DNA of 38,990 nucleotides from Ramlibacter sp. (GTDB lineage Bacteria > Pseudomonadota > Gammaproteobacteria > Burkholderiales > Burkholderiaceae_C): contig JAGRPN010000109.1 of assembly GCA_019449555.1 (NCBI GenBank), positions 1 through 38,990 of the forward strand. Direction: 5' to 3'. How positions within the stretch are numbered: the first letter of the stretch is position 1; every line of letters starts with the position of its first letter. The translations under genes were made by a program, and so were the position numbers. This document shows positions 1 to 38,990 of the stretch, one piece after another. The notes beneath the pieces are model-generated. The model was not told the origin of the DNA and searched no databases. It worked only from the letters and a program-made list of their open reading frames with translations.

Positions 1-673
1 CGGAGCGCTGGATCGAGTTCATGCAGTCGTTCGGGCAGCCCGAGAACGTGAACGTGAACTTGTAGGGCAGCGCCGGGCGGTGGATGTCGTCGGTGAAGGT
101 GTTGATCACCGTGCGATGCGCCCGCGCCTCGTCGTAGCAGCTCTGCTCGCAGCGCGCCGCGCCCACGCAGCTCATCGACGTGCGCACGGCGGGGCCGGCG
201 CCGCCGAGGTCGAAGCCCAGCTCGTTGAGCTCGTCGAAGGCGGCCTGGACCTTGTCGGTCTTCGCGCCCTGGAACATGATGTCGCCCGACTGTCCGTGGA
301 AGGCGATCAGGCCGGAGCCGTGCCGCTCCCAGATGTCGCACATCTGGCGCAGCACCGTCGTCGTGTAGTGCATCCCGGGGGGCGGCTGCACCCGCAGCGT
401 GTGGAACTCCGCCGCGTCGGGGAACACCGGCTTCTCGTTCTCGTCCTTGAGCTCGGTGAAGCGCGGAATCACGCCGCCGCCATAGCCGAAGACGCCGACC
501 GTGCCGCCCTTCCAGTAGCCCTTCTTGGTGCGGTACGACGTCTCGAGCGTGCCCAGTACGTCGACCATGTAATCCTTGTCCTTCGCCAGGCGCTTGAGCC
601 CCGTGACGAAACTCGGCCATGGCCCGCCCTCGAGCTGGTCGAGCATCGGCGTTTCATGCATCTTTTTGGCCAT
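1..673 (-). CDS. dsrA: Dissimilatory sulfite reductase alpha subunit DsrA, partial (C-terminus beyond the window)
   Basis: Reading the minus strand from the ATG at 673 gives 224 codons that run off the left edge. The N-terminus (MAKKMHETPMLDQLEGGPWP) and later segments resemble DsrA throughout. Siroheme/4Fe-4S ligand motifs are visible: a CX5C motif (CVGAARC) followed by an SGCPNDC (CX3C) motif. DsrAB reduces sulfite to the sulfide level in sulfate reducers or runs in reverse in sulfur oxidisers, in the cytoplasm. The tusA-dsrE2 genes 7 kb away and the betaproteobacterial background favour the oxidative (rDsr) direction, but this is inference. An AGGAGA ribosome-binding site lies just upstream of the ATG. 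dsrB and the rest of the locus would lie to the left of the window. Confidence in the family is high; confidence in the direction of catalysis is moderate. Confidence 0.93.
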   Translation of the reverse strand, partial: MAKKMHETPMLDQLEGGPWPSFVTGLKRLAKDKDYMVDVLGTLETSYRTKKGYWKGGTVGVFGYGGGVIPRFTELKDENEKPVFPDAAEFHTLRVQPPPGMHYTTTVLRQMCDIWERHGSGLIAFHGQSGDIMFQGAKTDKVQAAFDELNELGFDLGGAGPAVRTSMSCVGAARCEQSCYDEARAHRTVINTFTDDIHRPALPYKFTFTFSGCPNDCMNSIQRS

Positions 674-803
674 GTGCTTGTCTCCTGGCGCGGTGTGGAT
701 GGGTCGCCCTGCCGCGGGCTCTGGGAATGGAATCCTCCATGCGCAAGGCCTTGCGCGCCATCACCCTCGTTGATTAGTCGGGCCGTCCGGAAGGGGCAGT
801 CGG

Positions 804-822
804 CCCCTACCCGAAAGGGGTA
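804..822. promoter_or_regulatory. Candidate palindromic operator between dsrA and the divergent operon
   Basis: The 225-bp region between the divergent dsrA (start 673) and the small gene at 899 holds an inverted repeat, CCCC TACCCGAAA GGGG with flanking TA. It could be a regulator site shared by both promoters. I see no convincing sigma-70 boxes. The assignment rests only on position and symmetry. Confidence 0.25.
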
Positions 823-898
823 TCCCGCGCTCACCCGCAGCGGGGATGGACGGGCGGGTGCCGCATCGCGCTCAATCGCGGGACTGCGGACACACCCC

Positions 899-1114
899 AT
901 GACGCGCCCACCATCCCTCGCCAAATTGCGCGTGCCCCTGGGCGGGCAGGAGATCGAACTGCAGCAGATCGACAGCGAAGCCGGCGGCATGAGCCTGCTG
1001 CGCACGCGCATCCGCGAGGGCAGCCGCTTCACCGTGTTCGACATCGACCCGATCACCGCCGAGCAGTGGGGCGAGGCGATGTTGCGATGGGCGTGCTCGC
1101 AAGTGAGGGAATGA
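899..1114 (+). CDS. Conserved-looking 71-aa protein, first gene of the operon divergent from dsrA
   Basis: The ATG at 899 gives a 71-residue soluble protein (MTRPPSLAKLRVPLGGQEIE...) with no signal peptide, no membrane segment and one Cys near the end. The alternation of charged and hydrophobic residues suggests a small alpha/beta fold. An in-frame reading extends far upstream, but that part is low-complexity and overlaps dsrA on the other strand, so the ATG at 899 is the reasonable start. Its stop lies 4 bp before the GTG of the Cas6-like gene, so the two are almost certainly co-transcribed. I do not recognise a named family with confidence. Its position between dsrA and a DsrC homologue suggests a role linked to sulfur metabolism, by association only. 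Confidence 0.65.
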   Translation: MTRPPSLAKLRVPLGGQEIELQQIDSEAGGMSLLRTRIREGSRFTVFDIDPITAEQWGEAMLRWACSQVRE

Positions 1115-1118
1115 AGGC

Positions 1119-1727
1119 GTGGACGCGCAGGCCGAGATGATCGACGTAGCGTTCGCGCTGGAAGGCGAGACCCTGCCGTACGAGCACCGCTACGCCCTGG
1201 CTGAAGCGCTGCAACGCGCGCTGCCCTGGCTGGAGAGCGAACCCCGCGCCGGCGTGCACCGCCTCAATCTCGTGCGCAGCGGCAGCGGCGCGGAACTCAT
1301 TTCGCGGCGCACCCGATTGATGCTGCGCGTGCCGCGCAGCCGCGCCGACGACACGTGCGCGCTCGCCGGCGCCCGGCTCGAACTGGGCGCCGATCGCGTG
1401 CGCGCCGGGCGCGCGCAGCCGCGCGAGCTGCTGCCGCACGGCACGCTCTATGCCGGCCTGGTGGCGGCGGACAGCCCCGACGAAGCGGCGTTCCTGGAAC
1501 GCATTCAGGGCGAGCTGGACGCGATGGGCGTGCGTGCCCAGCCGGTATGCGGCCGCTGGCAAGCGGCGGAAGCGGGCCGCCTGCTCGGCTGCAGCCTGAT
1601 GCTGACGGGGCTGGACCCGGTGCAGTCGCTTCGCCTGCTGCAGCAGGGGCTGGGACGCCACCGCCGGCTCGGCTGCGGCCTGTTCGTTCCGCACCGGTCG
1701 GCCGCCGCTGTCGGCACGCCCGCCTGA
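1119..1727 (+). CDS. Cas6/Cmx6-like (type I-MYXAN) endoribonuclease homologue
   Basis: This 202-aa protein has the layout of Cmx6, the Cas6 variant of the MYXAN CRISPR subtype. It has an N-terminal hydrophobic strand followed by LEGETLPYEHRYALAEAL, a central LMLRVP and ELLPHGTLYAGLV, and a C-terminal segment SLMLTGLDPVQSLRLLQQGL that leads into GRHRRLGCGLFVPH. The Gly-rich end is the hallmark of the Cas6 ferredoxin-like fold that binds and cuts hairpin RNA. His in YEHRYAL is a possible catalytic residue (inference). The GTG at 1119 has a GAGG ribosome site; an ATG at 1137 would start exactly at the conserved strand and is an alternative. No CRISPR array and no other cas gene is present in the window. 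The gene sits in a sulfur-linked operon, so its RNA target is unknown. Confidence 0.8.
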   Translation: MDAQAEMIDVAFALEGETLPYEHRYALAEALQRALPWLESEPRAGVHRLNLVRSGSGAELISRRTRLMLRVPRSRADDTCALAGARLELGADRVRAGRAQPRELLPHGTLYAGLVAADSPDEAAFLERIQGELDAMGVRAQPVCGRWQAAEAGRLLGCSLMLTGLDPVQSLRLLQQGLGRHRRLGCGLFVPHRSAAAVGTPA

Positions 1728-1755
1728 GCCACCCCAGCGAAAGGAGACCAAGCGC

Positions 1756-2166
1756 ATGGCATACGTCGTGAACGGCGAGGACCTCGGAACCGACGAGCAG
1801 GGGTTCCTGCTGGCGCCGGATTATCGCGACGCAGTGGTGCGCGCGATAGCGTCCGCCGAAGGCATCGCGCTGACCGAAAAATTGGGGTCAGATTCCAATT
1901 TCGCTGCGGCGCGACGCGCCGCCGGCCAGCAGGCCTTGAGCAACGGCTCCGCGAATTTGGAATCCGACCCCAATTTTTCCTACCTGCGCGACCAGTACCG
2001 CGAGCACGGCCACACGCCGAACTTCCGCAACATGCTCAAGGACCTCGGCGAGGTGCTGCCGGGCTGCGACAGCAAGTCGCTGTACGCGCTATTTCCCACC
2101 GGCCCCGCCAAACAGGGCGCCAAGGTGGCGGGGCTGCCGCAGCCGCTGGGCAAAGGCGGGTACTAA
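1756..2166 (+). CDS. DsrC/TusE-family protein lacking both redox cysteines (RspA-like), with an in-frame repeat insertion
   Basis: This 136-aa protein shows the DsrC family pattern: an N-terminal VNGEDLGTDEQGFL, then YLRDQYREHGHTPNFRNMLK and the C-terminal LYALFPTGPAKQGAKVAGLP. In DsrC the last segment holds a Cys where this protein has Ala (KQGAK) and a penultimate Cys where it has Gly-Gly-Tyr. Both redox cysteines are therefore absent, which matches the RspA subgroup, proposed to be regulatory rather than a sulfur carrier. One other Cys occurs in LPGCDS. Between ALTE and YLRDQY, family members have a short helix of the His-Trp type. Here about 33 residues (KLGSDSNF...LESDPNFS) are instead encoded by a palindromic repeat (1876-1979), making the protein longer than the usual roughly 110 aa. 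An AAAGGAGA ribosome site precedes the ATG. The insertion may impair the fold. Confidence 0.85.
   Translation: MAYVVNGEDLGTDEQGFLLAPDYRDAVVRAIASAEGIALTEKLGSDSNFAAARRAAGQQALSNGSANLESDPNFSYLRDQYREHGHTPNFRNMLKDLGEVLPGCDSKSLYALFPTGPAKQGAKVAGLPQPLGKGGY
1876..1979. repeat. REP-like palindromic element inside the dsrC-family gene
   Basis: Arms at 1876-1904 and 1951-1979 are inverted repeats matching at 27 of 29 positions, with a core GGGGTCAGATTCCAA in one orientation. The 46-bp spacer contains a second palindrome (GGCGCGACGCGCC). The same arm sequence and the same internal palindrome occur again at 18887-18983 in an intergenic region, which identifies this as a dispersed element rather than native coding sequence. 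It is read in frame without a stop. Confidence 0.85.
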
Positions 2167-2180
2167 CCCGGAGACGAACG

Positions 2181-2831
2181 ATGGCGCTGCCCAGCCCGCC
2201 GACGCCGCGTCTGAAGACGCACTGGTTCCGCCATGGGGCGAGCCGCGGCGCCGCGCAGCAGGCGAGCGCCGCCGCCTTCATCGTGTGGCGCGTCGCACGC
2301 CATACGCTGGACCGCACGCGCCATGCGGGCTTCGCCGTGGAGGTCGGGCCGCCCTATTTCCAGTTCCTGCGCGAGGTGCTCGCTTTCCTGGTGGCGATCG
2401 CCGACCGGATCGCATTCGCGCGGCTGGCGCCCACCGCTCGCGCGGAGTTCACGGCGGCGCTGGTGCACCACCTGGCGCGCATCCTGCAGGACAGCGAGGA
2501 CGACCTCATCGGGGCGGCGGCGCCGGGCCGGCCCTCGCATGGCGACAGTTTCATCGACCTGGTCAACGAACTGGCCGGGCACTACGCGGAGTTCGGCGCC
2601 GACCCCACCGACAAGTGCGCGCCGGGCGGCTTCGCGCCCGGGTTCGCGTTCGTGCGCTACCTGGGCACGCGGCTGGAGCCGACGCTGCCGCCCGAGGATC
2701 GCCGCTGGATCCTCGACCAGGTGATGGCGGTGCAAGCGCCCGAAGCCGTCGCCATGCTGCAGCAGTCATTGCGCGACCTGTTCGAGCCACCGGCGCGCGC
2801 CTCGCGCCGCGCGGCCCTCACCGGTGACTGA
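2181..2831 (+). CDS. Hypothetical 216-aa helical protein in the Cas6-DsrC operon
   Basis: The ATG at 2181 is preceded by CCCGGAGACGAACG, a good ribosome site. The protein is predicted to be mostly helical and soluble. It has no CXXC motif or signal peptide, and several hydrophobic helices (YFQFLREVLAFLVAIADRIAF) are amphipathic rather than clearly transmembrane. One Cys occurs in a DKCAPGGF segment that may form a loop. I do not recognise the family. The gene starts 14 bp after the DsrC homologue stop, and its own stop lies 4 bp before the preferred ATG of the dioxygenase gene, so it belongs to the same transcript. A partner or scaffold role is possible; nothing in the sequence shows catalysis. 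Confidence 0.7.
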   Translation: MALPSPPTPRLKTHWFRHGASRGAAQQASAAAFIVWRVARHTLDRTRHAGFAVEVGPPYFQFLREVLAFLVAIADRIAFARLAPTARAEFTAALVHHLARILQDSEDDLIGAAAPGRPSHGDSFIDLVNELAGHYAEFGADPTDKCAPGGFAPGFAFVRYLGTRLEPTLPPEDRRWILDQVMAVQAPEAVAMLQQSLRDLFEPPARASRRAALTGD

Positions 2832-2835
2832 ATTC

Positions 2836-3765
2836 ATGCAGGCCGTCGCCCTGACCCACACCACCGGCTGCCTGGCGGTGAATCCGTTCGATCTGCAAGA
2901 CGAGGCCAGCTACCGCCGCTGGCGCCACTGGAAGCTCGCGCTGCAGCCGCGCCACATCCAGGACCTGATGGTCGACGTGCGTGACCCGCGCGCACTCACG
3001 GCGGGCGAACGCACCGAGTTGCTCGCGTGCATCGCGCGCGGCGGTTGCGCGATCTACCGCTCGCGGGTGCTGGGCGACGACCCCGAGCTGCCGCGGCGCC
3101 TGGGCGAGCAATTGGGGCTGCACCGGCTGGACGCCAACTGGCTGGCCGAGGAAGACGGCGTCTCGCGCATCACGGTTTCGCGGGCCACCGATGGCCATGG
3201 CGGGTTCATCCCCTACACGGACCAGGCGATCGGCTGGCACACTGACGGCTATTACCATCCGCAGCCGCGGCGCATCCTGGGCATGGTGCTGCACTGCGTG
3301 CGGCCGGCGCGCACCGGCGGCGAGAACGCGCTGCTGGACCCGGAGCTGGCCTACATCGCGCTGCGCGACCGCTCGCCGCGTCTCGTGCAGGCGCTCAGCC
3401 AGCCCGATGCGATGACCATCCCCGCACGCTACGACGGATCGGGCGTCGCGCGTCCCGCGCAGCCGGGGCCCGTGTTCTCGCTGGACGAGCACGGCTGCCT
3501 GCACATGCGCTACACGGCGCGCACCCGCTCGATCGCATGGAAGAACGACGACGCAACGCTGGGCGCGGTGTCGCTGCTGCGCGATCTGATGAAGCAGTCG
3601 CCGGCGGTCTGGCGCGTGCGCATGGAAGCCGGCATGGGCGTCGTGGGGCACAACGTGCTGCATGATCGCAGCGCGTTCGAGGACGACCCGCAGCACCCGC
3701 GCCTGCTGCTGCGCGCGCGCTTCCTGGATCGCATCCGTCCGGAGACCTCGTGGCGCAATGGGTGA
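2836..3765 (+). CDS. TauD/TfdA-like Fe(II)/2-oxoglutarate dioxygenase
   Basis: The 309-aa product carries the facial-triad pattern of this family: HTD in IGWHTDGYY (H-x-D), a distal His in GHNVLHDRSAF, and the nearby Arg (LLLRARF) expected to hold 2-oxoglutarate. TauD-type enzymes hydroxylate small substrates, often sulfonates such as taurine, releasing sulfite. That would fit a sulfur locus, but the substrate here is not shown by the sequence. I chose the ATG at 2836, which has a weak GGTGA upstream. A GTG at 2824 that overlaps the previous gene is the alternative. The end overlaps the next gene by 16 bp, indicating tight coupling with the reductase, which could supply electrons. Confidence 0.82.
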   Translation: MQAVALTHTTGCLAVNPFDLQDEASYRRWRHWKLALQPRHIQDLMVDVRDPRALTAGERTELLACIARGGCAIYRSRVLGDDPELPRRLGEQLGLHRLDANWLAEEDGVSRITVSRATDGHGGFIPYTDQAIGWHTDGYYHPQPRRILGMVLHCVRPARTGGENALLDPELAYIALRDRSPRLVQALSQPDAMTIPARYDGSGVARPAQPGPVFSLDEHGCLHMRYTARTRSIAWKNDDATLGAVSLLRDLMKQSPAVWRVRMEAGMGVVGHNVLHDRSAFEDDPQHPRLLLRARFLDRIRPETSWRNG

Positions 3766-5225
3766 GCATCTGGCGTGCCGCGCAACTGGCCGGCGTCCCG
3801 AGGGCCGCGCTGCAGCGCCGCGTGCGCGCCGGCGAGATCGAGGAAAACGACGGCATGGTCTCCACGCAGTCGCTGCTGGCGCTCTATCCGCAATTGCAGC
3901 TGGAAACAGCGGGCCTGGCCGACCGGGTCGCGCAGATCCGCGACGAAGCGTTCGGCCGGCGCGTGCGCGAACGGCTATTGCCCAGCCAGGAAGTGCTGGC
4001 GCAGCGGCTGTTCCGGCAAAGCCAGGAGCTGGCCGACCTGCAGCGGCACCTGCAGCGCTATCACGCGCTCGTGATCTCCCTGCGCGACGAGCTGCGCCGC
4101 CACCAGCAACAGGCGGGCGGCGATGACGCGCGGCTGTTGGCGCTCGAGCGCGAACTCACCAGCGGCCTCGCCCGGGTCCTGGCCACCGAGCCCGTGGACG
4201 CGCTGCACGTGATGGACGACATGCTCAAACTGATCTCGGCGCAGGTCACGCTGCGCCCCAGCGGCCACCAGTTCACCGTGGAGGGACACGACAGCCTGTT
4301 GCAGGCGGGCCTGCGCGCCGGCATCAACCTCAACTACGGATGCGGCAACGGCAGCTGCGGCATATGCAAGGTGCGGGTGACCTCGGGCGAGGTGGCGCGC
4401 AGCGGGCACAGCGACTATCCCCTCTCGGAGGCGGAAAAGGCGCAGGGCTACGTGCTCGCCTGCGTCCATACGGCGGCCAGCAGCGAGGTAACGCTCGAGA
4501 CGCTGGAAGCCGGAGGGCCGGCCGACATTCCGCTGCAGCAGATCACGGCCACCGTGCGCGCCCTGCGCCCGCTCGGAACGGACACGATGCTGCTGCACCT
4601 GCAGACGCCCCGCACGCACCGTCTGCGCTTTCTCGCCGGGCAGTCCGTGACCCTGGCTGTAGCGGACGGCGAGAGCGCGCAGGCCCGGCATCCCGTGGCC
4701 AGCTGCCCCTGCGACGATCGCAACCTGCAGTTCTTCCTGCGCCGCGATGCGGAAGACCCCGTGGCCACCCGGCTGTTCGAGGGCCGAGTCAGGCCGGGCG
4801 ATCCGGTGACGGTGTGGGGGCCGCACGGCGAGTTCACGCTCGCCGGCGGATCGCAACCGCTGGTGTTCGTCGCCTGCGACCACGGCTTCGGGCCAGTCAG
4901 GAGCCTGATCGAGCATGCGCTCTCGCTCGACGCGGCCCCGTCGATCGCGCTGTTCTGGCTGGCAACGCGCGCGGACGGCCATTTCCTCGCCAACCAGTGC
5001 CGCGCGTGGTCGGCGGCGCTGGACCCGTTCGAGTACAACCTGTTCAGCGACAGCGACCCCGCCGCCGGCGCGCTGCAGGTGGGCCGGGCCTTGCGTGCCG
5101 ACGTGTTCCAGATCGACTGCGCGTTCTACCTTGCGGGACCGGTGGAATTCGTGATGACGATCGGGGCACAGCTCAGCGAAGCCGGCGTGCCCGAGGCGCA
5201 GATCCACACGGAGGTGCTGCCATGA
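3750..5225 (+). CDS. Fusion protein: predicted HTH and coiled coil, plant-type 2Fe-2S ferredoxin, FAD/NAD(P) reductase
   Basis: The 491-aa protein has an unusual order. Residues 5-45 look like a small helix-turn-helix or excisionase-type segment (IWRAAQLAGVPRAALQRRVR). Residues 50-140 are charged heptad-like helix, probably coiled coil. Residues 165-255 are a plant-type ferredoxin with cluster ligands C198, C203, C206 and C238 (GCGNGSCGICKV). Residues about 260-360 are an FAD-binding barrel with a degenerate RHPVASCP motif, and the C-terminus is an NAD(P) domain (VFVACDHGFGPVRS, FYLAGP). The C-terminal half matches the reductase components of oxygenases and phenol-hydroxylase-type flavoproteins. 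The GTG start at 3750 has GGAG upstream and overlaps the dioxygenase gene. It may feed electrons to that dioxygenase-like protein, or be a redox-responsive regulator; the N-terminal assignment is inference. Confidence 0.8.
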   Translation: MAQWVSIWRAAQLAGVPRAALQRRVRAGEIEENDGMVSTQSLLALYPQLQLETAGLADRVAQIRDEAFGRRVRERLLPSQEVLAQRLFRQSQELADLQRHLQRYHALVISLRDELRRHQQQAGGDDARLLALERELTSGLARVLATEPVDALHVMDDMLKLISAQVTLRPSGHQFTVEGHDSLLQAGLRAGINLNYGCGNGSCGICKVRVTSGEVARSGHSDYPLSEAEKAQGYVLACVHTAASSEVTLETLEAGGPADIPLQQITATVRALRPLGTDTMLLHLQTPRTHRLRFLAGQSVTLAVADGESAQARHPVASCPCDDRNLQFFLRRDAEDPVATRLFEGRVRPGDPVTVWGPHGEFTLAGGSQPLVFVACDHGFGPVRSLIEHALSLDAAPSIALFWLATRADGHFLANQCRAWSAALDPFEYNLFSDSDPAAGALQVGRALRADVFQIDCAFYLAGPVEFVMTIGAQLSEAGVPEAQIHTEVLP

Positions 5226-5581
5226 GCTGCGGCACCGACGCCCCGCGCGAACTGCAGGCCGATACCGGCTGCAGCGGCGGTGAATCATTCGCGCTGCGCG
5301 TGCTGGGCGAGGACATGCTGCCGGAGTTCCGCGAGGGCGACATCATCATCGTCGAACCCGACGGCGCCCTGAAGGACGGCAGCTTCGTGCTGGCGCGCCC
5401 GCAAGGGGAATGGACGCTGCGCCAGCTTGCCCGGCGCGGCGAGGCCTGGTGCCTGCGCGCGCTGAACCCCGCCCGCGGCGAGCGGCCCGAACTGCCGTTG
5501 GCGGATCTCTCCTGCGTGCACGGCGTGGTGATCCAGAAAGCCGTGCCCGGCCGAAGAAAACTCAGCAAGAGCTACCTCTGA
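5222..5581 (+). CDS. S24/LexA-fold protein lacking the catalytic Ser-Lys dyad
   Basis: The 119-aa product matches the C-terminal half of LexA/UmuD-type S24 peptidases: FALRVLGEDMLPEFREGDII, then GSFVLARPQGEWTLRQL. In active members the first motif is G-D/E-S-M-x-P with Ser as nucleophile. Here the Ser is Asp (D31). The expected downstream Lys appears to be Arg (R67). The protein is therefore probably a non-cleaving version of the fold, useful for dimerisation or ligand binding. It overlaps the preceding gene by 4 bp (ATGA), giving translational coupling with the HTH-ferredoxin-reductase protein. No DNA-binding domain is attached, so it may act with that partner (inference). Confidence 0.78.
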   Translation: MSCGTDAPRELQADTGCSGGESFALRVLGEDMLPEFREGDIIIVEPDGALKDGSFVLARPQGEWTLRQLARRGEAWCLRALNPARGERPELPLADLSCVHGVVIQKAVPGRRKLSKSYL

Positions 5582-5582
5582 C

Positions 5583-5801
5583 ATGCCTTACTTCGTCTAT
5601 GCCATCCAGCCGTTCGCCCAGCTCGAGCAGTTGGGCGAATCCCCGAGCTTTCCCGAAGCGTCGCGCCAGGCGCGCGCCTTGCGCGCAGCGCAGCCGGCCC
5701 AGCAAAACCGGCGCATCCGGATCGTGTTCGCCGACAGTCCCCTCGCCGCCGAGGACCTGCTGCTCCAGGTACGCGAGGCGCCGCCCGAAGGCGACGACTG
5801 A
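5583..5801 (+). CDS. Small 72-aa hypothetical protein
   Basis: The ATG at 5583 follows the previous stop by 1 bp. The product begins MPYFVYAIQPFAQLEQLGES, has a basic middle part and ends in an acidic tail. There are no cysteines, no membrane segment and no signal peptide. The beta strand followed by helix, and a second strand (RIRIVFADS) leading to a helix with AAEDLL, suggest a compact alpha/beta domain. I do not recognise a named family. The spacing makes it part of the same operon. Confidence 0.65.
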   Translation: MPYFVYAIQPFAQLEQLGESPSFPEASRQARALRAAQPAQQNRRIRIVFADSPLAAEDLLLQVREAPPEGDD

Positions 5802-5809
5802 GGCGCGCG

Positions 5810-6247
5810 ATGGACGAGGACATCACGGCATCGGCCTGCTGCGAGAGCGCCCAGGCGTGCGTGTTTTCCAAGGCACTCCTGGCGCGCGCCGCCAGCTGCG
5901 AGCTGTCGCAGCGGACCTGCGTCGGCGAGCGCGAGGTGCTGACCTGCGGCTCGCCGGTGGCACGCATCAATTGCGGCACGCTGGCCGCGCTGCTGCACGA
6001 GCGGGCCCGTTTCGCGCTGCGGCTGCCCGCGCCCGGCCGGCCGCTAATGCACGTGCATGCGCTGCGCTTGCAGTGCGGCGGCCTCACCGCGCTGCGGCGC
6101 GAACTCGCGGCTGCCGAGCCGGACGTGCATCGCATGGTGGCCGGCGCGCAGGAGCGGCACGGCAGCCTGGCTGCGCTCCCCTGGGAGACGCTGGTCGCCG
6201 CCATCGCGAACTGGCAGCCGCGCCGGCGCGGGATCACCCGGGACTGA
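5810..6247 (+). CDS. Cys-rich 145-aa hypothetical protein, last gene of the operon
   Basis: The ATG at 5810 starts a soluble protein with eight cysteines, at about residues 10, 11, 17, 30, 37, 46, 55 and 88. Seven of them fall in the first 55 residues (ACCESAQAC, SCELSQRTC, LTCGS, INCGT). The density suggests a metal or Fe-S site, but the spacing fits no standard ferredoxin or zinc-ribbon pattern that I recognise. The C-terminal half is helical and ends in a basic RRRGI segment. It starts 8 bp after the previous gene and ends with a 14-bp convergent overlap with yeeE. Function is unknown; a redox or metal role within the operon is an inference from the cysteines. Confidence 0.68.
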   Translation: MDEDITASACCESAQACVFSKALLARAASCELSQRTCVGEREVLTCGSPVARINCGTLAALLHERARFALRLPAPGRPLMHVHALRLQCGGLTALRRELAAAEPDVHRMVAGAQERHGSLAALPWETLVAAIANWQPRRRGITRD

Positions 6248-7376
6248 GTTGCGCCTCAGGTTCGCGTTCGGCCTGCCACACCAGCATCTTGAGCGTGGCG
6301 ACCGAGCCGGCCACGATGCCGGTCACCGCGATCATCGAGCCGAGCGCCAGCGTGGACAGGCCCGACAGGCCCTGGCCGACGGTGCAGCCGAGCGCGCTGA
6401 CGCCGCCCGCGCCCATGAGCAAGGCGCCTGCGATCTGGTTGCGCAGGTCGGCGAGCGAGGCGAATCCCTCCAGCCGGAACGTGCGCGTCGCGACGGCATG
6501 GGCCGCGGAGCCGGCGATCGTACCGAGCACCAGGGCGATGCCGAACGTGAGGTGCAGCGAACGGTCGGTCCACAGCATCAGCAGTTCCAGCGAGTACGCC
6601 AATGGCCCGACGAAGCTCAGCGACTCGAGCGTTCGCGAGTTGGTCGCGTGGTACACGGTCTCCAGCGTGTCGGGGTTCTCGCCGAAGCCGACATGGCCGG
6701 TGACGTACCAACCTGCGGCCACCACCGCGCCCAGCACGACCGCGCCGGCCCATTGCCGGCGGTTCTGCCGGTAGCGCCGGTCCTTGAACACGAAGACCAG
6801 CAGGCCCGCGGCGACCGCGACTGCGGCTAGCGGCAGTGCCACGCGCGCAGGCAGGCCCGTCGCCCTGGCCAGCGCCATGCCCAGGCCGGCGTCGCTCCAG
6901 CCGAAGGCCGCCAGGTCGATGCGCGCCGGATCGAGCCAGCTGCTGCGCCATTGCGCGAACAGCCCCTTGAGCGTCATGTACGCGGCGATCGCCATGAAGG
7001 TCAGGACCACCAGCGAGCGCACGCTGCCGCCGCCGAGCCGCACCAGGTTGCGATTGGCGCAGCCGCCCGCGATCGTCATGCCCACGCCGAACAGCGCGCC
7101 CCCGACCAGCAGCGAGAGCCAGGGCAGTACCGGCCGCAAGGCGATCGATTTCGCCAGGTCCACCTCGCCCGTGGCGGCCAGCCAGGCCGTGCCCAGCATC
7201 GCCACCGCCAGCGCGAGCATCCAGCTGCGCATGCGCGCCCACGACCCCATGTTGACGATGTCGGAGAGCGCACCCATGGTGCAGAAGTTGGTGCGGGCCG
7301 CCATCAGCCCGAATACGAACGCGAGCGCGAAGCCCGAGGCGACGACGATCAGGCCCAGGTCGGCGTGGCTGCCCAT
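6234..7376 (-). CDS. YeeE/YedE (TsuA-like) sulfur-compound transporter
   Basis: This 380-aa polytopic membrane protein has the three family Cys motifs: NFCTMG near the N-terminus, GGCANRN at about residue 105 and LGCTVGQG near the C-terminus. In the structurally studied homologue TsuA, conserved cysteines in such motifs move thiosulfate across the inner membrane. The length and number of helices agree with the YeeE/YedE family. The ATG at 7376 has a GAGG site upstream. It is the third gene of a tusA-dsrE2-yeeE set, which supports uptake of thiosulfate or another sulfane-sulfur compound and delivery to TusA. Its 3' end overlaps the convergent Cys-rich gene by 14 bp. Confidence 0.88.
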   Translation of the reverse strand: MGSHADLGLIVVASGFALAFVFGLMAARTNFCTMGALSDIVNMGSWARMRSWMLALAVAMLGTAWLAATGEVDLAKSIALRPVLPWLSLLVGGALFGVGMTIAGGCANRNLVRLGGGSVRSLVVLTFMAIAAYMTLKGLFAQWRSSWLDPARIDLAAFGWSDAGLGMALARATGLPARVALPLAAVAVAAGLLVFVFKDRRYRQNRRQWAGAVVLGAVVAAGWYVTGHVGFGENPDTLETVYHATNSRTLESLSFVGPLAYSLELLMLWTDRSLHLTFGIALVLGTIAGSAAHAVATRTFRLEGFASLADLRNQIAGALLMGAGGVSALGCTVGQGLSGLSTLALGSMIAVTGIVAGSVATLKMLVWQAEREPEAQLSPG

Positions 7377-7425
7377 GCGGTAGTCCTCTGCGATGGCGGG
7401 CGGTCGGGCCCGCGGGTCCGCCCGT

Positions 7426-7896
7426 TCAGATGAACAGGCACACGTCGGAGTCGCCGGCGAACTTCAGGAACGTCGCGGCCCCGCCATAGTCGATGCCGTC
7501 GATGAAGTCGTCCTTCGAGAAGTCGAACAGGTCCACCGTCATCTGGCAGGCGATGAATCCCACGTCGGCTTCCTGGCAGGTGGTGCGCAGCTCCTGCAGC
7601 GAAGCCACGCCCTTCTTCTTCATCTTGGCTTTCATCATCGAGGTCGCCATCGCCTCCATGCCGGGCAGCATCGACACGACCACCGGCATGGGCACCGGCA
7701 TCGGCATCGCCGGGTTGGCCAGCGGGCTGATCGCGATGTCCTTGAGGTCCTTGCGCAGCAGCTGGAGACCGTAGAACGTGAAGAACACCTTCACGTCCCA
7801 GCCCAGCGTGGCCGCCGTCGAAGCCAGGATCAGGGGCGGATAAGCCATGTCCAGCGCGCCCTTGGTCGCGATGATGGCCATCTTCTTGCTCGCCAT
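7426..7896 (-). CDS. dsrE2: DsrE2-type sulfur-trafficking protein
   Basis: This 156-aa DsrE/peroxiredoxin-like family protein starts MASKKMAIIATKGALDMAYP and has a Met/Pro/Val-rich middle insertion (AMPMPVPMPVVVSMLPG), typical of the membrane-associated DsrE2 branch. The conserved Cys lies in FIACQMTVDLF, with another at LRTTCQEAD. DsrE2 proteins work next to TusA in cytoplasmic persulfide relay in sulfur oxidisers. An AAGGAGA site precedes the ATG at 7896. It lies between tusA and yeeE with short gaps, so the three are likely one transcript. Confidence 0.88.
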   Translation of the reverse strand: MASKKMAIIATKGALDMAYPPLILASTAATLGWDVKVFFTFYGLQLLRKDLKDIAISPLANPAMPMPVPMPVVVSMLPGMEAMATSMMKAKMKKKGVASLQELRTTCQEADVGFIACQMTVDLFDFSKDDFIDGIDYGGAATFLKFAGDSDVCLFI

Positions 7897-7925
7897 GTGC
7901 GTTTCTCCTTGAGACGTCCGCCCGC

Positions 7926-8153
7926 TCAGCCCTTGCGCAGGAAGAACACGTACTTGCTGTTCTCCGTGGTGGAGGCCAGCAGCGTGTTGCCGGTCTCTTC
8001 CGCGAACGCGGCCATGTCGCACACCGATCCGGGATCGGTGGCGATGACGCGCAGGACCTGGCCGGCGGCCATGCCGCCCAGCGACTTCTTGGTCTTGACG
8101 ATGGGCATCGGGCAGGCCAGGCCCGAGGCGTCGAATTCCTTGTCGAACTGCAT
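7926..8153 (-). CDS. tusA: TusA/SirA-family sulfur carrier protein
   Basis: This 75-aa protein contains the family signature FDASGLACPMPIVKTKKSL, with the catalytic Cys in the CPMP motif. TusA carries a persulfide on this Cys and passes it to DsrE/DsrC-type partners or to tRNA thiolation. A longer in-frame reading to 8261 exists, but the ATG at 8153 has an AGGAGA site at proper distance and gives the usual TusA length. It is the first gene of the tusA-dsrE2-yeeE operon. Association with DsrE2 points to sulfur oxidation rather than housekeeping tRNA modification. Confidence 0.93.
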   Translation of the reverse strand: MQFDKEFDASGLACPMPIVKTKKSLGGMAAGQVLRVIATDPGSVCDMAAFAEETGNTLLASTTENSKYVFFLRKG

Positions 8154-8453
8154 GCATGTCTCCTGTGCAGGGCCCGATCCCGTGCGGGCCCGAGAAGACG
8201 TATTAGCGGAGATGCGCGCCTTGGCGTCTATCACCGGGATGGGGAGTGGGGCATAGCCCATGCGGGTAGTGCGGGCAACAGCAGTCCGTGCTCGCGAATT
8301 TCAAACGAGGCCCGGCCCGGCGTCGTTCAGCGAACGGTGCAGCTCAGCCGGGCACCGTTGCTGCGCAGCGGCGCTCCCGTGAACATGGGATGGGCAGGGC
8401 CGCAGACGGCGAGCACGATCGGGCTTCGCCCGCACGCAAACAGGAGACAGAAA
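8154..8453. other. Divergent intergenic region without a recognised gene
   Basis: This 300-bp gap separates tusA (minus) from the exported protein at 8454 (plus), so it must carry both promoters. I see GC-rich imperfect repeats (GCCCGG near 8311 and 8358) but no clear sigma-70 promoter, RNA gene or convincing small ORF. Confidence 0.4.
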
Positions 8454-8816
8454 ATGTCGCGCGACTTCGTATCCGCGCTCGCCTTCACCGCGGTCGTCGT
8501 GGCGGCCAGCGTCGCCGCCGTGCTTGTGTCCCGCAACGCGTTGGCCGACGAGATCGCGACAGGCTCGGATGCCGGCATTCCGGCGGCGACGGCGGGTGCG
8601 ACCCGGTCGCGCCTTGGCCCGCTGACGGTGGATGACCTGAAGCACGACTACCTGATGTGCGAGCGTGCAGTAACGCAGGCCGGGCTGGACTTGGCAACGC
8701 TTGCAGCGTGTTCGGCGCTCTACGAAGAGCTTTACGGGCGCGTTTTCGGGGGCGACCTGGAGGCTTTCACCGCTTGGCTGCGCGGCGCGTGGTCCGAAAA
8801 CGCGGATCTTGAATGA
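8454..8816 (+). CDS. Hypothetical protein with N-terminal signal anchor or signal peptide
   Basis: The ATG at 8454 has an AGGAGA site 8 bp upstream, which is why I prefer it to a longer in-frame start. The 120-aa product begins MSRDFVSALAFTAVVVAASV, a hydrophobic segment with an ALA-DE site that could be cut by signal peptidase. The remaining 90 residues form a predicted helical domain with two cysteines (YLMCERAV and LAACSALY) that could make a periplasmic disulfide. I do not recognise the family. It is followed by another small gene on the same strand. Confidence 0.6.
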   Translation: MSRDFVSALAFTAVVVAASVAAVLVSRNALADEIATGSDAGIPAATAGATRSRLGPLTVDDLKHDYLMCERAVTQAGLDLATLAACSALYEELYGRVFGGDLEAFTAWLRGAWSENADLE

Positions 8817-8952
8817 GCACGCGGCCACCCCGGCGCCGGCAGGGGGTGGCCAGCCGCATAACGGTCGAGCTGCCCGATTTCCACCGTGCCAATGGACAAT
8901 GGCCCCAAAACCCGGCAAAGTGCGGGCACTCCCAGCTCGACGGACGCCCACG

Positions 8953-9240
8953 ATGCTCAAGATGCTCAAGCGATTGGCCGGTCTCGAACCGGAACCCGCC
9001 CAGCGGGTGAAGCGCGTCGCGGCCCCGAAGCGGCGCATCCGGGACTATTCCGGTCCGCTGCCCCTGCCGGAAGTGACCGAAGGCAGCGAGCCCACGGATT
9101 GGGATCTGTGGGAAGACTCGGTCAACAGCCAGATGCAAGGCCTCAGCGCGTCCCCGAAGAAGAGCTACGCGGACACGGTTCCCAGCGAACTGGACGGACT
9201 CGATCCGTTTTCAAGGGTCAGCAAGAACAGCGACCTCTGA
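8953..9240 (+). CDS. Hypothetical 95-aa soluble protein
   Basis: The product begins MLKMLKRLAGLEPEPAQRVK, with an amphipathic basic helix and then an acidic, probably disordered C-terminal half (EPTDWDLWEDS). There is no signal peptide and no cysteine. The ATG at 8953 or the one at 8962 could be used; neither has a strong ribosome site. It may be a small regulatory or membrane-surface protein, but nothing identifies a family. Coding bias matches the neighbours. Confidence 0.45.
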   Translation: MLKMLKRLAGLEPEPAQRVKRVAAPKRRIRDYSGPLPLPEVTEGSEPTDWDLWEDSVNSQMQGLSASPKKSYADTVPSELDGLDPFSRVSKNSDL

Positions 9241-9241
9241 T

Positions 9242-9264
9242 CGGCGCCGGCGGCAGCGGCGCCG
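9242..9264. terminator. GC-rich hairpin between convergent genes
   Basis: CGGCGCC and GGCGCCG form a perfect 7-bp stem with a 9-nt loop, located between the stops of the genes ending at 9240 (plus) and 9270 (minus). There is no T-run, so it would be a weak or Rho-assisted terminator at best. Confidence 0.3.
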
Positions 9265-9269
9265 CGAGT

Positions 9270-9887
9270 TCACTGGCGCGTGAGCGACGTGCCGGCGTTC
9301 CTGACGGAGTCGCCGACCCTGTAGCCGGGGTCCTGCTCGAAAGCAAACTCCTTGTGCGTGCCGTTCTGGTAGGTCACCCCGACGGTCCACACCTTCTTCG
9401 TATTCACCTTTTCTTCGATCTTCTTGCCGGCGTAAGCGCCGCCCACCGCACCGGCGATCGTGGCGAGGTCCTTGCCCCTGCCGCTGCCGATCTGGTGGCC
9501 CAGCACGGCGCCACCGACGCCGCCCGCGATGAGGCCCACAGGGCCGCCCGTGCCGGCCTCCTCCTTCATGGAAACCGCGGTCACCTTGCCGCAGTCCGGG
9601 CAGGCCACGGGAACCGGCACGGGCGCGGCCGCAGGCGCAGGCGCCACGGCGACTTTTGCTTTGGCCGCCGCGATGGCCGCGTCGTATTCGGCCTTGGCAT
9701 CCCGGCGGCACTGCAGGCGGGCGCTGGACGTGGCCTCGTCGTTGCACAGGTTCTTGTCGGATGCATAGCGGGTCTGCGCCGCCTTTGTCTCGGCCGCGAG
9801 CTGCGCCCTGGGCGAGGCGGGAGCCTGGGCCTGCGCGCCCATGGCGAAGATGAGACCGCTGGCAGCGGCGACGAGGAAGTTCTTCAT
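9270..9887 (-). CDS. Exported glycine-zipper (2TM) envelope protein
   Basis: This 205-aa protein has a clear signal peptide (MKNFLVAAASGLIFAMGAQA) starting at the ATG at 9887. A charged helical segment with two cysteines follows, then an Ala/Pro/Val linker, a CPDCG pair, and a glycine-zipper stretch (GLIAGGVGGAVLGHQIGSG and IAGAVGGAYAGKKI). The C-terminal domain resembles the SlyB/17-kDa antigen type of outer membrane proteins. It lacks a lipobox, so it is probably periplasmic or outer-membrane embedded rather than a lipoprotein. A longer in-frame reading to 9974 has no support. A palindromic repeat lies 27 bp upstream of its start. Confidence 0.75.
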   Translation of the reverse strand: MKNFLVAAASGLIFAMGAQAQAPASPRAQLAAETKAAQTRYASDKNLCNDEATSSARLQCRRDAKAEYDAAIAAAKAKVAVAPAPAAAPVPVPVACPDCGKVTAVSMKEEAGTGGPVGLIAGGVGGAVLGHQIGSGRGKDLATIAGAVGGAYAGKKIEEKVNTKKVWTVGVTYQNGTHKEFAFEQDPGYRVGDSVRNAGTSLTRQ

Positions 9888-9913
9888 GACAATCTCCGAG
9901 TGATTGCCATGAG

Positions 9914-9942
9914 TATTAGCACAGCAATTGCAGCGCGACAAG
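9914..9942. repeat. Short repeat, copy 1, upstream of the glycine-zipper gene
   Basis: This 29-bp sequence with core AGCACAGCAATTGC matches 26 of 29 bases at 13395-13423. It contains the palindrome GCAATTGC. On the minus strand it also has the shape of a promoter (TTGTCG, 17-bp gap, TAATAC) directed at the gene starting at 9887. It could be an operator/promoter or a small dispersed repeat. Confidence 0.4.
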
Positions 9943-10039
9943 CATGCGGCAGGCCTGGTGAGTCCAAAAAGCAATCACGGTTGGACCTTCGTGGTTCCGC
10001 CGCCACTGAGCCCGCGCCGCGTGCGTGGCCCTATCGGGA

Positions 10040-10429
10040 TCAGCGTGCCGGACCGCCCAGGATCGTGCTGGCTTTCACTCGCACCGCCCGTTTCTGGAAA
10101 TACGCCGAGCCGCTGTCTTCTGCGTTCATGGCGCGCACTTCCAGGCGAGCGGCCTTGTACTCGGATCTTGCTTGTTCGGATGTATGAGGGGTCTTGAGCA
10201 CAACCGGCTGGTTGTGCTGCATGGCCCACTCGCTGGAGCCGGTCCCCATGAGTTCGGTTTTCCCCATGAGTTCAGCTACTTCGGCTCGGCTGAGGGTGCC
10301 GACGAATGTCGTGGTGTATTCGGCGATGCTCTCAGCATAGGCGTTCGTGGGCGAAACGAGCGCCACCGCAATGGCTGCTGCGGCGGCCGCGGTGCTGACA
10401 GCGTAGAAAGCCTCGGCGTTGTGATTCAT
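10040..10429 (-). CDS. Small exported protein, weak resemblance to DUF4148-type proteins
   Basis: The ATG at 10429 has an AAGGAGTTACC ribosome site. The 129-aa product has a signal peptide (MNHNAEAFYAVSTAAAAAA ... NAYA) and a mature part with LSRAEVAELMGKTELMGTGS, similar in style to the LTRAQV-type segments of DUF4148 periplasmic proteins common in Burkholderiales. The family call is tentative. There is no cysteine and no catalytic motif. It is followed upstream by a two-component pair on the same strand, but a terminator-like hairpin (10631-10650) lies between them. Confidence 0.6.
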   Translation of the reverse strand: MNHNAEAFYAVSTAAAAAAIAVALVSPTNAYAESIAEYTTTFVGTLSRAEVAELMGKTELMGTGSSEWAMQHNQPVVLKTPHTSEQARSEYKAARLEVRAMNAEDSGSAYFQKRAVRVKASTILGGPAR

Positions 10430-10602
10430 GGTAACTCCTTGAGCCGCTTGCACAAAGAACCACGGCGAGCTTTGCTCAGTACCCGTCTGTCCTGCCTCTG
10501 GTGAGTCGTTGGTTTTTCGCGGCCCCGAAAATGTCGATGCGGCGCCAAACGTTGTCCAACGAATCGTGCAATCAGTCTATGCGTGGCCGGACGAATGAGG
10601 GC

Positions 10603-10650
10603 TCGGGGAGCGTCCCCGATCACGTCTCAGGAAAACCCCTATTTCAGGGG
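10603..10650 (-). terminator. Tandem hairpins, likely Rho-independent terminator of the MASE1 sensor-regulator operon
   Basis: Reading the minus strand past the regulator stop at 10674, CCCCT-GAAAT-AGGGG is followed immediately by TTTTC (10631-10650), the form of an intrinsic terminator. A second perfect 7-bp hairpin, TCGGGGA-GCG-TCCCCGA, follows at 10603-10619. Confidence 0.6.
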
Positions 10651-10673
10651 CGGTGTACCCACTTGCAGCGAAG

Positions 10674-11342
10674 TTACCGCTCGTCGAGCCACTTCGAGGC
10701 AAAGCGAACCAGGTCAGCGCCTGATTTCAACTGCAACTTTTCCTTCAGGCCGGCGCGGTGCGCCTCGATCGTCTTGATGCTGCGATTGAGTTTTTCGCTG
10801 ATCTGCCGCGTGCTGAAGCCCAGCCCGAGCAGGTGCAGGATCTCGAACTCGCGTGCGCTCAGGCCGGCGATGGGGCTGTCAGGCGAACCACTGCGTGAAG
10901 CCATTTGTTGCGCCAACCGCAGGTGCATCGCCGCACTGAGGTAAATGCCCCCCGACAGGACCGTGCGCACCGCCAGCAGGATATTGGCGGTGGCTTCATG
11001 CTTCATCAGATACCCCTTGGCGCCGGCACGCAGGGCACGTTCCGCAAAGATCGACTCGTCGTGCAGGCTCATGGCCAGTATGGCCAGGTCCGGGTAGCGG
11101 CGACGCATGAGCTTGATGAGGTCCAGCCCCGATTCGCCGTTGAGCGTGATATCGACGATGGCGAGGGCCGCGTCGCACTTCGCCAAGGTTGCCATCGCCT
11201 CTTCGGCATTGCCCGCTTCGCAACACAAATGCAGATCCGCCTGTGCGTTGAGGAACAGTGCCATGCCTTCCCGCACGATGGGGTGGTCGTCCACCATCAG
11301 GATCCGGGCTTTCTCCATCCTGAGCACCGGGTCGCCGCTCAA
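10674..11342 (-). CDS. NarL/FixJ-family response regulator
   Basis: This 222-aa protein has an N-terminal receiver domain (ILMVDDHPIVREGM, phosphoacceptor Asp in AIVDITLNG, Lys in GAKGYLMK) and a C-terminal LuxR helix-turn-helix (LSAREFEILHLLGLGFSTRQ, then LNRSIKTIEAHR). It should bind DNA when phosphorylated by the adjacent sensor. The preferred start is a TTG at 11342: its first bases overlap the kinase stop (TTGA), and GGAGG lies at a good distance. An ATG at 11318 is an alternative with a poorly spaced ribosome site. Target genes are not evident. Confidence 0.9.
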   Translation of the reverse strand: MSGDPVLRMEKARILMVDDHPIVREGMALFLNAQADLHLCCEAGNAEEAMATLAKCDAALAIVDITLNGESGLDLIKLMRRRYPDLAILAMSLHDESIFAERALRAGAKGYLMKHEATANILLAVRTVLSGGIYLSAAMHLRLAQQMASRSGSPDSPIAGLSAREFEILHLLGLGFSTRQISEKLNRSIKTIEAHRAGLKEKLQLKSGADLVRFASKWLDER

Positions 11343-12967
11343 GGTTGCGCCTCCGCATCGGGATACGTGACGGACACGGTTGTGCCGCGCGGAAAGTTGT
11401 CCGAAACTTGCAGCATGCCGCCCAGCAGGCTTGCCCGGTATCGCATGCTGTACATACCCATCCCTGTATCGGCGCCGGCGCGAAAGCCAATGCCATCATC
11501 GCTCAGGGTGAGACGGTGCTGACCGTCGACGCGAGCCAGATCGATCCGTATCAGGCCCGCTTGACTGTATTTGACTGCGTTGTTGACCGCTTCCTGCGCG
11601 ATGCGGTACAGATTGATTGCGACCAGCGGATCGTGCACCTGTACCTGACGACCGACGCAGACGACGCATTTGATTGTCTTGAGAGAGCTGGTATCTTCAG
11701 CCAGGCGTTCCAGCGCCGCAATCAGGCCGCCATGCTCCAAAGCCACCGGGTACAGGCCGCGGGCAGCGGTTCGGTTCATGGCGGCGGCGTCGCCGATGAG
11801 TTCCCCGATCCTGCGGGCAGCATCGGCTTCGGGCAGTGCGCGATCGATGAGCTTCTGCCGCAAGCTTTCACAAAGGAGCGAGAGACTGGTCAGGTGCTGT
11901 CCGAGGCCGTCGTGCAGCTCGGACCCGATCGCGCGCCGCTGCTCTTCACTCACGCGAATCAGCGCGATTTCCAGGTTACGGCGTTCGGCCATCTCCGTGT
12001 GCAGGTCGGAATTGGCCGCAAGCAGATCCCGAGTGCGCTCCGCCACACGTTGTTCCAGTTTCTCGTGTGAACGTCTGAGCTGTGCCTGCGCGTGCTGCTG
12101 TTCGGCAATCGACGCTGCGAGCACGAGCCCGGTGACCGCAACGATGATCGAAAAGGTGCACCACTGAACGACATCGTAAAAGGAGTCTCCGCTCATGAAG
12201 GGCCCGTTGCCTCGCGATGCGCCCCAAACAACCATGACAGCTGACACGAGAGTGACCAGGCTGGCCCCTGGTTGCCGAAAGCGCAGAGAGCCCCAGATCA
12301 CGAAGGGGAATACAGCCATCGGTGCGGCGTCGTATCGGTTGGGAGCGAGTTCCGGGAGGCCGAATATCCTCACAGTGACGATCACGAGCAACGCCAGCAG
12401 GCACGAGGCCTCCGCGACTTTCCCGGGCGAAGGTGCGCGCAGGGGCTCTCTCATCCACAACAACAATGGCGGAGCCACCACCAGCATGCCCATCATGTCC
12501 CCCAACCACCATTTCACCCACGCAGTGGCGTAGTTTTGCGGGGCCACGGTTCCGATTCCAGCCAACGTTGCCACGCCAACGAAAGCGCTAATCATCGTGG
12601 CGAAAAAGGCCGCCAGGACAATCAGTGCCAGGACATCCCGTCTGGTTCGCAGGCCGACATCGAATCCGGGAAATCGGGCCAACAGCCATGCGCCGCCCAA
12701 CGCTTCCAGAGTGTTGCCCGCCGCAATGCTGCAAGCTGCAACCAGCGGTACGCCAGTTCCTGCATTGGCCAGAAAAGCGCCCAGCGCCACGGCGAACGCC
12801 ATGCGCCAGCCATAGAGCAACAGGGCCGCGAGCGCAATTCCGCTGGGGGCCCATGCCAGGGTCACGGTGTTGCCGACAACGGCGTGCGCCAGTCCCGCTT
12901 CCGCGGCAGCAACGTAAAGCGCCGTGATGCCAATGAAGAGGCCAACAAAAGACGGCGTCCATTTCAT
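11339..12967 (-). CDS. MASE1-domain sensor histidine kinase (NarX-type transmitter)
   Basis: This is a 542-aa protein. Residues 1-290 form about eight membrane helices of MASE1 type (MKWTPSFVGLFIGITALYVA, then NTVTLAWAPSGIALAALLLY and the WVKWWLGDMMGMLVVAP segment). A coiled linker with EKLEQRVAERTRDLL leads to a HisKA_3 transmitter (EEQRRAIGSELHDGLGQHL, phospho-His in ELHDG) and an HATPase domain with LSDDGIGF and GMGMYSM. The reading frame extends to a TTG at 13060, but the ATG at 12967 has an AGGA site and begins just before the first helix. The pairing with the overlapping response regulator is clear. MASE1 ligands are generally unknown. Confidence 0.88.
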   Translation of the reverse strand: MKWTPSFVGLFIGITALYVAAAEAGLAHAVVGNTVTLAWAPSGIALAALLLYGWRMAFAVALGAFLANAGTGVPLVAACSIAAGNTLEALGGAWLLARFPGFDVGLRTRRDVLALIVLAAFFATMISAFVGVATLAGIGTVAPQNYATAWVKWWLGDMMGMLVVAPPLLLWMREPLRAPSPGKVAEASCLLALLVIVTVRIFGLPELAPNRYDAAPMAVFPFVIWGSLRFRQPGASLVTLVSAVMVVWGASRGNGPFMSGDSFYDVVQWCTFSIIVAVTGLVLAASIAEQQHAQAQLRRSHEKLEQRVAERTRDLLAANSDLHTEMAERRNLEIALIRVSEEQRRAIGSELHDGLGQHLTSLSLLCESLRQKLIDRALPEADAARRIGELIGDAAAMNRTAARGLYPVALEHGGLIAALERLAEDTSSLKTIKCVVCVGRQVQVHDPLVAINLYRIAQEAVNNAVKYSQAGLIRIDLARVDGQHRLTLSDDGIGFRAGADTGMGMYSMRYRASLLGGMLQVSDNFPRGTTVSVTYPDAEAQP

Positions 12968-13235
12968 GTCGATCCTGGACGCGCCAACGAGCGTGTGCGC
13001 TGGTCTTTTTGCGATCACATCGGATTGATCGATTGGGATCTCTCGTTGGAAACGATACAAGCCATTATGGTGGCCGTCCGTTTACAGACCTACTCAGCCG
13101 TCACGCAACCAGCTCTGTCGCAGTTCTGACAGTCGAAAGCCGGGCTGCCCCAAGGCCGGCCAGCGCGGTGATCTGCCGCGGCTCTGGGCCCCCGCGGCGT
13201 TTTCAAAGTAGCAAGCAGCTCAAAGGAGAAGAAAC

Positions 13236-13337
13236 GTGAAACGCTACTTTGCATCCGCTCTCGCCATTGCCTCCAAGAGCGCCGCCGCCATCGCGGTTGC
13301 GGCAGTCGGCGCAGGCAACGCCGAGAGTCAACCGTGA
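13236..13337 (+). CDS. Tiny ORF resembling the signal peptide of an exported protein (possible remnant)
   Basis: A GTG at 13236 follows a strong AAAGGAGAAGAAAC ribosome site. It encodes 33 residues (VKRYFASALAIASKSAAAIA...), with the look of a signal peptide, ending abruptly after NAESQP. The style resembles the leader of the exported protein at 10040-10429. A real short peptide or the 5' remnant of a degraded gene are both possible. Downstream bases show no continuing frame that I can support. Confidence 0.35.
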   Translation: MKRYFASALAIASKSAAAIAVAAVGAGNAESQP

Positions 13338-13691
13338 CTAAGTCACCCCGCATCCCATTGCTGCGCCGGTTTCGCACTCTCGCATCAATGAGGGTATCAG
13401 CACAGCAATTGCCGTGCGACAAGAACTCGACGGAAAGCACGCATGAGTTGCCGCTCAGCTAAGTTACGTAGGTTGTATTTAGTCACTACCCACTTTTCGC
13501 GGACCTCCCGCCTGCCTGCCGCACCGGCCGGGCACGCGGGCCTTTTCGCTGGAGCGGATGGGCTGGGCACTCCTCGCGTTGCATGAGGTAACCGCCTCGA
13601 GCGATTGTTGGGGCTCGCGTGAAAAGCCAGACTGCGCTTCATGGTTCGCACGGCGCTATTGATGCGCGACGCACATTTCCACGGAGCTCAT
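13338..13691. other. Intergenic region with a palindromic repeat, no supported gene
   Basis: This 354-bp stretch holds the second copy of the AGCACAGCAATTGC repeat (13395-13423) and a locally more AT-rich patch near 13455-13490 (TAAGTTACGTAGGTTGTATTTAG) that could contain a promoter. Translations in both strands look random. Together with the tiny ORF just before it, it may be a decayed locus. Confidence 0.4.
13395..13423. repeat. Short repeat, copy 2
   Basis: This differs at 3 of 29 positions from 9914-9942. Here the symmetry is extended: GCAC-A-GCAATTGC-C-GTGC is palindromic except for one base pair. It lies in a gene-poor stretch with no obvious downstream minus-strand gene. Confidence 0.45.
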
Positions 13692-13919
13692 ATGAACGGC
13701 CTCACTCAGCGCGCACAAATTTTCGATGGCTTCAAAGCTTCTGGCAACGTCCTGGAGTCGAGGTCTCTCATTCATGACACCCAATCGGCTTCCCAAGCCG
13801 AGCTGGCCGAGGCGCGCCGTCTCTGGCGGGCGATTCATGCCCCCGGATTGAGAGCTACCGAGCGACTTGTGGCGTATGCGCGTTGGCGCGCAATGTCGAG
13901 CAGGATGAACCATGGCTGA
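13692..13919 (+). CDS. Hypothetical 75-aa soluble protein
   Basis: The ATG at 13692 has a GGAG site 7 bp upstream. An in-frame ATG at 13641 has none. The product (MNGLTQRAQIFDGFKASGNV...) is predicted helical, with Arg/Ala-rich segments and no cysteine or signal peptide. Its end overlaps the next gene by 8 bp, which supports both being expressed together. No family is recognised. The pair sits beside a sensor-regulator operon on the other strand. Confidence 0.5.
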   Translation: MNGLTQRAQIFDGFKASGNVLESRSLIHDTQSASQAELAEARRLWRAIHAPGLRATERLVAYARWRAMSSRMNHG

Positions 13920-14223
13920 TTTCGAGCGCTGGATGGATGGGCTGCCCAGCGGCAGTGCAACGAGCAACGCGATCGATGTCGTAGCCGGGCTGACCGAGCA
14001 GGCCGAGCGCATCGCTGGCAACGGTGAAAGCGAACTGGCGATGTCACGAGCTCTCGGCGCCACCTTCGCGTACATGGTCGCGTACCTCCACCATCTGACT
14101 GTCGATCGCCGGGAGCCGCGTGACGCCCTGGCGAAAGCCGCAGCTGGTCTGCCAGAACTGGGGACTGCCGAACTGGATTTCCTTCACGCGGCTTTCAGGA
14201 CCCTTGTGCCGCGCACGATGTAG
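13912..14223 (+). CDS. Hypothetical 103-aa soluble protein
   Basis: The ATG at 13912 overlaps the upstream gene. The product (MADFERWMDGLPSGSATSNA...) is probably all-helical, with a hydrophobic helix around ALGATFAYMVAYLHHL that is too polar to be a firm membrane segment. There is no known motif. Its stop lies 5 bp from the convergent sensor kinase stop. Coding support comes from the overlap arrangement and sensible composition only. Confidence 0.5.
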   Translation: MADFERWMDGLPSGSATSNAIDVVAGLTEQAERIAGNGESELAMSRALGATFAYMVAYLHHLTVDRREPRDALAKAAAGLPELGTAELDFLHAAFRTLVPRTM

Positions 14224-14228
14224 CAAAG

Positions 14229-15053
14229 TCATCGCGCAGACCTCCTCATCTGTCCGGCAAGGCCGGTCGCGCTCGAAGTCCGAGGGACCGACAGGCGGAT
14301 GCAGGTGCCGCCTTCGGGGACTGGCTCGATCTTCAACGTGCCACCGAGCAGGTGTGCGCGGCGGGACATCCCGTCCAGCCCGCGCCCCGGGTTTTTCGCA
14401 CCGCGCGAGCCGATGCCGCGCCCGTTGTCGGCGATTCGCAGCATCAGCATCTCCCCCGGCGGCGGACAACTCAGTTGCACCAGCAGCCGCGTCGCGCCCG
14501 CGTGCTGCAGCACGTTGCTTAGCGCTTCCTGCACGATCTTGATGAAATGGTAAGCCGGCACCGGGCTCAGCACATCGTCGGGGATGTCATGCTGCACCTG
14601 CCACGTGAGGGCGAGCCCCTGGCGTTCGACGACCTTCTGGAGCCAATAGCGGACGCTGCCCAGAGACTGCACGATGGGCACGCTTTCCGAGTGCATGAAG
14701 TGGATGACCGAGTGCAGTTCCACGATCGCCAGGTCGACCGCCAGCCAGGCCTCTGAATTGGTCTTGCGTGCGTCTCCCGCCAACGACAGTGCCGTGCTCA
14801 GATGGAAGCCCAGTCCGTCGTGCAGGTCGGCGGCGATCCGGTCGCGCTCTGCCCGCACCGCACGCTCGTCGTCGATCATCTGCATGGCGAAACCGAGCAG
14901 GAGCAACAAAGCGAGCCCGACATCCGCCACGGTCGTAAAGACCGCCTGCACCCGCAGCGACTCGTCGATGTGCGGCACCAGCTCCATCAGAACGCGAAGC
15001 AGCAGGAGGCTGATGCTCGTGGCGAACAGCTCTTTGGGCGAGAACCACGTCAT
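14229..15053 (-). CDS. Small membrane sensor histidine kinase (NarX-type transmitter)
   Basis: The 274-aa product has two N-terminal membrane helices (ELFATSISLLLLRVLMELVP and a second ending LLLLLGFAMQMI), joined by a short periplasmic loop. A HisKA_3 domain follows with ERDRIAADLHDGLGFHLS (His in DLHDG), and an ATPase domain with EALSNVLQHAGA, IADNGRGI and GLDGMSRR. The lack of a sizeable periplasmic domain suggests sensing within the membrane or by a partner. I took the ATG at 15053; a GTG at 15062 is possible. It lies 34 bp after its regulator on the same strand. Confidence 0.85.
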   Translation of the reverse strand: MTWFSPKELFATSISLLLLRVLMELVPHIDESLRVQAVFTTVADVGLALLLLLGFAMQMIDDERAVRAERDRIAADLHDGLGFHLSTALSLAGDARKTNSEAWLAVDLAIVELHSVIHFMHSESVPIVQSLGSVRYWLQKVVERQGLALTWQVQHDIPDDVLSPVPAYHFIKIVQEALSNVLQHAGATRLLVQLSCPPPGEMLMLRIADNGRGIGSRGAKNPGRGLDGMSRRAHLLGGTLKIEPVPEGGTCIRLSVPRTSSATGLAGQMRRSAR

Positions 15054-15087
15054 GCGACACACTCTTCGCGCGCAACGTCCTTCGATC

Positions 15088-15864
15088 TCAGAGGAAGCCC
15101 CAGGAATTCGCGCAACTGACTGCCTGGGCCCGACTGCGGACGCGAAGTTTCTGGTAGATGTTCTTTACATGCGAGTTGACGGTCATGGTGCTGATGCCGA
15201 GCCGCCCCCCGATTTCAGCGCTGGTCATGCCGCCGGCGATCATGCGCAGGATCGCGCGCTCACGCTCCGTCAATTTCCTCTGCGCGCCGGCGGCAGTGAG
15301 CTTCGCGAGCCCGCTGAGACGGTCCAGCCGAAGCAGCAGCCGGCGCGCAAGGCCCGGAGTGATCGACGCGCCGCCATTGGCCACCTGGAGCACCGACTGG
15401 ACGAAGCCGCCGAACCACGAGTTCTTGACCAGGAACCCGGATGCACCCAGCTCGAAAGCGCGCAAGGCATCCTCGTCGGCTTCCAGCACCGAGACGACCA
15501 CCGCCTCGGCGCTGCTGCGGATTTCCTTTGCGTACGCAATCAGGTCATAGCCGCGTCCGTCCCCCAGGTTCAGATCGACGAGGATGACGTCGAAATCGTG
15601 CTCACGCACAACGCGCCTGCCCTCCCGGAGGGATCCGCCCTCCGCGACCAGGAGCGTGCGCGGGTCCGCCATGAGCTCCTGCGCGATGACACGGCGGATA
15701 TGCGTATCGTCATCGACGACAACCACTCGCACCGGCTTTTGGGGCTGCCCCACCATGAAGGCGGGCCAGTCGGACGATGAATTCTCGCGGGCGCCAACCT
15801 GCTCTTGACCAATGCGAGTTGCTGCGATGCCAGGTGCGTGCTCCAGTGCCGGTGCAGATTTCAT
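15088..15864 (-). CDS. NarL/FixJ-family response regulator with N-terminal extension
   Basis: The 258-aa product starts with about 40 non-conserved residues before the receiver domain (VRVVVVDDDTHIRRVIAQEL, Asp in ILVDLNLGDG, Lys in FLVKNSW), then has a LuxR HTH (LTERERAILRMIAGGMTSAE, ISTMTVNSHVKNIY). The start is well set by AAGGAGAAGCC before the ATG at 15864, so the extension looks genuine. It is probably phosphorylated by the adjacent kinase. A perfect GGACA/TGTCC palindrome lies 78 bp upstream of the start and may be an autoregulatory site. Confidence 0.88.
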   Translation of the reverse strand: MKSAPALEHAPGIAATRIGQEQVGARENSSSDWPAFMVGQPQKPVRVVVVDDDTHIRRVIAQELMADPRTLLVAEGGSLREGRRVVREHDFDVILVDLNLGDGRGYDLIAYAKEIRSSAEAVVVSVLEADEDALRAFELGASGFLVKNSWFGGFVQSVLQVANGGASITPGLARRLLLRLDRLSGLAKLTAAGAQRKLTERERAILRMIAGGMTSAEIGGRLGISTMTVNSHVKNIYQKLRVRSRAQAVSCANSWGFL

Positions 15865-16181
15865 GGCTTCTCCTTGTTGTCCATCGCAGCGTAGGACTCA
15901 GCACCGAAGAGGTGCAAGGGGCAACGCGCGCGACGCCCATAGGACAAATGTCCCACTGCTTTTGGGGGGTCGTCGCCGGTTCCGCGCAGTGCGTGCCCGC
16001 GCTTGGCCGATCCAGCACCACTGCGGGCGTACCAGCGGGACACGAGAGTGCCCCAGGATCAACATGGAGGCGGTCGCCAATGACCCGCCCCTGCCGGGAC
16101 AAAGCGGGGTGCTGAATCTGGACGGGCGGTTTGCCGGGCAGGGCGCCGATCGGCCTGTAACCCGCATGGAATCTAGTGCCA
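15865..16181. other. Intergenic region upstream of the response regulator
   Basis: This 317-bp gap lies between the regulator start and the 3' end of the serine tRNA gene. It contains the GGACAAATGTCC palindrome and presumably the regulator promoter. No further RNA gene or credible ORF is seen. Confidence 0.4.
15942..15953. promoter_or_regulatory. Candidate NarL/LuxR-type operator
   Basis: GGACA-AA-TGTCC is a perfect inverted repeat with a 2-bp spacer, flanked by TA and CA. It lies upstream of the regulator gene starting at 15864 and is a reasonable binding site for a dimeric LuxR-type HTH protein. No binding data exist here. Confidence 0.35.
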
Positions 16182-16271
16182 TGGCGGAGAGGGTCGGATT
16201 CGAACCGACGGTACGTTTGCACGTACACCGGATTTCGAGTCCGGCGCATTCGACCACTCTGCCACCTCTCC
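16182..16271 (-). tRNA. tRNA-Ser(CGA)
   Basis: The minus strand from 16271 reads GGAGAGGTGGCAGAGTGG..., with acceptor stem GGAGAGG/CCTCTCC, the anticodon loop CTCGAAA (anticodon CGA) between GCCGGA and TCCGGT, a long variable arm (GTACGTGC...GTAC), the T-loop GGTTCGAATCC, a G discriminator and an encoded CCA. At 90 nt with a long variable arm it is class II, as expected for serine. It lies just downstream of serS on the same strand. Confidence 0.96.
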
Positions 16272-16303
16272 AGGTTCGCGATTCGCGTGGTGCGAAGCCC
16301 GAA

Positions 16304-16309
16304 ATTCTA
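16304..16309 (-). promoter_or_regulatory. Candidate -10 box for tRNA-Ser
   Basis: TAGAAT on the minus strand lies 33 bp before the tRNA 5' end and differs from TATAAT at one position. No good -35 match is apparent. Confidence 0.3.
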
Positions 16310-16355
16310 ACCGAGAGCGGGCCGTCGGGCCGGGCGCCGGGCGCCCGCCTGGAAC

Positions 16356-17747
<1,392 letters not shown>

Positions 17748-17772
17748 TTAGTTGCGCCGGCAGGACGGCTAT

Positions 17773-18705
17773 TCAGGCCAGCGTCGCGGCATCCAGGTTG
17801 GCGCCGCAGATCACGAGGCAGACCTGCTCGCCGGCTGCGGGGCGGTAGGCACCCCTTTGCAGTGCCGCGAGCCCCAGGGCCGCGGCGGGCTCCACCGCGA
17901 GCTTCATGTGCTTCCAGAGCCAAAGCTGCGCGTCGCGGATGCACTCGTCGGGCAGCAGCAGCGCGTCGTGCACGTGGCGCTGCGTGACCTCCCAGGCGAT
18001 GGTGCCGATGCGCTTGGCACCCAACGAATCGGCGGCGATGCCGCTCACCGCCACATCCACCGGCTCGCGCGCCTTGCGCGCCGCCCACAGCGTGGGCGCC
18101 AGTTCCGGCTCGAGTGCGATCACCCTCACTTGTGCGCCGAACCACCCCGCGATGCCGGCAATCAGTCCGCCGCCACCGACGCTGACCAGCACGCTGTCCG
18201 GCCGGCCGCCCTGCTCCTCGATCTCGGCGGCCAGCGTGCCCGCGCCCGCCACCACCTCGGGCTGGTCGTACGCGTGCGTCAGCAGCGCGCCGGTCTGCTG
18301 CTGGCGCGCGAGGCAGGCCTGCAGCGCTTCGGCATACACCGACCCCGTCACGACCACCTGCGCGCCCAGCTCGCGCAGCCTCGCCTGCTTGGCCGGGCTG
18401 CACACCGTGGGCACGAACACTTCGCAGGGCACGCCCAGCGCCCTGGCCGCCGCGGCGGTGGCGATGCCCGCATTGCCGCCCGAAGCGACGATCACGCCGC
18501 CGGCGGGGATCGGGTTGGCCAGCAGGCGATTGAGCATCCCGCGCGCCTTGAAGCTGCCGCCGACCTGGAGCTGTTCGAGCTTGAGCCACACTTGCGCGCA
18601 ATCGACGTCGAAGGCGGCGCCGGGCAATTTCCACAGGGGGGTACGACGCAAGAAATTTTCGCGCTGCCGCAGGCGCGCCGCGGCGGCCTCGATGTCGGCT
18701 CGCAT
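17773..18705 (-). CDS. PLP-dependent serine/threonine dehydratase-like protein
   Basis: This 310-aa fold-type II PLP enzyme binds PLP through Lys53 in VGGSFKARG. It has the SGGNAGIA substrate-loop motif and the phosphate-binding glycine loop SVGGGGLIAG. There is no C-terminal ACT domain, so it resembles catabolic threonine/serine dehydratases or the ureidosuccinate-free racemase type; the exact substrate is uncertain. The ATG at 18705 abuts a MITE-like element: the only upstream sequence is the element's terminal repeat, which offers AGGG as a ribosome site 4 bp before the ATG. It probably once followed ispH directly. Confidence 0.82.
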   Translation of the reverse strand: MRADIEAAAARLRQRENFLRRTPLWKLPGAAFDVDCAQVWLKLEQLQVGGSFKARGMLNRLLANPIPAGGVIVASGGNAGIATAAAARALGVPCEVFVPTVCSPAKQARLRELGAQVVVTGSVYAEALQACLARQQQTGALLTHAYDQPEVVAGAGTLAAEIEEQGGRPDSVLVSVGGGGLIAGIAGWFGAQVRVIALEPELAPTLWAARKAREPVDVAVSGIAADSLGAKRIGTIAWEVTQRHVHDALLLPDECIRDAQLWLWKHMKLAVEPAAALGLAALQRGAYRPAAGEQVCLVICGANLDAATLA

Positions 18706-18707
18706 TA

Positions 18708-19054
18708 GGCCCTGTTAACACTGTTTTTGGCAGTGCGAACGTGGTTAGAACCGCGCCAATCTAGGCGCGCGACGACGCCAAGGCTGGACGCCTTGGCTAG
18801 GAGTTCAACAACGAGTGGCGCGGTTATAACCACGTTCCCTCCGGGTTGCGGCCAAAAAGGCCAATTGCGTTGTTACGGCGGCTGGCAATAATTGGGGTCA
18901 GATTCCAAATTCGTCGGCCCGTTAACGGGTCTGAGGGCCGGCGCGTCGCGCCGGGACGAAATTGGAATCTGACCCCGATTATTTCGTCCGCCGCGCCTAG
19001 CACTTGACCTTTTTGACTCGCAACGCATCTGTCAAAAACAGTGTTAACAGGCCC
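18708..19054. mobile_element. MITE-like element with terminal inverted repeats and TA flanks
   Basis: The ends carry inverted repeats of about 27 bp with a common GTTAACACTGTTTTTG core (18708-18734 and 19029-19054, two or three mismatches), and both ends are bordered by TA. Inside is a second inverted pair (about 18738-18757 and 18815-18834, 19 of 20 matching: ACGTGGTTAGAACCGCGCCA and its partner) and a copy of the GGGGTCAGATTCCAA palindromic repeat. There is no transposase gene. The structure and TA borders fit a non-autonomous element mobilised by an IS630-type transposase; this family link is inference. Confidence 0.75.
18887..18983. repeat. REP-like palindromic element, second copy, nested in the MITE
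   Basis: Arms at 18887-18915 and 18955-18983 are near-perfect inverted repeats with the same GGGGTCAGATTCCAA core as at 1876-1979. The 39-bp spacer also contains the related palindrome GGCGCGTCGCGCC. The two copies lie 17 kb apart, one coding and one not. Confidence 0.85.
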
Positions 19055-20052
19055 TAAAGCCTCAGCCCCTTGGGCAGCGGGAATTTCACCTTCTCCTGGA
19101 TGCCGTTCATCTTGCGCACCGACACCGCGCCCAGCGCCTTCAGCCGATCGACCACTTGCGCGACCAGCACTTCGGGGGCCGACGCGCCCGCCGTGACGCC
19201 GACACGCGACTTGCCTTCCAGCCACTCGGGGCGCAGCTCGTCCGCGCTGTCCACCATGTAGCTCGCCACGCCGAGTTTGCGCGCCAGTTCCGCCAGGCGG
19301 TTGCTGTTGGAGCTGGTGGGGCTGCCCACCACGATCACGAGTTCGACCTGGGGCGACATGATCTTGACGGCGTCCTGCCGGTTTTGCGTGGCGTAGCAGA
19401 TGTCCTGCCGCTTGGGCTCGCGCACGTTCGGGAAGCGCCGGCGCACCGCTGCGGTGATCGCGGCCGCGTCGTCCACCGACAACGTGGTCTGCGTCACCAC
19501 GGCGAGCCTTTCGGTCTGCGCCGGCTGGATGCGCGCGACATCCTCCACGTCCTCGACCAGGTGGATGCCGCCCTGGAGCTGGCCCATGGTGCCCTCCACT
19601 TCGGGGTGGCCCTTGTGGCCGATCATGATGAATTCGTAGCCTTCGCGCGCGAGCTTGGCGACTTCCACGTGCACCTTCGTCACCAGCGGGCAGGTGGCGT
19701 CGAACACCTCGAAGCCGCGGGCGTGGGCTTCGGCCTGCACCGCCTTGCTCACGCCGTGCGCCGAAAACACGACGGTCGCGCCGGGCGGCACTTCCGACAG
19801 CTCCTCGATGAAGATCGCACCTTTGGCCTTCAGGTCGTTGACGACGTAGGTGTTGTGCACGATCTCATGGCGCACATAGATCGGCGCGCCGAACTTCTTG
19901 AGCGTGCGCTCGACGATCTCGATCGCGCGGTCCACGCCGGCGCAAAAGCCGCGCGGCTCGGCCAGGATGACGTCGATGCCCGCGCCCTCGGCCGGCGCGC
20001 CCGGCGATGTCGGTGCGGGATCCGCCGGCCGGCGGGACTGGCTGTCCTTCAT
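19054..20052 (-). CDS. ispH: 4-hydroxy-3-methylbut-2-enyl diphosphate reductase
   Basis: The 332-aa enzyme of the last step of the MEP isoprenoid pathway makes IPP and DMAPP from HMBPP. The three [4Fe-4S] cysteines are visible ([35 protein letters not shown]), as are the TQTTLSVDD and [10 protein letters not shown] substrate loops. The start at 20052 overlaps the fkpB stop (ATGA), following the conserved fkpB-ispH pairing. The N-terminus carries a 25-residue Pro/Ala-rich extension before the conserved core. The TAG stop is made of the TA border plus the first base of the adjacent MITE, so the present C-terminus was set by that insertion. Confidence 0.96.
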
Positions 20053-20525
20053 AGCACGCCGATCAGATGCACTTCGAACGTGACCGGCTGGCCCGCGAGC
20101 GGATGGTTGAAGTCGAACAGCACGGCATCGGGCTTGCCGTCGCGGTCGCCGTCCTTGCGCACGCGCCGCACCGAGCCTGCGTATTGGCCCAGGCCATCCG
20201 GCGTGGGGAACTGCACCACTTCGCCCACCTCGTAGATCTTGGCCGGGCCGCCCAGCTCGTCGAGCAGCCGTCGCGCCACCCATTGCACCATCTCCGGATT
20301 GCGGTCGCCGAAGGCCTCGCCGGCCGGAATGTCGAACGTGGCGCGCGCGCCCTCCTCCAACCCGATGAGGCGCTTCTCCACGGCCGGCGACAGTTCGCCC
20401 GTGCCCAGCGTCAGCGTGGCGGGCTTGTCGTCGAACGTGTTGATGATGTCGCCGCCCGGCCCCGCGAGCCGGTAGTGCAGCGTCAGGAAGGAGCCCGGCT
20501 GTACCCGGTGCGCAGTCATGGCCAT
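20049..20525 (-). CDS. fkpB: FKBP-type peptidyl-prolyl isomerase (SlpA/FkpB-like)
   Basis: The 158-aa protein has a split FKBP domain around an inserted IF chaperone-like segment: [10 protein letters not shown], then [48 protein letters not shown] and the closing [19 protein letters not shown]. These are the hallmarks of the SlyD/SlpA group. It lacks the His-rich tail of SlyD. The ribosome site is weak (GGGA), and an alternative ATG lies two codons in. It overlaps ispH by 4 bp, as in many proteobacteria. Confidence 0.93.
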
Positions 20526-20647
20526 GGAAGTCCCGATAAACTGGCCCCATTTTAGGTTGGCGCGTTAAGGAGGCAGGCGCGGCGCGGGAATGCCCGTCCA
20601 CGCCGGCACCAAATGACCGACGCTCGACCGCTTGCCGCCCCACACCC

Positions 20648-21319
20648 GTGAAAGACCTGCCCGCCGACACCCGGCCGCGCGAAAAACTGCTCGCGCGCGG
20701 CGCCGGCGCGCTCAGCGACACGGAACTGCTGGCCTTGTTGCTGCGCACGGGCACGGCGGGCCGCGGCGTGTTGCAGATGGCGCAGGAGGTGCTGGCCCAC
20801 TTCGGCGGCCTCGCGGGGCTGCTGCATACCGGCGCGGAGGACCTCAAACGCGTGAAGGGGCTGGGCGGGTCGGCCAAGCGCGCCGAGCTCGTGGCGGTGC
20901 TCGAACTGGCCCGCCGCGCCCTGGCCCAGCAGTTGAAGGCGCGCGAGGTGTTCAGCTCGCCCGGCGCAGTCAAGGAGTACCTGCAGCTGCACCTGGCCGG
21001 GCGGCTGCACGAGGTGTTCGCGGTGCTTTTCCTGGACGCGCAGAACCGCCTGGTCGCGATGGAGGAACTCTTTCGCGGCACGCTGACCCAGACCAGTGTG
21101 TACCCGCGCGAAGTCGTGCTGCGCGCGCTGCATCACCAGGCCGCCGCCGTGGTGCTCGCGCACAACCATCCCAGCGGCACCGTGCAGCCTTCGCGGGCGG
21201 ACGAGGCCTTGACGCAGACGCTCAAGGCCGCCCTGGCGCTGGTGGACGTGCGGGTGCTCGATCATGTGGTGGTGGCGCCGGGCGACGCGCTGTCGATGGC
21301 GGAAAAAGGGCTGTTATGA
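20648..21319 (+). CDS. radC: RadC-family JAB/MPN-domain protein
   Basis: This 223-aa protein has the N-terminal HhH-like region ([36 protein letters not shown]) and a C-terminal JAB domain with the metal motif [14 protein letters not shown]. Despite the name, a role in recombination repair is doubtful for the family; the JAMM motif suggests metal-dependent peptidase or nuclease-related activity. The start is a GTG at 20648, as no ATG occurs in frame near the conserved N-terminus. Its stop overlaps the Smr gene start (ATGA). Confidence 0.9.
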
Positions 21320-21969
21320 AGGCGAATTCGCTCAAGGACCTGCACCAGATCCAGCGCAAGCTGGTGGAGCAGCAGCAGGTGGCGGCGGCCCAGGAGGCCG
21401 CGCGCAGCGAGGCCGAACGCCATTCGCACGCCGAGCGCAGCCTGTTCGTGCGGGCGGCGGGCGCCGTGCAACCGATGCGCGCGCACCGCCGGGTGCACCT
21501 CGCGCCCGACCAGCCGGCGCCGCTTGCCTTGCAGCAGCAGCTGGACGACCAGCGGGTGCTGCTCGAGGCGATCAGCGACGAATTCGATGCGGGCACCTTG
21601 CTCGATGTGGACGATGCGCTCAGCTTCCGCCGCCCGGGCATCGGGCTGGACGTCACGCGCCGGTTGCGCCGGGGCGACTGGAGCATCCAGGGCGAGATCG
21701 ACCTGCACGGCCTCAGGCGCGAGGAAGCGCGCGAGGCGCTGGCGACGTTCGTGCGGGAGGCGCATCGCCGCGGCTGGCGCTGCGTGCGCGTGGTGCACGG
21801 CAAGGGCCTGGGTTCACCGGGCAAGACGCCGGTGCTCAAGGGCCGCGTGCAAAGCTGGCTGGTGCAGAAAAGCGAGGTGCTGGCGTTCGTGCAGGCGCGC
21901 GGCGACGAAGGCGGCGCGGGCGCGCTCGTGGTCCTTCTCAAGCCCGCGCCGGCCATGCCGGTGCGCTAG
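21316..21969 (+). CDS. Smr/MutS2-type endonuclease domain protein
   Basis: The 217-aa product has a charged, probably flexible N-terminal helix ([20 protein letters not shown]) and a C-terminal Smr domain with DLHG in [17 protein letters not shown] and the conserved [11 protein letters not shown] loop. Smr domains nick DNA or cleave RNA, the latter during ribosome rescue in some homologues. Length and layout match the proteobacterial SmrA/SmrB (YdaL/YfcN) group. It is translationally coupled to radC by a 4-bp overlap and ends 13 bp from the convergent ccmI. Confidence 0.88.
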
Positions 21970-21982
21970 CCGGCTTGCGGCC

Positions 21983-23200
21983 TTACTGCCGCACCTTGCC
22001 CACTTGCAGCGTCACGTCGCGTGCGCCGACCTTCACCGTCTGCACCGAGGAGATCAGGTCGCCCGCAGCGGCCTGGGCCATGCCTGACTTGGACACCCGC
22101 GCCTCGACCTCGACTTCCTTCGCGGCCGAAAGGCGCGACTGCGGGTTCATCGAGACGGAGTCATCCAGCGTGAACTTCACCGGCAGCTGCGAGGCGCTGG
22201 CGCGGACCACGGCGACTGGCACGCGCGAGCCGGGCAGCCGCGCAATCACCATCACGGTGTCGCCGGGAGCCGCTTTGTCTTTCAACGCGGCGGCCATTTC
22301 GACGGTCCCAGTGATGCTGCCGCCGCCGGGCGCAGCGGCCTGGGGCTCGCCGGCAGCGGGCGCCGCAGCCGCTGTGAGCGGTTTGCCGGCGCGGCTGCGC
22401 ACTTCGGCGATGGCGCCTTGCAGCATGTTGGCGTCCTCCGAACCCGGCGGGAGCAATGCCATCAGACGATCCCACGTGGCCAGCGCCCCGTCGAAATCCT
22501 GGCGTTCCAGCGCCTCGGTGCCGGACAGCCACAAGGCCATGGGATTCTCGGGATCGGCCTTGAGCGCTTTCGCGATCAGCTGCGCCGGCTTGCCCTTGAG
22601 GCTGCCGCCGGCGTTGCTGGCGGCGACGTCGGCGTAGTTCGCCAGCATCTGGGCGTCGTTGTCGATGAACGAGCCCGCCCGCTCGAAGGCCAGTTCGGCT
22701 TCGGTCATCCGGCCGAGCACCTTGTAGGAGCGCGCGAGCATCGCCCAGCCCTGCAGGTTGTCGGGCTCTTTTTCCAGTTTTTTCGCGAGCGATCCCACCA
22801 GCCGCTCGAGATCCTGCTGCTGGACGTGGGGATCGACCTGAGCGCTCATGCTGGCGGGGTTGCCCAGCATCAGGTAAAGCCCGCCCGCCAGCAGGGGCAC
22901 GATCAGGGCTACGGTCACCATGGTCCGCCTGGGCGCGCGCATCGTGGTCGCTGCATCGGCTTCACGCGTGTCCTCGAGCGCGCGGCGCTGCAGTTCCGCG
23001 CGCGCTTGCGCGTGGTCTTCCCTGGCCAGCGTGCCCTCGGCGAGGTCCTGGTCCAGCTTGGCCAGTTCCTCACGGAAGATCGCCGCATTGAGCTGCCGCT
23101 GCGAGGCTTGCACAGCGATGTTCTTGCCCAGGAACGGGCGCAGCAGCAGCACGAGGACGAGCGCCACGGCGAGCGCGGCGCCAACGAGGAATCCGGTCAT
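21983..23200 (-). CDS. ccmI: Cytochrome c maturation protein CcmI
   Basis: The 405-aa membrane protein has two N-terminal helices (MTGFLVGAALAVALVLVLLL and TMVTVALIVPLLAGGLYLML) flanking a charged cytoplasmic loop with QLNAAIFREELAKLDQDL. Periplasmic TPR repeats follow (LEKEPDNLQGWAMLARSYKV and similar), and a betaproteobacterial C-terminal domain after an Ala/Pro linker. CcmI holds apocytochromes through their C-termini and presents them to CcmFH. It is the last gene of the ccm operon, overlapping ccmH by 4 bp. Confidence 0.92.
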   Translation of the reverse strand: MTGFLVGAALAVALVLVLLLRPFLGKNIAVQASQRQLNAAIFREELAKLDQDLAEGTLAREDHAQARAELQRRALEDTREADAATTMRAPRRTMVTVALIVPLLAGGLYLMLGNPASMSAQVDPHVQQQDLERLVGSLAKKLEKEPDNLQGWAMLARSYKVLGRMTEAELAFERAGSFIDNDAQMLANYADVAASNAGGSLKGKPAQLIAKALKADPENPMALWLSGTEALERQDFDGALATWDRLMALLPPGSEDANMLQGAIAEVRSRAGKPLTAAAAPAAGEPQAAAPGGGSITGTVEMAAALKDKAAPGDTVMVIARLPGSRVPVAVVRASASQLPVKFTLDDSVSMNPQSRLSAAKEVEVEARVSKSGMAQAAAGDLISSVQTVKVGARDVTLQVGKVRQ

Positions 23201-23658
23201 TTTTCGCTTTCCTGCAGCAGCGCCTCGGCGCGGCTGGCTTCTTCGGGACTCAATTGGGGGTCGTCGAGCACGCGATTGCGCCGGCGCAGGTACACCAGCA
23301 GCACGACGACCGCGACGATCATCAGCAGGAAGGGGCCGGCCCACAGCAAGTAGGTTTCCGGTTTGATGCGGGGACGGTACAGGACGAAGTCGCCGTAGCG
23401 CTCCACCATGAACTCGCGGATCTCCGCGTCGGTCTTGCCCTGCTTGATCAGCGTGCGCAGTTCGCGGCGCAGGTCCTGCGCCAGGTCGGCGCGCGAGCCG
23501 GCCAGCGACTCGTTCTGGCACACCAGGCAGCGCATCTCTTCCGAGATCGAGATCATGCGCTGCTCGACGACCGGGTCTTCCGCCAGCGGCGTGGCTTCCT
23601 TGGCCCAGCCGGTGCCCAGCGCGAGCGCAACCAGCAGCAGTGCGAACAGGCGTTTCAT
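23197..23658 (-). CDS. ccmH: Cytochrome c maturation thioredoxin-like reductase CcmH
   Basis: The 153-aa product has a signal peptide (MKRLFALLLVALALGTGWA), the redox motif MRCLVCQNESLAGS (LRCxxCQ type) and one C-terminal membrane helix (LLWAGPFLLMIVAVVVLLVY). CcmH reduces the apocytochrome CXXCH disulfide together with CcmG. It has the short form of CcmH, with the TPR part encoded separately as ccmI. It overlaps both neighbours by 4 bp. Confidence 0.95.
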   Translation of the reverse strand: MKRLFALLLVALALGTGWAKEATPLAEDPVVEQRMISISEEMRCLVCQNESLAGSRADLAQDLRRELRTLIKQGKTDAEIREFMVERYGDFVLYRPRIKPETYLLWAGPFLLMIVAVVVLLVYLRRRNRVLDDPQLSPEEASRAEALLQESEK

Positions 23659-24185
23659 GATTTCTTCAGCTCCTCGATGAGGGGCAGGATGGTCTTCTGC
23701 AGCGCCTCGGGCGTGATCGGCCCGATCTGCTTGTGCCGGATCACGCCGGCCTTGTCGATGATGAAGGTCTCGGGCACGCCGTACACGCCGTAGTCGATGC
23801 CCACCCGCCCGTCGATGTCGACCGCGGAAAGGTTGTACGGATCGCCCTTCTGGGCGAGCAGCTTCAACGCGTCCTCGCGCTTGTCCTTGTAGTTCAGGCC
23901 GATCAGCGTCACCGACTTGGACCGCGAAAGCTCGACCAGCAGCGGGTGCTCGACGCGGCACGCCACGCACCAGGAGGCCCACACGTTGAGCATCCAGACC
24001 TGCCCTTTCAGATCGGCCGGCGCGAACGTCTTGTCGGCCGCGACCAGCTGCGGCACCTTGAATTCGGGCGCCGCCTTCTTCACCAGCGGCGACGGGATCT
24101 CGTGCGGGTCGCGGTTCAGGCCGACGGCCAGGAAGGCGACCAGCACGCCGAACAGCGCGAGCGGGATCAGGAACTTGGCTTTCAT
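23655..24185 (-). CDS. ccmG: Thiol:disulfide interchange protein CcmG/DsbE
   Basis: This 176-aa membrane-anchored thioredoxin-fold protein has an N-terminal helix ([20 protein letters not shown]), the active site WASWCVACRVEHP (CVAC) and the cis-Pro segment YGVYGVPETFIID. It delivers electrons from CcdA/DsbD to CcmH and apocytochrome c. I chose the ATG at 24185 because it overlaps the ccmF stop and begins at the signal anchor; a longer frame to 24269 lies inside ccmF. Confidence 0.95.
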   Translation of the reverse strand: MKAKFLIPLALFGVLVAFLAVGLNRDPHEIPSPLVKKAAPEFKVPQLVAADKTFAPADLKGQVWMLNVWASWCVACRVEHPLLVELSRSKSVTLIGLNYKDKREDALKLLAQKGDPYNLSAVDIDGRVGIDYGVYGVPETFIIDKAGVIRHKQIGPITPEALQKTILPLIEELKKS

Positions 24186-26134
24186 GTGGCCGCACCCCGC
24201 AAGGCGGTGGCCGCCTGCTTGACGGAAGTGCGCACGCGCAGGCGGTAGCGGCGGTCGGACATCGCGCACAGGCCGCCGAGCGCCATCAGCACGCAGCCGG
24301 CCCAGATCCAGTCCACGAACGGCTTGAAGTAAACGCGCACGGCCCAGGCCTTGCCTTCCAGCGGCTCGCCCAGCGAGACGTAGACGTCGCGGGTGAAGCC
24401 CGCGTCGATGGCCGCTTCGGTCATCGGCATGGCGGAAGACACGTAGGTGCGCTTTTCAGGGTGGAGCGTGCGGGCGGCGCCCCCGCCCTGGCGTACCTCG
24501 AACTCGCCGCGCGCGGCCGAGTAGTTGGGTCCCTGGACCTGCCGCACGCCGAGGAACTTGAACTCGTGGCCACCGACGACGATGGTGTCGCCCGGCTCCA
24601 TGCGAACGTCCTTTTCCTGCTGGTAGCCGCCCACCAGCGTCACGCCCATGACGAACACGGCCACGCCGAAATGCCCGAGCTGCATGCCCCAGAACGACAG
24701 CGGCGGGTTGCCGGACTTCAGCCGGTTGACGGTCTGCAGCGTCATCGACGCGGCGATCCACATCGACAGCATCGTGCCGATGCCGGTCAGCACGGTCCAG
24801 CCGCCCATCGCGAGCGGGATGGCGACGGCAGCAAGCACCGCGACGATCGCGGCGATCCACAGTCCGCGCGCCATCTGCTTCACGTCGGCATGCTTCCAGC
24901 GCGCCAGCGGCGTGGCCGCCATCAGGAACAGCACCGGCGCCATCACCGGCACGAACACCGTGTTGAAGTACGGCGGTCCGACGGAGATCTTGCCGATGTT
25001 GAGCGCATCGACGATCAGCGGATACAACGTGCCGAGCAGCACCGAGCCGGCCGCGACCACGAGCAGCACGTTGCCCACCAGCATGAACGTCTCGCGCGAT
25101 GCCAGCGCGAAGGCGCCGCCCAGCGCCACCTTCGGCGCGCGCCAGGCGAACAGCGTCAGCGACGAGCCGATCACCAGCGCGAGCAGGATCAGGATGAAGA
25201 TGCCCCGGCGCGGATCGGTCGCGAACGCGTGCACCGACGTGAGCACGCCCGAACGCACGAGGAAGGTGCCCAGCAGTGAGAGCGAGAAGGCGCTGATCGC
25301 CAGCAGTACGGTCCAGTTCTTGAAGCTGCCGCGCTTTTCGGTCACGGCCAGCGAGTGCATCAAGGCCGTGCCGATGAGCCAGGGCATGAAGGAGGCGTTC
25401 TCCACCGGGTCCCAGAACCACCAGCCGCCCCAGCCCAGTTCGTAGTAGGCCCACCACGAGCCCAGCCCGATGCCCAGCGTCAGGAAGATCCACGCGGTCG
25501 TGGTCCACGGGCGCGACCAACGTGCCCAGGCCGAGTCCAGCCGCCCGGAGAGCAGCGCCGCAATGGCGAACGCGAACGCGACCGAGAAACCGACGTAGCC
25601 CATGTAGAGCATCGGCGGGTGGAACACCAGGCCCGGGTCCTGCAACAGCGGGTTCAGGTCGCGGCCATTCTCGGCGGCCGGCAGCATCCGCTCGAACGGA
25701 TTGGACGTGAAGAGCACGAACAGCAGCAGCCCCGTGGCGACCAGACCCAGCACGCCGAGCACCCGCGCGACCATGGTTTCGTCGAGCGTGCGCGACAGCT
25801 GGGCGACCGCGAAGGTCCAGCCCGACAGCATGAACATCCACAGCAGCAGCGAGCCCTCGTGGCCGCCCCAGACGGCCGACAGCCGGTAGACGGTGGGCAG
25901 CAGCGAATTGGAGTGGGCGGTGACGTAGGCCACCGAGAAGTCGTTGACGTAGAAGCTCCACGCCAACGCGACGAAAGACGTCAGGACCAGCAGGAAGAAG
26001 ACCTGCGCGGCCGGCCGGGCCAGCACCAGCCATTCGCGCCGGCCGTAGTGCGCGCCCAGCAGCGGCAGCGTGCCCAGCACGCCGGCCACGCACAGCGCCA
26101 GGATCAGCGCGAAATGCCCGAGTTCAGGGATCAT
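24182..26134 (-). CDS. ccmF: Heme lyase CcmF
   Basis: The 650-aa polytopic protein has the tryptophan-rich heme-handling motif [19 protein letters not shown] and the usual about 15 helices. Conserved His residues lie in the flanking loops ([20 protein letters not shown]). CcmF takes heme from holo-CcmE and attaches it to apocytochrome c together with CcmH and CcmI. It overlaps ccmE and ccmG by 4 bp each. Confidence 0.97.
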
Positions 26135-26571
26135 GGCTTGGCGGCTCCTTGCGGTTTCTTGGCCTGATCCAGCGCAGCCTGCGCTTGCGGCGGCATGTAG
26201 TTCTCGTCGTGCTTGGCCAGCACTTCAGAGGCGGTGAAGTTGCCGTCGGGGCCGAGCTTGCCCTGCACGACGGCGCCTTTGCCCTCCTTGAACAGGTCGG
26301 GCAGGATGCCGGTATAGGACACGGGGATCTCCTTGGCGAGGTCGGTCACGACGAAGTGCACGGTGAGGTTGTCGCGCCGCAGCGAGCCATCCTTGACCAT
26401 GCCGCCGATGCGAAACGCCTGCCCCTTGGGTGACTTGCCCGCCGCGACCTCACTGGGCGTGACGTACAGCGCGATATTGCTGTTGAGCGCGTTGAGCACC
26501 AGCGCGGCCGCGATGCCGACGGCCACCACGCCGCCGGCCACCACTGCCCCGCGCTTCTTCCACTTTTTCAT
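26131..26571 (-). CDS. ccmE: Heme chaperone CcmE
   Basis: The 146-aa protein has an N-terminal membrane anchor ([20 protein letters not shown]), a beta-barrel OB-fold domain and the covalent heme-binding His in [12 protein letters not shown]. An Ala/Lys/Gln-rich C-terminal tail follows. The ATG at 26571 overlaps the ccmD stop. It is the standard CcmE (His) type rather than the Cys variant. Confidence 0.96.
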
Positions 26572-26759
26572 CCGACCACCTCCTGATCCATCCGTTCGGC
26601 CGCCGCATGCCGGCGCAGGCTGCGCAGGATCGAGCGCCGGCGCCTGCTCAAGAGAAACGGCTCGAGCGCCAGCGCCGCGGCACACACGCCGAAGCTGCCC
26701 CACACGTAGAGCGCGTAACCGCCCATCGCGAAAAATTCAGCGGGTGAATGCCAGTTCAT
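26568..26759 (-). CDS. ccmD: Heme exporter accessory protein CcmD
   Basis: This 63-aa protein has one transmembrane helix ([20 protein letters not shown]) followed by a basic cytoplasmic tail ([15 protein letters not shown]), as expected for CcmD, which helps release holo-CcmE from CcmABC. It lies between ccmC and ccmE with 4-bp overlaps on both sides. Confidence 0.92.
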
Positions 26760-27538
26760 GCCGCCACCTCCGGCAGTTCACGCACCCACTCGGTGTGGGC
26801 TTCCCGCTCGAGGATGATGGTGCGCACGCGCTTGAGCGTCATCGCCACCGAATACATCCAGAACGCCAGCGCCATCAGCAGCATTCCCCACAACATCGTC
26901 TGCGCCATCGAGGGCGCCCTGGTCATCGATACCGACGAGCCCTGGTGCAGGGTGTTCCACCACTTCACCGAGAAATAGATGATCGGCACGTTCACCACGC
27001 CCACCAGCGCGAGGATCGCGCCCGCCTTGTCCGCCCGCCGGGGATCGTCGATCGCCGCCTGCAGGGCGATAAACCCAAGATACAAGAAGAACAGGATTAG
27101 TTCCGACGTCAGCCGCGCGTCCCACACCCACCAGGTGCCCCACATCGGCTTGCCCCAGAAGGCGCCGGTCCATAGCGACAAAAACGCCATCAGGGCGCCG
27201 GTAGGCGCCAGCGCCTGCGCCATCATGCCCGACAGGCGCGCATTGAGCGCCAGCCCGATCCCGGCCCAGGTCGCCATCACGATATAGATGAACATGGACA
27301 GCCAGGAGGCTGGCACGTGCACGAAGATGATCCGGTAGCCCTCGCCCTGGGTCGCGTCGGTCGGTGCGACGAAAAAGCTGATCCACAGGCCGGCGATGCC
27401 GAAGACGGCGGCGAGCAGCCAGAACCAGGGCTGCATCTTCCCGGCAAGCGGATAGAAGCTGTACGGGCTGGCGAACTTGAACCAGTGGATCAGGCCCCGG
27501 CTCATTCCCATGCGATTGTTGATGGCGACTTGGCTCAT
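26756..27538 (-). CDS. ccmC: Heme exporter membrane protein CcmC
   Basis: The 260-aa product has six helices and the tryptophan-rich motif MWGTWWVWDARLTSELIL, with conserved periplasmic His in FVHVPASW and NTLHQGSS. CcmC binds heme and loads it onto CcmE. The ATG at 27538 overlaps the ccmB stop; a later ATG in MGMSRG is possible but would break the overlap pattern seen along the operon. Confidence 0.96.
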   Translation of the reverse strand: MSQVAINNRMGMSRGLIHWFKFASPYSFYPLAGKMQPWFWLLAAVFGIAGLWISFFVAPTDATQGEGYRIIFVHVPASWLSMFIYIVMATWAGIGLALNARLSGMMAQALAPTGALMAFLSLWTGAFWGKPMWGTWWVWDARLTSELILFFLYLGFIALQAAIDDPRRADKAGAILALVGVVNVPIIYFSVKWWNTLHQGSSVSMTRAPSMAQTMLWGMLLMALAFWMYSVAMTLKRVRTIILEREAHTEWVRELPEVAA

Positions 27539-28200
27539 TCCAGTGAGATCCTCAAAGCGGCCGTGGTCGCCCACGGCGCGAAAAACAAGGCCACCGCGAG
27601 CAACGCGGCCAACAGCGACAGGTGGCCCCCCGCCCCCAGGCCCGACGAATGGGCCTGCACGGCCCCGGCCCCGAAGATCAGCGTCGGGATGTACAGCGGC
27701 AGCACCAGCAGGCTGAGCAGCACGCCGCCGCCGCGCACACCCAGCGTGAGGGCGGCACCGATGGCGCCGACCAGCGACAGCACCGGTGTGCCCAGCAGCA
27801 GCCCCAGGGTCAGCACGCCCAGCGATTCCGCATCCAGGTCGAACTGCACGCCCAGCAGCGGCGCCAGGATCACCAGCGGAAAGCCCGAGACCAGCCAGTG
27901 CGCCGCGTTCTTGCCGGCGACCAGGAAGAACAGCGGCGTCGGCGAGAGCACCATCTGCTCGAGCGTGCCGTCCGCATGGTCGGTGGCGAACATCCGCTGC
28001 AGGCCCAGCATCGTGGCCAGCAGCGCGCCGACCCACAGCACGCCGGGAGCGATCTTGCGCAGCAGCGCCGGCTCCGGTCCGATCCCGAGCGGGAACAGGC
28101 TGGTGACGATGACGAAGAAGAACAGTGCCGTCAGCACTTCGGTCTTCCGGCGCATCGCGAGCAACAGGTCCCGGCGCATCACGGCCAGCATGGCCTTCAC
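27535..28200 (-). CDS. ccmB: Heme exporter ABC transporter permease CcmB
   Basis: The 221-aa membrane protein has six predicted helices (LTALFFFVIVTSLFPLGIG, SLLVLPLYIPTLIFGAGAVQ and others). I chose the GTG at 28200 because it overlaps the ccmA stop as GTGA, matching every other junction in the operon. The internal ATG gives a product three residues shorter. It works with CcmA and CcmC in release of holo-CcmE. Confidence 0.95.
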   Translation of the reverse strand: MKAMLAVMRRDLLLAMRRKTEVLTALFFFVIVTSLFPLGIGPEPALLRKIAPGVLWVGALLATMLGLQRMFATDHADGTLEQMVLSPTPLFFLVAGKNAAHWLVSGFPLVILAPLLGVQFDLDAESLGVLTLGLLLGTPVLSLVGAIGAALTLGVRGGGVLLSLLVLPLYIPTLIFGAGAVQAHSSGLGAGGHLSLLAALLAVALFFAPWATTAALRISLE

Positions 28201-28802
28201 AGATCGAGCCCCTTGCCGCCGGCGATCGGTATCGCCTGGTGGCTGGTGACCACCGCCATCCCGCCTTGCTCGAGGTGCTCCCCGATCAGCGTTCCGAGCA
28301 GTTGCACGGCGCGCGTGTCCAGGGCCGTGAACGGCTCGTCCAGGACCCACAGCTTCGCCTTGCGGGTGACCAGGCGCGCGAGCAGGACGCGGCGCTTCTG
28401 GCCGGCGGACAGGAACCTCACCGGCAGGTCCTCGCGGCCCTTCAGGCCGAAGCGCTGGAGCGCCGCCTCCGCTTCGGCGCGGGGCAACTCGTCGCCATCC
28501 AGTTCGGAGGCGAGCTGAAGGTTTTCCAGCGCGGTCAATTCTTCCTTCACGGCGGCATGGTGGCCGAGGTACAGCAGTTCCGAACGAAACGCCTGCGTGT
28601 CGTCCTTGACGCGCTTGCCGTCCCAGTGGATCTCGCCGTGCGCGGGTTGCGACAGGCCGGCCAGCAGCCGCAGCAGGCTCGTCTTGCCCGATCCGTTGGC
28701 GCCGCGCACGTGCAGCCACTCGCCCGGTTCGACCGCGAAGTCGATGCCGGCGAACAGGGAACGGTCCCCGCGCACGCAGGATAAATCGGTGGCACTCAAC
28801 AT
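28197..28802 (-). CDS. ccmA: Heme exporter ABC transporter ATP-binding protein CcmA
   Basis: The 201-aa ATPase has Walker A GANGSGKTS, signature FLSAGQKRRV, Walker B LWVLDEPFTALD and the H-loop His in VVTSHQAI. Its ATP hydrolysis drives release of holo-CcmE from CcmCD. The ATG at 28802 is preferred over an in-frame TTG at 28838, though its ribosome site is weak. It is the first gene of the ccm operon. An FNR-like palindrome is centred about 62 bp upstream. Confidence 0.95.
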   Translation of the reverse strand: MLSATDLSCVRGDRSLFAGIDFAVEPGEWLHVRGANGSGKTSLLRLLAGLSQPAHGEIHWDGKRVKDDTQAFRSELLYLGHHAAVKEELTALENLQLASELDGDELPRAEAEAALQRFGLKGREDLPVRFLSAGQKRRVLLARLVTRKAKLWVLDEPFTALDTRAVQLLGTLIGEHLEQGGMAVVTSHQAIPIAGGKGLDL

Positions 28803-29110
28803 GGGTTGGATTGTCGGCAATGGAGGCAGAGCGGCCAACGCGGCAACACCGTTCGCGTTGACTTACATCAACGGGCCGGAATCAACCGCTCCCGGGTTCG
28901 ATTCACCGCATTTCCGCGCACGCTGCGGCTCAGCCCGGCACCGAACCGGCAGGCGCATCAGCCAACCGGAAAATGTCAATTTTCGCTGAAAACCGGCCGG
29001 GTTGCCGCCGGATCGACAAATACTCATCCGGAGGGCACGTTTTTTCGGCGATGCGTGCCGGACTGGCAGGCAGGATGCCTTCCGGGCGGCGAGGCCCGAA
29101 CGTCCGCGGC
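28803..29110. other. Intergenic region upstream of ccmA
   Basis: This 308-bp gap lies between the ccmA start and the stop of the NapC-like gene. It contains the FNR-like box at 28858-28871 and a locally AT-rich patch near 28970-28990. There is no ORF or RNA gene that I can support. Confidence 0.4.
28858..28871 (-). promoter_or_regulatory. FNR/ANR-like box upstream of the ccm operon
   Basis: TTGAC-TTAC-ATCAA fits the FNR/ANR consensus TTGAT-N4-ATCAA with one mismatch. Its centre is about 62 bp from the ccmA start, a position usable for class II activation. A clear -10 box is not visible. A related perfect palindrome lies at 32787-32800. Confidence 0.5.
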
Positions 29111-29737
29111 CTACTGGTTGATGATGTTGTAGCCCTTGGGCAGCTTGTGCGCGACGCCCTTGTGGCAATCGATGCAGGTCCTGCCTTCTTCGCGGGCCTG
29201 CATGTGCTTCTTGTACGGCTCGGGCTTTTGCAGTCCGGCGCTCATCGCGTCGAACGCATGGCAGTTGCGGCATTCGCGCGAATTGGTCTCGGCCAGCCGC
29301 TCCCACTCGATCGAGGCCAGCACGATGCGCCTTTCTTCGAATTTCTCGCGCGTGTCGATGCTTCCGGTGATCTTGCCCCACAGCTCGAGGCTGGCCTTGA
29401 GCTTGCGGGCGACCTTGTGCGACCAGTCCTTGGGCACATGGCAGTCCGAACAGATGGCGCGCACGCCGCTGCGATTGCTGTAGTGCACGGTTTCCTTGTA
29501 CTCCTGGTACACGGTGTCGCGCATCTCGTGGCACGTGGTGCAGAACTCCAGCGTGTTGGTCATGTCCAGGCCCGTGTGGAAGCCGCCCCAGAAGAGGATG
29601 CCCGCCGCGAAAAAGACCGTCGCAATAGCCAGGAAGGAGTAGCGCGTGCTCGGCCGGTTCAGCCGCGCCCAGAAGCGCCGCAGGACGCCCGGTCTGCGGC
29701 TTCCGAAAATTCGCTCCTCAGTCGAAGGTATGGACAT
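29111..29737 (-). CDS. NapC/NirT-family tetraheme cytochrome c (membrane quinol dehydrogenase)
   Basis: The 208-aa protein has one N-terminal membrane helix (FLAIATVFFAAGILFWGGFH) and four CXXCH motifs (CTTCH, CSDCH, CRNCH, CIDCH). The first is followed by Glu-Met (CTTCHEM), typical of the quinol-site heme in NapC/NrfH/CymA proteins. These proteins oxidise menaquinol or ubiquinol and pass electrons to periplasmic reductases. No nap, nir or nrf catalytic gene is visible beside it; the cytochromes from 32930 onward are candidate partners. The ATG at 29737 precedes a basic N-terminus of the right length; longer readings are unlikely. Confidence 0.88.
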   Translation of the reverse strand: MSIPSTEERIFGSRRPGVLRRFWARLNRPSTRYSFLAIATVFFAAGILFWGGFHTGLDMTNTLEFCTTCHEMRDTVYQEYKETVHYSNRSGVRAICSDCHVPKDWSHKVARKLKASLELWGKITGSIDTREKFEERRIVLASIEWERLAETNSRECRNCHAFDAMSAGLQKPEPYKKHMQAREEGRTCIDCHKGVAHKLPKGYNIINQ

Positions 29738-29957
29738 GTCTCGCGCTGTTCGCACCCGCAGGGCCAGTGCGGGCTGCTTTCGGGCAGCGCACGCCGGCGC
29801 AGTTTCCGGAGAAGGGTCAAGCCCGGCCGTGTCCCCGGAACCCGGCAACGACTTGCCACGCCGCTCGCGCATGGCGGCCGCAGGAGGACGTCGGCTACTT
29901 TGAGCCAGATATTGATCGGAAGGCAGGTGCCTGGATATCGGCGGCCGCTCAAAGTGG

Positions 29958-29977
29958 CCATCGGAGATTTCCGATGG
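29958..29977 (-). terminator. Perfect 8-bp hairpin downstream of a response regulator
   Basis: CCATCGGA-GATT-TCCGATGG lies about 50 bp after the regulator stop at 30027 (minus strand) and 220 bp before the NapC-like start. There is no T-run, so it may be an operator for that gene instead. A wider imperfect inverted repeat (CTTTGAG near 29898 and CTCAAAG near 29948) adjoins it. Confidence 0.35.
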
Positions 29978-30026
29978 CGAACCCCGCGACGCAGCCCCGG
30001 CCGCGCGTTGCCGGGCGGTCGGCGGG

Positions 30027-30674
30027 CTATTCGCGCGCCGGATCGAGCAGGTTGTGCTCGATCGCGTAGCGCACCAGGTCCACCTGGCTGCCCAGGTTCA
30101 TCTTGCTCAGGATGTGGGACTTGTGCGTGCTCACCGTCTTGATGCTCAGACACAGTTCGTCGGCGATCTCGGTCAGGCTGGCGCCGCGCACGATGCGGCT
30201 GAAAATGCCGTACTCGCGGTCGCTCAAAAGCGTGTGCGGGGCGCCTTCCGCGCTCCTGGAAATGTCGGTCGCCAGCAGCTGCGCCACCTTGTCGCTGACA
30301 AAAGCGCCGCCGGCGGCCACCTTGCGCAGCGCCGGCAGCAGCATGTCGCTGTCGCCTTCCTTGGAGAGATAGCCCGACGCCCCGGCCCGGATGGCGCGCA
30401 CGGCGAATTGCTCTTCCTGGTGCATGCTGAATACCAGGATCGGCAGCCGCGGACGCTCGGCTTTCATCATCTTGATCAGCTCCAGGCCGCTGCGCCCGGG
30501 CATGGACATATCGAGCACGACGATGCCCCAATCGCGCTCCCGCACCTTGTCGAGCGCCGCGTTGCCGTTGGCAGCTTCGCCGGCCACCACCATGTCGCCG
30601 GTATCGGCCAGGATCTTCTTCAATCCGTCCCGGATGATCGCGTGATCGTCCGCCACGAGTACTTCGATTTTCAT
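30027..30674 (-). CDS. NarL/FixJ-family response regulator
   Basis: The 215-aa product has a receiver domain (IEVLVADDHAIIRDGLKKIL, Asp in GIVVLDMSMPG, Lys in GYLSKEGDS) and a LuxR HTH (LSDREYGIFSRIVRGASLTE, LSIKTVSTHKSHIL). A GGAAACTGC ribosome site precedes the ATG, which overlaps the upstream kinase stop (ATGA). With the kinase it probably controls the cytochrome genes on either side, judged by location. Confidence 0.93.
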   Translation of the reverse strand: MKIEVLVADDHAIIRDGLKKILADTGDMVVAGEAANGNAALDKVRERDWGIVVLDMSMPGRSGLELIKMMKAERPRLPILVFSMHQEEQFAVRAIRAGASGYLSKEGDSDMLLPALRKVAAGGAFVSDKVAQLLATDISRSAEGAPHTLLSDREYGIFSRIVRGASLTEIADELCLSIKTVSTHKSHILSKMNLGSQVDLVRYAIEHNLLDPARE

Positions 30675-32701
30675 GCAGTTTCCTTTTCGGGCACCGACCG
30701 CGCCAGCGGCAAGGTGACCTCTATCGTCGTGCCGGCGCCCGGCACGCCGGCGATCTTGAGATGGCCGCCCAGGGCGGTGGCGCGCTCGCGCATGCTGACC
30801 AGGCCGATCCCGCTGCCGGTGCGGCCCGCGGCGATGCCCGTTCCGTTGTCGGCCACGGTCAGCACCAGGTCAGTTCCGTCGGAGCTCAGGTGCACTTGCA
30901 CGCTCGTCGCATGGGCGTGGCGCACCACGTTCGTCAGCGACTCCTGCACGATCCGGAAGAGCGCCGTCGCCAGCACGTCGTCCTTGACGAGCGCCTGGGC
31001 CTGCAAGTCGAGCGTGATGTCGAGGCCGCTGCGCTTGGAGAATTCCGCCGTCTGCCAGGCCACCGCCTCGCCGAAGCCGAGGTCGTCCAGGATCAGCGGC
31101 CGCAGTTCCGTGGCGATGCGCCGGACCGACGCGATCGCCGTATCGAGGAGGTGCCGCATGTCGCCGATCTGGTCGGCCGTGGCCTGCCGTCCCTCCTTCA
31201 GCCGCCCGCTCAACCAGGACAGCTCGAGCTTCAGGCCGGTCAGCTGCTGGCCCAGGTCGTCGTGCAGCTCCATCGCGATGCGAGTGCGTTCCTGTTCCCG
31301 CACCTCCTGCAGCGACGCGGACAGGCTGCGCAGCTGGCGGTTCATTTCGCGCAGGTTCTCCTCCGCGCGGCGGCGTTGCGTGATGTCCCGCAGCACCGCC
31401 GTCAACTGCGGCTTGCCCTCGATCAGCGTCTGCGAAATGGTGGATTCGATCGGGAACTCCGTGCCATCGGCGCGCCGGCCGGTGATTTCCATGTTGCCCG
31501 CCATGGCGCGGGAGGCGCCCTGCGTGCCCATGAAGCGGTCGATGTGCAACGCGTGAGCGTCGCGCGCGCGCTCCGGGACCAGCTGCGACAGGGGCTGGCC
31601 GACCACGTCCGCCCGGGCGACGCCGAACATGCGCTCGGCCGCCGGATTGAACAGGAGGATGTTGTGCGAGGCGTCCACCGCCACGATCGCGTCCATGACC
31701 GATTCGATCGTGCGGTGGTAGCGGTCGTTGGCGTCGCGCAGGGCGCGCGCGAGTTCAGCCTGCCGGTTGACGCCGCGCACCAGCAGCCCCGCGGCCGTGC
31801 CCACGAAGACGCAGACCAGGACGCCGCCCAGCACGATGACGATGGAGTTTTCGCGCCAGGCGGCCAGCGCCAACTCCTCGTCGTTGGTGACGCTCACCAG
31901 CAGCGGGAAGCGCCCCGCTCGGCCGAGGGCGAAAGCCTGGCGCCCGCCGTCGCCGGTGGCATGGTCGACCATCCTCACCTCGTCGCCGGCCGCGGGCAGC
32001 GGCCCGTTGCCGAGTTCGGGCGCGTACTCGCCGATGAGGTTTTCCCGGTGCGGGATGCTCGCCACCAGTGTGCCGTCCGCCAGGTACAGCGACAGCGGCC
32101 GGGGGTGGTCGGCTTTCAATGACCGGTACACCTGCTCCAGTTGCGCGATGTTCATTGCGGCCACGGCGACGCCCCGGAACTTGCCGTCCTGGCCGTTGAA
32201 GGAGCGTGCGATGTGCAGTGTCCAGCCGCCATGGGCCGGGTCGAGCACCGGCCGGCCGATGAAGAGCCCCTCGGCGCGCCCGCTCGCCAGGTACTTGAAG
32301 TACTCGCGGTCGGCATGGCTGACTCCGAGCGCTTCCGAATCGAGCGACGAATTGACGACGGTGCCGTGATTGTCGAGGAGGTACAACGCGCCGAGCTGCC
32401 GGATGCCGAAAACGCGCGCGCTCAGCAGCAGGCGCACCGACCCGCTGTCGAGCGCCAGCGTGCTGCCGTACGGGGTCTGCATGCGCTCCTGGACGCCGCG
32501 CAGCACGAGATCGACGCGATCGAACGTGTGTTCGGTCTCCTCGCGCATCATGTGGGTGAACGCCATTGCGTCCAGGCGGGCGGCGTCGAGCTCCCGCTTG
32601 CGCATGTCCCAGAGCAGGAAAGTCACCGAGACCGCCACCAGCACGATGGAGAGCGTCGCCAACAGGCCGATGGCGCGGGAGGGGCGAACTTGCATGCGCA
32701 T
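30671..32701 (-). CDS. Sensor histidine kinase with periplasmic Cache-like and PAS domains
   Basis: This is a 676-aa protein. It has a first membrane helix (IGLLATLSIVLVAVSVTFLL), a periplasmic region of about 250 residues with DREYFKYLASGRAEGLFIGR and HIARSFNGQDGKF of double-Cache style, and a second helix (SIVIVLGGVLVCVFVGTAAG). A PAS domain (IESVMDAIVAVDASHNILLF, ERMFGV) precedes a HisKA_3 transmitter (ERTRIAMELHDDLGQQL, His in ELHDD) and an ATPase domain (VADNGTGIAAG). The external domain suggests sensing a small molecule in the periplasm. It is divergent from the nonaheme cytochrome gene, sharing an FNR-like palindrome in between. Confidence 0.92.
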   Translation of the reverse strand: MRMQVRPSRAIGLLATLSIVLVAVSVTFLLWDMRKRELDAARLDAMAFTHMMREETEHTFDRVDLVLRGVQERMQTPYGSTLALDSGSVRLLLSARVFGIRQLGALYLLDNHGTVVNSSLDSEALGVSHADREYFKYLASGRAEGLFIGRPVLDPAHGGWTLHIARSFNGQDGKFRGVAVAAMNIAQLEQVYRSLKADHPRPLSLYLADGTLVASIPHRENLIGEYAPELGNGPLPAAGDEVRMVDHATGDGGRQAFALGRAGRFPLLVSVTNDEELALAAWRENSIVIVLGGVLVCVFVGTAAGLLVRGVNRQAELARALRDANDRYHRTIESVMDAIVAVDASHNILLFNPAAERMFGVARADVVGQPLSQLVPERARDAHALHIDRFMGTQGASRAMAGNMEITGRRADGTEFPIESTISQTLIEGKPQLTAVLRDITQRRRAEENLREMNRQLRSLSASLQEVREQERTRIAMELHDDLGQQLTGLKLELSWLSGRLKEGRQATADQIGDMRHLLDTAIASVRRIATELRPLILDDLGFGEAVAWQTAEFSKRSGLDITLDLQAQALVKDDVLATALFRIVQESLTNVVRHAHATSVQVHLSSDGTDLVLTVADNGTGIAAGRTGSGIGLVSMRERATALGGHLKIAGVPGAGTTIEVTLPLARSVPEKETA

Positions 32702-32786
32702 GTAAAGTGTCTTCGGTCCGGTGTCGCGTACCTGCCGGAGTGTGCATAGGACTTCTCCGATTCCACATCACCGACACCGGGGCCGG

Positions 32787-32800
32787 TTGACTTAAGTCAA
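32787..32800. promoter_or_regulatory. Perfect FNR/ANR/Dnr-like palindrome
   Basis: TTGAC-TTAA-GTCAA is a perfect 14-bp palindrome of FNR-family form in the 228-bp divergent region between the sensor kinase (start 32701) and the nonaheme cytochrome (start 32930). It could serve either promoter. Confidence 0.55.
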
Positions 32801-32843
32801 CTCACCTGTAAGCCGGGCCGACACACTTCAAAGCACAAAAAGT

Positions 32844-32908
32844 TGCGAACCCGTGCGGCTTGGTCGTACCGGCGCTTCCGGCGCGCGGCCGGCAATGGGG
32901 GGTTCGCA
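32844..32908 (+). other. Leader inverted repeat before the nonaheme cytochrome gene
   Basis: TGCGAACCC (32844-32852) and GGGTTCGCA (32900-32908) are a perfect inverted pair with a GC-rich, self-complementary interior (CCGGCGCTTCCGGCGCGCGG). If transcription starts near the FNR-like box, this would fold in the 5' leader about 20 nt before the ATG. A leader-mediated control is possible. Confidence 0.35.
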
Positions 32909-32929
32909 CAGGTTCTTCAGACGGAAAAA

Positions 32930-34966
32930 ATGACAATGCACTTCGAGTCGAGTCTCTCGCGCCTGCGGCGCTTCGCGGGTTCCTTCTGGCTGGCGGGCGC
33001 CTGCCTGGGCCTGGCCGCGGCGGCCGCAAACGCAGCCGACCAGGCGCCTGCGACAGCCCCCGCACTGGACAACGCGACCTGCCTCACCTGCCACGACGGC
33101 AGAAAAGGCAAACTGGAGGTGAAGGACGCCTCGGGCAAGCCGCACGAGCTGCATGCGGTCGCGCCGGACAAGTACGGACAGAGTGTGCATGCCATGATGC
33201 AGTGCGTCACCTGTCATGCGGACATCAAGGACAACGCCGAGAAGGGCAACGTCCATGCCAAGGACACCGCCCAGCCCCTCAAGAAGGTGGACTGCGCGGG
33301 CTGCCACGAAGACCTGTGGGAGCGCACCCAGAAGCACGGCCGCGCCGCCGACCGGCCCCGCCTGGGCGTGGTCGCCAAGAACATCGAGGCGTACCGAAAG
33401 TCTTTCCACGCCAAGCCGAGTTCGGAGGACAAGAACAAGCCCAACGCCGAGTGCAACGACTGCCACGACGTGCACAGCTTCAACGTTCCCGCGACCAAGA
33501 ACACCCCCGAATACACGCAGTGGCGCCTGAGCATTCCCACCCTGTGCGCCAAGTGCCATTCGGATCAGCTCGACGCCTACAAGACATCCGTGCACGCCGA
33601 GGAAAACAGCAAGAACATGCTCGCCCAGGCGGCAGTGTGCTCCGACTGCCACACCGCGCACTCGATCAGCAACACCTCAGGCAACCCCTTCAAGCTGACG
33701 GTCACCTCCAACTGCGGCGGCTGCCACGACGAGCAGTTCAAGACCTACAAGGACACTTTCCACGGCCGGATCACGACGCTGGGCTACAGCTACACGGCCA
33801 AATGCTTCGACTGCCATGGCAGCCACGAAATCAAGCGGGTGGACGACCCGCAATCCAAGGTCAGCACGGAAAACCGGATGAAGACCTGCCAGGCCTGCCA
33901 CAACGCCAAGAAAGGACTGCCGGACGTGCCGAAGGGCTTCGCCAGCTTCGAGCCGCACGGCAACCCGCACGACGTCCACCGGTATCCGCAAATCTGGGCC
34001 GCGTTCCAGCTGATGACCGGCCTGCTGCTGGGCACGTTCGCGTTCTTCTGGCTGCACACGGCGCTGTGGTTCTATCGCGAATACAAGGAGCGCAAGGCGC
34101 GGGGCGGCGATGCGCACATCCGGCTCGACGAGGTGCCCGCCCGGCTGCACGACAAGCATATCCAGCGCTTCAGCCCGGTCTGGCGCGCCGCGCACCTGAT
34201 CTTCGCCATCAGCCTGATGGTGCTCACCCTGACCGGCATGCCCCTGTTCTATCCGGACGTTCCGTGGGCGCCCGCCATCATGCAGCTGCTGGGCGGGCCG
34301 AAGGTCGCGGGCATCATCCACCGCACGGCGGCGGTGATCTTCGCCGGTGTGTTCTTCTGGCACCTGATCTACATCACGATCCGGCTCGGGCGCAACTGGA
34401 GGACCTTCAAGCTGTTCGGCCCCAACTCGCTGGTGCCGGGCCTGCAGGACCTGAAGGACATCATCGCGATGTTCAAGTGGTTCTTCGGCAAGGCGCCGCG
34501 GCCGGTGTTCGATCGCTGGACGTATTGGGAGAAGTTCGACTACTGGGCACCGTTCTGGGGCGTCACGATCATCGGCGTCAGCGGCCTGGTCATGTGGCTG
34601 CCGGGTGTCTTCGGCGCCTTCCTGCCGGGCTGGATCTTCAACGTCGCGGCGATCTTCCACGGTGAAGAGGCGTTCCTGGCCGTGGTGTTCCTCTTCACGG
34701 TGCACTTCTTCAACAACCACTTCCGGCCCGACAAGTTCCCGGTCGAAGTCGTGATGTTCACCGGCACAATGTCGCTGGAGGAGTTCAAGAAGGACCATGG
34801 CGTGGAGTACCAGCGCATGGTTGACAGCGGCGAGCTGGAAAAGCACTTGGTCGAGCCGCCCTCGCGGGGGATGGTGAGGGCCTCCAAGGCGCTGGCATTC
34901 ACGTTGATCGCCATCGGCCTGACGCTGCTCACGCTGGTTGGCATCGGATTTTTCAGGGGCGGCTGA
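32930..34966 (+). CDS. CbcL-like fusion: nonaheme cytochrome c with C-terminal diheme cytochrome b
   Basis: This is a 678-aa protein. A signal peptide ending near ANAADQ is followed by nine CXXCH motifs at about residues 51, 92, 122, 175, 206, 237, 262, 292 and 320. Then come six membrane helices with conserved His residues (FSPVWRAAHLIFAISLMVL, AGIIHRTAAVIFAGVFFWHL, FLFTVHFFNNHF) of the FdnI/HydC cytochrome b type. The same architecture, nine c hemes plus a diheme b domain, is known from CbcL, a Geobacter inner-membrane quinol oxidoreductase used for low-potential Fe(III) reduction. A tetrathionate- or thiosulfate-linked role is an alternative. The ATG at 32930 has only a weak site (GGAAAAA); an ATG two codons later is equally possible. 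Confidence 0.85.
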   Translation: MTMHFESSLSRLRRFAGSFWLAGACLGLAAAAANAADQAPATAPALDNATCLTCHDGRKGKLEVKDASGKPHELHAVAPDKYGQSVHAMMQCVTCHADIKDNAEKGNVHAKDTAQPLKKVDCAGCHEDLWERTQKHGRAADRPRLGVVAKNIEAYRKSFHAKPSSEDKNKPNAECNDCHDVHSFNVPATKNTPEYTQWRLSIPTLCAKCHSDQLDAYKTSVHAEENSKNMLAQAAVCSDCHTAHSISNTSGNPFKLTVTSNCGGCHDEQFKTYKDTFHGRITTLGYSYTAKCFDCHGSHEIKRVDDPQSKVSTENRMKTCQACHNAKKGLPDVPKGFASFEPHGNPHDVHRYPQIWAAFQLMTGLLLGTFAFFWLHTALWFYREYKERKARGGDAHIRLDEVPARLHDKHIQRFSPVWRAAHLIFAISLMVLTLTGMPLFYPDVPWAPAIMQLLGGPKVAGIIHRTAAVIFAGVFFWHLIYITIRLGRNWRTFKLFGPNSLVPGLQDLKDIIAMFKWFFGKAPRPVFDRWTYWEKFDYWAPFWGVTIIGVSGLVMWLPGVFGAFLPGWIFNVAAIFHGEEAFLAVVFLFTVHFFNNHFRPDKFPVEVVMFTGTMSLEEFKKDHGVEYQRMVDSGELEKHLVEPPSRGMVRASKALAFTLIAIGLTLLTLVGIGFFRGG

Positions 34967-35063
34967 ACGCAGCCGTGAGGGAAGGGGCGGCGGCAAAGCG
35001 ACTCAATGCGCCAGGCTGCCGGTCATCGGAGTGGTGGTTCTGTTTTTTATTAGGAGACTTGCA

Positions 35064-35393
35064 ATGAAGTTACTTTTCACCTTGATGGCCGCCTGCGGGC
35101 TGATGGCCGCGTCCATTGCCCACGCCGAAGTCGACGCTGCTGCGGCGCAAGCGGCTGTGAAAGAAAGCGGCTGCTTGACCTGCCATGCAGTCGACAAGAA
35201 GAAGGTCGGCCCGGCCTTCAAGGATGTGGCCAAGAAATACAAGGGCAAGGCGGACGGCCCAGACCACCTGATCAAACAGGTCACCACGAAGCCGATCGTC
35301 GATGTGGCCGGAGAGAAAACGCCGCACAAGTCGCTCAAGAACACGGACCCGGCCGCCGTCAGCAATGTCGTGCAGTGGATCCTGTCCTTGTAA
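35064..35393 (+). CDS. Class I-like small cytochrome c without Met in the mature protein
   Basis: The 109-aa product has a signal peptide (MKLLFTLMAACGLMAASIAHA) and one CXXCH (CLTCH, residues 37-41) followed by VGPAFKDVAKKY, as in cytochrome c551/c552. The usual C-terminal Met ligand (in a PMPP-type segment) is absent: no Met occurs after the signal peptide. His88 in KTPHKSL, or His68, could be the sixth ligand. That would lower the heme potential relative to Met-ligated relatives (inference). A TAGGAGACTT ribosome site precedes the ATG. It lies 97 bp after the nonaheme gene and may be its electron acceptor. Confidence 0.85.
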   Translation: MKLLFTLMAACGLMAASIAHAEVDAAAAQAAVKESGCLTCHAVDKKKVGPAFKDVAKKYKGKADGPDHLIKQVTTKPIVDVAGEKTPHKSLKNTDPAAVSNVVQWILSL

Positions 35394-35427
35394 TCGTTTC
35401 ACGATTCGATAAGAGCGGGTCGGGTTT

Positions 35428-35451
35428 CCAGCGCCTCTCGGCAGGCGCTGG
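35428..35451 (+). terminator. Strong hairpin after the small cytochrome gene
   Basis: CCAGCGCCT-CTCGGC-AGGCGCTGG is a perfect 9-bp stem 35 bp after the stop at 35393. There is no T-run, so it may be a Rho-aided terminator or a processing/stability element that separates expression of the small cytochrome from the following genes. Confidence 0.45.
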
Positions 35452-35523
35452 CCCGGCCGCGATCTGCGTGCGTGGCGTACGCAGGTCAATGTGCTGAGGC
35501 GTTGTTTTGTGGAGGAAGGGCGA

Positions 35524-36753
35524 ATGCCTTCTAGCATCTTTGCAAGGGTTCGACGGTGGGGCGCGCGCAGGCAGGCACTTCTTGCGCTGCTCGCGGGCAT
35601 CGCCGTCCTGCCGAATCTGAGCGCAGCGGCTGCGCCGGCCGGCGATGATCTACGGGCGGCATTTGCAACCCCCCAAGACATCGCGGAAGGCAAACGTGTG
35701 GCGCTGGCCTCGTGCGCCAGCTGCCATGCGCTGACCGGCATCGCGCTGGCAAGGGGAACGCCCCATATCGCGGGCCAGCGCCCCTCGTACCTGTACGCCG
35801 AGCTTCGCGTGTATCAGGCCGGCCGCCGCGGCAACACCCCGATGAATAACGCGGTCAAGTTCCTCAGCGACGATGCGCTGGTCAAGGTGGCCGCCTATTA
35901 CGCCAGCCTCGACCCCGCACCGCCCGCGGCGCCAGCTGCCAAGAAGGCGGTCAAGGCGGATCCGGTGAGTGCCGGCAAGGATGCCGCGGCCGGTTGCGCC
36001 GGCTGTCATGGCGACACCGGCATCAGCGACACGGCCGGGATGCCCAATCTCGTCGGCCTGGACGCGAAATACATCGTCGACGCCATTGGCGCCTACAAGA
36101 CCGGCCAGCGCAAACACGGGATGATGAAGACGCTGGTGTCGGCCCTGAGCGACGCCGAAATCAACAGCATCGCCTTGTTCTATGCTCTGCAGAAGCCCGG
36201 CAAGGCCAAGACGGAGGCGCCGGGGAACAAGGCGGCAGGCAAGGCGGCCGCCACGGCGTGCGCCGGATGTCATGGCCAGGGCGGCGTCAGCACCGGCACG
36301 GCGCCCAGCCTCGCCGGCCAGGATGCGCAGTACTTCTCCGGGGCGATGCAGGCCTACAAGACGGGGGCGAGAAACGACGCGGCCATGAAGGCGCCGGCCG
36401 CATCGCTGGACGACGCGGCCATCAAGGACCTGGCGGCCTACTTTGCCGACCAGGCGCCGCAGCCACCCAGGGTCAAGAAGCCCATGACGACCGAGGAAAT
36501 CGCCGATCGCTGCAATCGCTGCCATGGCGTGGACGGCAACAGCACCGACCCGCGCACGCCGGCGATCGCGGCGCAGCGCGCGGACTACCTGGATCCCGTG
36601 TTGCGTGCCTACCGCAAAGGCGACCGCAAGAGCACGGCGATGAGCGCGATGCTGGATGGAATGAGCGACGACGAAATCGCGGACCTTGCCGCCCATTACT
36701 CGCGCCAGAAGGCGCGCGGCGTGGTGTACGTGCCGGTGCCCACCAAGCCATAA
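35524..36753 (+). CDS. Tetra-domain cytochrome c (four c553/c4-type domains)
   Basis: The 409-aa periplasmic protein has a long signal peptide (RRQALLALLAGIAVLPNLSA) and four class I domains with CXXCH at about residues 64, 158, 246 and 330 (CASCH, CAGCH, CAGCH, CNRCH). Each is followed by a GQ-x-x-YL-type helix and a Met near (N/K/S)xxM that could be the axial ligand. The tandem arrangement looks like two fused cytochrome c4 units. The ATG at 35524 has GGAGGAAGGG upstream; a GTG at 35491 is less likely. It is separated from the membrane monoheme gene by 9 bp, so they are co-transcribed. Confidence 0.88.
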   Translation: MPSSIFARVRRWGARRQALLALLAGIAVLPNLSAAAAPAGDDLRAAFATPQDIAEGKRVALASCASCHALTGIALARGTPHIAGQRPSYLYAELRVYQAGRRGNTPMNNAVKFLSDDALVKVAAYYASLDPAPPAAPAAKKAVKADPVSAGKDAAAGCAGCHGDTGISDTAGMPNLVGLDAKYIVDAIGAYKTGQRKHGMMKTLVSALSDAEINSIALFYALQKPGKAKTEAPGNKAAGKAAATACAGCHGQGGVSTGTAPSLAGQDAQYFSGAMQAYKTGARNDAAMKAPAASLDDAAIKDLAAYFADQAPQPPRVKKPMTTEEIADRCNRCHGVDGNSTDPRTPAIAAQRADYLDPVLRAYRKGDRKSTAMSAMLDGMSDDEIADLAAHYSRQKARGVVYVPVPTKP

Positions 36754-36762
36754 GGACACACG

Positions 36763-37599
36763 ATGTCAACCCCACCCATTGCCTTGCATACGCCTGTCCA
36801 GCCCGACAAGCACGAGAAAACCGTCATGAGCCAGCCCCAATTGCACCGACTCTACAACCATTATTCAGAGTTGCCCTTCAGCATGCGCATCCTCTACACG
36901 TGCGTTCTGTGCGTCATCGGGATGGCCTACCTGTTCGCGTTCATTTACCTGTTCCACACCTACTCGGGACGCGACGGGCAGGCTGGCCTCTCCTATGAGG
37001 ATCTCGTGATCGCCTATACGGGCAGCGGCAAGGGTTCGAAATTGGAGTCGGCGTTGCGCGGGCCCATGTCGACGATGTTGCCGGCTGACGAGGCAACAGC
37101 GCTGATCAAGTGGGCGCAGCAGGGCGCCGATCGCCCGACCTACGACACTTTCGTCGCTCCGTTGCTCGAAAAGCGCTGCGTGAGCTGCCACGACGGCAGC
37201 AACCCTCACCTGGTCAGCCTGGGCGGGTTCGACAACGTCAAGAAGGTCACCGACCAGGACAAGGGAACCGACATCTTCACGCTGGTCCGGGTCTCGCATA
37301 TCCACCTGTTCGGCATCGTCATGTTCCTGTTCGTGGTGGGGACGATCTTCGGCCATGCTTACGTACGCCCGCTCTGGATCAAATACGTGGCCATGGCCGC
37401 GCCGTTTGTCGCTTTGCTGATCGACGTCAGTTCCTGGTATCTGGTCAAGCTCTATCACCCGTTCGCTTACCTGACGATGGCCGGCGGCGCCATGCTGGGC
37501 CTGTCCTTCGGATTCATGTGGGTGGTGTCGATGTACCAGATGTGGATCGGGAAAACGCCAAAGGCAGTACTCGAGCGTGGCAGCGAAGCGATCGGATGA
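36763..37599 (+). CDS. Membrane protein with a single periplasmic c-type heme
   Basis: The 278-aa product has a cytoplasmic N-terminus, a first helix at about 42-65 (ILYTCVLCVIGMAYLFAFIY), a periplasmic segment with one CXXCH (CVSCH, residues 139-143, in LEKRCVSCHDGSNPHL), then three more helices at about 180-255. His179, His181, His198 and His232 lie in or at these helices and could ligate heme b, but I cannot confirm this. I do not recognise the family. An AAGGA site precedes the ATG at 36763. Lying between two tetraheme cytochrome genes, it may anchor them to the quinone pool or to an oxidase. Confidence 0.75.
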   Translation: MSTPPIALHTPVQPDKHEKTVMSQPQLHRLYNHYSELPFSMRILYTCVLCVIGMAYLFAFIYLFHTYSGRDGQAGLSYEDLVIAYTGSGKGSKLESALRGPMSTMLPADEATALIKWAQQGADRPTYDTFVAPLLEKRCVSCHDGSNPHLVSLGGFDNVKKVTDQDKGTDIFTLVRVSHIHLFGIVMFLFVVGTIFGHAYVRPLWIKYVAMAAPFVALLIDVSSWYLVKLYHPFAYLTMAGGAMLGLSFGFMWVVSMYQMWIGKTPKAVLERGSEAIG

Positions 37600-37684
37600 T
37601 CGCGCGCTCGCCGCCACCGAAGTTGTCCGGCACGAGAACAGCGCTGGATACCAGTTACAGACGAACCCACTTTCGAGATAGCCC

Positions 37685-38809
37685 ATGAAGAATTTATTGC
37701 CAGGTATTGTGCTGACGCTGCTGGCGCTGGCGGCGTGTACCGACAACGTTCAACCGGCTCCGAAGCCTGTCGCCACGGACATCGCAGCCGGCAAAGCCAT
37801 AGCCGAGCGTGACTGCAAGGCATGCCATGGGGTCAATGGCGGTGGCGTCGCGCCGGCCATTCCACACCTTGCGGCGCAGCGGGAAAGCTACCTGCTCGCA
37901 TCGTTGAAGGAATACAAGGATGGCAAGCGCTCGCATGCGGCGCTCAAGGACATGACGCAGCAGATGAGCGAGGCCGATCTGCGCAATGTGGCCGCGTATT
38001 TCGCCAGCCTGCCGCCCGTCGCCAATCCCACGGCGCAGGACATCAAGCACTCGTCGCCCTATGAGCAGGGCAAAGCGCACGCGGCCGACTGCGCGGGTTG
38101 CCACGGCGAGAATGGCAACGCCACGACCCCGGGTACACCCAGCCTGGCCGGCCAGCAGCCCCATTACCTCGTGGCGGCGATCCAGGAATACCACCGCGGC
38201 GACCGCAAGACCGGCTCGATGAGATCGCAACTGCGCGACGCGGACCGCCTCGAAGTGGAGAATCTGGCCCTGTTCTTCGCGGCGCAAACGCCGACCCAGC
38301 GCCCTGCGGCATCGCGTGGCGACGCCGTTGCCGGTGAGCCGCTCACCGCCATGTGCGGTGGTTGCCACGGCGCGCGCGGGGTGAGCAGCGATGCGGCTAC
38401 ACCCACCCTCGCCGGACAGGACGCGCAGTACCTGGTGAGTTCGATGAAGGCGTATCGCAAGACGCGCCAGAACTGGGGTATGCAGCGCTACGTGTCCGCG
38501 TTGAGCGACAAGGACATCGACAATATCGCGGCGTTTTACGTGGCGCAGAAGCCGCGGGCGGCCGATCAGGTGCCGAGCTCGACCCAGGAACTCGCGGCCA
38601 AATGCGATCGCTGCCACGACGCGGAGGGCAATGCCTCGATGGCGGCGCCGAAAATGCGCGGCCAGGACAAGGACTATCTCATCATGGCGATGCGGGCGTA
38701 TCGCGACGACAAGCGCGAAAGCTCGACGATGCACAGAATGAGCGGCGCCTACAGCAATGCGATCATAGAAAGCCTGGCGTCCTGGTACGCAAGCCAACCA
38801 GCGAAGTGA
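37685..38809 (+). CDS. Tetra-domain cytochrome c lipoprotein
   Basis: This 374-aa protein has a lipobox, LLALAAC with lipidated Cys18, so it is predicted to be a membrane-anchored lipoprotein. Four class I domains carry CXXCH at about residues 44, 136, 224 and 307 (CKACH, CAGCH, CGGCH, CDRCH), each with GQ/AAQ-x-x-YL helices and candidate Met ligands. It is related in architecture to the tetra-domain cytochrome at 35524-36753, suggesting duplication with different localisation. Asp at position 20 (CTD) might influence sorting, but this is uncertain. The gene starts 85 bp after the membrane monoheme gene on the same strand. Confidence 0.87.
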   Translation: MKNLLPGIVLTLLALAACTDNVQPAPKPVATDIAAGKAIAERDCKACHGVNGGGVAPAIPHLAAQRESYLLASLKEYKDGKRSHAALKDMTQQMSEADLRNVAAYFASLPPVANPTAQDIKHSSPYEQGKAHAADCAGCHGENGNATTPGTPSLAGQQPHYLVAAIQEYHRGDRKTGSMRSQLRDADRLEVENLALFFAAQTPTQRPAASRGDAVAGEPLTAMCGGCHGARGVSSDAATPTLAGQDAQYLVSSMKAYRKTRQNWGMQRYVSALSDKDIDNIAAFYVAQKPRAADQVPSSTQELAAKCDRCHDAEGNASMAAPKMRGQDKDYLIMAMRAYRDDKRESSTMHRMSGAYSNAIIESLASWYASQPAK

Positions 38810-38837
38810 GCGTCAAAAAGAGCGGCGCGGAGCGCTC

Positions 38838-38907
38838 GTAGGTGGGCACTCGCGCCCACCGATCGCCACGATCGGAGACGGCGGTGGGCAACAAGTGTCC
38901 ACCCTAC
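38838..38907. repeat. Palindromic intergenic repeat (GTGGGCA type)
   Basis: The outer arms GTAGGTGGGCAC (38838-38849) and GTGTCCACCCTAC (38895-38907) pair with one bulge and one mismatch. Inside, GGTGGGC/GCCCACC form a 7-bp hairpin, with a further GGTGGGC at 38883. It sits between the convergent cytochrome lipoprotein and a regulator gene, resembles REP-type elements, and could act as a bidirectional terminator. Confidence 0.5.
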
Positions 38908-38912
38908 AAGAG

Positions 38913-38990
38913 CTACCCCACGCCGCGGCGAGCCCCGCCGACCGCGAGCATCGCCGCCTCGACCCGGCTGCGCACATGCAGCTTCTCGAG
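38913..38990 (-). CDS. LuxR-family regulator, C-terminal 25 residues (partial)
   Basis: Reading the minus strand from the right edge gives LEKLHVRSRVEAAMLAVGGA and then RRGVG before TAG at 38915-38913. The KLHVRSRVEAAMLA segment is the final helix region of a NarL/LuxR HTH domain (typically NILRKLGVRSRVEAAL-like). The rest lies outside the window. It is probably another response regulator next to the cytochrome cluster. Confidence 0.75.
   Translation of the reverse strand, partial: LEKLHVRSRVEAAMLAVGGARRGVG

Follow-up and report, generated by a model that had tools for sequence, protein, structure and literature searches.

Genes 1 to 5 of a nine-gene run beside dsrA are a conserved companion module of the reverse Dsr (rDsr) pathway, and genes 6 to 9 look like a recruited set. 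In the window, by which we mean the whole 38,990-nucleotide stretch of Ramlibacter DNA analyzed here, the nine ORFs lie closely packed on the plus strand (899..6247), divergent from dsrA (minus strand, 2..673; TIGR02064 match to C389:2-643); the contig starts inside dsrA and leaves its 5' part. The gaps between genes 1 through 9 are, in order, 4, 28, 14, -8, -16, -4, 1, and 8 nt, and with the ORF coordinates they bear out the tightly spaced, partly overlapping, divergent run that the first-pass annotation had described. Because of this tight spacing, we infer that genes 1 to 9 are carried on one transcript. Canonical dsrC and more dsr genes are found at the end of contig C282 of the same genome. 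Compared with the rDsr cluster of Allochromatium vinosum, given as dsrABEFHCMKLJOPNRS in PMC3368242, the module is oriented divergently to the dsrA of a cluster of this kind, is accompanied by cysG in another class of the phylum, and consists entirely of genes outside the dsr genes named there.

The organization of this locus is not due to chance, since it is conserved in other genomes. Among the loci of the best 80 of 372 relatives of DUF6967 (gene 1), a set that leans to close relatives, gene order showed no departure, and dsrA adjoins DUF6967 in 79, with the contig of the 80th ending at that point. Ramlibacter lithotrophicus RBP-1 (L029), a cultured sulfur oxidizer, has the operon as well. 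Where the contig was long enough, gene 2 was present in 76/76 of these loci, gene 4 in 71/71, and gene 5 in 66/67; gene 3 was absent from 10 of 75. Across 398 genomes drawn evenly from the phylum, DUF6967 was detected in 10, nine of which have a dsrA above the cut-off, the tenth being the present genome with its dsrA cut by the contig edge. The Cas6 family PF09559 was found in five of the 398, each time adjoining DUF6967 and dsrA. No DUF6967 was detected in 42 of the 51 genomes of this set with dsrA above the cut-off, and 14 dsrA loci from 13 of those 42 had neither DUF6967 nor the dioxygenase. For DUF6967, the recovery of L127 and L128 in the profile control is by construction, both being part of that profile. 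ORFs truncated at a contig edge or with an odd length were excluded, and alignments A3 and A5 were drawn from part of the rows.

Gene 4 turned up in 30 genera of the order (49 of the 250 genomes searched). Other module genes accompany it in all 45 genomes inspected (G671, G683, G750, and G778 were left out), and dsrA is linked in 21 of the 22 gene-4 genomes having more than 9 kb in view. Many betaproteobacteria have an extra tandem TusA or rhodanese in the module, in most rows between genes 3 and 4; such a carrier, TusA2 or rhodanese, was matched in 39 of 45 gene-4 loci, an upper figure since a single TusA may score as TusA2. Among the 80 nearest loci TusA2 occurs in 9 and rhodanese in 0, and the run in the window has no carrier gene.

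A smaller set, dioxygenase-DUF6967-cysG, occurs mostly near dsrA in another class, meaning genomes labeled as the same phylum but not the same class; we suspect that these are alphaproteobacteria. In 25 such loci the dioxygenase lies beside DUF6967 in 23 and cysG in 19 (checked by Pfam at L124), and dsrA is in view in 20. The genomes of the two loci without the dioxygenase both carry PF00124. A tie between dioxygenase loss and phototrophy was considered and dropped, as four other PF00124 genomes keep the dioxygenase and the numbers are too small. The first-pass annotation had named conserved synteny as what would support a dedicated system; with dsr, such synteny is seen for genes 1 to 5 in betaproteobacteria, and outside them, in the other class, it covers the DUF6967/dioxygenase pair. 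The wider claim that all nine genes form one dsr-tied system stands for genes 1 to 5 but not for the remainder: genes 8 and 9, and at some loci genes 6 and 7 too, are present away from dsr in related genomes, and genes 6 to 9 therefore look recruited.

The DUF6967 protein of gene 1 (899..1114; PF22295, E = 3.2e-27) is predicted to have a PC4/PUR-like fold. A Foldseek search of the PDB returned a PC4 homolog as the top match and Pur-alpha repeat III chains at probabilities of 0.99-1.00, with all E-values above 0.2 and other folds also among the matches; the best model had a pLDDT of 90.8, and two of five had a mean pLDDT of 68. The likeness to the PC4/Pur-alpha single-strand-binding fold lies in a predicted beta4-alpha fold and its top PDB neighbors, whereas the sequence has no PDB match with E below 0.4 and binding is a prediction.

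Gene 2 (1119..1727) encodes a Cas6-family RAMP protein with no CRISPR link, scoring 180.1 bits against PF09559 (cut-off 26.7; E = 6.1e-53) and 131.8 against TIGR02807 (cut-off 98.85), and its profile matches the Cas6 structure 8fcj in the PDB (E = 4.7e-31). These matches agree with the RNA-cleavage fold suggested earlier, with cleavage itself a putative activity read from sequence. The protein shares with Type I-MYXAN/I-B Cas6 (PF09559, TIGR02807; PDB 8fcj) the family profile and a G-rich C-terminal loop, in which G177, G179, G185, and G187 are invariant. It differs in that no cas genes lie beside gene 2 in the dsr loci whose gene neighborhoods were read, and in its residues: among 53 dsr-linked Cas6 proteins the DHxY His (H23), which the window protein has, is retained in 31 and lost in 22 (Tyr in 17), and C144 is present in 52 and His192 in 48. 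Four relatives from plasmids share the DHxY motif, and three of the four are cas-linked. C144 is absent from the three cas-linked relatives aligned; a distant relative encoded on a Gloeobacter plasmid, where the surrounding run shows no annotated cas genes, carries a Cys shifted by one column. A weak Cas6 match (E = 9.6e-4, two stops) was seen in G020, in a set of 61 genomes. A search for an RNA target found none: gaps between dsr genes had medians of 11-40 nt, longer gaps also existing, and inspection by eye of 25 dsrH-dsrC spacers (of 66) revealed no prominent hairpin.

Gene 3 (1756..2166) is DsrC-like (PF04358, E = 6e-22), with the match split into two stretches flanking an insert. Both DsrC cysteine positions are replaced in the window protein, by Ala and Gly, as claimed before, but the protein is not cysteine-free, since a single Cys stands at residue 104 of 136. 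The C-terminal Cys is missing in 65/65 DsrC-like relatives and the upstream one is kept in 10/65. In lacking both cysteines the window protein resembles a DsrC/TusE group that we take to be RspA; it differs in its fixed place in an operon that also encodes Cas6 and a dioxygenase, in the 10 relatives that keep the upstream Cys, and in the insert. This insert is in frame and consists of a REP-type palindrome (1876..1979; arms 1876-1911 and 1944-1979), which displaces an HW motif present in 65/65 relatives, and the window copy is damaged by it. The palindrome had been overlooked in the earlier annotation.

Gene 4 (2181..2831) encodes a six-helix protein of no known family; its single Pfam match is far under the cut-off (E = 0.19), and its predicted fold has no PDB match at E 0.001. 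Gene 5 (2824..3765) had been called an Fe(II)/2-oxoglutarate dioxygenase, which the PF02668 (TauD) match (E = 8.6e-22) and the HxD, H, and R residues uphold, its activity being predicted from sequence: H139 and D141 are conserved in 63/63 proteins, and H280, R297, and R299 in 62/63, the two Arg being the candidates for the one that binds 2-oxoglutarate. It shares these catalytic residues with TauD-type enzymes such as TmpA, TMLD, and BBOX but falls far under their equivalog cut-offs, and a single-sequence search found no PDB relative at E 0.001.

Gene 6 (3750..5225) has an N-terminal HTH-like segment and a helical stretch, followed by a [2Fe-2S] ferredoxin-FAD-NAD reductase. The reductase half of the proposed HTH-reductase fusion has a Fer2 match (E = 1.6e-17); the HTH is weakly supported, with HTH_17 matching 2 of 24 members at a best E of 0.029. 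Gene 7 (5222..5581) carries an S24/LexA-like domain without the Ser-Lys dyad (Peptidase_S24, E = 1.1e-15). The earlier view of a catalytically dead S24 fold agrees with an Arg in place of the Lys in 56/56 relatives and with loss of the Ser in the window protein, one of 24/56 with Asp or Glu at that position, but the Ser is retained in the other 32. Genes 8 (5583..5801; 72 aa) and 9 (5810..6247) have no Pfam match; gene 9 encodes the Cys-rich protein anticipated in the first pass, with four invariant cysteines (C17, C30, C46, C55). At L192-L194, gene 6 and relatives of genes 7-9 flank a run of genes, and that of L192 includes one for an AAA ATPase and one of the DUF2201 metallopeptidase/VWA-like type, a pairing familiar from enzyme maturation.

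The intergenic region between dsrA and gene 1 (674..898) contains a conserved two-site element: site 1 is the inverted repeat TACCCGAAAGGGGTA (808..822), and site 2 is CACCCGCAGCGGGGATGGAC (832..851), with the core [TG]AT[AG]GAC. LuxR-type response regulators are encoded nearby. For site 1, the pattern TACCCn5GG[GT][TA][AT] occurs in 44 of 78 intergenic regions (shuffle mean 0.1) and the site 2 core in 78 of 78 (shuffle mean 2.5). The right arm is variable in the 71 regions picked for a TACCC close to the core, and comparing their arms by eye alone showed no conserved hairpin. A motif is present in both divergent promoters, in 34/78 towards dsrA and 16/78 towards gene 1, counts that carry no control.

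Our preferred explanation, held tentatively at a probability of about 0.35, is an rDsr companion module in two layers that most likely controls dsr through nucleic acids; a part in regulation or RNA processing is what we infer for it. The first layer is shown by gene linkage: its core is DUF6967 and the dioxygenase, common to the other class, and the betaproteobacterial additions are the Cas6-family protein, the cysteine-lacking DsrC homolog, helical gene 4, and, in many cases, a tandem TusA or rhodanese. The reductase/dead-S24/small/four-Cys set, also present elsewhere without dsr, forms the second. The DsrC-like protein may act on the conserved divergent promoter region; DNA binding by canonical DsrC upstream of the dsr cluster in A. 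vinosum is reported in PMC5944118. DUF6967 and the Cas6-family protein might hold single-stranded RNA or DNA, a neighboring sulfur carrier could report persulfide load, and the dioxygenase could use O2 and 2-oxoglutarate to alter the nucleic acid or a partner protein; dsr expression would then follow electron-acceptor and sulfur supply. In favor of this explanation we count the dsrA linkage, gene order, co-occurrence of the module genes in the genomes of the phylum and the order, the DUF6967/dioxygenase loci of the other class, dioxygenase residues, DUF6967 fold, shared intergenic element, and the DsrC-DNA report. Against it we count the lack of a hairpin, loss of the DHxY His in 22/53, a gene 3 that is missing from 10/75 and damaged in the window, TusA2 in only 9/80 nearest loci, the 42/51 dsrA genomes without DUF6967, the weak fold E-values, and the other-class cysG adjoining the pair, which fits cofactor supply equally well.

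Supply or repair of the DsrAB cofactor is a real though doubtful alternative, with the dioxygenase and DUF6967 serving siroheme or Fe-S maturation, gene 6 as electron donor, and the nucleic-acid-type folds as scaffolds. Siroheme is a DsrAB cofactor according to PMC3368242, cysG comes next after the pair in 19/25 other-class loci, and the L192 run with its AAA ATPase and DUF2201/VWA-like gene is flanked by gene 6-9 relatives. Yet the 80 nearest betaproteobacterial loci, 42 of them spanning about 18 kb, contain no cysG-like gene, just two of the other betaproteobacterial loci searched have one, L244 about 3 kb along and L190 more than 10 kb from the module, and it is not evident what a Cas6-family protein would do in cofactor chemistry. 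Another alternative is RNA modification, in which an RNA would be thiolated and/or hydroxylated, with the Cas6-family protein binding it, TusA2 or rhodanese and the TusE/DsrC-like protein passing sulfur, and the dioxygenase oxidizing. TusA and TusE are parts of the tRNA thiolation relay, the carrier matches lie mostly between genes 3 and 4 in the gene-4 loci (39/45 as an upper figure), and the Gloeobacter Cas6 relative adjoins a PAPS-reductase-domain gene. We nevertheless judge RNA modification clearly unlikely, given DsrC-like proteins stripped of the C-terminal Cys, no thiouridylase family among the nine proteins in a profile search, and no carrier gene in the window run or in most of the nearest loci. 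A broader formulation, in which an ex-CRISPR Cas6 with PC4-like, TusE/DsrC-like, sulfur-carrier, and O2-dependent dioxygenase partners would be an RNA-modifying or RNA-sensing machine through which betaproteobacteria at large link sulfur oxidation with translation or dsr expression, we regard as rather unlikely.

Mere co-transfer with dsr, without a common function, could account for the occurrence elsewhere of genes 8 and 9, sometimes with 6 and 7, and a complete dsr cluster may be transferred in one piece. It becomes quite improbable given the spread of gene 4 over 30 genera, with other module genes in all 45 genomes inspected, the alternative sulfurtransferases in one slot, and the DUF6967/dioxygenase pair in another class. 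That gene 2 is an ordinary crRNA-processing Cas6 stranded near dsr is extremely improbable: it passes the Cas6 family models, but the five PF09559 genomes have Cas6 only at dsr, C144 marks 52/53 dsr-linked and 0/3 cas-linked relatives aligned, and the present genome has its own CRISPR locus on contig C85, with a Cas_GSU0053 gene, a Cas4-Cas1 fusion, cas2, three repeats, and a 528-aa gene without a Pfam match that is presumably Csb2. A CRISPR role for gene 2 was rejected on these grounds.

The rDsr pathway is a major biological sulfur-oxidation route, and to our knowledge its control and supply are not settled. No description of the module was found in the literature searched, which covered few subscription papers, and the gene set suggests that biological sulfur oxidation has an unrecognized helper or control system. 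Being dsrA-linked and outside the named dsr genes, it is a direct target for genetics. In it, a protein family of CRISPR RNA processing is clearly fixed in a metabolic operon, and it gives a working context to DUF6967 and to the helical gene 4 family, which has no PDB match.

PADLOC matched only gene 2, to Cas6 models, and gene 6, weakly to mad1, and an Rfam scan of the window found one tRNA and no other RNA family. Beyond the run, on the minus strand, a Sulf_transp (YeeE/YedE) transporter gene faces the operon (6234..7376; PF04143, E = 3.3e-63), followed by a dsrE2-like gene (7426..7884; PF13686, E = 6.2e-52) and tusA (7926..8261, start codon provisional; PF01206, E = 1.2e-21).

Nine ORFs run head to tail on the forward strand of the window (899-6247), with spacing of -16 to +28 nt, and this bears out the tight run divergent from dsrA that the first-pass annotation had described. 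The 5' part of dsrA (2-673) lies upstream of the run and is cut by the contig start. Genes 1 to 7 match DUF6967, Cas6 (PF09559), DsrC, no family in the case of gene 4, TauD, a [2Fe-2S] ferredoxin-FAD-NAD reductase, and S24, while genes 8 and 9 match none. Genes for a Sulf_transp transporter, a dsrE2-like protein and TusA are found 3' of the operon, facing toward it, and the canonical dsrC with further dsr genes is found at the end of another contig of the same genome, C282. A third DsrC-family gene, besides the canonical dsrC and gene 3, is present at 28081-28386 of C282.

Searched against the genome collection, a DUF6967 alignment returned 372 relatives, of which the best 80 were retained. 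In 79 of these best 80, a divergent dsrA adjoins DUF6967; the 80th locus (L057) has no dsrA in view, its contig beginning 258 nt upstream. Counting only contigs that reach far enough, the best 80 of 372 loci contain gene 2 in 76/76, gene 3 in 65/75, gene 4 in 71/71, gene 5 in 66/67, gene 6 in 56/64, gene 7 in 53/61, gene 8 in 46/60, and gene 9 in 41/57. Gene order shows no departures among these 80, a few of which show just one or two genes, and median intergene gaps are -4 to 36 nt. They come mainly from Burkholderiales (Rubrivivax, Ramlibacter, Hydrogenophaga, Piscinibacter, and others) but also include Gallionella, one Nitrosomonadales, and one labelled Gammaproteobacteria (L066). Tandem TusA (TusA2) is found in 9 of the best 80 and rhodanese in none; both are absent from the nine-gene run of the window.

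From this gene linkage, the run is very likely a dedicated companion module of the rDsr pathway. Specificity was assessed for three families in one set of 398 genomes drawn evenly from the phylum, where DUF6967 occurs in 10, dsrA above cut-off in 51, and Cas6 PF09559 in 5. Nine of the ten DUF6967 genomes have dsrA above cut-off, and the tenth is the window's own genome, in which dsrA is cut. All five Cas6 genomes fall among these ten, with Cas6 adjoining DUF6967 in each. DUF6967 was undetected in the other 42 dsrA genomes of the sample, so the module marks some dsrA carriers and not all. Neither DUF6967 nor the dioxygenase was found at 14 dsrA loci from 13 of those 42; among the dsr genes sought, 13 of the 14 have just dsrA and dsrB, and L262 has dsrE, F, and H besides.

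A smaller gene set is carried by a second group, which taxonomic labels place in another class of the same phylum. Its 25 loci comprise 5 that come from the phylum sample and 20 found in 150 genomes belonging to one order; the dioxygenase adjoins DUF6967 in 23 of the 25, cysG is present in 19, and dsrA is in view in 20. The L124 cysG has sirohaem synthase domains, and the L128 DUF6967 is above the Pfam cut-off. In G462, G502, and G536, which belong to a single genus, no dsrA was seen next to the dioxygenase-DUF6967-cysG trio.

Gene 4 was found in 49 of 250 genomes of the window's order, in 30 genera, and all 45 of those inspected have other module genes nearby. A tandem TusA or rhodanese match is present in 39 of the 45, mostly located between genes 3 and 4, with the families confirmed by Pfam in L019 and L017. 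Among the 22 for which over 9 kb could be viewed, 21 show dsrA, the exception being G783, where the genes are rearranged. Gene 9 occurs in 44 of the 250, and dsrA is absent from the 8-13 kb in view at 14 gene 9 loci examined; gene 8 lies alongside at 12 of these loci, and genes 6 and 7 are in view at 3 each. Its distance to dsr is about 0.2 Mb in G056, 1.6 Mb in G277, and about 15 kb in G060. The expected synteny with dsr holds for genes 1-5 in betaproteobacteria; genes 8-9, and at some loci 6-7, also occur away from dsr, so genes 6-9 appear to form a recruited betaproteobacterial set. Relatives of genes 6-9 located away from dsr are seen in L192, L193, and L194; the L192 run also encodes an AAA ATPase, a DUF2201 metallopeptidase/VWA-like gene, and an FAD-linked oxidase.

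Our favoured mechanism is nucleic-acid-level control, which would be coupled to O2/2-oxoglutarate and to persulfide supply, and to which we assign a probability of roughly 0.35. That the module instead serves cofactor maturation seems rather unlikely, and that it performs RNA modification quite improbable. A literature search outside the subscription journals found no description of the module.

DUF6967 is modelled as beta4-alpha (best pLDDT 90.8, against 68 for two of the five models), with R35, R37, R39, and R43 invariant in 53 rows. Its top PDB match is a PC4 homologue (5a4o, E above 0.2), followed by Pur-alpha repeat III chains (probability 0.99-1.00, E above 0.2), with unrelated folds also listed. 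The Cas6-like profile matches Cas6 of a type I-B system (8fcj, E 4.7e-31). Four plasmid-borne Cas6 relatives, three of them adjoined by cas3/cas8, have a DHxY motif, whose His is retained in 31 of 53 Cas6-like proteins, while C144 is present in 52 of 53 and absent from three cas-linked relatives; on these residues, a binding role would fit at least as well as cleavage. In L018 (9575-10098, G003) the Cas6-like gene is split over two frames by a frameshift or assembly error. Gloeobacter plasmid pGMOR1 (L203, 2808-8844) has a Cas6-family gene, next to a cupin and a gene with a PAPS-reductase domain, in a gene run where no cas genes are annotated; this may be a further use of Cas6 outside CRISPR. 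The window's genome also has a CRISPR locus (L208, C85, 415-6597) with a Cas_GSU0053 gene, a Cas4-Cas1 fusion, cas2, a 528-aa gene without a Pfam match that we took for Csb2, and three 38-nt repeats at the contig end; by its look it is type I-G.

Gene 4 is modelled as six helices (pLDDT 91), with no PDB fold match at E 0.001. The gene 5 dioxygenase retains HxD, H, and R. Gene 6 (mean column identity 76%, 24 rows) had been called an HTH-ferredoxin-reductase; the reductase match stands, but HTH support is weak. Arg replaces the catalytic Lys of gene 7 in 56/56, in keeping with the proposal that this S24 fold is catalytically dead, and gene 9 has C17, C30, C46, and C55 in 42/42.

Intergenic regions between dsrA and gene 1 (78 of 79 used, window included, one of 463 nt omitted) share a two-site element. 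TACCCn5GG[GT][TA][AT] occurs in 44/78 versus 0.1 in dinucleotide shuffles and [TG]AT[AG]GAC in 78/78 versus 2.5, counts that overstate independence since the sequences are related. The TACCC half-site presumably resembles NarL-type boxes. The window encodes two response regulators (10674-11342 and 30027-30674), each with a LuxR-type DNA-binding domain, that could act on the divergent promoter; each adjoins a sensor-kinase-like gene, the pairs spanning 10674-13060 and 30027-32701. DsrC of A. vinosum reportedly binds a DNA region that lies upstream of the dsr cluster (PMC5944118), which by analogy makes the gene 3 product a candidate binder of the two-site element.

All 65 DsrC-like relatives end in GKGGY; the upstream DsrC Cys is kept in 10, and 21 have no Cys. 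The window's homologue, previously described as cysteine-free, lacks the DsrC cysteines but has one Cys at residue 104. Relatives are 109-110 aa, with HW at the insert position in 65/65, and the window's product is 136 aa because an in-frame REP-type palindrome (1876-1979, arms of 36 nt, 86% complementary, DNA folding z-score -9.0) lies at that position. Sequences resembling the whole palindrome or half of it recur elsewhere in the genome, including a similar copy at 18887-18983 of the window; on C168 (L207, 1327-2151) an ORF that encodes a Y1_Tnp transposase domain has a half-copy on either side.
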